DNA of 64,000 nt, from the NCBI GenBank assembly GCA_963920705.1, contig OY987237.1:5424601-5488600 (forward strand), in the 5' to 3' direction. Within the stretch, counting starts at the first letter, position 1. Every line of letters starts with the position of its first letter. Origin of the DNA: Odiellus spinosus. Its lineage: Eukaryota > Arthropoda > Arachnida > Opiliones > Phalangiidae. The position numbers were made by a program, and so were the translations under genes. Below are positions 1-64,000 of the stretch, piece by piece. The notes below the pieces were generated by a model, which saw only the letters and a program-made list of their open reading frames with translations, was not told the origin of the DNA and ran no database searches.

Positions 1-3000
1 TAAGACCTTCTCCCTTAGGGGTACCAACTCGCCGTTCTAAGGGTTGGTTTTTATGGGAAATTTACGCGCAAGCTCGTACCATTTTTTTTCTCTCTCTGAC
101 TCACCTCTGTTCCATATGTATTTTCATTTTTTTGGTTTTTTTTTTTTTTTTTCTTGGGAGCTTGTCTGAGAGTTTCCATTGTAAATTGCGTTCGAATAGT
201 TCCCGTGAATGAAACGAAATTAGGGGTGAAAGAAATACAAGTTGGTTAAGTTACGAAATATAATCCGATTTAGGGTTTTCTGTATTCCACATTTATCCTC
301 GAATATTTTTGAAAACGAAATGCAATACAATTGTGTATATATGTTACGTGTTGGAGTGCCTATGTATGGAAAAAAAATGCATCTTTTGCTCTCAAAGAAT
401 CTGTAAGGAGTGCATATTTTTTGTTATTTTGGTCATTGGAGAAGAATTTCCCTTAACCTAGCTTGCTCCTTTTTCAGTTCAAAGAGTGGTTAAACCAAAA
501 CTACTTTCATTTTCTATCAGATTTTATATTAGTTATTGATACTCCGTAGTTTTTTCTAGGTTGAAAACAGCTCTTGAACAAAATTATAGTCAATTTCAGA
601 CTGAGATTTCACAAAGTGCAGAACTACTTTCATTCCACCTCAAAAGAAAAAAACATACCATATTTAGAAGGGGCATAGCTCTGGTTGTATTGAAATATCA
701 AACTGAATCTCGAAATTATGGAATTTTAGTATGGGTCGAAAACAAATTTTGTATTTGAACCATCAGTTTCATCTTAGTTCTCCCACATGACCCGGGAGTA
801 CCTTTGATTTCTGCCGTACACTTTGTCGGATTTTTTTCTACACTATTGAATACCTGATCATATCGAAGCGTAACTAACCAAATATTTTAATTAAACTGAC
901 GATTCATTGTTTAAACCTCAAAAACTGATTTTAATTTTTTCTCGTTACAACAACTTGTTTTGCAAGTTCAAGGAAATTTTCCAATAACATCTTTTTGAAT
1001 TGTTTTTGCGTAAGATTATACATTGCCGATTGTAGATTGGCTGCGAACCCGAGTCAGGGTGGTGATGACGAGGTTGTTGTCTGTCATCATTGCACCCAGA
1101 TTTCCATTAACGTGTTGATTGACCATCGGTTACGCGTTACGCTAATGAAGTCAATGCCAGGTTTATTTTTTAGCCTTACAAAATACACCCCTTGGAATCG
1201 GGCGTTTCATACAGGCAGCGTATCTTTTAAATGATTTCTGGTTTACTATTCGTTACTGAAATAATCTTGTAGAAAAAACCCCTTAAAACCCATCCTATTC
1301 CTTTAGGAACGTAGAGCTAGCGCGATCCATCTATAACCTTAGATATATTTTGGTCCTGAACATCAGTTATTTCCACAATTTATACCCTCTTTTGAAGTTT
1401 TAATGCTATTGCCGAAGATAGGCCTGCCTACTGGAATCGGTAGCGGGCTAGTGGCCGGCCGGATATAGGGGAGGAAGAGTGAGAAAAAGGGAGAAAAAAC
1501 ATAATCAAATATTTATCTCGATACCTTTCTCTCGTCCGAGACGGTATACTTCATCCCACTTTCGTTTTACAGCACATTCAAAGCTATGATGCATCCATTA
1601 TTTCGGATGATGTTTTACCTCGATATTGAGGGAGTTTATAGCTATTGGCGTGCTGTTAATCCGTGGTGAAATTTGCTGTATATTTTATACCACATTCTAT
1701 TGTCAGTACGTTTCGAGCTAAGCCTTGGCTTAAAACTAAAACATTGAATCTTTCCATAGTACGGTGACTGCGGTGAATATCCGTCTCTATCGTATACTGA
1801 AATCATCTTCTATATTATATTATCACATATATACAAGGGGAAACTCTCCGAAGTATTCTTTTTATAACCTTTCCTTCAACTCTAGGGGAATTTAAGAGGA
1901 GAATTCGTTAGATGTAAGGTCATAAGTCCCCCCCCCCTTTTTTTCGAAAGATTTCTCTTAGTTTTTCCTTTATATTCTGAAGAGATAGTATCATAATTTT
2001 CAAGTTAAAAAAAATAAAGACACAGTACATAAATATACCCAAATTGTGATCAAAAACATGGGAAATACGCAAACAGTTATTTGAGAAATAGGCTTAGCGT
2101 AGTTAACAATGTTTTTTTAGAAGTAATTGTTTCTTTTTCAAATGAAACAGATATTTCTTTTTGATTAAAAAGTAGTACTGGGTCACATTAAGTAAACTGA
2201 AATCCCCGAAATATCTTTGAAAAAGACCACTATGCCTATAGTAATAATCAAATATTTGACTAAAAATAAATTTTAAAGTCTACAGTATTTTCGGGAAACT
2301 TTCAGAAATCAGTTATCGGTCATAATTAGTTCATTCCCATTTATCCATTGTCAGCTCTAGTATAGCGATTACCTTAGAAGTGAAATTACGAAACATTGGT
2401 GTAACAATATCTTCAAAAGAGCTTTTTTTCCTTTTTTTTTTACATTTGGGATGGTGGTTATTTTTTATACGTGTACTTGATTTCGGATCTTCTTTGCGTT
2501 GGTCAATTCATGGTTGAAACGTGTTTTCTCGTTTTCAACCATAATGTTTATTCTTTGGAGAAATTTTTCACTCGTTTTTATTTCTTCAAAGTCTAGTTTC
2601 TTATTTTCATTCTCTGGGCTTATTCTTATATTTATAGAAAATTTTGAAACAACGAGATTGTGTCGAGGTTACGTAACTTAATTTAAATAAGTTAGAATAA
2701 TTAAGTTTCAACATTCCTTGTAGGGTTTGGTTTTTCTTTGAACTTTTATAAGGAAGGGTAGTAGAAATGAATTATATTTAAGTACGTCTCGTAGAATTAT
2801 AACTTTTAGTAATTAGATAAGATCTACTAAAGCTTAAAGTGATGCTGTCACGGATTTTTCTTGAACACGAAATTGAAATTGAGTAGAATTTTCAGAAAGA
2901 TTGATGAAAAACGATTCAAAATATATAATATCTCAGAGAAATTAATTACTCCAACAGTAAAGATATATATTATAATCGCCATTTCCGAAATTATTATGGT

Positions 3001-4228
3001 CACGTGGCTATTGTAGAGCCTACAGTTGTTTCTCGCGCGTTCTGGCTACTTTCGCTTCGTCGTTTTTCTAAAAGTACTTAATCCAAAAAGCCCTCCCTTT
3101 CGTATGAAAATTACATTCCAAAACTAAATTACGCCATATATTTGACCAGTTTTGACATTTTCAATTTGAAGTTTCTTTCTAACGCGTGACCCCAGAGGTG
3201 TAAAATTTTGAATATGTCGTTTAAATAGTTTGATATAACAAAAAATATAATCCTTATGCATTGTGACAGCCTCACTTTAATTTGACAATATTGTAAGTTA
3301 ATCATCATACTCGATAAATTTAATGAATTCCATCTTTAGACCAACGGAAAAAGGTTGTCAAATATTAAGACTGATCAAAGTGAAAATAATGGACGTTAGC
3401 TAAAGGTCAATAAGTGTTTATCTCTCCTGCCCCCCCTAACTTATTTCCCCTTGATAACCGTATATAAACTGGGATCTTTTTCCCCTCCCCGGCGGCGGTT
3501 GTGCCACTTTAATCGCTTTGTAAGTTGATTTGGGGCCCGGCCAGCAGTCGTGTCCATACTGTACTACGCTTCTAGAAAAGGGAGTAATAAAATATACAGA
3601 CGGCCAAGATGTCCTCCTCCTCTCCTCACCATCCCTGAAGATTGCGCGCGTGATGTTTGGGGACCATGTTGTGTTCAAACGCCTGTTGAGGAATTATAAC
3701 GTAGGCGTCCAAGTACTGAGTTTCTACGTTCATTCATTTACCTTTTTTCTCCCTTTATTCTAAGATCTCTTCATTCGGTCTTTAACCACGTATAAATGAT
3801 ATTCTATTCACCAAGCGAAGTTGAATAGAGTTGAAGGTACGAAATGGTAGTTTCAATGCTTACCCGTTACGTCCTTTCCCCCTTTAGTGGCTTCATTCGT
3901 TTAAGAATTATAATACTTGGCCGGTTCTCTCGTGGGGGATGGGGTTGGTTTGAACTTGTACGTAGTAAGATGGGGTAGATCCTGGAGCAGGGGAGGATGG
4001 ACTGATATTGGAAGGCTATGGATTACCGATTTGAGCTTCAAAGTCTTTCTCGCTTCTTCTTCTCCCACTTTTACGAAAGATCGAAATAGAGGGTGAAAAC
4101 GATTTGCCATCCGCTTACAAAGTTAGATCCGAGTGATGTATATTTAACTCGCTAACCAAAATTTCAGCTAGAAATATTAACAATGAACACGTATCTTAAT
4201 AGATTAAATTTACACGCAAAAGATTTCT
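1..4228. other. No recognisable gene
   Basis: AT-rich non-coding sequence with scattered poly-T tracts (for example around 128-152) and only short open frames without domain character. A short stretch near 1231-1260 (ATTTCTGGTTTACTATTCGT) weakly resembles the tail of the SINE-like element at 32800-32965. Earlier exons of the kinase at 6056 would be expected to the left, but I could not find a glycine loop, VALK-type lysine or PFTAIRE-type helix here. Confidence 0.5.
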
Positions 4229-4290
4229 TAAGCGCTCTCTAACGGTAAACAGTGTAGGCAAAGTGGTAATTAACAAAACCTCCTGCGTGG
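4229..4290 (+). repeat. Arm of a dispersed TAACGG repeat family
   Basis: The segment begins TAAGCGCTCTCTAACGGTAA and continues into an AACAGTG...AATTAACAAAACC tail. The same series of motifs is seen at 30247, 38722 and 45673, where both arms of a short foldback element are visible. Here only the left arm is seen. It stops next to the MITE inserted at 4298, so the older element may have been interrupted or truncated. Confidence 0.5.
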
Positions 4291-4297
4291 CTTTTAT

Positions 4298-4634
4298 CAG
4301 AAGCCGATGAAACCCTCCCTTGAAGTCTACTACTCCAGTGTTCCATGTAGCGCTCCTCTCTGTATGGGTAAAATTCCCAATTTTACGAGTTAGAAGGGGT
4401 CCTACTTCATCCCCCCTGTCTACGGAAAATTGTAAATTCTCTCTCTCCACAAACGACGACGTTTTTTGGACGAACTCCAAGGCTGCTAGAGATATTCGCT
4501 CGATGAGCGACCGCTCCGAAAACATCTACCGTTAGGAGGCGTACAAATCGCGCCTTTTGAGAATAACCCATACAGAGAGGGGTAGACAAGACCCGGGAGT
4601 AATAGACTTCAAAGGAGGGTTTCATCGGCTTCTG
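4298..4634 (+). mobile_element. Foldback MITE with 7-bp target duplication, copy 1
   Basis: This 337-bp element starts CAGAAGCCGATGAAACCCTC and ends with the reverse complement. The terminal inverted repeat continues imperfectly for about 75 bp to a CTCTCTGTATGGGT motif on each side. It is flanked by an exact 7-bp direct repeat CTTTTAT (4291-4297 and 4635-4641), which defines both ends. Two more copies (39396 and 56554) each have their own 7-bp duplication. It has no coding capacity and is presumably mobilised in trans. The superfamily is unclear, since a 7-bp duplication fits few DNA transposon groups. Confidence 0.9.
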
Positions 4635-4641
4635 CTTTTAT

Positions 4642-5178
4642 AGATAGGGACCTAATTTAGAAATCAAGGAATGCGGATAAGATAACGCCCTAAATTTCAG
4701 TCGGATTCTGATCGTAACTCAATATTTTAAAAATATATTTCCCCTAGTCATCAAAAATAAATTAAACACTTGCAGTGAAAGCTATTTTCTCACGAGTCCA
4801 ACGAAAATAGTCGGTACTTCTTTTACATACTTTCTTTAAAAGGAGAATGAAGAGAGAAATGAAGTATTTTTATCGATTCTAATGTTAAAAATTAGACTTC
4901 TTTTATTATTAAAACATTCCGGAATAAGGAAAGATTCAGATTTTGACATTAAAGTAAAAGGCTAATCTCCATCTAATCAAGACTCTCCCACCTTTGGCTT
5001 CGTAAAATATCCTCGACACGCGCTTTTGTACGCACAATTGCGAGTTTGAATATAATCTGGAACGAAATTCAAAGAGTTGGCCACAGCACGTGTCGCGGGA
5101 ATTTTTTAAGTCAAAGGTATAGGGGCGTCTTTTAGTCAGTTTAATTGATGCCGATTCTTATTTTTGTGCAATTCAGAG
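4642..5178. other. No recognisable gene
   Basis: AT-rich spacer between two transposon-derived repeats. I see no open frame with protein-like composition and no RNA gene. Confidence 0.5.
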
Positions 5179-5397
5179 ACACTCTAGCCGCGTTCATACT
5201 AGGCCTTGGAATCGATTTAAACCCTTTAAAAACGTTTTGCTAGAGTCGTGTGAACGGGAAACCGTCTTTTTTTCGAATCGATTTCATTCGGTTTCTCGAA
5301 ACTGCTTCAGGAACCAGTTTCATTCCGATTGGGTTTCAACAACCGATAGATAAAGCTACAATAAATCGATTTATAAAGATTTATAAAGTAAACGTCT
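5179..5397 (+). mobile_element. Partial copy of a 300-bp MITE family
   Basis: The sequence from ACACTCTAGCC through CGTTCATACTAGGCCTTGG to AATCGATTTATAAAG is closely similar to the left two thirds of the element at 46428-46727. Shared motifs include ATCGATTTAAACC, AGTCGTGTGAAC, GGAAACCGTCTT, GAACCAGTTTCAT and CAACAACCGATAG. The right inverted terminus (CTAGTGTGACCGTAGCT) is missing, and the left terminus is degraded to a short match, so this is a truncated fossil copy. Confidence 0.7.
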
Positions 5398-6055
5398 TAC
5401 TTTCTTTTCCTCTTCTCTCTCCCTTTGAGACTTCAACTGAGGTGGGGTTTTGTTCGAAAGTAGAGGCAACAGCCTAGAGATATTCCCAGTAAATAAATTA
5501 AACTTGAACTTCTTTTGCTGTCGAATGAGTGAACGAAAGATTTCAGGGAGAAAGTTGTAAGAGTGAACGGCAAGGTGTTGTAATTCAATTGATTTGGGGT
5601 TATTGATTCGCGGTTACTTTCTCCATAGATACCCAAGGAATTGATTCGTAATGGATTTTGTTTTTTATTCGATTAAAGTGGGCGATGAAGATTTTTGGGG
5701 GCATTGCCCAAATACTCTTGGGTAATTTAGTTTGAGATGAATTGATTGAATCGTAATATTATTGTATTAGACATTGGTTTATTAATACATATTTTGATTT
5801 AAAATACATATACCTGGATAAACATAATTACATTCTTAAAGAAAGGACATCCAAAAGCGTTAATATTCAAATTTAAATGCTAGGGAGTTATGGTCATGTG
5901 ATATCGTGTCGTTAAAACATTTAACATGTTTCTCTCTTTGAAGAAATCCCTGGCTATATTATTTAAGGTGTAAAGCTAGCGGTTAATTCCGAAATTATGG
6001 TGCTTTTTGTGAACTTGATACGGAAAAACTAACAACCCAAATATCTTGTTTTTAG
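5398..6055. other. Probable upstream intron of the kinase gene
   Basis: No coding signal is seen. The segment ends in a pyrimidine-rich tract and AG (ATATCTTGTTTTTAG) immediately before the first recognised kinase exon, so it is most simply the 3' end of an intron whose 5' end lies further left, possibly outside the window. Confidence 0.6.
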
Positions 6056-7953
6056 CACACGGACCTGAGTCAGTACCTGGAACGACATCCGGGAGGTCTT
6101 CACCCAAAGAATGTCAAGTTGTTTCTCTTTCAATTACTAAGGGGTCTCGCCTTTTGCCACGAACGACGAGTTCTTCATCGGTATAGTCTCATTATTAAAA
6201 AAAAAAAAAAATAAAAAATGGGAACATAAACCGAAATTGTTTTCGACTCTCTACAGTGATCTCAAACCTCAGAATCTCTTGATCAGTGAAATGGGGGAGT
6301 TGAAACTCGCGGATTTTGGTCTTGCACGGGCGAAATCCGTTCCTAGTAGAACCTATTCGCACGAAGTGGTCACGTTGTGGTATCGACCACCCGATGTCTT
6401 GCTAGGGTCGACGGATTATTCCACGTCGCTCGATATGTGGTAAGAAATTGTGTATTTATTAATTGTAGAAAACCATTATGATATATTTATATTCGTTCTT
6501 TTTAAGGGGAGTTGGTTGCATATATGTGGAAATGGTCACGGGAGCGGCAGCCTTTCCCGGTGTTAAAGACACCAGTGACCAACTTGACAAAATTTGGAGG
6601 GTAAGATGTCAAACAAAACCTTCAGTGTGGCCAGATTATTGAATCCAGTGGTCACAGTATTTTCCACATGCAGTGCCATATAACGACAGGTCTAAGAACC
6701 TAGAAAAACCAAATTAAAGGTCCCTTAGGATCTAAAAGATCTAGATGAAAGAATGTGTATTTTTCCAATTTGTAGATTATATCAGATGTGCAGAGCAATT
6801 TAGTTTAATCACAACTATACAGGGTGTTTTGAAAATGGTGGTAGGACCGAGCTACAGTGGGTTCTAGGGGTCATTTTAAGACGAAAATGTTCTATGACGT
6901 TTTGTCGTACGGGGCGCCGTTTGAGAGTTAGGAAATGAATCTTGTGCTGATGACCCCTTAACGTACATTAATAAACGTGTACTCAATGAGCCTTTTATAA
7001 AACGCGCTCCTGATAGGTAAATAATTAAGCGTATTTTATCATTGATTACACGTTTATTAATGTACGTAAAGGGGTCATCCGGGCGTGATTCATTTCTTAA
7101 CTCTTTAACGACAAAACGTCATAGAACAATTTGGCCTTAAAATGACCCATGGAACCCACCCATTTTCGAAACGCCCTGTAATACACCCTGTATACAGAGT
7201 TACAATGTTTCGTAAGGTGAAATCCTCGAACTTATTATACGGACCACTATCTAGTTAGCTTTATTTTCACCCGAATTGTATTTAACCCTAACAACTAACC
7301 GACAGCCATTAACCATATCTTTAATATTGTAGGTACTTGGTACACCGACAGAAGACACTTGGAATGGTGTTTCCAAGTTTCCTAACTATCGATCAGGTAT
7401 TTTAAAAGCTTTAAATATCTGTATTTTCATCTTAATTTTAATTGTTGAATTTTTTTTTACTCTTGTAGACAAATTCTTTCACCACAAGCCTCAAGTAATC
7501 TCAACAGTTTTTCCCAGACTTTCCGAAATTACCTACGGAGAGAATCTAGCCACTAGTTTTTTACAAGTACGTTGACATCTTATTTGATGTAAAAATCCAC
7601 ATAGAATCAAATTTTAAATAATGACCAATCATATCTTTCGAAAATATATTGTAAAATGAAATCTTTTTCGATAATAGCTTCAGCCCAATAGGCGAATATC
7701 CGCCCAAATTGCGATACACCATCAATTTTTCGCAGACCTTCCACCGAAAATATACGACCTGCCAGATCGTAAGACTAATTTGAATTTTAATTTTTAATTA
7801 ACTCTTAAAAGTTTTTGTTCGTAATATTCTTTCGAAACGCTTATTTTTCAAATAGAAGCATCCATTTTCAACGTGCCTACTTGCAAACTAAGTCCAGAAA
7901 CCCACAACTACCCTCTGTCTGTGATCAAAGCCGCTGCCAAATTAAGACGCTGA
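6056..7953 (+). CDS. Cyclin-dependent kinase 14 / Eip63E-type (PFTAIRE) kinase, C-terminal exons
   Basis: Seven exons at 6056-6180, 6257-6439, 6507-6600, 7333-7396, 7469-7566, 7678-7768 and 7856-7953 join in phase with GT-AG junctions to encode 250 residues and a TGA stop. Visible motifs are HTDLSQYL (hinge side), the catalytic loop HRDLKPQN (residues 41-48), the DFG motif (61-63), the activation segment ending [15 protein letters not shown], the C-lobe WGVGC and [10 protein letters not shown]. The PPDVLLGS and ARAKSVPS wording is typical of the CDK14/CDK15 (PFTAIRE) group. In animals these membrane-associated, cyclin Y-dependent serine/threonine kinases act in Wnt co-receptor phosphorylation; Drosophila Eip63E is ecdysone-inducible and developmental. 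The glycine loop, the catalytic lysine and the PFTAIRE helix are absent, so the gene is 5' partial here. Introns are 67-111 bp except the fourth junction (732 bp), which holds a MITE. Nothing in the exons looks broken. Confidence 0.93.
6820..7178. mobile_element. TA-flanked MITE inside a kinase intron
   Basis: The element begins CAGGGTGTTTTGAAAATGG and ends CCATTTTCGAAACGCCCTG. The internal arms are also inverted (GGGGTCATTTTAAG against CTTAAAATGACCC, and ATTAATAAACGTGT against ACACGTTTATTAAT). TA is present on both sides (6818-6819 and 7179-7180), as expected for Tc1/mariner-type insertion. It accounts for about half of the 732-bp intron 6601-7332; the other introns of the gene are 67-111 bp. 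A second ACACCCTGTATA motif lies directly to the right (7182-7193), perhaps the end of another copy. Confidence 0.8.
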
Positions 7954-8639
7954 CCTTCGAATGACCTTAACGCTAATTCGTTTTAAAAAAAAGTGAAAAC
8001 TGAGGAGTCTTCGGAATATTAATAATAATAATGAAACAAAAAACATTTAATAACGGCTAATGATGAAAAGAACTAATTGGTGGCTAGTTACGTTTCATTC
8101 TGTTGTTTAGTTCAGCCCACGGACGTTTACTGTGATATTAGACGAGATACGAGATAAGGTTAGTTACATTTTTATTTTATTTTTAACCAACAAGGACGTA
8201 TTTAAAATCTTTTTTTTTTGTTTTTTGTTTTGGAATCAGGGGGAATTGAATTTTGAAGAGATCTTTGTTAAAAACCCAATCACGTTTCTTATCCACCGTC
8301 CCACATTGTCCAATCGTCACTTTGAAAGGTTAGACACAATTTAAAATCGCAAAATTCTCTAAACAATCTGCAGAATCGTTTCAAATTTTTTAAGTTACAT
8401 TCGTTACATTGAAATAGCAATCTCTATGACCTTACTGTTTTAAATAGTGCTTCCAACGGAATGTCAGGTGTAAATATTTGAATATGACGACCTATGATGG
8501 GTAAATAATATCTAACCATTTGGGAATTTTATTTTTATTTTAATTATGACGATGGTAAAATGTAATTAACGTTCAATCAGTTCGCTTCTGAGAATTTTTA
8601 CCCGAATAGTAAAACAAGGTTTACCTTTGAAAGCACTAT
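7954..8639. other. 3' flank of the kinase gene
   Basis: The segment follows the TGA stop and probably includes the 3' UTR. There is no canonical AATAAA in the first 300 bases. A stretch around 8110-8340 is open on the + strand, but its translation is low in complexity and matches nothing I know. Confidence 0.4.
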
Positions 8640-9480
8640 TGAAAATTAGAATTGAAATCTCGAATGAAAAATTTAAATATATTCAGAAATTACCATAAAA
8701 TTGCGAAATTATACAGAAAATTAGTTAATGAACGTGAAATGTCTAAAGAAAATAAAAATAAACCTTGAAACCTGTTCAGAAAATTAACATAAAATGCGAA
8801 ATCTGTTTTATAAATCTATTCAAAGCTTAACATTGCGGAATTTCTCAGAGATTAACATAAAATATACACTAAATTTATTCAAAAACTAAATGATTAAAAC
8901 TATATCCCAAGAATTGCCAAATAAGAAACTAACTATCATTTAAAGTCAATAAATATATTCAGAAATAGCCTGAAAATCACAATCTATTATTTTCAAGCCT
9001 CGAAAATTATTCAAAAATTGAGAAATATATTCAAAAATTAGTGTAAAGCCATAGAATGGTTCAGAAACTAACATTAAATCACAGAATTCTTCAGAAACTA
9101 ACATAAAGCCACAGAAATGTTCAAAAACTAATATAATCACAAATTCATTTCAGAAAGTAACATAAAACATTGAAATCATTTCAAAATTCAATAAATTTAT
9201 AAATTTAAATAATCAAAAAAAAATTAACATAATCATTCAGAAACTAACATAAAACCACAAAATCAATCAAGAACATTACATAAAACATTGAAAACATTTC
9301 AAAAACTATGACAATACCACAAATAATTTCCAAAATAACAAAAAATACACAAACTAACCTAAAAACCCACTATATCAATTAAATATTACGCAATCGATTT
9401 GGAAACTAAACCAGGAAATCTCTTCAGAAACTATCACGTAAAACTAAGAAATATTCAGAAATTGACATCAATCGCGAAAT
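8640..9480. repeat. Degenerate AT-rich tandem repeat of about 30 bp
   Basis: A loose consensus of the form TTCAGAAACTAACATAAAA...CACAGAAAT recurs many times with frequent indels. The clearest units are at about 9040-9180. Unit length varies around 26-34 bp and similarity is low at the left end, which suggests an old array without recent homogenisation, unlike the other satellites in the window. Confidence 0.65.
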
Positions 9481-11950
9481 TCTTCTGAAAATGGCGTGTT
9501 ACATATTTTTTATGTGTCGAACCCTTTTATACACGAATCCCAAGACTGACATTATATTCCCTTAATGGATCTTTTCAATCAATTCCCGCAATTTATTCCA
9601 TTCAAAAAATTGCAAAATTACCTTATCGCGACGCCACCATATAGATGGAATTTTTATCAGACTATAATTGAAATTTTAATCTTTTTAATCGATCAGCTCA
9701 AAATAAAAATACAAAGATAACGAACCATTTCTTAAATTAGTTGGGAAAGTTTAAATAAAAATCATTTTACGCAAATTGAAACGTGGGGAAAAAAAACTAA
9801 ATTTCCAACTATATTTACGACATACCCAAAAAGGTGACGTAGATATGGAACCCCAAAAAGTCATCCACATTGGTCTTAAATAACGACCCAAGTATATGAA
9901 CAATTAAGTCTCGCGATAGAATACAATTTGTTTTGTCACAAAAATTGGGCTAAAAGGAAACTACGAGCTAAAAATGGAACAGCTTTTGAATTTGGATTAG
10001 ATTTGAACTCCAAAAACATGTCCAATAATTATTTGAAACTTCTTGAATACTTTTTGGGGGAAATCTGTTTAATTTTTAACTCATATTTTTCCTTTAAATC
10101 AATTAATTTAATTTCGAGATTAAAGAAAAGTTTTTAATTTGGATTTAAAAACTGTTCTTAAAATTTAATTATAATTTATTTCTGTAAAACTTGTAAATAT
10201 GGTATATTTATGAAATGTCAAGGGAGCTATTGAGTTCAAGAAAATGAAGCATTTTTAGTTTAGGTGATCGTGGTCTTTTTTAAACAAGAAATAGAAAAAT
10301 GGAAAATGGGTTTTAATCAATGGTGCTTTTTTTATGGAAGAATTAAACCTTATTTAATTTTTCTTTTTTGGTATTTCTGGGTAGATATTTCTACTACCAG
10401 GAGTTAAAAGTTAATAAGAAACTTGCCAGGGGTATTGTCAAGGTGAAAGGTCCATTAGTAAGAACTCTTGTGCATTGGCTTTGAGTTCCAAAATGGTAAT
10501 AGGTGGCGTGTTGAACCGACAACTGAATAGATGACAGTCAGTCACATCAATACTGCACATAGTACTTCTTCTGGTGCCACTGCCATCTATCCAGTTGAAA
10601 TTGAAATGGTGGCGCTCTGGAAATCAAGGCCCAATTCCAAACGTGGCTTGGCAGAGTCTACTTAACCAACATTGCCTGGAAAGGGTTGGTTGGATGTGGT
10701 CAGCTCACCTCGATTTATTTTGAGCGCGTTGATTGGCCACACTGACAAAGCGACAAAGCGACTCTCCTGCCTGATTTCTGATTTACTATTAGTTTCTGCT
10801 ACTACCTCATATATTAATAGACATTATGAATATATAATTAGATTAAAACTATCATATTTTGGGCGAAGCGGGAATGGTACTGTTTGTCTTTGATATGTCT
10901 TTTTACGTATCATTTACCGTAAAAAATCTAGTTTTATATATTTTCTGCCTCTTAAAATATTTAAATGGGAAACATTATAGCAAAATTGATCTTAGTAATT
11001 AACGGATAAATTTTGTTTCTTAGTGTGTAATAATATATACTGAAACGAAATTTTTATCCTTAATATTATATTCTTACTCTTAAAATTTGACTTCTCGTCA
11101 TTGCAAACTTAAATTCGTTATAAATACTTCATTTTTATTATTTTTATAAATTAATTCTGAATTGCTTTAAATTTTCCCTTTAAAATATAAACTTTCTCAA
11201 ATTTAATTCTGAAAAATAATGTCTGTGATTAATTTTTATCGTTGTACCCGTCCTAATCTATGGTTCCTTTTTTTCCCCGAGTTAAAACGTTACGATTTAT
11301 GTGTATTTGTTTTAGCAACGAATGATAATCTTCTTAATATATCTTAGTCATATCTCGTGAAATAAGCATTCCTTGAAAATAATGTTTTGGGGCTTTTTAT
11401 TTTAGTTTTTATGATGAAATACGGTGGGGTTTTTTTATACTATAATAATAAATATTTACAAGACACCGAAAACCACCATTTTGTCAAAATTTTCAAAATT
11501 ATCCCATTTTCTCTAAAAACCCAGGTGCCACATTTTTATAGTGTAACTATAAATGAAATCAACATTAAATTTTTACTATTACAATGAAAATAAAACAAAA
11601 AAAAAACCAACAATAATGGGAAACTGCACTCTTCGAAGCATTTAAAATAATCTACTTAAATAGTAAAGAAAACGATGGTTTTAAACAAAGCGAATTTATT
11701 TTGCATTATGTTTCTTAGTAATTGTTTAACGTCAAAACATTTTGATTTAGAAAAGAGCTTAATTTCCTTGTATAATTTAATATACTTTATTAGATGATAA
11801 TTACCATGTTATTTGAATATTTATAGTAGTATTAAAGAAACATGTCCGAAGTATAAATTGTTTCATATTTTATTCGCAATGTATCGAAGTTTTTTCAAAG
11901 TTTTAGAAATCGAATAAGCCCATGTATTTTTTATAATTGCAGAATAATGC
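9481..11950. other. No recognisable gene
   Basis: AT-rich spacer. Its only identifiable content is the SINE-tail fragment at 10741-10807. Short open frames (for example 9928-10137) have no recognisable domain. Confidence 0.5.
10741..10807 (+). repeat. Fragment of a SINE-like element
   Basis: The segment GACTCTCCTGCCTGATTTCT followed by GATTTACTATTAGTTTCTG matches, with few changes, the 3' body of the tRNA-headed element at 32800-32965. The tRNA-like head is not recognisable here. Confidence 0.5.
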
Positions 11951-13243
11951 AAGGGGTTTAATTTTTCAAGGGGTTTAATTTTTCAAGGGGTTTAATTTTT
12001 CAAGGGGTTTAATTTTTCAAGGGGTTTAATTTTTCAAGGGCTTTAATTTTTCAAGGGGTTTAATTTTTCAAGGGGTTTAATTTTTCAAGGGGTTTAATTT
12101 TTCAAGGGGTTTAATTTTTCAAGGGGTTTAATTTTTCAAGGGGTTTAATTTTTCAAGGGGTTTAATTTTTCAAGGGGTTTAATTTTTCAAGGGGTTTAAT
12201 TTTTCAAGGGGTTTAATTTTTCAAGGGGTTTAATTTTTCAAGGGGTTTAATTTTTCAAGGGGTTTAATTTTTCAAGGGGTTTAATTTTTCAAGGGGTTTA
12301 ATTTTTCAAGGGGTTTAATTTTTCAAGGGGTGTAATTTTTCAAGGGGTGTAATTTTTCAAGGGGTGTAATTTTTCAAGGGGTGTAATTTTTCAAGGGGTG
12401 TAATTTTTCAAGGGGTGTAATTTTTCAAGGGGTGTAATTTTTCAAGGGGTGAAATCTTTCAAGGGGTGTAATTTTTCAAGGGGTGTAATTTTTCAAGGGG
12501 TGTAATTTTTCAAGGGGTGTAATTTTTCAAGGGGTGTAATTTTTCAAGGGGTGTAATTTTTCAAGGGGTGTAATTTTTCAAGGGGTGTAATTCTTCAAGG
12601 GGTGTACTTTTTCAAGGGGTGTACTTTTTCAAGGGGTGTAATTTTTCAAGGGGTGTAATTTTTCAAGGGGTGTAATTTTTCAAGGGGTGTAATTTTTCAA
12701 GGGGTGTAATTTTTCAAGGGGTGTAATTTTTCAAGGGGTGTAATTTTTCAAGGGGTGTAATTTTTCAAGGGGAGTAATTTTTCAAGGGGTGTAATTTTTC
12801 AAGGGGTGTTATTCTTCAAGGGGTGTTATTTTTCAAGGGGTGTTATTTTTCAAGGGGTGTTATTTTTCAAGGGGTGTTATTTTTCAAGGGGTGTTATTTT
12901 TCAAGGGGTGTTATTTTTCAAGGGGTGTAATTTTTCAAGGGGTGTAATTTTTCAAGGGGTGTTATTTTTCAAGGGGTGTTATTTTTCAAGGGGTGTAATT
13001 TTTCAAGGGGTGTAATTTTTCAAGGGGTGTAATTTTTCAAGGGGTGTAATTTTTCAAGGGGTGTAATTTTTCAAGGAGTGTAATTTTTCAAGGAGTGTAA
13101 TTTTTCAAGGGGTATAATTTTTCAAGGGGTGTAATGTTTCAATAGGTGTAATGTTTCAAGGGTTGTCATTTTCCAAGTAGTGTAATTTTTCAATGGGTTT
13201 AATTTTTCAAGGGGTGTAAGTTATCAACTGGTGTAATTTGCAC
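11951..13243 (+). repeat. 17-bp satellite, about 76 units
   Basis: The unit is AAGGGGTTTAATTTTTC at the left end. At about 12330 the consensus changes to AAGGGGTGTAATTTTTC and at about 12806-12930 to AAGGGGTGTTATTTTTC. Units become more divergent after about 13070 (AAGGAGTGTAA and others). The changes come in runs of neighbouring units, as expected from local amplification. It is the left-most block of the composite satellite. Confidence 0.97.
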
Positions 13244-13387
13244 CCCCCTTGTAAAAAAATTGAAAAAAATTGATTTTTTTACAACTGGTACCCCTTGAAA
13301 AAAAAATGGAAAACGAACGAAAAAAATTTCAACGAACGAAAAAAATTTCAACGAACGAAAAACAATTTCAACGAAACGAAAAAAATT
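13244..13387 (+). repeat. Junction segment plus four 19-bp units
   Basis: After a C-rich junction (GCACCCCCCTTGTAAAAAAA) there is an A/T-rich stretch with ACAACTGGTACCCCTTG, which resembles the palindromic junction at 26536-26551 on the far side. It is followed by about four units of CAACGAACGAAAAAAATTT (13311-13387). Confidence 0.8.
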
Positions 13388-13585
13388 TCAATTTTTTCCA
13401 TCTCAATTTTTTTCCATCTCAATTTTTTTCCATCTCAATTTTTTTCCACCTCAATTTTTTTCCACCTCAATTTTTTTCCACCTCAATTTTTTTCCACCTC
13501 AATTTTTTTCCACCTCAATTTTTTTCCACCTCAATGTTTTTCCACCTCAATTTTTTTCCACCTCAATTTTTTTCCACCTCAATTT
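13388..13585 (+). repeat. 16-bp satellite block
   Basis: About 12 units of CTCAATTTTTTTCCAC. The first units carry CCAT in place of CCAC. The block passes smoothly into the 15-bp block that follows, with which it shares CTCAATTTT. Confidence 0.95.
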
Positions 13586-13756
13586 TCCCAATCTCAATTT
13601 TCCCAATCTCAACTTTCCCAATCTCAATTTTCCCAATCTCAATTTTCCCAATCTCAATTTTCCCAATCTCAATTTTCCCAATCTCAATTTTCCCAATCTC
13701 AATTTTCCCAATCTCAATTTTCCCAATCTCAATTTTCCCAATCTCAATTTTATATC
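13586..13756 (+). repeat. 15-bp satellite block
   Basis: About 11 units of CCCAATCTCAATTTT, nearly invariant apart from one CAACTTT variant. Because 15 is a multiple of three, it yields short repeated peptides in translation; there is no sign of a gene. Confidence 0.95.
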
Positions 13757-14379
13757 CTTTTTTTTACAGGGGGTGTATTTATTATTTATTTTTTTTTACA
13801 GGGGGTGTATTTATTATTTTTTTTTTACGGGGGGTGTATTTATCAATTATTTTTTTTACAGGGGGTGTATTTATTATTTTTTTTTTTACAGGGGGTGTAT
13901 TTATTATTTTTTTTTACAGGAGGTGTATTTATTATTTATTTTTTTACATGGGGTGTATTTATAATCTTTTTTTTTACAGGGGTGTATTTATTATTTTTTT
14001 ACAGGGGGTGTATTTATTTTTTTTTTTTTTTTACAGGGGGTGTATTTATTATTTATTTTTTTACAGGGGGTGTATTTATTATTTATTTTTTTACAGGGGG
14101 TGTATTTTATTTTTTTACAGGCGGTGTATTTATTTTTTATTTTTTTTACAGGGGGTGTATTTATTATTTATTTTTTTACAGGGGGTGTATTTATTTTTTT
14201 TTGCGGGGGTGTATTTATCAATTATTTTTTTTACAGGGGGTGTATTTATCAATTATTTTTTTTACAGGGGGTGTATTTATCAATTATTTTTTTACAGGGG
14301 GTTTATTTATCAATTATTTTTTTTACAGGGGGTGTATTTATCAATTATTTTTTACAGGGGGTGTATTTATCAATTATTT
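13757..14379 (+). repeat. About 30-bp satellite block (ACAGGGGGTGTATTTAT)
   Basis: Units consist of TTTTTTACAGGGGGTGTATT followed by TATTATTTA or TATCAATTA. The T tract varies in length, so the period is about 25-33 bp. The ACAGGGGGTGTATTTAT core is the same as in the 32-bp block further right. Confidence 0.95.
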
Positions 14380-15236
14380 CAAAAAAGGGGCGGTTTATTT
14401 TCAAAAAAGGGGTGTTTCATTTTCAAAAAAGGGGTGTTTTATTTTCAAAAAAGGGGTGTTTTATTCTCAAAAAAGGGGTGTTTTATTTTCAAAAATTGGT
14501 GGTTCATTTACAAAAAAGGTGTTTTATTTTCAAAAAAAGGGGTCTTTTATTTTAAAAAAAGGGGTGTTTTATTTTCCAAAAAGAGGTGTTTTATTTTCAA
14601 AAAAGGTGTTTTATTTTCAAAAAAGGGATGTTTTATTTTCAAAAAAGGGGTGTTTTATATTCAAAAAAGGGGTGTTTTATTTTCAAAAAAGGGGTGTTTT
14701 ATTTTCAAAGAAGGGGTGTTTTATTTTCAAAAAAGGGGTGTTTTATTTTCAAAAAAGGGGTGTTTTATTTTCAAAAAAGGGGTGTTTTATTTTCAAAAAA
14801 GGGGTGTTTTATTTTCAAAAAAGGGGTGTTTTATTTTCAAAAAAGGGGTGTTTTATTTTCAAAAAAAGGGTGTTTTATTTTCAATAAAGGGGTGTTTTAT
14901 TTTCAATAAAGGGGTGTTTTATTTTCAATAAAGGGGTGTTTTATTTTCAAAAAAGGGGTGTTTTATTTTCAAAAAAGGGGTGTTTTATTTTCAAAAAAGG
15001 GGTGTTTTATTTTCAAAAAAGGGGTGTTTTATTTTCAAAAAAGGGGTGTTTTATTTTCAAAAAAGGGGTGTTTTATTTTCAAAAAAGGGGTGTTTTATTT
15101 TCAAAAAAAGGAGTGTTTTATTTTCAAAAAAGGAGTGTTTTATTTTCAAAAAAGGGGTGTTTTATTTTCAAAAAAGGGGTGTTTTATTTTCAAAAAAGGG
15201 GTGTTTTATTTTCAAAAAAGGGGTGTTTTATTTTCA
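14380..15236 (+). repeat. 22-bp satellite block
   Basis: About 39 units made of GGGGTGTTTTATTTTC plus AAAAAA. Single-base changes (AAGGAGTG, TCAATAAAGG) are shared by neighbouring units. It carries the same GGGGTGT core as the adjacent blocks. Confidence 0.95.
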
Positions 15237-15350
15237 AAGGGTGTTTTATTTTCAAAGGGTGTTTTATTTTCAAAGGGTGTTTTATTTTCAAAGGGTGTTT
15301 TATTTTCAAAGGGTGTTTTATTTTCAAAGGGTGTTTTATTTTCAAAGGGT
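15237..15350 (+). repeat. 18-bp satellite block
   Basis: Six to seven units of AAAGGGTGTTTTATTTTC. This is the preceding 22-bp unit shortened by four bases, and it was probably produced by one deletion and then amplified. Confidence 0.93.
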
Positions 15351-15664
15351 GTTTTTATTATTTATTATTTACAGGGGGTGTATTTATTATTTATTTTTTA
15401 CAGGGGGTGTATTTATTATTTATTTTTTTTTACAGGGGGTGTATTTATTATTTATTTTTTTACAGGGGGTGTACTTATTATTTATTTTTTTACAGGGTGT
15501 ATTTATTTATTTTTTTTTTACAGGGGGTGTATTTATTATTTTTTTACAGGGGGTGTATTTATTATTTCTTTTTTTTACTGGGGGTGTATTTATTATTTAT
15601 TTTTTTTACAGGGGGTTATTTATTTATTTTTTTTACAGGGGGTGTATTTATTATTTTTTTTTTC
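15351..15664 (+). repeat. Second block of about 30-bp units
   Basis: This is the same ACAGGGGGTGTATTTATTAT plus T-tract unit seen at 13757-14379, so the two ~30-bp blocks enclose the 22- and 18-bp blocks. Confidence 0.93.
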
Positions 15665-16623
15665 AGGGGGTGTATTTATCGGTCGGTCGTTTTTACAGGG
15701 GGTGTATTTATCGGTCGGTCGTTTTTACAGGGGGTGTATTTATCGGTCGGTCGTTTTTACAGGGGGTGTATTTATCGGTCGGTCGTTTTTACAGGGGGTG
15801 TATTTATCGGTCGGTCGTTTTTACAGGGGGTGAATTTAACGATCGGTCGTTTTTACAGGGGGTGTATTTATCGGTCGGTCGTTTTTACAGGGGGTGTATT
15901 TATCGGTCGGTCGTTTTTACAGGGGGTGTATTTATCGATCGGTCGTTTTTACAGGGGGTGTATTTATCGATCGGTCGTTTTTACAGGGGGTGTATTTATC
16001 GATCGGTCGTTTTTACAGGGGGTATATTTATCGATCGGTCGTTTTTACAGGGGGTGTATTTATCGGTCGGTCGTTTTTACAGGGGGTGTACTTATCGGTC
16101 GGTCGTTTTTACAGGGGGTGTATTTATCGGTCGGTCGTTTTTACAGGGGGTGTATTTATCGGTCGGTCGTTTTTACAGGGGGTGTATTTATCGGTCGGTC
16201 GTTTTTACAGGGGGTGTATTTATCGGTCGGTCGTTTTTACAGGGGGTGTATTTATCGGTCGGTCGTTTTTACAGGGGGTGTGTTTATCGGTCGGTCGTTT
16301 TTACAGGGGGTGTATTTATCGGTCGGTCGTTTTTACAAGGGGTGTATTTATCGGTCGGTCGTTTTTACTGCGGGTGTATTTATCGGTCGGTCGTTTTTAC
16401 AGGGGGTGTATTTATCGATAGGTCGTTTTTACAGGGGGTGTATTTATCGATATGTCGTTTTTACAGGGGGTGTATTTATCGATCGGTCGTTTTTACAGGG
16501 GGTGTATTTATCGATTGGTCGTTTTTACACGGGGTGTATTTATCGTTCGGTCATTTTTACAGGGGGTGTATTTATCGATCGGTCGTTTTTACAGGGGGTG
16601 TATTTATCGATCGGTCGTTTTTA
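15665..16623 (+). repeat. 32-bp satellite, left arm, about 30 units
   Basis: Each unit is ACAGGGGGTGTATTTATC followed by GGTCGGTCGTTTTT or GATCGGTCGTTTTT. The GGTCGGTCG form dominates the outer part and GATCGGTCG the units nearest the inversion point. Because 32 is not a multiple of three and the unit has no stop in any frame in this orientation, all three frames stay open for hundreds of codons; these frames are not genes. Confidence 0.97.
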
Positions 16624-16702
16624 CAGGGGGTGTAAAAACGACCGATCGATAAATACACCCCCTGTAAAAACGACCGATCGATAAATACACCCCCTGTAAA
16701 AA
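16554..16702. repeat. Inversion centre of the 32-bp satellite (palindrome)
   Basis: The left arm 16554-16623 and the right arm 16633-16702 are perfect reverse complements over 70 bp, separated by the 9-base loop CAGGGGGTG (16624-16632). The first mismatch is the pair 16553/16703. Beyond it the arms still match as satellite, but the order of variant units differs on the two sides. Confidence 0.95.
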
Positions 16703-16707
16703 CGACC

Positions 16708-17963
16708 AATCGATAAATACACCCCCTGTAAAAACGACCGATCGATAAATACACCCCCTGCAAAAACGACCGATCGATAAATACACCCCCTGTAAAAACG
16801 ACCGACCGATAAATACATCCCCTGTAAAAACGACCGATCGATAAAAACACCCCCTGTAAAAACGACCGATCGATAAATACACCCCCTGTAAAAACGACCG
16901 ACCGATAAATACACCCCCTGTAAAAACGACCGACCGATAAATACACCCCCTGTAAAAACGACCGACCGATAAATACACCCCCTGTAAAAACGACCGACCG
17001 ATAAATACACCCCCTGTAAATACGACCGACCGATAAATACACCCCCTGTAAAACGACCGACCGATAAATACACCCCCTGTAAAAACGACCGACCGATAAA
17101 TACACCCCCTGTAAAAACGACCGACCGATAAATAAACCCCATGTAAAAACGATCGACCGATAAATAAACCCCATGTAAAAACGATCGACCGATAAATACA
17201 CCCCCTGTAAAAACGACCGACCGATAAATACACCCCCTGTAAAAACGACTGACCGATAAATACACCCCCTGTAAAAACGACCGATCGATAAATAAACCCC
17301 CTGTAAAAACGACCGATCGATAAATACACCCCCTGTAAAAACGACCGATCGATAAAAACACCCCCTGTAAAAACGACCGATCGATAAATACACCCCCTGT
17401 AAAAACGACCAATCGATAAATACACCCCCTGTAAAAACGACCGATCGATAAATACACCCCCTGCAAAAACGACCGATCGATAAATACACCCCCTGTAAAA
17501 ACGACCGACCGATAAATACACCCCCTGTAAAAACGACCGATCGATAAAAACACCCCCTGTAAAAACGACCGATCGATAAATACACCCCCTGTAAAAACGA
17601 CCGACCGATAAATACACCCCCTGTAAAAACGACCGACCGATAAATACACCCCCTGTAAAAACGACCGACCGATAAATACACCCCCTGTAAAAACGACCGA
17701 CCGATAAATACACCCCCTGTAAATACGACCGACCGATAAATACACCCCCTGTAAAACGACCGACCGATAAATACACCCCCTGTAAAAACGACCGACCGAT
17801 AAATACACCCCCTGTAAAAACGACCGACCGATAAATAAACCCCATGTAAAAACGATCGACCGATAAATAAACCCCATGTAAAAACGATCGACCGATAAAT
17901 ACACCCCCTGTAAAAACGACCGACCGATAAATACACCCCCTGTAAAAACGACTGACCGATAAA
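16708..17963 (-). repeat. Two copies of a 703-bp higher-order repeat
   Basis: Several rare variants recur exactly 703 bp apart: GACCAATCG (16708 and 17411), CTGCAAAAAC (16761 and 17464), two AAACCCCATG units (17131 and 17834) and CGACTGACC (17250 and 17953). This is 22 satellite units minus one base, because of a TGTAAAACG single-base deletion carried by both copies. Confidence 0.9.
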
Positions 17964-20900
17964 TACACCCCCTGTAAAAACGACCGACCGATAAATACAC
18001 CCCCTGTAAAAACGACCGATCGATAAATACACCCCCTGTAAAAACTACCGATCGATAAATACACCCCCTGTAAAAACGACCGATCGATAAATACACCCCC
18101 TGTAAAAACGACCGATCGATAAATACACCCCCTGTAAAACGACCGAACGATAAATACACCCCCTGTAAAAACGACCGATCGATAAATACACCACCTGTAA
18201 AAACGACCGATCGATAAATACACCCCCTGTAAAAACGACCGATCGATAAATACACCCCCTGTAAAAACGACCGATGATAAATACACCCCCTGTAAAAACG
18301 ACCGATCGATAAATACACCCCCTGTAAAAACGACCGATCGATAAATACACCCCCTGTAAAAACGACCGATCGATAAATACACCCCCTGTAAAAACGACCG
18401 ATCGATAAATACACCCCCTGTAAAAACGACCGATCGATAAATACACCCCCTGTAAAAACGACCGATCGATAAATACACCCCCTGTAAAAACGACCGATCG
18501 ATAAATACACCCCCTGTAAAAACGACCGATCGATAAATACACCCCCTGTAAAAACGACCGATCGATAAATACACCCCCTGTAAAAACGACCGATCGATAA
18601 ATACACCCCCTGTAAAAACGACCGATCGATAAATACACCCCCTGTAAAAACGACCGATCGATAAATACACCCCTGTAAAAACGACCGATCGATAAATACA
18701 CCCCCTGTAAAAACGACCGAACGATAAATACACCCCCTGTAAAAACGACCGATCGATAAATACACCCCCTGTAAAAACGACCGATCGATAAATACACCCC
18801 CTGTAAAAACGACCGATCGATAAATACACCCCACTGTAAAAACGACCGATCGATAAATACACCTCCTGTAAAAACGACCGATCGATAAATACACCCCCTG
18901 TAAAAACCGACCGATCGATAAATACACCCCACTGTAAAAAACGACCGATCGATAAATACACCCCCTGTAAAAACGACCGATCGATAAATACACCCCCTGT
19001 AAAAACGACCGATCGATAAATACACCCCCTGTAAAAACGACCGATCGATAAATACACCCCCTGTAAAAACGACCGATCGATAAATACACCCCCTGTAAAA
19101 ACGACCGATCGATAAATACACCCCCTGTAAAAACGACCGATCGATAAATACACCCCCTGTAAAAACGACCGATCGATAAATACACCCCCTGTAAAAACGA
19201 CCGATCGATAAATACACCCCTGTAAAAACGACCGATCGATAAATACACCCCCTGTAAAAACGACCGATCGATAAATACACCCCCTGTAAAAACGACCGAT
19301 CGATAAATACACCCCCTGTAAAAACGACCGATCGATAAATACACCCCCTGTAAAAACGACCGATCGATAAATACACCCCACTGTAAAAACGACCGATCGA
19401 TAAATACACCCCCTGTAAAAACGACCGATCGATAAATACACCCCCTGTAAAAACCGACCGATCGATAAATACACCCCACTGTAAAAACGACCGATCGATA
19501 AATACACCCCCTGTAAAAACGACCGATCGATAAATACACCCCCTGTAAAAACGACCGATCGATAAATACACCCCCTGTAAAAACGACCGATCGATAAATA
19601 CACCCCCTGTAAAAACGACCGATCGATAAATACACCCCCTGTAAAAACGACCGATCGATAAATACACCCCCTGTAAAAACGACCGATCGATAAATACACC
19701 CCCTGTAAAAACGACCGATCGATAAATACACCCCCTGTAAAAACGACCGATCGATAAATACACCCCCTGTAAAAACGACCGATCGATAAATACACCCCCT
19801 GTAAAAACGACCGATCGATAAATACACCCCCTGTAAAAACGACCGATCGATAAATACACCCCCTGTAAAAACGACCGAACGATAAATACACCCCCTGTAA
19901 AAACGACCGATCGATAAATACACCCCCTGTAAAAACGACCGATCGATAAATACACCCCCTGTAAAAACGACCGATCGATAGATACACCCCCTGTAAAAAC
20001 GACCGATCGATAAATACACCCCCTGTAAAAACGACCGATCGATAAATACACCCCCTGTAAAAACGACCGATCGATAAATACACCCCCTGTAAAAACGACC
20101 GATCGATAAATACACCCCCTGTAAAAACGACCGATCGATAAATACACCCCCTGTAAAAACGACCGATCGATAAATACACCCCCTGTAAAAACGACCGATC
20201 GATAAATACACCCCCTGTAAAAACGACCGATCGATAAATACACCCCCTGTAAAAACGACCGATCGATAAATACACCCCTGTAAAAACGACCGATCGATAA
20301 ATACACCCCTGTAAAAACGACCGATCGATAAATACACCCCCCTGAAAAACGACCGAACGATAAATACACCCCCTGTAAAAACAACCGATCGATAAATACA
20401 CCCCCTGTAAAAACGACCGATCGATAAATACACCCCCTGTAAAAACGACCGATCGATAAATACACCCCCTGTAAAAACGACCGATCGATAAATACACCCC
20501 CTGTAAAAACGACCGATCGATAAATACACCCCCTGTAAAAACGACCGAACGATAAATACACCCCCTGTAAAAACGACCGATCGATAAATACACCCCCTGT
20601 AAAAACGACCGAACGATAAATACACCCCCTGTAAAAACGACCGATCGATAAATACACCCCCTGTAAAAACGACCGATCGATAAATACACCCCCTGTAAAA
20701 ACGACCGATCGATAAATACACCCCCTGTAAAAACGACCGATCGATAAATACACCCCCTGTAAAAACGACCGATCGATAAATACACCCCCTGTAAAAACGA
20801 CCGATCGATAAATACACCCCTGTAAAAACGACCGATCGATAAATACACCCCCTGAAAAAACGACCGATCGATAAATACACCCCCTGTAAAAACGACCGAT

Positions 20901-22681
20901 CGATAAATACACCCCCTGTAAAAACGACCGATCGATAAATACACCCCCTGTAAAAACGACCGATCGATAAATACACCCCTGTAAAAACGACCGATCGATA
21001 AATACACCCCCTGTAAAAACGACCGATCGATAAATACACCCCACTGTAAAAACGACCGATCGATAAATACACCTCCTGTAAAAACGACCGATCGATAAAT
21101 ACACCCCCTGTAAAAACGACCGATCGATAAATACACCCCACTGTAAAAACGACCGATCGATAAATACACCCCCTGTAAAAACGACCGATCGATAAATACA
21201 CCCCCTGTAAAAACAACCGATCGATAAATACACCACCTGTAAAAACGACCCATCGATAAATACACCCCCTGTAAAAACGACCGATCGATAAATACACCCC
21301 AGTAAAAACGACCGATCGATAAATACACCCCACTGTAAAAACGACCGATCGATAAATACACCCCCTGTAAAAACGACCGATCGATAAATACACCCCCTGT
21401 AAAAACGACCGATCGATAAATACACCCCCTGTAAAAACGACCGATCGATAAATACACCCCCTGTAAAAACGACCGATCGATAAATACACCCCCTGTAAAA
21501 ACGACCGATCGATAAATTCACCCCCTGTAAAAACGACCGATCGATAAATACACCCCCTGTAAAAACGACCGATCGATAAATACACCCCCTGTAAAAACGA
21601 CCGATCGATAAATACTCCCCCTGTAAAAACGACCGATCGATAAATACACCCCTGTAAAAACGACCGATCGATAAATACACCCCTGTAAAAACGACCGATC
21701 GATAAATACACCCCACTGTAAAAACGACCGATCGATAAATACACCCCCTGTAAAAACGACCGATCGATAAATACACCCCCTGTAAAAACGACCGATCGAT
21801 AAATACACCCCACTGTAAAAACGACCGATCGATAAATACACCCCCTGTAAAAACGACCGATCGATAAATACACCCCCTGTAAAAACGACCGATCGATAAA
21901 TACACCCCCTTTAAAAACGACCGATCGATAAATACACCCCCTTTAAAAACGACCGATCGATAAATACACCCCCTTTAAAAACGACCGATCGATAAATACA
22001 CCACCTGTAAAAACTACCGATCGATAAATACACCCCCTGTAAAAACGACCGATCGATAAATACACCCCCTGTAAAAACGACCGATCGATAAATACACCCC
22101 ACTGTAAAAACGACCGATCGATAAATACACCCTCTGTAAAAATGACCGATCGATAAATACACCCCCTGTAAAAACGACCGATCGATAAATACACCCCCTG
22201 TAAAAACGACCGAACGATAAATACACCCCCTGTAAAAACGACCGAACGATAAATACACCCCCTGTAAAAACGACCGATCGATAAATACACCCCCTGTAAA
22301 AACGACCGATCGATAAATACACCCCCTGTAAAAACGACCGATCGATAGATACACCCCCTGTAAAAACGACCGATCGATAAATACACCCCCTGTAAAAACG
22401 ACCGATCGATAAATACACCCCCTGTAAAAACGACCGATCGATAAATACACCCCCTGTAAAAACGACCGATCGATAAATACACCCCCTGTAAAAACGACCG
22501 ATCGATAAATACTCCCCCTGTAAAAACGACCGATCGATAAATACACCCCTGTAAAAACGACCGATCGATAAATACACCCCCTGTAAAAACGACCGATCGA
22601 TAAATACACCCCCTGTAAAAACGACCGATCGATAAATACACCCCCTGTAAAAACGACCGATCGATAAATACACCCCCTGTA

Positions 22682-22736
22682 AACTAGTAAATTTTTTAGA
22701 GAGTATCGTAATCACTCTCTAAAAAATTTACTAGTT
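22682..22736. repeat. Hairpin insert in the 32-bp array, copy 1
   Basis: A perfect 23-bp inverted repeat (arm AACTAGTAAATTTTTTAGAG plus AGT) has a 9-base loop ATCGTAATC. A unique 36-bp tail follows to about 22772, and then the satellite resumes with CCCCCTGT. The sequence is unrelated to the satellite units around it. Confidence 0.93.
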
Positions 22737-23677
22737 AAATAATTCCGTGGCCACTATGTTTAATATTTATGACCCCCTGTAAAAACGACCGATCGATAAA
22801 TACACCCCCTGTAAAAACGACCGATCGATAAATACACCCCCTGAAAAAACGACCGATCGATAAATACACCCCCTGTAAAAACGACCGATCGATAAATACA
22901 CCCCCTGTAAAAACGACCGATCGATAAATACTCCCCCTGTAAAAACGACCGATCGATAAATACACCCCTGTAAAAACGACCGATCGATAAATACACCCCC
23001 TGTAAAAACGACCGATCGATAAATACACCCCACTGTAAAAACGACCGATCGATAAATACACCTCCTGTAAAAACGACCGATCGATAAATACACCCCCTGT
23101 AAAAACGACCGATCGATAAATACACCCCACTGTAAAAACGACCGATCGATAAATACACCCCCTGTAAAAACGACCGATCGATAAATACACCCCCTGTAAA
23201 AACGACCAATCGATAAATACACCCCCTTTAAAAACGACCGATCGATAAATACACCCCCTTTAAAAACGACCGATCGATAAATACACCCCCTTTAAAAACG
23301 ACCGATCGATAAATACACCCCCTGTAAAAACTACCGATCGATAAATACACCCCCTGTAAAAACGACCGATCGATAAATACACCCCCTGTAAAAACGACCG
23401 ATCGATAAATACACCCCCTGTAAAAACGACCGATCGATAAATACACCCCCTGTAAAAACGACCGATCGATAAATACACCCCCTGTAAAAACGACCGATCG
23501 ATAAATACTCCCCCTGTAAAAACGACCGATCGATAAATACACCCCTGTAAAAACGACCGATCGATAAATACACCCCCTGTAAAAACGACCGATCGATAAA
23601 TACACCCCCTGTAAAAACGACCGATCGATAAATACACCCCCTGTAAAAACGACCGATCGATAAATACACCCCCTGTA

Positions 23678-23732
23678 AACTAGTAAATTTTTTAGAGAGT
23701 ATCGTAATCACTCTCTAAAAAATTTACTAGTT
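23678..23732. repeat. Hairpin insert in the 32-bp array, copy 2
   Basis: An identical copy of the hairpin and its tail, exactly 996 bp to the right. It was most probably carried by a higher-order duplication of the surrounding satellite and not inserted independently, because the flanking units also match. Confidence 0.93.
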
Positions 23733-25700
23733 AAATAATTCCGTGGCCACTATGTTTAATATTTATGACCCCCTGTAAAAACGACCGATCGATAAATACA
23801 CCCCCTGTAAAAACGACCGATCGATAAATACACCCCCTGAAAAAACGACCGATCGATAAATACACCCCCTGTAAAAACGACCGATCGATAAATACACCCC
23901 CTGTAAAAACGACCGATCGATAAATACTCCCCCTGTAAAAACGACCGATCGATAAATACTCCCCCTGTAAAAACGACCGATCGATAAATACACCCCTGTA
24001 AAAACGACCGATCGATAAATACACCCCCTGTAAAAACGACCGATCGATAAATACACCCCACTGTAAAAACGACCGATCGATAAATACACCTCCTGTAAAA
24101 ACGACCGATCGATAAATACACCCCCTGTAAAAACGACCGATCGATAAATACACCCCACTGTAAAAACGACCGATCGATAAATACACCCCCTGTAAAAACG
24201 ACCGATCGATAAATACACCCCCTGTAAAAACGACCAATCGATAAATACACCCCCTTTAAAAACGACCGATCGATAAATACACCCCCTTTAAAAACGACCG
24301 ATCGATAAATACACCCCCTTTAAAAACGACCGATCGATAAATACACCCCCTGTAAAAACTACCGATCGATAAATACACCCCCTGTAAAAACGACCGATCG
24401 ATAAATACACCCCCTGTAAAAACGACCGATCGATAAATACACCCCCTGTAAAAACGACCGATCGATAAATACACCCCCTGTAAAAACGACCGAACGATAA
24501 ATACACCCCCTGTAAAAACGACCGATCGATAAATACACCCCCTGTAAAAACGACCGATCGATAAATACACCCCCTGTAAAAACGACCGATCGATAAATAC
24601 ACCCCCTGTAAAAACGACCGATCGATAAATACACCCCCTGTAAAAACGACCGATCGATAAATACACCCCCTGTAAAAACGACCGATCGATAAATACACCC
24701 CCCTGTAAAAACGACCGATCGATAAATACACCCCCTGTAAAAACGAGCGAACGATAAATACACCCCCTGTAAAAACGACCGATCGATAAATACACCCCCT
24801 GTTAAAACGACCGATCGATAAATACATCCCCTGTAAAAACGACCGATCGATAAATACACCTTCTGTAAAAACGACCGATCGATAAATACACCCCCTGTAA
24901 AAACGACCGATCGATAAATACACCCCACTGTAAAAACGACCGATCGATAAATACACCCCCTGTAAAAACGACCGATCGATAAATACACCCCCTGTAAAAA
25001 CGACCAATCGATAAATACACCCCCTTTAAAAACGACCGATCGATAAATACACCCCCTTTAAAAACGACCGATCGATAAATACACCCCCTTTAAAAACGAC
25101 CGATCGATAAATACACCCCCTGTAAAAACTACCGATCGATAAATACACCCCCTGTAAAAACGACCGATCGATAAATACACCCCCTGTAAAAACGACCGAT
25201 CGATAAATACACCCCCTGTAAAAACGACCGATCGATAAATACACCCCCTGTAAAAACGACCGAACGATAAATACACCCCCTGTAAAAACGACCGATCGAT
25301 AAATACACCCTATGTAAAAACGACCGATCGATAAATACACCCCCTGTAAAAACGACCGATCGATAAATACACCCCCTGTAAAAACGACCGATCGATAAAT
25401 ACACCCCCTGTAAAAACGACCGATCGATAAATACACCCCCTGTAAAAACGACCGATCGATAAATACACCCCCTGTAAAAACGACCGATCGATAAATACAC
25501 CCCCTGTAAAAACGACCGAACGATAAATACACCCCCTGTAAAAACGACCGATCGATAAATACACCCCCTGTTAAAACGACCGATCGATAAATACATCCCC
25601 TGTAAAAACGACCGATCGATAAATACACCCCCTGTAAAAACGACCGATCGATAAATACACCCCCTGTAAAAACGACCGATCGATAAATACACCCCCTGTA

Positions 25701-25975
25701 AAAAAATGAATAATAAGTACACCCCCTGTAAAAAAAATAAATAATAAATACACCCCCTGTAAAAAAATAATAATAAATACACCCCCTGTAAAAAAAAAAT
25801 AATAAATACACCCCCTGTAAAAAAAAATAATAAATACACCCCCTGTAAAAAAAAAATAATAAATACACCCCCTGTAAAAAAAAAATAATAAATACACCCC
25901 CTGTAAAAAAAATAAATAATAAATACACCCCCTGTAAAAAAAAATAAATAATAAATACACCCCCTGTAAAAAAAT
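25701..25975 (-). repeat. About 30-bp satellite block, right arm
   Basis: Units of AATAAATACACCCCCTGTAA plus an A tract. They are the reverse complement of the ~30-bp blocks at 13757-14379 and 15351-15664, which makes them the mirror-image neighbour of the 32-bp array. Confidence 0.93.
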
Positions 25976-26028
25976 TGATGGAAAATTGAGATTGGGAAAA
26001 TTGAAATTGGAAAAATTGAGATTGGAAA
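25976..26028 (-). repeat. Short 15-bp block, right arm
   Basis: Three units of the type GAAAATTGAGATTGG. The reverse complement matches the CCCAATCTCAATTTT block at 13586-13756, so this is the mirror image of that block reduced to three units. Confidence 0.85.
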
Positions 26029-26512
26029 ATAAATAAAACACCCCTTGAAAATAAAAACACCCCTTGAAAATAAATAAAACACCCCTTGAAAATAAATAAA
26101 ACACCTATTGAAAATAAATAAAACACCCCTTGAAAATAAATAAAACACCCCTTGAAAGTAAATAAAACACCCCTAGAAAGTAAATAAAACACCCCTTGAA
26201 AGTAAATAAAACACCCCTTGAAAGTAAATAAAACACCCCTTGAAAATAAATAAAACACCCCTTGAAAAGTAATAAAACACCCCTTGAAAAGTAATAAAAC
26301 ACCCCTTGAAAAGTAATAAAACACCCCTTGAAAAGTAATAAAACACCCCTTGAAAAGTAATAAAACACCCCTTGAAAAGTAATAAAACACCCCTTGAAAA
26401 GTAATAAAACACCCCTTGAAAAGTAATAAAACACCCCTTGAAAATAAATAAAACACCCGTTGAAAATAAATAAAACAGCCCTTTAAAATAAGTAAAACAG
26501 CCATTGAAAGGG
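26029..26512 (-). repeat. 22-bp satellite block, right arm
   Basis: About 22 units of CACCCCTTGAAAATAAATAA plus AA, with a CCTTGAAAAGTAATAA variant amplified in the middle (26270-26440). It is related in reverse orientation to the GGGGTGTTTTATTTTC block of the left arm. Confidence 0.94.
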
Positions 26513-26580
26513 ATAATAATTGATTTTTTTTTTTACAAGGGGTACCCCTTGGAAAAAAAATTGAAATTTTTAAAAAATAA
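26513..26580. repeat. Junction segment with 16-bp palindrome
   Basis: T- and A-tracts surround the perfect palindrome CAAGGGGTACCCCTTG (26536-26551). A related GGTACCCCTTG lies in the junction at 13288-13300 on the left arm. Confidence 0.8.
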
Positions 26581-26821
26581 ATAATAAATACACCCCCTGA
26601 AAAAAAAATTAATACACCCCCTGAAAAAAAAAATTAATTAAACACCCCCTGTAAAAAAAAATAAATACACCCCCTGTAAAAAAAATAAATAATAAATACA
26701 CCCCCGTAAAAAAAATAATAATAAATACACCCCCGGTAAAAAATAAATAATAAATACACCCCCTGTAAAAAAAAAATTATAAATACACCCCCTGTAAAAA
26801 AATATTAATAAATTCACCCAC

Positions 26822-26867
<46 letters not shown>

Positions 26868-27066
26868 CCCCCTGTAAAAAAAATAATAAATACACCCCCT
26901 GTAAAAAAAATAATAAATACACCCCCTGTAAAAAAATACATAATAAATACACCCCTCTAAAAAAAATAATAAATACATCCCATGCAAAAACAATAATAAA
27001 TACACCCCATGCAAAAAAAAAAAAAAATAATAAATACACCCCCTATAAAAAACAAATAATAAATAC
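26581..27066 (-). repeat. Outer ~30-bp satellite block, right arm
   Basis: Irregular units of ATAAATACACCCCCTGTAAA with variable A tracts, including an A run of about 36 nt near 26827-26863. Units are more divergent (CATCCCATGC, CCCCCGGTA) than those of the inner block. This ends the composite satellite. Confidence 0.92.
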
Positions 27067-28661
27067 ACATTTAGGTCTAAATAAAAGAGTAATTGAATCG
27101 TAAAACTTACGTCACGCGCGCTTGGGCACTTTCCGTTTTTTTTTACAATTCTTGAAAAGAAAATCACGTGTTGACGCGAGACGAGACCCGAATTGAGATA
27201 AGTTGCATGTGTACTTTAAGCTTTGCACGAGCTTCAAATTTAGAGTGGATCAGTAAATATTTTACTACCGTACGAAGTAAAAACATATTTCGCCCATAAA
27301 TTTTTTTGGGACCTTTTTTGCTGTCGGCCTTCGGCAATCTAATTTGGCAAATAATGAATAACATTGAGTAGCCACGCAATAAGTGCAAGCATTATATTTT
27401 TACAGCGAATGAAATAGAGACTAGAAATTGATAAATCAATAAAGTTTTTTCACACGCTTAGTTTTTGAATAATTTATTGGGCGCTTCAGTAATTGTTTAC
27501 ATTTTTCAATCTGAATTTCATTATAAAAAAAGCTATCTATTTTTTCAAGATTTTCAAAATCTGAATCATTTCGGAAAATGTTTAGAGTAAATAATATAAC
27601 TAAAATATAAACCTCCCGTAAAATTACATTAATCCATGTAATGAACGTAACACGATCATAGCGAATAGAAACGGGAGTTCTACCTTAATTGTTTTTACAA
27701 GAAACGTAGCTATAATCCTATTAACAAACTGGATAATGTCGGGATAACCCAAGAGAGAACTAGACTTCTTCCCTCCCAATTAACAATGGACACTTATCTC
27801 AATTACAAACCATGCCGTTTATATAAGCTTCCTCTAGAGAGATCTAATAACGATGAGCTTATCGAGCTGTTTGCTTTGTCGAAAATTTAATACAGACATG
27901 TTGCGCCATCTCTGACACGGGGATAATGCTGGGGAAAAGTTTGGTTACGAGAAATAAGGCGGGGGCACGGATCTAATTAAATAGGAGGGGGTGGTCAAAT
28001 TTTGTAGCCTGTAGATCCGAGTTATTTATAAGCCAATTTACTAGTCTTGTTAAATTGTCAATGGTTATGGACCAGTTTATTTTTAATCCAGGCAAGCGGG
28101 GTCGCGGATCATAGGTCCACTTTAAACAAATTCTTATTTCTCATTCTGTTTTTAACCAGGGCTGGAAATAAGAATTTTATTCCATCACGGGAAACATATT
28201 CGCGTGTTTTTACGCTCGCGCTCGTGTCAAATTGTTATTCAAACTAAAATTTAGGCTTAGCCCAAATTTGGCCATTTCTTTAAATTTTCATCATTCGCCG
28301 TTTGGTTTACTAAATTAGCCGATTATAGTTTGTTAATTCACCTCCTCCTGCGACCCGTTAAGGTGAAACAGCGAGTTTTTGCTTCATCTCTAGCAAAATA
28401 ATAGGGAGATATATTTATATATTATATCTATTAAGATAAGTGGCCATTGTAAATAGTCCTAGCGTCTCCTTTTTTTTTCTATTCTCTATATGCATGGATT
28501 AATAAAAAAGATAGTGAGGGATAGAGTGGGAAAAGAACAACGTTATAGTGTTCATTTTCACACTTTCTCGCCAGATGGATTGAATGCTAATCTCTATTTT
28601 AAAGGCCGGTTGAATCAATCATTTAACCCATTTTATCGCCGATTACAAAAACACCCTAATA
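27067..28661. other. No recognisable gene
   Basis: Unique AT-rich sequence. Short open frames at 27164-27388 (-), 28047-28247 (+) and 28490-28696 (+) have no recognisable domain, and I see no RNA gene. Confidence 0.5.
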
Positions 28662-28810
28662 CCCTCTTCAGACGAGGCGTAATTAGCCGTGGTTAAATCA
28701 GATTTAACCGAAGTTTACATAGCCTTCTCAGTTCAATAAACCTCGTAAATTGTGATTAAACCACGGTTAAGTCTGAATAAACCGGCTAGTTACGCCTCGT
28801 CTGAAAAGGG
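28662..28810. mobile_element. 149-bp TA-flanked MITE
   Basis: The termini CCCTCTTCAGACGAGGCGTA and (from the other end) CCCTTTTCAGACGAGGCGTA continue to a 28-bp inverted repeat with two mismatches. Secondary inverted arms (GCCGTGGTTAAATC, and GATTAAACCACGG on the other side) lie just inside. TA is present on both sides (28660-28661 and 28811-28812). It is non-coding. Confidence 0.85.
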
Positions 28811-28812
28811 TA

Positions 28813-29720
28813 ACGAGTTTTGAGGTCACATTACTTACACCACCTTTTTTCACCACCCGGTCTAAATACTCTATATCCGCTCTGGATAGGGAGACAGGCA
28901 CATATAATAGGAGGACTCCAGAACCGTTCTTTGATTTGACGTCGTTTTTCGCGGTAGTTTCCAAGCGTCTTATGGTAAATCTTGAATTCTCTGGCAAGTT
29001 TCTATATACCACAAAGAATCCGATTATATACACTTTAAAATAATTTCCATTGACAATATAGGTATCATTTGTAGCGCCCACTCATATTATATGTTTTACC
29101 ACTAGATGGCAATTAAAACAGAAATACGTATATTGATTATAACGTTTACTACCCTATCTTTTAACTGGCTGATATTTCAACCTTATCGAAAAATTTAATT
29201 ATTACCGCGCAGTGCTCTTTTAATTAACGCATGCGTGAAAAATTGATATTGTATATAGGTAATTCCTAGGTAGTTAACTATAACGCGCTTTTCCTAATAA
29301 GCGTCCTGCTTTCATTTCTATGTTTTGTGAAAATTATAGCGTGTAATCTCGCTAATATATAACGACATTTTACGAGAAATGCGATGTATTATATAATAAT
29401 TATGAAAGTTATATTAAATTCCTATAGGAAAATTTCTTTAGTGGAATACGCTTCGCACTATACAACTGTTTGATGACACAAGGTTCCGTCAATCTTATAG
29501 TACTTTACACCGAATTCCGTTTTCTGTCAAAACGCGCCATATTTTGAGCTTCGTGTTAAGAGCGCGTGTTCTCTATTTTCTAAATGTTTTTGGTTTTTCA
29601 TCGTTTTATTTCGAAGCTGTATAATTATAGTAATTCGAGTAACTAGAAGCGAAGTAACTGTATATCACTTCCATAGTAATTTCTTTCCTTACACGAACGT
29701 AATCTAAGGGCAGATGGCGC
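28813..29720. other. Intergenic, with one weak exon candidate
   Basis: A minus-strand open stretch (about 29081 down to 28845) ends at a GGTG/GTAAGT-like donor near 28840 and has mixed, non-repetitive composition. I do not recognise its product and saw no matching upstream or downstream exon. The rest shows nothing. Confidence 0.35.
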
Positions 29721-30845
29721 TTAACCCGAAAGAGTAACTCCAGAACCATCACTGGAGCGGCCGAAAGATCGATAGAAGATGAGCACGGTTGCCGCAATGA
29801 CTAGCAAAAAAATTCGGTTCAGCCCTTGAATAGCGGACGCCGCGTCCGTGTTGCAAGCGTGTCCTTTACAGCATCCGATGCACAGAAACTCCTCTTTTCT
29901 TCGGTCGCAATTATCGTCAAGACCCAAACCAGACGATTGAACTTCGTCTCGCAGGTTGCAAGGACCCAAAGCGCACTTCTTGGAGATCGAATAGCCTTCA
30001 TTTTCTAAAAAAATAAATGAATTACACATCATCTCGCACATTAGTTTATTAAAAGCGTAAGACAGGATTGCAAACTCTTAACTGATCTTGAAATCAACGT
30101 TACAATCCTAAAATACAATATTAAATTACTTAAATAACTTGAATGGTACATCACACTGCGTTATCTTCCGTATAAATACATCTTTACCGGATAGTCCTAG
30201 GACTATAAACATTAATTGGGACCTATCTTCTTAATAGATAACTGGTGTTCATAGCAGCCTCTAACGGCAATCAGTGGCAATAGTAATAATTAAGAAAACC
30301 TCGAGCGCCGCTTTTTACCGTTAGCGGACGCTTATGAACAACAGGGTTTGTTATTTATCTTTATCAAGATTGTTGTCCATTGATAATAATCCTAGACAGC
30401 ACGATGATTGGTTGAGATAGTGTTAACTATCTTCAGGTGTTATTAAGAAGTGGCGCCAACTATCTTAACTTTTTAAGTGAAGTTTTTACAGGTTTAGTCG
30501 CTTGAGACTAACTAGCAACCAATAAATATTCAGCCTAAGATTGCTTAAATGTAAACCTCCATTACAGGGATAATGGATTATTGGGATATTGTCGTTGAAT
30601 CAAGATCAGACGTTTGCTATCTTGTCAGATCCGTTTAAGGGTATTTCCAATAAATAAATTGTATTTAACTTACTCGATCTTGAAATTCTGGTCATGCATC
30701 TGTCGTAAGCCTGATCGTCTGGACAAGGTCTGAGAAATTGTTCGTTGCAATCTTCATTTCGTTCCACGTCGCACTGATAACAAGTCATCTTATCAGCGGC
30801 CCTTGTAGCGCAAACTGCGAGAGAAATGATAATGATTAGTCCCAT
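29721..30845 (-). CDS. Ly6/uPAR-type three-finger protein, probably GPI-anchored
   Basis: Two exons (30845-30674 and 30004-29721) join in phase across a GTAAGT donor and a TTTTTTTAG acceptor to give 151 residues. Residues 1-16 form a short hydrophobic signal peptide ending ATRA. The cysteine-rich domain starts at CYQC (22-25) and ends with the family signature CCKGHACN (102-109), with 12 cysteines after the signal peptide (22, 25, 33, 41, 50, 68, 73, 90, 99, 102, 103, 108). A hydrophobic helix (about 122-135, IFLLVIAATVLIFY) near the C terminus fits a GPI-attachment signal or a membrane anchor, though its 16-residue polar tail is longer than usual. Insect members act at septate junctions or on ion channels; the role here is unknown. 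A CTATTCTTCAG acceptor-like motif directly precedes the ATG, so an additional 5' exon could extend the N terminus. The 669-bp intron holds a small MITE. Confidence 0.85.
30247..30339. mobile_element. 93-bp foldback element in the Ly6 intron
   Basis: The termini GTTCATAGCAGCCTCTAACGG and, read from the other end, GTTCATAAGCGTCCGCTAACGG form an inverted repeat with one indel. The TAACGG family also occurs at 4229, 38722 and 45673. No clear target duplication is seen. Confidence 0.7.
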
Positions 30846-31770
30846 CTGAAGAATAGATCCTAGGTGAGTAAGGTGACAAGTAGAATATGAACGTCAAGTT
30901 CTAGGGGCAAGAATATTTCCCATTAACTACGATATAACGTACATTATTCATCACTAGAGGCTTAAGAAATGGATCAATGTTATCTCTAAAAAAATCCATT
31001 CATCCTACTAATGGGAACTGACCACGAGGGTATTATTTTATTCGATATCGATTCCTACATTACTCATCAAAGTCGCGTTCTTACTACATGAAAAACTCAC
31101 TAATCGTCGTCATTCGCGCCACTCTTTTCGTTTCACTGTTCAGACACAATGCCGATGGCCGATAAAAGGCGCCAAAAATTCAATTTGACCATGACAGTAA
31201 GCCACCGCCATCTCGAATCTGCCCGACGAAACAGAAAAACAATTAAGAGATTTTGGGGCCGATTTTATGTCTCCGCTTTTGGGTCTGAACAGTATACGAC
31301 CGGAAACATTACGATAGAACCGACATAAACAAGCGAAAGTAAGTACCAGAAGGTTCGGGGATTTCTATCCGCGGGTCAAACTGGGTCCGTTTCACTTTGT
31401 GCCCTTTCTGAATGGCTGGATATCCTTAGGTCATATCAAACACGTGACGTTTCAAATGATGTCTTTGCATTTAAGGGTCAATAGTTACTTATGGGATACG
31501 GATCATACCTAGTTTTAGCAGCGACGAGCATTAACGCTCTTCAAAGCCTACCCCTTAATTCTAATCATGTATATAGTGTACACCTTCTAGTGCTTATGTG
31601 TTTGAGAATATTATATTTGACTATAATCTTAACGCGACTTAACATCACGTCCCTTTTCACGAGGTTAAATCGCATTTTCCCCTCAGTACACGATAAAATA
31701 AAAAATCGCCTACAATAATTAAACATATGTACGCCATAATGGTAATTGATAACATATAACATATTTCTTA
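30846..31770. other. 5' flank of the Ly6 gene
   Basis: Upstream region of the minus-strand Ly6 gene and probably the location of its promoter or first non-coding exon. I cannot assign a TATA box or initiator with any confidence. Confidence 0.4.
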
Positions 31771-31870
31771 GCATTGATGGGTCAGCGGCCAATGAGTAAA
31801 GGCCATCCGTTAGGGCGAGATCTCAATGAGATCTCCAATAACATTCAATAGGTCGCTGACCCATCCATGC
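31771..31870. mobile_element. 100-bp foldback element
   Basis: GCATTGATGGGTCAGCGGCC at the left and, read from the right end, GCATGGATGGGTCAGCGACC make a 20-bp inverted repeat with two mismatches. A GAGATCTCAATGAGATCTC palindrome lies in the middle. It is a non-coding MITE-like sequence without an obvious target duplication. Confidence 0.75.
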
Positions 31871-31924
31871 GAAGAAATTCAGCATCTCCACGAATACAAC
31901 TAATCTTATTTCCCGGGATTGTAT

Positions 31925-32042
31925 TTAAACTTATTTCTAGTTAAACATTTGTTTGTTAAATTTTTTACTGGTGGATTAAGCCTATTTAAACGATAAGGAA
32001 TCGATAAAAATCACTTGTTGTTAGGTTGCATTCTCCCTTTAT
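31925..32042 (+). repeat. Dispersed repeat ending GGTTGCATTCTCCCTTTA
   Basis: The right end reads CACTTGTTGTTAGGTTGCAT then TCTCCCTTTA. The same end, preceded by a GATAAGGAATCGATAAAAATC-like tract and a TTTACTGGT motif, recurs at 47690-47806, at 48470-48710 (and its duplicate), and in reverse at 45284-45400. The other terminus is not resolved, so the element class is unknown. Confidence 0.65.
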
Positions 32043-32799
32043 AACGTAATTTATTGATTAATTCTCTCATCACGAATAATTTTCATTCTTGGGTGACACT
32101 CGCGCACACTTATGGATTTTTTATGCCTTTTGGAGTTAATTTCGTACATAAAAAAGTAGAAAAACGATGGAAGCACGGGCGGAATGACCTCAACGCTTTA
32201 TCATCCCCAATAATTCCCGCGGGAATTCCTCATTCCTTTCCCTAACAGCCCGAAACAGGTTGAAATTGCATCGCGGACAAATCCAGGCTCTTTCTTATAA
32301 ATACTTTGGTTTCATAAGTGATAGAACGGATTCTAATTTTGTACAAACTGATATTTCAACGTTATTCAGACTTCAAGTCCACGACGGACTCAATAATCGA
32401 ATGATATACGAACTCGTCTTGCCTTTTTAACTTTGCCAGCGAGGCTGTTATGAGTCAAACTCTAAGACCTTCCGGAATATTCCAAAATAAGACGGTTTTA
32501 TTACTAAATATTTTATAAGAATATAAAAGTTCAAAACTATTTTTAAGTTCACCTGTTCCCTATAGAAAAAAAGACAATGTATTGTTTTCCTTATTGATTA
32601 CACTTTAGCACACGGCTTTTCGGTCGATAGTACATGATTTAGAAGCAACGCGAAATCTAGCGCCGACTAGGTAATTTCCATATAAAATAAACTAGTAGAT
32701 CTGCTGACACTATAGTTCTGGAAAGCTATACAGTTAAATTAAAATATTTTGCCAGTTTCGTTGTCATTGGCTCCTCCATATTACCCTCTTCGATTTGAA
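32043..32799. other. No recognisable gene
   Basis: AT-rich spacer. I see nothing assignable in it. Confidence 0.5.
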
Positions 32800-32965
32800 G
32801 TACAATGAGCAGGTAACTGACTTGGTAAGTCGCTGCTTAAACGGAAGGTTGTGGGTTCAAATCCCACACGTGACAACATCTTTCTCACATGTGGTGATAA
32901 TCGGTACTGATAGACTCTCCTGACTGATTTCTGATTTACTACTCATTTCTGGTACCAACCATATT
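32800..32965 (+). mobile_element. SINE-like element with tRNA-Lys-like head
   Basis: TAACTGACTTGGTAAGTCGC corresponds to a tRNA D arm (A box). GTGGGTTCAAATCCCAC (32847-32863) is a perfect T arm with a 5-bp stem and 7-base loop, carrying a B-box GGTTCAAATCC. The acceptor stem and anticodon arm do not pair properly, so it is not a functional tRNA. The following body (ACTCTCCTGACTGATTTCTG and on) is repeated at 10741-10807, as expected for a dispersed SINE body. Confidence 0.6.
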
Positions 32966-34983
32966 CTTTGTCCAAAAAAACCTTTTTCTTTATCCCCTTT
33001 AAGACTGAAAACTTTAGAAAACGTTGTCCTTCTTTACTGGGTGTGGGAGATAAATATGACCTCATAAAACCTTCTCAACACGCTCGAATGAACACGCTCC
33101 ACCCTACCCCTTTAAGCTACTTACACGCCTACAAAGGATACTACTGAAGTCTAGATAGCAGTAAATATAAAGGTAGACAACGAGCATCTTGAGAATATTC
33201 TCGACTCTCTTCAATGCACCATGTTGGTATGAAAACGATTTAAACGAAAGTTTTAAATTTGATTTAAAGATTAAACTTCTTAGTTATCTTTTCAAATTAA
33301 GAGGGAAGTGAAAGGTTTTGTGTTTTGCGAAAAATTCTAGATGACGTTAAGATTCAACATCAAAATACTTCAATTTTCATTCGTTAAACTTCAAGTCTAA
33401 ATATGGTCTAATTTTTTCTACTTGCCGATGTTCGCATCCAAATTCTGACTTGATTTCCATAAATCGAGATTTTATAACAGTGGCGACATCTATGACCTTT
33501 CTACATAAACTTCCGAAAATTAGATTTATTTTAATTAATAATTCGCGTCGCAATTAAAATGTAAATGATAGTAATAGGACCACAAGTATTTGAATCACAA
33601 GAAAGCGCTAAGCCAAAGAGAAGATTTATTTAGTTGCCCGTTTGACGAACTGACAAGATCCGGTTAAGTCACTTTAACGCAAATAAGTTATGGCTTGACT
33701 CGTATAATCCGTCCACTTGTCAGGAGCCAATGAGTAAATTATAGGAAGAAAAATTACCCGGTAACATTCTTTACTTAATCTCTCACAATGATGACTTGCA
33801 CTCCATTGCACCAAAAATTGTGGACAACCGGCGGATCGATGCCTCCAAAACGAAGCCATTAATTAATTTTCCAAAATGTTTTTGAAGCTCTTAATTGAAT
33901 CTGTGTGAAATATGAGCTAACCAAAACGAATATATACTACGATAAATATTACCTTCAAAACTAAATTAATTATTTTATAATGTTAAAACATCTCAGGCCG
34001 GGTAAGGATCTAGGCAACGTTTTCGAGGAATTAAGCGCAAAGTTGGAGTTTATTATTTTGAAATGGATTTACCGGATAGTCATAATGGGGTCCTACCAGA
34101 GTTAAAACCCCGGTTGAATAGTCATCTAATCTTTTCGGTGCATATGGTCGATTAAATGATATATCGACTCACTGGATAAACGAAGAAGTATTGAGTTTCC
34201 CGAATTGTGTACAACGAACGCGCCAATTTGAGATCGAGTCTTGCGCCCGTTTAGAAATAATTTAGACGCGTGCGGCGCTGAGAACCAATTGAAAATGGGT
34301 TAAGTAGGTTCGATGTACCGAGCTGACTTAAGATTCCTTATACAGAGGCGTGTTGAATCTATAGCTTAGCTAGTCTTTTTTAATTAGAAGAGAAATAGGA
34401 AATATTCTAGAATGTCTCCGGCATATCGTATTTCTATTTAAGTAAGGAGTAGGATCATAACGAAGAAACAGGGGGTAGAGGCTATTATCTGGGTTCTCCC
34501 AAACCTATCAGAGGTGGGGAATACTTTCATCAGGAAAGCGTAATCACGAAATCGGTTTTTCAATTTTTTCCAACTCACTTGGCCTGAACGATAGGACCCA
34601 AAAGAGAGGGAGAGATTGGCGGACGTAGACTAGTCTTTTCAGTTCCAAGCCAAACAAGGGCTACGACTCAAAAATGACATGACAGGAAAAAACAAGGCCC
34701 ACCTAATGATGACGGTATAGTTTCGAACTAACGACTATAGCGGTATTGAAAAAAAGATATCACATTGCCTTCACCACCAAAGAATACGAAAAAAAGATGA
34801 GATAAACCAAGTTTGGTTTAAAACGAGATTAAAAATATACTATGACTGTGTATTACCGGTTTTTATTGTAATGGCTATTTCTATTTGGTTTGAAAAAAAA
34901 TGGTTTTAATTGAATAAAAAAATAGCATAAACTGATATGCCAAATAAAGGATACATGTTAATTAAGCTTGTAAATTGCTTGCT
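32966..34983. other. No recognisable gene
   Basis: Unique AT-rich sequence up to the 21-bp satellite. The short minus-strand frame at 33674-33859 has no recognisable domain. Confidence 0.5.
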
Positions 34984-37900
34984 GGTTCAACGACTCGTCG
35001 AGCCGGTTCAACGACTCGTCGAGCCGGTTCAACGACTCGTCGAGCCGGTTCAACGACTCGTCGAGCCGGTTCAACGACTCGTCGAGCCGGTTCAACGACT
35101 CGTCGAGCCGGTTCAACGACTCGTCGAGCCGGTTCAACGACTCGTCGAGCCGGTTCAACGACTCGTCGAGCCGGTTCAACGACTCGTCGAGCCGGTTCAA
35201 CGACTCGTCGAGCCGGTTCAACGACTCGTCGAGCCGGTTCAACGACTCGTCGAGCCGGTTCAACGACTCGTCGAGCCGGTTCAACGACTCGTCGAGCCGG
35301 TTCAACGACTCGTCGAGCCGGTTCAACGACTCGTCGAGCCGGTTCAACGACTCGTCGAGCCGGTTCAACGACTCGTCGAGCCGGTTCAACGACTCGTCGA
35401 GCCGGTTCAACGACTCGTCGAGCCGGTTCAACGACTCGTCGAGCCGGTTCAACGACTCGTCGAGCCGGTTCAACGACTCGTCGAGCCGGTTCAACGACTC
35501 GTCGAGCCGGTTCAACGACTCGTCGAGCCGGTTCAACGACTCGTCGAGCCGGTTCAACGACTCGTCGAGCCGGTTCAACGACTCGTCGAGCCGGTTCAAC
35601 GACTCGTCGAGCCGGTTCAACGACTCGTCGAGCCGGTTCAACGACTCGTCGAGCCGGTTCAACGACTCGTCGAGCCGGTTCAACGACTCGTCGAGCCGGT
35701 TCAACGACTCGTCGAGCCGGTTCAACGACTCGTCGAGCCGGTTCAACGACTCGTCGAGCCGGTTCAACGACTCGTCGAGCCGGTTCAACGACTCGTCGAG
35801 CCGGTTCAACGACTCGTCGAGCCGGTTCAACGACTCGTCGAGCCGGTTCAACGACTCGTCGAGCCGGTTCAACGACTCGTCGAGCCGGTTCAACGACTCG
35901 TCGAGCCGGTTCAACGACTCGTCGAGCCGGTTCAACGACTCGTCGAGCCGGTTCAACGACTCGTCGAGCCGGTTCAACGACTCGTCGAGCCGGTTCAACG
36001 ACTCGTCGAGCCGGTTCAACGACTCGTCGAGCCGGTTCAACGACTCGTCGAGCCGGTTCAACGACTCGTCGAGCCGGTTCAACGACTCGTCGAGCCGGTT
36101 CAACGACTCGTCGAGCCGGTTCAACGACTCGTCGAGCCGGTTCAACGACTCGTCGAGCCGGTTCAACGACTCGTCGAGCCGGTTCAACGACTCGTCGAGC
36201 CGGTTCAACGACTCGTCGAGCCGGTTCAACGACTCGTCGAGCCGGTTCAACGACTCGTCGAGCCGGTTCAACGACTCGTCGAGCCGGTTCAACGACTCGT
36301 CGAGCCGGTTCAACGACTCGTCGAGCCGGTTCAACGACTCGTCGAGCCGGTTCAACGACTCGTCGAGCCGGTTCAACGACTCGTCGAGCCGGTTCAACGA
36401 CTCGTCGAGCCGGTTCAACGACTCGTCGAGCCGGTTCAACGACTCGTCGAGCCGGTTCAACGACTCGTCGAGCCGGTTCAACGACTCGTCGAGCCGGTTC
36501 AACGACTCGTCGAGCCGGTTCAACGACTCGTCGAGCCGGTTCAACGACTCGTCGAGCCGGTTCAACGACTCGTCGAGCCGGTTCAACGACTCGTCGAGCC
36601 GGTTCAACGACTCGTCGAGCCGGTTCAACGACTCGTCGAGCCGGTTCAACGACTCGTCGAGCCGGTTCAACGACTCGTCGAGCCGGTTCAACGACTCGTC
36701 GAGCCGGTTCAACGACTCATCGAGCCGGTTCAACGACTCATCGAGCCGGTTCAACGACTCATCGAGCCGGTTCAACGACTCATCGAGCCGGTTCAACGAC
36801 TCATCGAGCCGGTTCAACGACTCATCGAGCCGGTTCAACGACTCATCGAGCCGGTTCAACGACTCATCGAGCCGGTTCAACGACTCATCGAGCCGGTTCA
36901 ACGACTCATCGAGCCGGTTCAACGACTCATCGAGCCGGTTCAACGACTCATCGAGCCGGTTCAACGACTCATCGAGCCGGTTCAACGACTCATCGAGCCG
37001 GTTCAACGACTCATTGAGCCGGTTCAACGACTCATTGAGCCGGTTCAACGACTCATTGAGCCGGTTCAACGACTCATTGAGCCGGTTCAACGACTCATTG
37101 AGCCGGTTCAACGACTCATTGAGCCGGTTCAACGACTCATTGAGCCGGTTCAACGACTCATTGAGCCGGTTCAACGACTCATTGAGCCGGTTCAACGACT
37201 CATTGAGCCGGTTCAACGACTCATTGAGCCGGTTCAACGACTCATTGAGCCGGTTCAACGACTCATTGAGCCGGTTCAACGACTCATTGAGCCGGTTCAA
37301 CGACTCATTGAGCCGGTTCAACGACTCATTGAGCCGGTTCAACGACTCATTGAGCCGGTTCAACGACTCATTGAGCCGGTTCAACGACTCATTGAGCCGG
37401 TTCAACGACTCATTGAGCCGGTTCAACGACTCATTGAGCCGGTTCAACGACTCATTGAGCCGGTTCAACGACTCATTGAGCCGGTTCAACGACTCATTGA
37501 GCCGGTTCAACGACTCATTGAGCCGGTTCAACGACTCATTGAGCCGGTTCAACGACTCATTGAGCCGGTTCAACGACTCATTGAGCCGGTTCAACGACTC
37601 ATTGAGCCGGTTCAACGACTCATTGAGCCGGTTCAACGACTCATTGAGCCGGTTCAACGACTCATTGAGCCGGTTCAACGACTCATTGAGCCGGTTCAAC
37701 GACTCATTGAGCCGGTTCAACGACTCATTGAGCCGGTTCAACGACTCATTGAGCCGGTTCAACGACTCATTGAGCCGGTTCAACGACTCATTGAGCCGGT
37801 TCAACGACTCATTGAGCCGGTTCAACGACTCATTGAGCCGGTTCAACGACTCATTGAGCCGGTTCAACGACTCATTGAGCCGGTTCAACGACTCATTGAG

Positions 37901-37988
37901 CCGGTTCAACGACTCATTGAGCTGGTTCAACGACTCATTGAGCTGGTTCAACGACTCATTGAGCTGGTTCAACGACTCATTGAGCTGG
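34984..37988 (+). repeat. 21-bp satellite, exactly 143 units
   Basis: Each unit is GGTTCAACGACTCGTCGAGC plus C. The first 82 units are identical. The next 14 have CATCGAG, the next 43 have CATTGAG, and the last 4 also have GCT in place of the final GCC. I found no other change over 3,003 bp. Since 21 is a multiple of three and the unit lacks stops in most frames, open frames of 340-1027 codons appear on both strands. Their heptad-like peptides (VEPVQRL, NESLNRL) are a by-product; there is no flanking coding context to support a protein. Confidence 0.97.
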
Positions 37989-38721
37989 CAAAAACATGCA
38001 GTGGAAAACGGCAAATATGAAAGAAAGATTTCTTAAAAATAGTAAAAAAATAGTAAAATGGTCGAGATTATAGAACTTATAGGAACACATTGAAAATATA
38101 GGAAAATGGTCACTTTGCACTTCGTTGAAATTATATGACTACTAAGGCCATTACAAATGGATGACCAATTTTACTTAAAACTTGCTCTAAGAGAAAATTT
38201 CTAATCAGAGGAGTAAGTAACAAGAAACTTTAGATTAAATTTTTTTCATAAATTTTGAAACGCAAATATTTCCGGGGCAAAAAGAAGTGAGAGAATCATT
38301 TGGAAGTAGGACTGGCAGATAATGCCCTTTTTTTTCTTCCCGGTTGAGTTCTAGTCTAAAAAACAGAAATAAAATACGGGCAGATAAGTTTTAAATCAAA
38401 AATCGATGGAACAAAAGGATCTAGAGCATTTAGCGCGCGCCTAGAGCTGGCAAAGTGAGTGTACCAATGAAAAAGAGCCAAGTATCGGAAGAGGATTACA
38501 AAAGAATTTCCTTTTTCGTTACCCCACCATCTACCATTTGCTTTTTACTCTTTTTTAGAATGAGACTTAAGGTTTATGTAAAACTCGTAAAAAACTAAAC
38601 AAGAAAAAGACCTCGAAAAATAAATGGCTATTTTAAAAAGGTTTAGTTACAATTCTTTTCGAAACTTGAAAAATTCAGAGAAGTTTTTATTTCATTCATA
38701 TTTAATAACAAAGACTGGCGT
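37989..38721. other. No recognisable gene
   Basis: AT-rich spacer right of the 21-bp satellite. I see nothing assignable. Confidence 0.5.
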
Positions 38722-38866
38722 ACATAAGCGTCCTCTAACGACAAACAGTGTTAAAAGAAGTAATAAAACCACGTGACCGTCTGCATTATTATATATCCAT
38801 AGCAGCCACACTTGTGATTTCGTTAGTTACTACTTTTGCCACTGTTTTCCACTAGAAGACGCTTTT
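38722..38866. mobile_element. 145-bp foldback element, TAACG family
   Basis: The left end AAGCGTCCTCTAACGACAAA continues with CAGTG. The right end, read inward, is AAGCGTCTTCTAGTGGAAAA followed by CAGTG. They form an imperfect 25-bp inverted repeat around a non-coding centre. It is related to the copies at 4229, 30247 and 45673. Confidence 0.7.
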
Positions 38867-39388
38867 TAATTGTCCTAGATAAAAATCAGGGAAGAGCTAA
38901 AGTTTACCATAAAAGTTCAGGATTTGTGGGGTTTTAATTTGAATAATCTTGCGCCTATCGAGGCATGAACTAATTAAACTATGTAATTGGTCCGTAAATG
39001 ATCCCAGCGTAAAATATACCGCGTTTAAATTTTCAATATTAGATTAATAAATATATAGAATTGTTGACTGTTGAATGAAAAACTTTTTACTCCAAGATGA
39101 GTCTGGACTAAAGAGCCTTTTACACCAGTCAATTCTCCCTCCAACTTTAGTTGGCCCAATTAATCGTAGCAATTTCTTGGCCCAACTCCACTGTTCAGAC
39201 GCTAATCAAAAATAAAATAATTTTTGAATTTTTCCGAACAGTCAATTGCGTGATGTAACATCTATCGTCACGTGACTCACGTTCAGTTTTTATCGAATGA
39301 AATTTAGTCATAAAATGTCAATAATCAGTAAAATTCAAGTGGTCTACAAATTGTATCAGAAAGATTTTAATTTCACCACTTTTACTAA
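38867..39388. other. No recognisable gene
   Basis: AT-rich spacer between two MITEs, without assignable content. Confidence 0.5.
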
Positions 39389-39395
39389 TTTTTAT

Positions 39396-39729
39396 CAGAA
39401 GCCGATGAAACCCTCCTTTGAAGTCTATTACTCCGGGGTCTTGTCTATCCCTCTCTGTATGGGTTAGTTTCAAAAAGCGCGATTCGTACGCCTCCTAATG
39501 GTAGATATTTTCGGAGCGGGAGTTCGTCGAGCGAATATCTCTAGCAGCCTTGGAGTTCGTCAAAAAAAACATCGTCGTTTGTGGAGAGAATTATAAATTT
39601 TCCGTAGACAGGGGGTATGAAGTAGGACCCCTCCGATCTCGTAAAATTGGGAATTTTACCCATACAGAGAGGAGCGCTATATCGAACATTAGAGTAGTAG
39701 ACTTCAAAGGAGGGTTTCATCGGCTTCTG
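39396..39729 (-). mobile_element. Foldback MITE with 7-bp target duplication, copy 2
   Basis: This 334-bp element belongs to the same family as 4298-4634 but is inserted in the opposite orientation; the CCTACTTCATC...GTCTACGG interior appears as its reverse complement. It is flanked by an exact 7-bp duplication TTTTTAT (39389-39395 and 39730-39736). Both termini are intact. Confidence 0.9.
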
Positions 39730-39736
39730 TTTTTAT

Positions 39737-42700
39737 TCACACGGACCAACTAGTTTTGGGCACAACTGGAGTTTTCCCAACTATAGGAGATAAAACTGGT
39801 TTATGAGAAAGGCTCTTAAGTACACTTAGATAATCTTACCACTGGATACGAAATGGGAGACAAATGGAACTCCATTTTAAAATATCCAATATCGTTTTAA
39901 CTAACCCCTTCAACGAAAATTATAATATAGAGAAGTGGCGTAAAAGCTAGCATACTTTTAGTTTTTAAAGGTAATTTTACGTCTGATATCTTACTAAGTA
40001 CGATAGAAATAAATGCCTCCCTCATCCTTCATGTCTGGTATATTTTAAAGCTGATAACAAGTTTCATATCTCTCCTTGTAAATGAGAAAAGAGTGTTAAG
40101 TTTTTAGTAAAACTAAAAGTTTTCGTTGCGTGAAGATTACAAAGTGTGAGTTTTTTTTTTTTTTTTTTTTTTTTTGAGAATGGAATAACTATTTTTTTTC
40201 TTTAACCAGCGTTTAATTCTATTGAAATATATACGCCTTATTAATTCAGAAAAACTTTAATTAAAATAATCAAGAAGAAATACCGAAATATATGTGGCAG
40301 AATTAGCTAGAAGTTTGAGTTTTTATGTTTCCAAAAATATCGTAAAAAGACTTCTCTTTGCGCAAATAACAATGTAATAGAAAATTTGCAACTGAATATA
40401 GAAAACGATGCAAAATGTGTTTATTATCGAGTATATATAGCGAAAAGCTCTATCTTGCAATCATTCAGACTTCTATAGAAGGATAAAAGATGAACATTTT
40501 GGAATAGAAGTCCTTAATCTATTCACAGACGTGATGTCGCGTATAACAGCGTTTTGTCTTTCCTATTGCGCATATAGAGACAAATAGAGAAAGGCGTGAA
40601 TGTCATCTTTGTCGTTTCAAGCTACCCGAATTGAAAATGCCAAAAGGGAGGCGTATACTGACGTGCCACGCGAAAAAACAATTCTTTCGTCGAATCTAGC
40701 TCCGATGCTTTGATATTATAAGCTCGGGGGATAAGGCGACACGCGTGTCACTCTGAGATTTCATTGCGATCAAATATTAGCTTCCTTTTTTACAGTGAGG
40801 TTCCTCCTCTTTTTGAATTAATTACGATGAGATTCCGTATCATTTGCTTATGATACTAAGCTGTTCAAAATGAATTGGTGCATTGACACACTCTTAAACC
40901 AAATACAAATAGATTTGTGCTAACTGAATTTTCAGACAGATTATTGTCTTTTGATTTTGAAGCACGCGCAAAGCGAAGCTAGTGGTTAGATCTATGCTTT
41001 ATTGATTTAGAAATAAACGGAGCCTATGTTTGCGTGTGCTGCCAAATTGATGTTCAGTAGCAGTTTACTAAAACTACTTTCATTTCTATAATGGTTTTAC
41101 ATTGTGTATTTATCCGCTATAACTTTCCCTAGTATGCGTATATTTCAAGAAACAAATGTACGTAGCTTCTCATCTTCTTGAATTCTTCACCTGAACTCGT
41201 TATCCGTTTGCCTTGACACGGAGAGTCAGTTTTAATTTACATCTACAAAGGTATAGTACGAATCTACTTCCACCATTTCTCTGTGAATGTTAAATCAAAA
41301 TCTAAGCCTATAGGAGTTTTTTCTGGTGTTGAAAACTCAAAAGGTTTCGACTGTAGGAGGAGATAAACCAGCGGAAACGTCGCTCGGAGGCATATATACC
41401 ACTATCTAAGCGAGAAGGAAATCTCAAAAACAAAATCTGGTCTTAGCACCTTCAGATATATACTGGTATATAGACTTTTTCGCGCCAAATTGTGGACGCA
41501 TCCATTGGGGTGGATAAATGGGTGGTACTCTGGCTACACTGTTATGGTGCTTCTCTACGTTCATTTGGTGCTCCTTCATGGTGCAGGGCTTTTCTAACCA
41601 TAACAAAAATACTTCGTATACGTAATATGGAATCGAATATATGCCATGTTCTTTTGGAAAACCAAAATCCAAAGCCACACAGGACTAAAGAATTAAACTT
41701 ATTTTTCTCCTCCATGTAATCCAGGGGCTTGACATTCACTGGGAACAAAACTTCCGGGGGTTTCAAAGGGATAATAACAGTTACTAACAATTTGTATATT
41801 TCTGAAATATTATTTTTTGTTTATATAAAATTTGCCATTCCTTTAACATATATAAGTAGGCTTAACGTTCTACTATATTAATATTGCTGACTAGAGACTA
41901 TAATCGAATTTATGGTATGTTTTCATTGGAGAAATCCACGCCACATTTTCATGGCAAATAAAACAAACTATAATTAAACCAAATTAAATATGTTTATGCC
42001 TTAAGGTAAATATCAAAAATAAACCGTCTTTCTGAGTAAGATTAAATTGAATTATAATTAAAAAGTTGTAAGCTAAAACTTTAAATTGAAAGAAAATATT
42101 AAAACGATTTTTATATTTCATTCTCCCTTTATAGGGGTAAATTATTTAATCATTTGTATCTTGTTCTTTAAAGTTTAGAAATCAATGAGAAGGGCTCTGC
42201 TACGAAGTATACAAGTGTGCATATCGACGTCTATTGGCTACACTCAAGTTGTTGTTACTTATTGCACAAAAATGCAAATAAATTTAAAATATTTTTGTAA
42301 TAATCAAATGGTCATATTGAAACGTGTCCTTTCTTTAACAATTATACTATATATATATTGTTCTTTTCGGTATTTAGATCGGATCTCTACTAAGCTTTTT
42401 TTCTACAACAAGTTAGTTCTTGACATATATTTTACGTTAAAGAATATTTTCCAGTTTCATTGTCTCTTTGTTTGAACCCCTTGTTATCAGTCCTATCTCG
42501 TATACGAAAACCGGGCCTGGTATCTATGGAAACGGCAGTTTTTCTGGCTCCTTTAATTCCGAAGCGTGGGAGCGAAGATACTCAACGTGCTCCTGGATAG
42601 ATATGTAAAAGGATCAGAAGCCCCAACTTCCAGCTTCAGGATTTTAGCTCCGAGGGGAAAAAAACTTAATAAAAAAACCTACTGCCCTTAAAATTTATTT

Positions 42701-45269
42701 TTTGTTATATACGAAAAGTAGAAAATCTTGTATAGGAGTTTTTTTTTTTTTTCCTTCTTTTTATTCGTACGCTCTCCTGATCTTGTTCAAGTTTCTAAGG
42801 TTTTGTATTCCAATTTCATCCCAATGTTCAAATGCAAGCGAAAACTCTTATCAGCTTAACATATCGAGAAAAAACTAAAGTAATCACCATTCAGAAAAGT
42901 TTGAGAAACAATTGTAATTCGTATGGAGTTTCGCATCGTATATTAATTTCCTTTTTGCAAACAACCTTGATGGAAAAAATATATAAATATTTTAGCATAT
43001 TTTCATTACTAATGTTTTTACTATAAAATTGCAAAATATGTATATATATATATTTTTTTAAATCTAAATCTTTGAAATTTAAAAATGTTTATTTTAGGAA
43101 TTTAGAATGAATGCAAGGTTTTAAGAGTGTTTCTGATAGAGTTTCGGAAGTTTCTATTTGAAATTGAATAGCATTTTCGCAAAGATCGTTAAAAATACAT
43201 TCATATATCATAGAAAATTTATAATCGCCATTTTGGAAATTTTTAAAATAACATTTCCCCGCAATAGAACGAGACACACATAAAAAATGTATGTGAATTT
43301 GGTTCATGTGGTCTTTTTTCCAATTTCCCTTTACCTATTTCTTTCGATAAGAAATTCTTTTTCGAGTATATTCTCAATAGAGGTAAAATCCTGGATAAGG
43401 TACATTGATGCATTCAAAAATACTAAAATCGCATTCAAATTCTATTGGACTTCAACAACATCACAATATTCTCGTATTTGAACGTATTTATACCCAAACC
43501 AATGGCCAATGTGGAATTTGTATTCCAATCCCATGTTTGTTACGAAAGCTATCTTGAAGAATTTAAAATGAAATATAAATGCGACATTTCATTTATACAG
43601 ATTGAGTGAATTTGTCGTAAAAACAGCATTGTAGCACCTACAGGTGATTATCGATTGTTTCTGAACGTGATAAGATCGCTCTGGCGTGATAAGGTGTTTG
43701 TAATTTCTCCTTTATTAGTGTATACATTAAAATTAACAAACATATTCATAATATATTACTTCGACTGTTTGTTCCCCTTCCTCTCAGCTCCACGATTAAA
43801 AACTACTTTTATTCCCGGTGGTTTAACATCGCGTATAAATCCTCCATAGCCTTCTATAGTTTGTCTAACTACTCTCTTGAACAGAAGCTTACATAGAACC
43901 GTACACACAAACATTCACGAAATTTCCTATACGTAGAGCATTGGCTATATAGGATTACGGATAAAATAAGCTACAGCAAAACAAAATCGTCGGTGGCCAG
44001 CGTATGATCTTTTAGCCGTAGTATAAGGCAAATACCATCTATAACAAATACACCAGCGCCTTGAAACATCCACCTTTTCGAATATATACACCAACAAATA
44101 GATTTATTACGAATGGGCACAAGTTCAGAGAGGAGAACTAGAGTGTGAGCTCATGGTTAAAGTTCAACTCTAACGTAAAATAACAGAACAGTATCTGTGT
44201 TTTTCCAACCTTTTCCAAATCGAAGTTTAGTTAATATCACTTGTAATTGACTAATAAATCAACTTCCAGAGGCTACGGTCCTTGTGGTACAAATATAATG
44301 ATGAATTATTATAATGGATAACTCTCGCACCTATCCATGTATTACACCGTTGCTATTGGAAACCCGTCGAGCCTCGAAGCGCGAGGGCAAGGGTTACCGA
44401 TATAGTTTGTGTCTCGTCATAGCTTAGCCAATCAGAATAGGATCAAAAGGGGAACTACGATAGAGACATCTCTTAACAGAATGGCGCGCTGCCCTGCAAG
44501 TTCATCTTCAATTTCGAATTCGTCTATATTTACAACATAAAATTGTAAAACATATTTACCCCGAAATTAAACTTGGGACATAAGTTTTTAGATTTTTATT
44601 GGAATAATTGTTCCCATTATGAAGTTGTAGATTAAGTATCAATAATCAAATCTATCTTGTGCGGATTTTCCTTTAAGATAAAAACCACCTTCAATTCTAC
44701 TCTATTCAGCTTTTCTCAATGGATATACAACATTTTTTGTACAGAATCCAAAGGCGAATAATGCCGTATTACAGTATGCTGAAAAATCAGGATATTAGCG
44801 TTGAAAATACAAATTTTCATTGTATTCATCCTTACCAAATGAACTAATATGTAGAGTGTATAAAAATCTAATAGAATGAAGAATTATAATAAAGTCAAAT
44901 GGGTCGGTTTCAGTCAATATGTCTACCACCTTAAGGCTTATATTGTATTCAGCTTTACCACATGAACATACTACATAAGAAACAGCTTGTAACCCTTCTT
45001 TCCCTTCATACTCAACGCTTGTCCAATAGCAAATCTTTGGCAACCATCGACAAATAAGGTTTATATTTTTTTTTCCCCCCACTCTTTTTTTGGTGCCAGA
45101 CGAAGTCAGTCCCCCTATCTCGAGCTTGTTTTTTTGTTACGTAGGTCCTGATTGATTTTGCTACAAGCTTTCGAAGCCACAGTTCGGTTTATATAGCCAA
45201 ACTCTACGTTTTTACCACAGTCTGCTCAAAGTATTAGAAGCAAACCCTTTCCAAGCTATAAAAGAAGTA
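39737..45269. other. No recognisable gene
   Basis: 5.5 kb of AT-rich sequence with homopolymer T tracts (40150-40175, 42739-42752). Short open frames (for example 41424-41678 -, 42185-42475 + and 44795-45082 -) have no recognisable domain, start context or partner exon. A fragment near 42118-42136 (CATTCTCCCTTTATAGG) resembles the end of the GGTTGCATTCTCCC repeat family. Confidence 0.45.
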
Positions 45270-45400
45270 TTTTTCTAAAAGGGAGAATGCAATACAACAA
45301 CAAGTAATTTTCTAGCAATTCCTTATCAATTAAAATCCCTAAACCAGTAATAAAACAAGTTACAAATAATTCTCAAGCTAAAAATTTATTTTAAACTTAT
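45270..45400 (-). repeat. Dispersed GGTTGCATTCTCCC repeat, reverse copy
   Basis: AAAAGGGAGAATGCAATACA followed by ACAACAAGTAATTTTCTAGC and a CCTTATCAATT tract is the reverse complement of the family end seen at 31925-32042. The element extends left to right as the minus-strand copy. Confidence 0.6.
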
Positions 45401-45672
45401 TGGGTATGACGAGTTCGATATCTCGTCATTAAAGGCATAATAATAGTTTAAACGAAGTATTTTTTTCTAATTCCATGTGAAAAAATATACCCCACTAAAT
45501 TATTTCTATCAGAAAATATTTTGAAAGTTTTAATTTCGATACAGTGACTTTTCGTCCAATCAGCGGTCGCCTTATATGACAGTGAGTGTTTAATTTATAT
45601 TTCTTATATAAATATAATTCCCTATTGGCGTTCCGTTGACTTTTGGTTTAATTTCAATACTATTTCAATTCA
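45401..45672. other. No recognisable gene
   Basis: AT-rich spacer with no assignable content. Confidence 0.5.
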
Positions 45673-45785
45673 CAGCGTCCTCTAACGGAAAACATTGTCG
45701 AAATAACTAAAAAACCAGGCCTATTCTCTATTCGCGTTATTTAGTTATATTTTTTTAAACTGTTTCCTATTAGAGAAAGGATATG
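45673..45785. mobile_element. Foldback element, TAACGG family
   Basis: The left end AGCGTCCTCTAACGGAAAAC continues with ATTG. The right side, AACTGTTTCCTATTAGAGAA, is an imperfect inverse. It is related to the copies at 30247 and 38722 but more diverged. Confidence 0.5.
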
Positions 45786-46427
45786 AATGCCGCTCTGAAT
45801 ATCGAGTGCTAACTATTGAGTGCCGAGTTAACTTGAAGGGCTGCATTCTCCCTGTAAAAAGTCGCCCACCTAACGTCTTTTCTCCTTGTTTCAATGTACT
45901 ACTTCATTGCCTGAAATATTTCGAACGTACTGTGGCAATATAATCAGAACCAGTTTTAGTTTACTATACAAACGAAGCTAAGATCTAGATATCTTTTAGA
46001 AACTAAACGAAAGAGATATAGAAGGGTTCATTCAATGGTATAGGTAAAGAAAACTCAAACTGTTCGTACCTATAAAATTATTTCTGAAAGGTTACTACAC
46101 TATAAGTAACAACGGTATTTATGAGGAAATATAAACTGTATTTGGAAAGTATAACGTCCGCCTTTGATAACTGTTGAATTTTGGGCTGAAAAAATATATG
46201 TATACTGTATATATAGAAGCCAGAACCTCTAGGTTTTTGATCGCTTCACGCTTGCGGCTATTACGGAACATCGATGCAGCCAATTTTTTAACGTCCAAAG
46301 GAAGGAAACACAACGTTAAGGTTTGTGGGAGGATCTACAACCTCTTCCACCTTTTTTTTTTTTTTTACAAGAGTTTCAGATTGAAATTACACTACATAAA
46401 ATGCTATTGACATCTTCAACTCGTGTA

Positions 46428-46727
46428 AGCTACGGTCACACTAGTTGCGTTCATACTAGGCCTTGGAATCGATTTAAACCGTTTCAAAACGTTTCGCTAG
46501 AGTCGTGTGAACAGGAAACCGTCTTATCTCGAATTTTAAGAGATAACCGCTTCGGGAACCAGTTTCATACCGATTCGGTTTCAACAACCGATAGGTGAAG
46601 CTACAATAAATCGATTTATAAAGTTAATGTGTGAACAAGTGAGGCTTAAAACGATTCCTGGAGATTTGAATATCGGTTTGATTATATCGTTTCGAATCGA
46701 TTAAGAAATGCTAGTGTGACCGTAGCT
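46428..46727 (+). mobile_element. 300-bp MITE with perfect 17-bp terminal inverted repeats
   Basis: The ends are AGCTACGGTCACACTAG and CTAGTGTGACCGTAGCT, perfect inverses. The interior carries the CGTTCATACTAGGCC...AACAACCGATAGG sequence shared with the truncated copy at 5179-5397. No clear target duplication is visible. It is non-coding. Confidence 0.85.
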
Positions 46728-46730
46728 AAT

Positions 46731-46873
46731 CACTTGTTGAAACCGAATCTCGAAGCAGTTTCGAGAAATCGAATCAAATCGATTCGAAAAAAGACGGTTT
46801 CCAGTTCATACGACTCCAGCAAAACGTTTTGAACCGGTTTAAATTGAAACCAAGGCATAGTACGAACGCAGCT
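46731..46873 (-). repeat. Inverted partial copy of the same MITE family
   Basis: Read on the minus strand it starts AGCTGCGTTCGTACTATGCC and continues through AAACCGGTTCAAAACGTTTT and GGAAACCGTCTTTTTTCGAA to CAACAAGT. It lies head to tail against the complete element at 46428-46727, so the locus is a compound or nested insertion. Confidence 0.75.
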
Positions 46874-47689
46874 GTACTATGTTTCAATATATTTTTAAGG
46901 TTATCGATGCAAGAGAGTATCAAGAAAAAATAAATAAAATCCTAAAGTGCAACGGTAAACAAGGTTTAGGGGTATTGGTCTAGGGTTTTTTTTTGGCAGG
47001 GGAGGGTGAAAAAGGGTATGTTTGTTCTCAGCTATAGAAGTAAAAAAAAACGAATAACGGGAAGCGTAAATTTTGGTTCGTTTTTAAATTCTCTAAGGAA
47101 TTCAAAAATCCAAAAAATTAATTGGAACTTAATGTAATTTATAGAAAATCACGTATTATTAGGGTTCTTCTAACGTGTTTTAACATTTTGAAGATTAATT
47201 ACGGTATTAAATTATATCAAGGTTGTTTTAATTTAAAAATACGCGTTTCTTCCTAAAACAATTGTACGGCGGAAGAAACATTTCTACAGGCGTTCTATGG
47301 GAAACTAATGGTAAACTTTTATCCTGACGGAGACCTTTACCTCAAGTACAAATGCAATACGGTAAACACATTTGTACAGGCGCATAACTAATTCATTTCA
47401 AATCACACATTTTTTTTGTTATAATCTAGGTTATAGGAAATGTGAAGGAATATTTTTGGCATTAGGATGAAATAATGAATATATCTTTAAAATAAGTCAA
47501 ATGGATTAGGGTAAAGCTTAATTTTTGTAAGATTTAAATTGATTTTATCTTAGTGGACTATTTTAAGTTGATAATTTAATTTTTGATTAAATCCAAATGA
47601 AAATTGAGTAGGATTTTCGGAAGGATCGTTAAAAACGATTCAAAATATATATATATATCCATCAGTTCGAATAAATTCGGGATCACAAT
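46874..47689. other. No recognisable gene
   Basis: AT-rich spacer. I see nothing assignable. Confidence 0.5.
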
Positions 47690-47806
47690 GAATCCAGCTT
47701 ATCCTATTTTCTGTGTAAGTTATAAATTTAATAGGCCTATTAAAATGATCAGAAATCGATAGTAAAAATCACGTTGTTAGATTGCATTCTCCCTTTAAAT
47801 ATATTC
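47690..47806 (+). repeat. Dispersed GGTTGCATTCTCCC repeat
   Basis: Ends ATCACGTTGTTAGATTGCAT plus TCTCCCTTTAA after an ATCAGAAATCGATAG tract, matching the family end at 31925-32042 with few changes. Confidence 0.6.
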
Positions 47807-48410
47807 CAAATTGTGTATATTTTTTCTATTATTAAATTATCGAAATAAATTAATTCCATTGCCGTTTCCGATAACCGAAATGTTATATCATGTTTGTAAG
47901 TGTTTAAAATTAAAATAATTTTTATATTATTTGTAATATTTGAAAAATATTTTACACTAATTAGAAAAGTCTTATTCAGGTGATATTTTACAAAGACATT
48001 CTTTAAACCCTCTTAATTCCATACCTTTATTACGAATAAATATTGTTATCTTACAGTGACGGCTGAATGCCACACAAAGGAGGGAAAATAAGTTAATTAG
48101 GATCTAGTAATGAGTTTCGAGCATACCGCGCCTGGAACCTTATTGGAAATAAGAATATCACGAAGTAAAATGGAACATAGTACGCGCTGGATCCCTCCCC
48201 ATTTTCTATATAGCCCACCGCAAATTCCAATTTTGCGAGATATTATGGGGAGTGTATGGCCATAAAGTCTCACGAGACAACCGCGCATCCTGGGCTCGAA
48301 TCTATAACATAGAGTACGTCAGTACCAAAATATAGTAAATCTATATATTTATATTGCAGGCCTTTTGGATCAACACTCCCTTAAAAATATGTAATTTTGA
48401 AAATTTTAAT
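47807..48410. other. No recognisable gene
   Basis: AT-rich spacer left of the tandem duplication. No coding content recognised. Confidence 0.5.
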
Positions 48411-48740
48411 TACTTCTTTCGTATTGAACCTAAATCACATTCGACCGAATATAACTATTTAAGGTTATTTTTAGTTTAATTTTTGTTTGTAATGTTTACT
48501 GGTATATTAGGTCTATACATAATTTTCGATAAAGGGGTAAAATAAAAGGCTGATAAAGGAGGCCGGAATTTATTGCATAGCAGGATTGCCAGGAGCTTGT
48601 GAGCGCAGTTCAGAACAATTCAGTTCCAAAACTGAACTGCTAGCCTTTCTCTCTGTATTTGAATGATAAGAAATCAATAAAATCTCTTGTTGTTAGGTTG
48701 CATTCCATCTAGGAATCCCCTAAACGGCGTTTCAATATTT

Positions 48741-49755
48741 TATATTAATACACTAAATTAATTAACTTAATACATTAATACACTAAATTAATACATTAAT
48801 ACACTAAATTAATACATTAATACACTAAATTAAATTAATACATTAATACACTAAATTAAATTAATACATTAATACACTAAATTAAATTAATACATTAATA
48901 TACTAAATTAAATTAATACATTAATATACTAAATTAAATTAATACATTAATATACTAAATTAAATTAATACATTAATATTCTAAATTAAATTAATACATT
49001 AATATACTAAATTAAATTAATACATTAATATACTAAATTAAATTAATACATTAATATACTAAATTAAATTAATACATTAATATACTAAATTAAATTAATA
49101 CATTAATATACTAAATTAAATTAATACATTAATATACTAAATTAAATTAATACATTAATATACTAAATTAAATTAATACATTAATATACTAAATTAAATT
49201 AATACATTAATATACTAAATTAAATTAATACATTAATATACTAAATTAAATTAATACATTAATATACTAAATTAAATTAATACATTAATATACTAAATTA
49301 AATTAATACATTAATATACTAAATTAAATTAATACATTAATATACTAAATTAAATTAATACATTAATATACTAAATTAAATTAATACATTAATATACTAA
49401 ATTAAATTAATACATTAATATACTAAATTAAATTAATACATTAATATACTAAATTAAATTAATACATTAATATACTAAATTAAATTAATTCATTAATATA
49501 CTAAATTAAATTAATATATTAATATACTAAATTAAATTAATATATTAATATATTAATATACTAAATTAAATTAATATATTAATATATTAATATACTAAAT
49601 TAAATTAATATATTAATATATTAATATACTAAATTAAATTAATATATTAATATATTAATATACTAAATTAAATTAATATATTAATATACTTAATTAAATT
49701 AATATATTAATAAACTAAATTAATTAAATTAATATATTAATATATTTAATATTTC
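48741..49755 (+). repeat. 26-bp AT-only satellite, left copy
   Basis: The unit is TACTAAATTAAATTAATACA plus TTAATA, about 38 units. It begins with shorter units lacking AAATT and ends with TATTAATA-rich units of altered length. Nearly all bases are A or T. Confidence 0.95.
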
Positions 49756-49758
49756 TGG

Positions 49759-49891
49759 TCTAAAGCACCGTTTCAATCAAGATGTTTTGGCCAAAAAAGT
49801 AACTTTTTCGTGGTAACTATAAATTTACCTTAGTTATGATGAAAAAAATACTTTTTGCCCAAAAATTCTTGATTGAAAACGAGCCTTTAGA
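49759..49891. mobile_element. 133-bp foldback element, left copy
   Basis: TCTAAAGCACCGTTTCAATC at the left and, read from the right, TCTAAAGGCTCGTTTTCAAT form a long imperfect inverted repeat that continues through CAAG, TTTGG/CAAAAA and GTAACT-like motifs almost to the centre. It sits directly at the edge of the 26-bp satellite. The target duplication is unclear. Confidence 0.75.
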
Positions 49892-51627
49892 TAATAAACC
49901 ACATATAGATCCTTAATTTATAAAATTACTCGACGGAAAGCTCACATTAAAGTTTTAAAAGTAATATTTCAGTATCGTGTACTAAATTTTTCTTGCAAGC
50001 ATACGCGAAATATTCTATATCAATTGCACCTAAGTTGGTCGTGTTAAATTATAATCTTACAGGTGAAGTTAGAAAATATCTTTCGCGGCGAACTATAGCC
50101 AAAAACCATAAAAGTAGATCAAAATAACCCAAAAATGTAATTCGACGAACTCGTGCCGACATTATTTAACTGGAACAAAAATATATAAAGCGAGCTACAT
50201 GATAACATAAAGCCCAACTTTGGTGGAAAATCGTACGTGATATAAAGTTTTTTTCTCTTTTCAGAAAGCACGTCGTAAGATAATAAAGGCCAACATTGTA
50301 GAGATTTCTATCGCTTCATACCAACGACAGAAGAAAAATGTTCCCCAAAAGGCTAAAAATAAACTCTGTATTTCAATTCTATTTTTATTATTTAGAAATA
50401 GAATGAAAACAGTTTTATTTTGACAAATATGTTTTGGTTTTTCCTTACTTTGAATATGGACGATTAATTTTTAATTATCTTAAAGAACTTTGCAAAAGTT
50501 TCGCTTAATTCTTATGCCTAGATTCGCAAATAAGAAACACTTATTTTATATTAAATATTTTATATTGGTGTCTGTGCTGCGCTATTAAACAGTCTGTTAA
50601 TGATACTCAACACGGTTATTTCTTTCGCTAAAATCTCTTTCGTCTGTCTCTCTAACAAACTCTTATCTGAAACAGGTTTATACACAAATAGCGAGCTAAA
50701 AGGGTTCACCTGAGAATGTTCTGGTAATCCACGATAAAACCATGACTTATGTCTTGAATCGAAGCTTCGGTTTAACCAAATATCTCTTCTGAAAATATTT
50801 TTAGGCTCCCTTTTGTAGAAGTAATCTTTCTCCGAACACGTTTAATAATACACCCGCGCATCGTAGGTAAAATATTTTTTCTCCTCTTGTATTTTTCTAG
50901 GCTTAAGAAAGATAAAAAATAGTCGATAGTTAAACTCGAACTTCGTGACATTGCCTTGATGGATGTAGAAAACTTCCGCGAAATTTTTTTATCCCCAAAA
51001 TTGAATTTCTCCGTAACTTGGACGGAAAGCCAGCCCCGTAAGCTTGCTTTTGGACGCGCAGGGAAGATTGTCCTATTTTCTTACCCATCCATGTCAAGGT
51101 AAATTCAAAATATGTTTTCACCGCTTACAAACCTAACCTTCCTTTGTTACGTTATTTCTTAGCTTTACCCGTATTGCAAACTCGAAATAGTTCGTTTTAG
51201 AGTTGGATTTAATATCAGTTGTCAGTGCGTAAGAAGCTAACCCCCTTCTTATCTCTATTATTTAGTTTCTCATGGATACTCAAAGGGATCCTTGATTTAC
51301 TTCTTTCGTATTGAACCTAAATCACATTCGACCGAATATAACTATTTAAGGTTATTTTTAGTTTAATTTTTGTTTGTAATGTTTACTGGTATATTAGGTC
51401 TATACATAATTTTCGATAAAGGGGTAAAATAAAAGGCTGATAAAGGAGGCCGGAATTTATTGCATAGCAGGATTGCCAGGAGCTTGTGAGCGCAGTTCAG
51501 AACAATTCAGTTCCAAAACTGAACTGCTAGCCTTTCTCTCTGTATTTGAATGATAAGAAATCAATAAAATCTCTTGTTGTTAGGTTGCATTCCATCTAGG
51601 AATCCCCTAAACGGCGTTTCAATATTT

Positions 51628-52634
51628 TATATTAATACACTAAATTAATTAACTTAATACATTAATACACTAAATTAATACATTAATACACTAAATTAAT
51701 ACATTAATACACTAAATTAAATTAATACATTAATACACTAAATTAAATTAATACATTAATACACTAAATTAAATTAATACATTAATATACTAAATTAAAT
51801 TAATACATTAATATACTAAATTAAATTAATACATTAATATACTAAATTAAATTAATACATTAATATTCTAAATTAAATTAATACATTAATATACTAAATT
51901 AAATTAATACATTAATATACTAAATTAAATTAATACATTAATATACTAAATTAAATTAATACATTAATATACTAAATTAAATTAATACATTAATATACTA
52001 AATTAAATTAATACATTAATATACTAAATTAAATTAATACATTAATATACTAAATTAAATTAATACATTAATATACTAAATTAAATTAATACATTAATAT
52101 ACTAAATTAAATTAATACATTAATATACTAAATTAAATTAATACATTAATATACTAAATTAAATTAATACATTAATATACTAAATTAAATTAATACATTA
52201 ATATACTAAATTAAATTAATACATTAATATACTAAATTAAATTAATACATTAATATACTAAATTAAATTAATACATTAATATACTAAATTAAATTAATAC
52301 ATTAATATACTAAATTAAATTAATACATTAATATACTAAATTAAATTAATACATTAATATACTAAATTAAATTAATACATTAATATACTAAATTAAATTA
52401 ATTCATTAATATACTAAATTAAATTAATATATTAATATACTAAATTAAATTAATATATTAATATATTAATATACTAAATTAAATTAATATATTAATATAT
52501 TAATATACTAAATTAAATTAATATATTAATATATTAATATACTAAATTAAATTAATATATTAATATACTTAATTAAATTAATATATTAATAAACTAAATT
52601 AATTAAATTAATATATTAATATATTTAATATTTC
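51628..52634 (+). repeat. 26-bp AT-only satellite, right copy
   Basis: The counterpart of 48741-49755 inside the right duplication copy, with the same variant units in the same order (for example the single ATATTCTAAA and the AATTAATTCATT units) and one 8-bp TATTAATA step fewer. Confidence 0.95.
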
Positions 52635-52637
52635 TGG

Positions 52638-52770
52638 TCTAAAGCACCGTTTCAATCAAGATGTTTTGGCCAAAAAAGTAACTTTTTCGTGGTAACTATA
52701 AATTTACCTTAGTTATGATGAAAAAAATACTTTTTGCCCAAAAATTCTTGATTGAAAACGAGCCTTTAGA
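52638..52770. mobile_element. 133-bp foldback element, right copy
   Basis: The duplicate of the element at 49759-49891, carried by the tandem duplication and not an independent insertion. Confidence 0.75.
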
Positions 52771-54176
52771 TAATAAACCACATATAGATCCTTAATTTAT
52801 AAAATTACTCGACGGAAAGCTCACATTAAAGTTTTAAAAGTAATATTTCAGTATCGTGTACTAAATTTTTCTTGCAAGCATACGCGAAATATTCTATATC
52901 AATTGCACCTAAGTTGGTCGTGTTAAATTATAATCTTACAGGTGAAGTTAGAAAATATCTTTCGCGGCGAACTATAGCCAAAAACCATAAAAGTAGATCA
53001 AAATAACCCAAAAATGTAATTCGACGAACTCGTGCCGACATTATTTAACTGGAACAAAAATATATAAAGCGAGCTACATGATAACATAAAGCCCAACTTT
53101 GGTGGAAAATCGTACGTGATATAAAGTTTTTTTCTCTTTTCAGAAAGCACGTCGTAAGATAATAAAGGCCAACATTGTAGAGATTTCTATCGCTTCATAC
53201 CAACGACAGAAGAAAAATGTTCCCCAAAAGGCTAAAAATAAACTCTGTATTTCAATTCTATTTTTATTATTTAGAAATAGAATGAAAACAGTTTTATTTT
53301 GACAAATATGTTTTGGTTTTTCCTTACTTTGAATATGGACGATTAATTTTTAATTATCTTAAAGAACTTTGCAAAAGTTTCGCTTAATTCTTATGCCTAG
53401 ATTCGCAAATAAGAAACACTTATTTTATATTAAATATTTTATATTGGTGTCTGTGCTGCGCTATTAAACAGTCTGTTAATGATACTCAACACGGTTATTT
53501 CTTTCGCTAAAATCTCTTTCGTCTGTCTCTCTAACAAACTCTTATCTGAAACAGGTTTATACACAAATAGCGAGCTAAAAGGGTTCACCTGAGAATGTTC
53601 TGGTAATCCACGATAAAACCATGACTTATGTCTTGAATCGAAGCTTCGGTTTAACCAAATATCTCTTCTGAAAATATTTTTAGGCTCCCTTTTGTAGAAG
53701 TAATCTTTCTCCGAACACGTTTAATAATACACCCGCGCATCGTAGGTAAAATATTTTTTCTCCTCTTGTATTTTTCTAGGCTTAAGAAAGATAAAAAATA
53801 GTCGATAGTTAAACTCGAACTTCGTGACATTGCCTTGATGGATGTAGAAAACTTCCGCGAAATTTTTTTATCCCCAAAATTGAATTTCTCCGTAACTTGG
53901 ACGGAAAGCCAGCCCCGTAAGCTTGCTTTTGGACGCGCAGGGAAGATTGTCCTATTTTCTTACCCATCCATGTCAAGGTAAATTCAAAATATGTTTTCAC
54001 CGCTTACAAACCTAACCTTCCTTTGTTACGTTATTTCTTAGCTTTACCCGTATTGCAAACTCGAAATAGTTCGTTTTAGAGTTGGATTTAATATCAGTTG
54101 TCAGTGCGTAAGAAGCTAACCCCCTTCTTATCTCTATTATTTAGTTTCTCATGGATACTCAAAGGGATCCTTGATT

Positions 54177-56546
54177 GGATCGTGCTGCAATCTTATACTG
54201 AAGGAGAACCGATTTCTTATCCGTGACTCAGGATAAAGATAGTCCAACGCCTAGGGTTATTTTTCCCCAGTACGTTATAATAGTCAATCAGTTGACCACC
54301 TAGAAAACCGACAGATCAATTTGTTCAACACGATTCTCAGAGGTTACCAAAGTATATACTTTTTTTTTTTACACTTAAAATAAATTATGCCAAGTCAGCC
54401 TTGCACAAATATACATCATGGTAACAAATTGACAAGTTAGTTTTTCTAAAGGTAATAAAGTACCCTTAAATGAAGTATATACGAGTCTGTGGAAACTATC
54501 GAAACTGACTAACAACTGGATAATATATTATTAAAATGTCCGCAGTGAATTTATTCGTTAACAGTTTAGAAGCAAATATCTTTTAGTTTCGATCTAAGGC
54601 CTTTAAATTCTGCATTACAAATATAAAACTTATTTCTTCTGATCGTATTCTGTTTCAGTTTTCCATTTTAAACCATTTCTGTGTAAATTAAGCAATTTGT
54701 TTATCATTGGAAAAGCAAATTTTTTCGTTATTCTGGGGGAGCACATTGAAATGAGAAGTAAAACAGACGTCACTCGTATTTAAAAACAATCTCGTGAATT
54801 TATTCAATTTCTAAAAATAAAATTCACGAGTTTGACTCCAGAAAAGACACCCGAATCGACTCAGGTAGACACGAGGTTCCTAAACAAAAACCAGTTTCAT
54901 ACGCTTTTGTTTACACCATCACCGAAAACGTTCTAAACTTATTAACCCTGGGCAATAATTTAATTCTTGGACAAGGTATCCTACATTTTAGATTTAGGGA
55001 ATAGGAGTTTGAAAGTAAAAACAAAAAAAAAAGCCAATCTTTCTTAGGCTCCGTATCCAACAGAGAAATTGCAAACTTAAAAAAAATGAAGCGGATTACT
55101 ACACAATGTTAAAATGAACACGAAATAAAGTAGTTTTCTCCAGTCGAAAAATATTACTTGAAAAGTCAACTAGGTATATACCTTCATTGTCCAATAAATG
55201 TTTGCAATACATCAAAGGTAAAGGCGTATTCATACACAATAATAAACTTCAGATTATAAAAATAGTTTATATAGTATGAGTAAATAATACGAACTTAAAA
55301 AATCTTAACTACTTTTCTTCAAACAAATTTAAAAAAACTATCGAAAATTGACGCGGATTTATACTGAATAATAATTCTAATATGGTTTGAAAGTAGTCTT
55401 GCAAACTATGGTTAAACTTTATATTACACATATAGAAGACCTATCTTGGCAGCTAGGTAGTACCAAGGGATTTTTTTTTTACCTTCCTAGTGAATCTAGT
55501 TCAAGATTTAAGACTTCCCGAGCTAGAATCGTATAGTTTACAGCTTGAAGAAAGCCCAAAGTCGCCAAGGTTACCTTTGTTTTTAAAGAAACTGGATTAT
55601 CTCTATAAAGGAGTGTTTTTGTCTTGAAACGAGCTGAAAACTGAGACTTATTTTGAAACAATTTATAAAAGCCATGCAGGATAAAAAAATATCAAGAAAA
55701 GAAAAACTATTAAGGGGTCTGAAGCCGTATCCTAACTATCCAAGACGAAAAAAAAAAGAGAGAAAATTTACAGAAAATCCCCACGAGACTCGAGGTAAGG
55801 CTCAGTTACTATAGAATCAGTTTAAAACTTCTACACGGTCAAAGCTGTAAGCTCCTATCAATCACGGTGAAATAGAATCATAGATCTTAGAGGATACCCA
55901 ACTTTACTACGAACTGAAAACTAAAATTGTTTAGGAAGAAGAACTATCCGTCTTGTTCGAGTTAATGGAGATATATTTGGGTTGCGGATAAAAAAGGGCT
56001 AGTAGGTTTTTTTAATGAAATCCTTCCTTGTTTAGATTAATACCTGTTACCTGTTCTTAAAAGAATTATTGTAGATAATTCTATACTACGCAATGTATTC
56101 GACTTATTTGAGTTAATTGTGATATATTAGCGAGAAAGATACCGTACATATAAAAAATTACTACCTGTATAGCTTTAAACGTGTTACTTGATACAAGTCG
56201 AACGAATTTGTATCGTAAAAGAGAGGAAATACCTATAAAAGTTTCATTCCATTTTTTTTTTTTTTTTTTTCAGTCGTAAAATTTAATTCAAACCTTAGAT
56301 ACTAAGGAGGCCGTTATAACATACACTTACACTGAAACTCCGTGTCAAGTGGATATTGCAGCATTTACAAAGCTAAACTTGACTATAATTCGTGTTATTT
56401 ACTTTACAAGAAACTATATTTGGACTGAAATCTCAGTTATAGCTATAAGGAAGAGATATCTGATATCCCAAGAGTGCATTTTTGCTTAGCTGCGCCTTAA
56501 AAGATATATTTGTACCAGATCCGACGCGAAATTTAATTAAATATAA
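54177..56546. other. No recognisable gene
   Basis: AT-rich sequence with a small hairpin (CTCGTGAATTTATTC against AAATTCACGAG, about 54792-54833) and a T tract at 56253-56271. No coding or RNA gene is seen. Confidence 0.5.
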
Positions 56547-56553
56547 TGTATAC

Positions 56554-56890
56554 CAGAAGCCAATGAAACCCTCCTTTGAAGTCTACTACTCTAAGGTTCG
56601 ATATAGCGCTCCTCTCTGTATGGGTAAAATTCACAGTTTTAGGAGATCGGAGGGGTCCTACTACATACCCCCTGTCTACGGAAAATTGGAAATTCTCTCT
56701 CTCCACAAACGACGACGTTTTTTTGACGAACTCCAAGGCTGCTAGAGATATTCGCTCGACGAACTCCCGCTCCGAAAATATCTACCGTTAGGAGGCGTAC
56801 GAATCGCGCTTTTTGAAACTAACCCATACAGAGAGGGGTAGACAAGACCCGGGAGTAATAGACTTCAAAGGAGGGTTTCATCGGCGTCTG
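56554..56890 (+). mobile_element. Foldback MITE with 7-bp target duplication, copy 3
   Basis: A 337-bp copy in the same orientation as 4298-4634, starting CAGAAGCCAATGAAACCCTC. It is flanked by an exact 7-bp duplication TGTATAC (56547-56553 and 56891-56897). Each terminus carries one substitution (CCAATG on the left, GGCGTCTG on the right). Confidence 0.9.
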
Positions 56891-56897
56891 TGTATAC

Positions 56898-59800
56898 GTG
56901 TATATTACACGAAGAAAGTAAGGTCCGAGAGGTTTCTATTTTTGCTTCGGTTACACTTGACCGATTCAACTTGTTTATGAAGAAGAAGCAAGTGAATAAT
57001 TCTGGGCACGTTCGAAGATAGTTTTAAAATATTCATACTCTTCATAGAGCCTATAATTTTTTTCCCACATTCAGATTTATATTGCAGGCGAGTGAACAAA
57101 ACTAAATTCTCTGGTAAAATTAACAAAATGGTAATTTCTAATGTATAACTTTTTGGATTAAAAGTAAATAAATTGCTAATAGAGATTAAAGTTTAAGGTC
57201 TTAAATTGTGTATAACAGTTATACGATAGCTATTCGTGTTTGGCGTCGTTAAAGGGAGATTCCTTATCGCGTGAGCCGGTAAATTACCGCGTAATTTACC
57301 AACTTTAAAATTACGGTAATTTAAGAACTCTATACGAGACATTCAAAGTAAAAATCATATCTGTAAATCCAAGTTTCAACTTACTTTACTCATAATGTCA
57401 GTAATTTAAGCTTTTTAAAACCTTTCCTTATTAGTAAATATATTCTTAACACTTTAAATTATTAAATGTGGGTCGAAGTACACATTAAAAAAAACTTAAA
57501 ATATTTATGATAAGCCATGGCATACTATCACAATATGATATATTGTTCAGTATACAAGCCAATCGATTGTCCAAACTCTATACATCAATTTTCCACCTTC
57601 AAAAAAAGAAAATACCAATATATATCTTTAGAAGAAAGTCATAAAAACAAACTGATTTTGGAAAAACCTTCACGGTAAGATAGGAAAACGTTTCCGGGCC
57701 AAGACGTCAGCTATGACTTGACAAAAGAGATCCGTTCCTCCCACCCTCTATAACCCTCCACCCGTTCCACTGTTATCCTTCAAAAACGGCAATGCTAGCC
57801 AAAATGAAAGGAGTATATATACTTTGTCTCGGAAATTATAAAGGAAAATCGTTAAAGTGTGGAAGACAAGGATTATTAACTCGAAACAGTCAATTCTAGT
57901 TAAAGATAGTGGGAAGAGGAGGTATCGTTTCTACTATAAAAAAAGGACTGGTTCAGAGAAAGACGCGCCAAATTTTATTATCGAGCACCTCACTTAGCTT
58001 ATTTATATTACGTGATAAAGTTTAATAGGCTTAGGCCTCTGTTAAAAAAAATTGGTTCGCGAGATTAAATTATCAGGAAATGAAATAAGAACTCTAAGTT
58101 AAATATTAATTAAATGGATTTAGCGCGATTCAAAGAGCGCATCTGTCACGACTCTTTAGATAGCGTTTGTCATGAGGATTCCAAAAACAAACGAAATTGG
58201 AGTTATTTAAATCTCATATTTTTATTTCATCGGAAGTGACGTCAAATGCGTTTTCGATTGAACTTCTGAAGAACTCTGAGGGAGACATTCTCACATAGTG
58301 TTTGTTTTTGCTTAATTAAGGAATTTTAAATATTTCCCAATTTATATATTTTCCTTCATAGTTTCTTCCGGGCTAACGTTTAAATTTTAAATCTCAGATT
58401 TTTAAATTATCCGCGTGCCGTCCTAACAATATGAAACAAACAAAATAGTCAAAAATAGAGAAGCCATAAAACCAAATTAAAAACCCTAGTAAGAAGGCGC
58501 AATTGGTTGGACTTTTTGCCTGAGCATCGAGGCCAAGCGATGTGAACGCTTCTAAAAGTGCTCGTTCAACCTTTCATAACACGAAATCCCACATCACTGT
58601 CAACTAAGGCGAGTAAAAAAGCCTATGTCACCTTGAGTTTATTTTCATTCTGCTATAGTGTCAGATGACATGATGTTGGGGGCCCTAATATAAAACGACA
58701 ATTGACAAATACAGTGAAAATGTTTCTACATCACATCAATAAAATTGGATGCTCAATAAAAAGTTTACAGTAAAACTTGAAGTTATCTATTTGGTAATTC
58801 GTGTCCCACATCAATTCTTTATTTGGGCTGAACTATCCATGGGGTCTCAACAAGAAGTAACTGACAGCGTCCTCGATAACTTGTCCTCAACAACTCGTGA
58901 GCATGGTTTTACACGACATTTGACTAGTAAAATTAATCATTAGTCAAGTTGACTAGCGAAACATTTTTGCCAAAATATTCATCTATCCCAATTTTTTTAA
59001 CAAATAACATCGATATTCGACAACACCTAATCAAGCAACCGGAGCGGTTTCAGAAATTTGGAGAGGACAAGAGTCATGAGAGAGTAACGGTGGGAAAAAT
59101 TTGTATAAGCAAGACAGAATAGACAAAGGCTCACCTGAGTCAACCCTCCATGGAAACTACTATCTAGAAAGTTCCCAATGAATCCAAAACATAACTTTGT
59201 TTTAGTGTTAGGAAATTCTAGGAGTTATATTTTTCACTTAGCTTTCCTTCTTGAGTTTATGCCCCCATATTTACCTCCCTGTAGTCAGTGACTATTAAAA
59301 TAGGTTATGATAAGGAGCTCACTAGTCAGGCCGACAACTAAAACAATACGTTGTGTAAAACTCTGGAGTCGTCTCAATGCGGGCCAATAAATAAGAAGAC
59401 GTCATTTTACGTTAACATAAAACTAACCTTATTTATAAACTAAGAATTAAAATAAGAATATCTTGTCACCGAGACTTACGACAGCTTTTGGTTAAAACTT
59501 AGGAGGATGATTATGGAAGCTTGCTCTTTCGCGGCAGAGCTGGAAGCTTACTTTCCCCCTTCAATCTTTCTCATTTCCGATTGTCTAACGAAGGAGTCGG
59601 TTCCTCCTAAAGAGTATAAAAGACAGTCATAAAAGAGGGTGGATAAGGGGTGGGATTTGTTCTAGTCCCTTGCCCATGAAACTCGTGCCCTAGCCCGCTC
59701 CACCTCACCGACCAAGAACAAGACGCCTAACTCTTTGCCTCCGTGGGGCCGACAATGTGAGCGGAACCTTATCGCGCCCTAAAACTCCGTTTTCCTCTAT

Positions 59801-62800
59801 TCTTATAGCTTTAACGCCTAAACGGCCACGGACCGACAAATAGCCGCGAGCCAACTTTTCTTTGATAGGTTCATGGTCGAAAAAGGGGACTAAAATAAAT
59901 ACAGACAATGCTCAATTCTTTTAACTGCAGCCCATTACGTAACAGAGAAACATTTTGAGATTTCAACGGATACAAAGACCGCTTTCAGTCGAAATCTTAA
60001 GAACTCAAATCAGAGCCAGTTTAAAGGAAGCCTAGGTTTGTATGTATTGAAAAATCAAAACTTATTCTAACAATAAAACATCCCATTCTAAATGTTTCGG
60101 AGGAAAATGAACATCGACAACGTATTATGGAAATTCCGCTAAGTTACATTTATTTGAGACATTCCGATTACTTTAATGTTGGGTGCAATTTACAACTACT
60201 TGCTGCGTAAGAATTGAACTTTCATTTGTCAACACCAGTAAAATTATGAAATGTCAACTTTTAAATAAACGAATCAGAGAACGGGTAGGTCAGGGTTCAT
60301 ACAGCGTAAAAAAAATCTTAATGTTTTTAACACTTTACGCGAAATTTTCTGACCATGGTGAATAACTTTAATTATTGTTTTAATTTTTAATATTTAATGC
60401 CTTAATTAGAAATTATCGAAAAAGCTATGGTAGGCGGGTTTTGTCATAAAATAACAGAAGGGCTTCAGATGCGTAATTTGATATTGAACAAATCAATAAA
60501 TAAATCTTAAAATTTAAACATTTCCAATAAATTTTATAAAAAGGTTATTAAAATTACTTCAATATACCATTTAACCTCGAATCTAAGCCTAATCTACAAG
60601 TACTTGTAGACAGATTAAATGGAAGAATTTAAATAATAAATTTATTTTAATTACGCATTTAAACTGGTAATTAGTCGCCATCGGAGGTTTAAATAAATGA
60701 GGATATAAGGGAGGTATTCCGGTAAATTAATGATAAAGATCTTAAAAGAAAATTCCTCTTTGTATCAACTAATTACTTTTTTAACACGAAAAAAACAAGC
60801 CTATTGATTTTTTTTTTTACTTTTTAAATGAATTTAAGATCTATTTAAGCTTAAAGGGACCACGAAACCCGTTTTCAAAATGACTAATTCTTACTGATCA
60901 AGCCAGAGCAGGTCATTTAAAAAAAATCTCCAAATATATGTTGGTTCGAAATATCAATATTTCATCTTCAAAATGAATAAAAGCATTTGTCAAAATAATT
61001 TTAATTTTAGAGCAATTACATGGTCAGGCTCCATTAAAACCGAGTTCGAGGTGCAAGCTCAAACAGAGTTTAACCTTGACAACGTTCGCGCCACAAGCGC
61101 GCGAGCTTAGATTTTTCTTTACATTCAAATGGAACTAGTCCCGAGTTAGGCTTAGCGTAAAACCAACCAGAAGAAGCTTTCTTCATCTTTTAAGAGGTAA
61201 TAGCTAGAATAATTGATCGGTAAGTCATTTTATTATCGTTATGGCTTATTAATTTACGTGTACTCCGTATTGTCCCGGCAACCACAGCGCATGCCTCATG
61301 GGTTGCCTGCTACGTTGTAGCGAAATAAACATTAAATGAATCAAGGAATTTACTGGTCCATGTGGCCTTTTATTCAAAATGAATTGGAAATCACTTTTGG
61401 ACATCAAGTTATACGACCAAAATTTACGTTTCATTGATATTTCTATCCTAAAAACAGTTGTAACTCGAAATTCGCGAACAGAGGTTCCTTGGTCCCTTTA
61501 ACTCTACATGACATAGCTTTCCACTGTGTAACTACGAAGGTATAGGAAGTTGTATCGGTAAGCCCCTTCTTTAATTGCAATTACCAACTTATTATAGAAG
61601 TTGGCCCCTAGGCCTTTTTTCTTCTTCTTCGCTTGACGTTATAGCGTGAGACACCGGGTTAAAAATTAATCACCCAGAGATTGAGTTGTCTCGTCTGCAC
61701 GAAGACTGTTTACAGTACTATTTTAATTCTTAATAAGATGTAACATGAAGTATTAATACGCCTAGGTTTCGCTTGATTGTAAACTGTATTTCACGAGGAG
61801 TATATTAGAATCAATTTATCTTTTCAGGAAGGTCAAAGCGTAGACTGCATTTATCTCATAAAAACTAAACTAAACGGATTAAAGGTAGAATAGGTCGGTG
61901 TGCAACGACAAAGTGTTATTATTTAGTTCGTTCATTGATTTAGAAACAATTGAGGGAAAGGCACGAAGCGAGTATAATAAGCATAATTTTATCCCTGCAT
62001 TTTATTTTAATGAATAGTAACAAGTTTGTGAACTGCTTAGAGTCCGTTGGGTTACTTACACAAGTTTGCAATATGGTAAAAGGCAGGACGAAAGAATTTA
62101 AACGGATAATATTATATTTATCTCCCACCTATTCTATCTATTGGCTTTAAATGATGAGACATACTATACAGACTATATCAACCATGATTTTCCAGCACCC
62201 GCCACCTGTTTTTCAATGTAATTTTAAATATGAAATAAACGTGTCAAACTGTATCATATTATAGAAAATTGTGATAAAATAAGACTAAAACGTGTCCACT
62301 AACCATGCGCGAATATAATTTAAGGTAATAAAGTTAAGATTTATAAAGCTTTTAAATGATAGTTAGGTTTTCTAACTCGATTCTACTTTATTGATTGTAC
62401 CGGTCTAAATAAAGCAAGTAACGAGGCTTAACAGGCTTCGAAATCAAAACAAAGGATTTCTTTGTTTCGGAGTTTCTTCATTAAATCTCGGTAGCTAGCT
62501 AGATAGGATATTGCACGGAAGGCTTATTATATAAAGGAATATATAATATTAACCCCCGCCAGGCTTCTTCAACGTAACGAAGCTAATAATTAGATTATTT
62601 TCGTATCGGGTTGAAGCTCCTTGCTAGATGATATTAACCGAAAACTCGTCTGACACGCGCTGGCTTTGTTCTCGCTGCGAATCAAGGTAAAGTCTAACGT
62701 GAAAAATCTCGATTTATATATACACACGCAACTTGACTCGACTCAGGCCTTAATCATATCCAAACCTAAAACTCGACGTTGAAGATGCACTCGTCTTTAG

Positions 62801-64000
62801 ATTTTTCACATACTCTTCAAAACTAATATTTGCATAAGCCTTATTTCTACAAAAGGAGACTTTCTCCATTCTGAATTATTATCCTGGAATCCGAGACAAC
62901 TATCATTACGACCAGTACATTGTTAGTTTAGTAAATACCGAAAACTTGTTTTAATACATTCTTCCCTCATGTACTCTAAACCAATCAGAAAAGTTATCAC
63001 TGCCAATGTTAAGGCGGAGTGTTTAGCGATGTTAAGCTCAAGACGAAAAAGTAGTTCGCAAAATTTTATGGCTAGATACGTTGTTTAAAGATCTGGAAGA
63101 TAATCGACATAAGGCAGAGACTGCTTCCTCCAACTGGCCAATATAAACCGCGTGAAAGGAGAAAAGGCATATCGCGAAGCCATCGGGTTTAATTTCCAAC
63201 AAGAGTCATTTTGTCGTCCTAGCCGCGAGTTAACTGCTTTGGACCAAAATATAAAAATTCTTATCTTTCCAAAATTTCAGTCTACTTGACTAAATATCAA
63301 AAGGTTTCCGCGTGTTGTTCGTTTCTGAATAAGGCTGGGTTAGAGATGCGCCAAGGATTATTACCGAGGAAACGCGTGGCCACGCGGAAGATCGCGAAAT
63401 TAACGCTAATCTAGATTTAAAACTGTACTTCGATATGTTCTTGGTTTAATATTGGTAAGGAGATTAATTTGCGCAAGACGTATACGAGGTATTTTACTTC
63501 CAAATTAAGAGTAGGCTTAATATCTGCCCCAGTAAACCACATCGAATGTTAAAGTCTGCCCCAATTAAAGTAGTACTATTTTTTGTAATTATTTGGTTTG
63601 TATCATTTGCACTTGAGTACATACGTGTGTGATACGAGTTAATCGAAGTAAAAGCTGCTCCATTGTTTGTAAAACAATTAAAACTTATAGCTTAGAAAAT
63701 ATAGTAATAATCAGTACAAGTTTAGAGTTACATCCTTTTTGCAATTTTTAGGAAATCCAAATTATATACAAAATTTTATGAAGATTAGCTTAGAAGGTTC
63801 TGAAAATTATAACCTATTCAGACTAGCAATAGACAAAGGACAATAGAATAATGAGCATGAATAGGATATAGGTGGTATAGACAAAAGCTCAGTAGCATCT
63901 TTAGTGAAATTTGACGTACGTATAAAACAAAGCATTTCCAAATATTGTGAAAGTCTTAAATCTCAGACATCGAGTCAGATTATTAAAATCATTCGTATTA
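56898..64000. other. No recognisable gene
   Basis: 7.1 kb of AT-rich sequence. Small inverted repeats are seen, such as CTACAAGTACTTGTAG (60594-60609). Short open frames (58749-58943 +, 59705-59908 -, 60183-60365 +, 61249-61434 -, 61950-62150 +) have no recognisable domain or splice partners. A first exon or regulatory DNA of a neighbouring gene could be hidden here but cannot be shown from the sequence alone. Confidence 0.45.

Follow-up and report, generated by a model that had tools for sequence, protein, structure and literature searches.

A G-rich minisatellite cluster between gene-like sequences

The window, by which we mean the whole stretch of 64,000 nucleotides analysed, contains a cluster of related G-rich minisatellites of approximately 15 kb at 11950-27068. 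The cluster is neighboured by a CDK14/16-like gene on one side and by a possible Ly6-like gene, a sub-threshold match, on the other. The CDK-like gene lies upstream of the cluster on the + strand, with recognised coding sequence up to about 7.8 kb. Outside the masked arrays there are 129 stop-to-stop ORFs of 60 aa or longer, of which 10 were covered by the Pfam scan. By gene content the host would be an animal, probably an insect. As judged from the sequence, this location suggests that the cluster may sit in gene-bearing DNA. The cluster is a composite minisatellite in intergenic DNA that switches strand at one main place, forming a small 'macro-dyad'; no gene or mobile element is recognised in it.

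Tandem Repeats Finder analysis revealed blocks with 17-, 19-, 15/16-, 30-, 22- and 32-bp periods (Table 1), and word/spacing comparison of the blocks detected an 18-bp spacing in addition, confirming the multi-period structure described in the initial annotation. A single G-rich core, mostly GGGGTGT, is common to the 17-, 18-, 22-, 30- and 32-bp blocks. The outermost copies of the left 17-bp block have GGGGTTT in place of GGGGTGT, and the left 22-bp block ends, from ~15242 onwards, in an 18-bp version with GGGTGT. A 12-bp inverted repeat is found in the left linker (13249-13260/13273-13284), and the insert in the right 32-bp array recurs 996 bp further, at 23678-23768. The linkers carry small polarity changes of their own. 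The centre of the cluster reads TTTTTACAGGGGGTGTAAAAA.

Table 1. Blocks and other features of the minisatellite cluster, in window coordinates.
Feature	Position	Strand	Basis
Left 17-bp block, CAAGGGGTGTAATTTTT, ~76 copies	11950..13239	+	Tandem Repeats Finder, sequence
Left linker, local strand flips, ACAACTGGTACCCCTTG	13240..13311		sequence, inverted-repeat scan
19-bp block, ~4 copies	13312..13391	+	Tandem Repeats Finder
16-bp, then 15-bp block (CTCAATTTTTTTCCAC / CTCAATTTTCCCAAT)	13388..13751	+	Tandem Repeats Finder, sequence, word comparison
Left outer 30-bp block	13759..14376	+	Tandem Repeats Finder, word comparison
Left 22-bp block, TTTCAAAAAAGGGGTGTTTTAT	14377..15346	+	Tandem Repeats Finder, sequence, word comparison
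Left inner 30-bp block	15347..15669	+	Tandem Repeats Finder, word comparison
Left array of 32-bp units (n = 30), G-rich strand +	15670..16625	+	unit segmentation
Centre, GGGGG loop	16626..16630		sequence, inverted-repeat scan
Right 32-bp array, ~279 units, G-rich strand -	16631..25699	-	Tandem Repeats Finder, segmentation
Centre-proximal part of right array, tandem pair of 22-unit blocks, 703-bp lag	16631..18004	-	segmentation
Part of right array with ~30-unit (1.0-kb) block repeats, last partial	22359..25699	-	segmentation
Insert in right array, perfect 23-bp inverted repeat, 9-nt loop	22682..22772		inverted-repeat scan
Right inner 30-bp block	25700..25975	-	Tandem Repeats Finder, word comparison
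Right 15-bp block, ~3.5 copies	25976..26029	-	Tandem Repeats Finder, word comparison
Right 22-bp block, unit unlike the left one	26030..26509	-	Tandem Repeats Finder, word comparison
Right linker with palindrome CAAGGGGTACCCCTTG (26536-26551)	26510..26571		inverted-repeat scan
Right outer 30-bp block	26572..27068	-	Tandem Repeats Finder, word comparison

Strand polarity switches at the hairpin of the 32-bp unit

Up to the centre, and counting the centre's own core, all 127 GGGGTGT cores are on the + strand, and beyond it all 293 within the cluster are on the - strand. The cluster thus consists of opposite-orientation subarrays several kb long (~4.7 kb left, ~10.4 kb right), as in a macro-dyad, and 420 of 420 cores obey one polarity per side; just one of the 421 copies in the window lies outside it. 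With the looser motif GGGTGT, 136 of 136 copies in the left arm are on the + strand, while the right arm has 296 on the - strand and a single one on the +, which is the centre joint itself; eight more occur outside the cluster.

The exact flip point is TTTTTACA-GGGGG-TGTAAAAA, and the middle base of its GGGGG (16626-16630) is the centre, 16628, given in the initial annotation. The inverted arms are perfect for 72 bp on either side (16554-16625/16631-16702), which is weak evidence when taken alone because the consensus unit is very common (148 of 279 segments). In the consensus (ATCG-type) 32-bp unit, TACA-N5-TGTA is the sole inverted repeat with a stem of ≥4 bp and a loop of at most 12. TACA-GGGGG-TGTA is both this hairpin of the unit and the centre of the cluster; as a 13-mer it has 44 unbroken occurrences in the left arm and 215, as its reverse complement, in the right. 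At its centre the junction palindrome therefore has a short inverted repeat that the unit already carried, as at a fold-back inversion junction, and since TACA-N5-TGTA is unique in the unit, a fold-back with a 4-bp stem and a 5-nt loop would most simply account for the junction. Because no other inverted repeat in the consensus unit qualifies, we estimate, with criteria set post hoc, that an inverted joint of random phase would meet it in ~1/32 phases.

The two arms are related but differ in their outer blocks

Word comparison was carried out between seven left and five right blocks, leaving out the left 17-bp block and both linkers. The 12-, 16- and 20-mers common to left and right blocks were found in inverted orientation only, with all same-strand counts being 0. 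The reverse-complement relationship of blocks across the centre that had been proposed is supported by these words; it does not extend to the 22-bp units, which differ between the arms on the G-rich strand (TTTCAAAAAAGGGGTGTTTTAT on the left versus AAGGGGTGTTTTATTTATTTTC on the right) and have nine 12-mers, one 16-mer and no 20-mer in common. Measured from the centre, arm identity falls from the perfect 72 bp to 95% (320 bp, ungapped) and 86% (500 bp). When the arms are aligned unit by unit, 23 of 704 bases differ, and each arm has private variants.

Outward from the centre, the blocks run 32-30-18-22-30-15/16-19-linker-17 on the left and 32-30-15-22'-linker-30 on the right, and the outer blocks of the two arms lack mirror order. 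There is no 17-bp block among the Tandem Repeats Finder blocks of the right arm. The left and right linkers match better in direct (66) than in inverted (50) orientation, and comparison of 2 kb of unique sequence per side gave no significant inverted match between the flanks. Each of these features, like the unlike 22-bp units, opposes the idea that the whole satellite library had been copied in mirror image. The structure is better matched by inverted duplication of its inner 30/32-bp part, or by an inversion within an array that was already old, than by mirrored duplication of the full 15 kb.

Unit order and block duplications in the 32-bp arrays

Segmentation of the 32-bp arrays produced 30 left units and 276 right segments. 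Three of the latter are double units and two carry an insert, giving ~279 right units, in good agreement with the ~30 and ~280 first reported; the right arm thus has ~9 times as many units as the left. Common to both arms is a pattern of ATCG-type units, then a run of ACCG-type units (11 left, 12 right), then ATCG-type units again. The right arm contains 27 ACCG-type units, all within 16804-17986. The assertion that variant order differs between the arms therefore holds for single units, but the broad ATCG-ACCG-ATCG layout is alike in both.

By eye, a mirrored unit order is persuasive, as both arms contain the ACCG run and a ACCAATCG unit. The anchored alignment of the arms has a cost of 29, and mirrored collinearity of unit variants is not established by it. 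This cost was equalled or beaten in 57 of 244 right-arm start windows (the anchored one included), the best being 25. Among 60 left-unit rotations, in both orders, two reversed ones beat it (27 and 28) and five others tie. Unit shuffles, a kinder control but one that breaks up runs, reached 29 in 31 of 1000 cases. As the mirrored order does not pass two of the three controls, we do not claim collinearity.

Block duplication is evident within the right arm, where a 14-unit run with 13 variant units recurs at a lag of 22 units and a 17-unit run with 10 variants recurs at a lag of 30. The lag-22 copies differ at 1 of 576 bases over 18 units. Set against the 23 of 704 between the arms, this makes the block copies look younger than the strand switch, and the contrast provides the locus with an internal clock.

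Origin of the strand switch

We consider it probable that the dyad arose as a hairpin-primed inverted copy of the inner array, followed by asymmetric evolution of the arms. A 3' single-stranded end in the 32-bp array would have folded on TACA-GGGGG-TGTA and primed synthesis back along itself, whereby the inner 32/30-bp array, at the least, was copied in inverted orientation. The arms would afterwards have diverged separately by slippage and unequal exchange, with the right arm growing partly via duplication of the 22-unit and ~30-unit blocks; the left arm may also have lost units. Of the inverted duplication with unequal expansion suggested at the outset, the single main switch, the hairpin-type junction and the right-arm block duplication favour the process, while its extension to a whole library of 15 kb is not supported. 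Most likely the dyad has no function of its own and is a by-product of a hairpin-prone repeat.

Yeast fold-back inversions offer a precedent. Hairpin stems down to 4 bp suffice there (PMC7467729); mre11 or sae2 mutants show median loop sizes of 4 and 3 nt, and the fold-back loops of MRE11- and SAE2-proficient strains are larger, with a median of 36 nt. With its 4-bp stem and 5-nt loop, the present junction agrees with the stems reported (from 4 bp upwards) and belongs to the short-loop class (<15 nt); given the median of 36 nt, this class appears to be one that is normally suppressed in yeast. Unlike the yeast short-loop events, which are new rearrangements mainly seen in mre11/sae2 mutants, the present junction is diverged and lies inside a repeat array (PMC7467729).

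A plain inversion, in which the right part of an older one-way array was flipped with no duplication by the event, is a possible though distinctly less likely origin. The older array would perhaps have had two composite stretches, each with 30-, 22-, 15- and 32-bp blocks. Outer blocks that are related, yet differ in order and have partly unlike units, are in keeping with such an event, as are linkers that match better in direct orientation and a mirrored variant order near the centre that is not demonstrable. A plain inversion nevertheless requires a chance joint exactly on the 32-bp unit's own hairpin, as well as a second breakpoint at the outer edge, of which the 2-kb flank comparison shows no sign (weak evidence).

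We regard it as unlikely that the cluster is a remnant of a Foldback-type transposon, a group that includes Drosophila FB, Galileo and Tm1 and whose long terminal inverted repeats are internally repetitive and unequal in length. Such elements characteristically have asymmetric inverted arms composed of tandem repeats, and Tetris has inverted arms of internal tandem repeats and variable arm length, and its arms seed satellite arrays (PMC4079207). Tetris also has a terminal flanking domain, a middle domain and 8-10-bp target-site duplications (PMC4079207), none of which was found here. There is no middle domain, as the arms are only 5 bp apart. In the ranges scanned, the inverted match between the cluster ends is at most 9 bp (TTTTTTATA) and the longest direct repeats at the edges are 6 bp (AATAAT, TAATTG); lacking matching ends and a target-site duplication, the element was rejected. 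The outermost blocks, 17-bp versus 30-bp, are also unlike, and a search of the window outside the cluster with four unit cores, allowing 3 mismatches, returned just two single hits.

A fold-back read chimera would yield the same geometry, and such a chimera or a misjoined array seems quite unlikely. A chimera predicts long, near-identical arms, in contrast to the drop in identity to 86% over 500 bp, the divergence and private variants of the aligned units, and arms that terminate in unlike blocks and unmatched unique flanks. The divergence of 23/704 speaks against a fresh fold-back chimera, which lends support to the initial annotation in its objection to such an artefact.

It is very unlikely that the dyad is a satellite-borne hairpin-RNA locus, in which read-through from the upstream CDK-like gene would feed Dicer-type siRNA production. 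A transcript crossing the centre would fold into at least ~480 bp of nearly perfect double strand, and the siRNA targets would be this minisatellite family or convergent transcription of the two neighbour genes. The predicted fold of a 995-nt RNA around the centre is one long hairpin of -901 kcal/mol, compared to -311 kcal/mol (sd 9) for 20 shuffles. A long hairpin is expected of any true inverted repeat.

It is highly improbable that two telomere-like G-rich arrays fused head to head long ago. A G-rich strand running into the joint and a C-rich strand thereafter is the orientation expected of a telomere fusion; the reading was rejected, as no runs of three of TTAGG, TTAGGC, TTAGGG or six other motifs occur on either strand of the window, the units are 15-32 bp long and the site is flanked by gene-like sequences.

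Comparison with satellite macro-dyads

The nearest known system is the Tribolium satellite macro-dyad. Satellites of Tribolium madens, T. freemani and T. castaneum show macro-dyad symmetries (PMC13081366), which the authors, writing in 2026, describe as documented exclusively in Tribolium. The T. madens satellites are based on a ~110-bp element, one having a 704-bp monomer, and form multi-megabase regions that probably have a (peri)centromeric location on every chromosome; inversion sites are conserved and the arms tend to be equal (PMC13081366). The present cluster shares with them a strand-changing tandem array, palindrome-like multi-kb arms, intermingled related satellites, short inverted repeats (<10 bp) in the units and variable arm lengths. 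It differs in its 15-32-bp units, its extent of one 15-kb intergenic cluster, one main switch seen and strong asymmetry (PMC13081366). In PMC13427858, 'macro-dyad' appears in the reference list only.

With a small macro-dyad between genes whose centre is resolved to the base, the question of how such dyads start becomes approachable; here the joint sits on a hairpin carried by the repeat unit itself. If the species is not a Tribolium, the phenomenon would have a wider range.

Sequence matches and coding potential

No exact match to a 19-mer of the cluster was found in prokaryote contigs, from which the window's own records may be excluded, and the literature text searched contained no occurrence of GGGGGTGTATTTAT or ATAAATACACCCCC. 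One 17-mer has an exact match in the viral contigs (L001), which we estimate to be chance for that much sequence.

The G-rich strand contains open frames of up to 1773 aa, from which we claim no protein. Four of the five consensus units tested (32, 30, 22 and 15 bp, but not 17 bp) are stop-free in all frames of this strand. After mononucleotide shuffling, these units have no stop in 10%, 2.6%, 1.2% and 62% of cases, respectively, which makes the stop-free state of the 30- and 22-bp units somewhat unusual.

Strand polarity of the composite array

The cluster appears to be a real, if unusual, composite G-rich minisatellite array, probably without function, in which a strand switch, probably born in a hairpin, was followed by one-sided growth. 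Once the 17-, 18-, 22-, 30- and 32-bp blocks are aligned by core, all of them show a run of three to five G and then TGT; the outermost 17-bp copies read GGGGTTT. GGGGTGT lies on the forward strand in 127/127 copies up to the centre (GGGGG, 16626-16630) and on the reverse strand in 293/293 past it, with one copy elsewhere in the window. The looser GGGTGT gave 136/136 forward copies in the left arm; in the right arm 296 were reverse and one, the centre joint itself, was forward, with 8 in the rest of the window. All 12-, 16- and 20-mers common to the arms (seven left versus five right blocks) were inverted and none direct. Approximately 30 left and 280 right 32-bp units had been reported in the initial annotation, and we counted 30 and about 279. 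No stop codon occurs in any of the three frames on the G-rich strand of the 30-, 22-, 32- and 15-bp blocks' units, which gives long open frames within 13388-16625 (+) and 16631-27068 (-), with no other coding sign.

Features of the window
Feature	Position	Strand	Description
Left blocks	11950-16625		in order 17, 19, 16/15, 30, 22/18, 30, 32 bp
Right blocks	16631-27068		in order 32, 30, 15, 22, 30 bp
Kinase frame	6141-6440	+	top PDB match CDK16 (E 3e-32); Pfam Pkinase (8e-18)
Kinase frame	6056-6211	+	best match CDK16 (4e-10)
Weaker kinase piece	7333-7572	+	CDK3 (0.012), outscored by two matches named SAKe6FE and SAKe6AE
Weaker kinase piece	7678-7794	+	CDK2/CDC28-like kinase (0.013); CDK16 (0.08)
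Tandem duplication, 2.88 kb	48410-51297, 51297-54176		99.6% identity
21-bp minisatellite (GGTTCAACGACTCGTCGAGCC)	34984-37985		143 copies, 99% matches
Dispersed repeat, ~340 bp	4295-4634, 39396-39729, 56551-56890		copies 91-94% identical
Second dispersed repeat	5180-5378, 46437-46623, 46738-46873		84-86% identity among copies, one reversed

The centre junction

The longest perfect inverted repeat found at the centre has 72-bp arms (16554-16625 and 16631-16702) around GGGGG, and as single-stranded DNA the centre folds as one hairpin at -89.6 kcal/mol, versus -18.5 (sd 2.9) for shuffles. The perfect arms are unremarkable alone because the consensus unit makes up 148/279 segments. The informative feature is that the joint coincides with the unit's own hairpin, which we estimate at about 1 in 32. 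TACA-GGGGG-TGTA is the unit's ordinary sequence, and the consensus unit has no second inverted repeat of at least 4 bp with a loop of up to 12. A strand ending in ...TACAGGGGGTGTA that folded and copied itself would yield exactly this junction.

In yeast, fold-back inversions have stems of 4 bp and longer, with median loops of 4 nt in mre11, 3 nt in sae2 and 36 nt in proficient strains (PMC7467729). The geometry at the centre is thus possible but of the short-loop class normally suppressed in yeast.

Probable growth of the right arm and order of the variants

In the right arm, a stretch of 14 units, 13 of them variants, is repeated 22 units (703 bp) further on, and a stretch of 17 units, 10 of them variants, is repeated 30 units (1028 bp) further on. 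Over 18 units, the copies 22 units apart differ at 1/576 bases. When 22 left units are aligned with the right arm, anchored at the centre, the best fit differs at 23/704 bases and leaves two right units unmatched; judged by these differences, the switch appears to predate the growth by blocks. Both arms carry private variants, unlike one molecule read twice.

The 32-bp array also holds an insert (22682-22772; second copy 23678-23768), an inverted repeat plus a further tail, with 23-bp arms and a 9-nt loop in the first copy and 22-bp arms matched in both. Both copies were carried along by block duplication, and the window contains no further copy of the arm, even with 3 mismatches allowed.

Reversed collinearity of unit variants between the arms is not established. 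The centre-anchored alignment was equalled or beaten by 57/244 start windows (itself included); among 60 rotations, 2 reversed ones did better and 5 others tied. Only the shuffle control favours mirror order (as good in 31/1000), and shuffles break up runs. The strand switch may instead be an inversion within an older array, which the undemonstrated mirroring of variants favours, as do the outer blocks, whose order is not mirrored, and the linkers, short stretches at 13240-13311 and 26510-26571. These are themselves palindromic and align better directly (66) than inverted (50), both scores lying above anything reached in 300 mononucleotide shuffles (at most 33 and 31). Within the linkers lie single unit-like pieces in inverted orientation as well as palindromes (GGTACC core), and their better fit in direct orientation sets them apart from the other blocks that were compared. 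The left and right 22-bp units resemble an 18-bp-like unit extended in two different ways, with AAAA at one position and TTTA at a second. Of the mirrored satellite library first proposed, then, the inversion of shared 12-20-mers in the compared blocks holds, while outer order, 22-bp units and linkers depart from it. The unique flanks (2 kb per side) gave no significant inverted match (best inverted pieces E 0.14); their best match overall was 22 bp and direct (E 0.001). The outer parts may have been rearranged separately.

The nearest description is that of the macro-dyads of Tribolium, in which an array is divided into subarrays of opposite orientation and the units contain short inverted repeats; such symmetries are stated there to have been documented so far only in Tribolium (PMC13081366). 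Foldback transposons are similar in outline; of their features, neither matching ends nor a target-site duplication was found in the ranges scanned.

Genomic setting and other repeats

The window contains no Ns and no tRNA (ARAGORN, bacterial code), and nothing in it reaches the gathering score of an Rfam family. Its gene content was read as pointing to an animal, probably an insect. On the forward strand, 6.06-7.79 kb holds frames resembling exons of a CDK14/16-type kinase, and the two weaker pieces fit a kinase C-terminal lobe. Between exon-like frames of this gene, ~300 bp (6857-7159) give a 73% match to their own reverse complement and may be an intronic hairpin element. Two reverse-strand frames at 29.7-30.9 kb have a cysteine pattern that is Ly6-like by eye; one has only sub-threshold Pfam matches, DUF753 (0.0017) and UPAR_LY6 (0.021), and the other a weak and unrelated one. 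Given these orientations, the cluster appears to be flanked by two convergent genes, each with its 3' end towards it; the gene on the right is uncertain.

The ~340-bp dispersed repeat has inverted ends of ~70 bp (~80% identity) and is possibly a small DNA transposon. Each copy of the 2.88-kb duplication contains an AT-rich minisatellite in which a 26-bp unit is present about 38 times. The separate 21-bp minisatellite has a GC content of about 60%, versus about 35% regionally, and is open in several frames.
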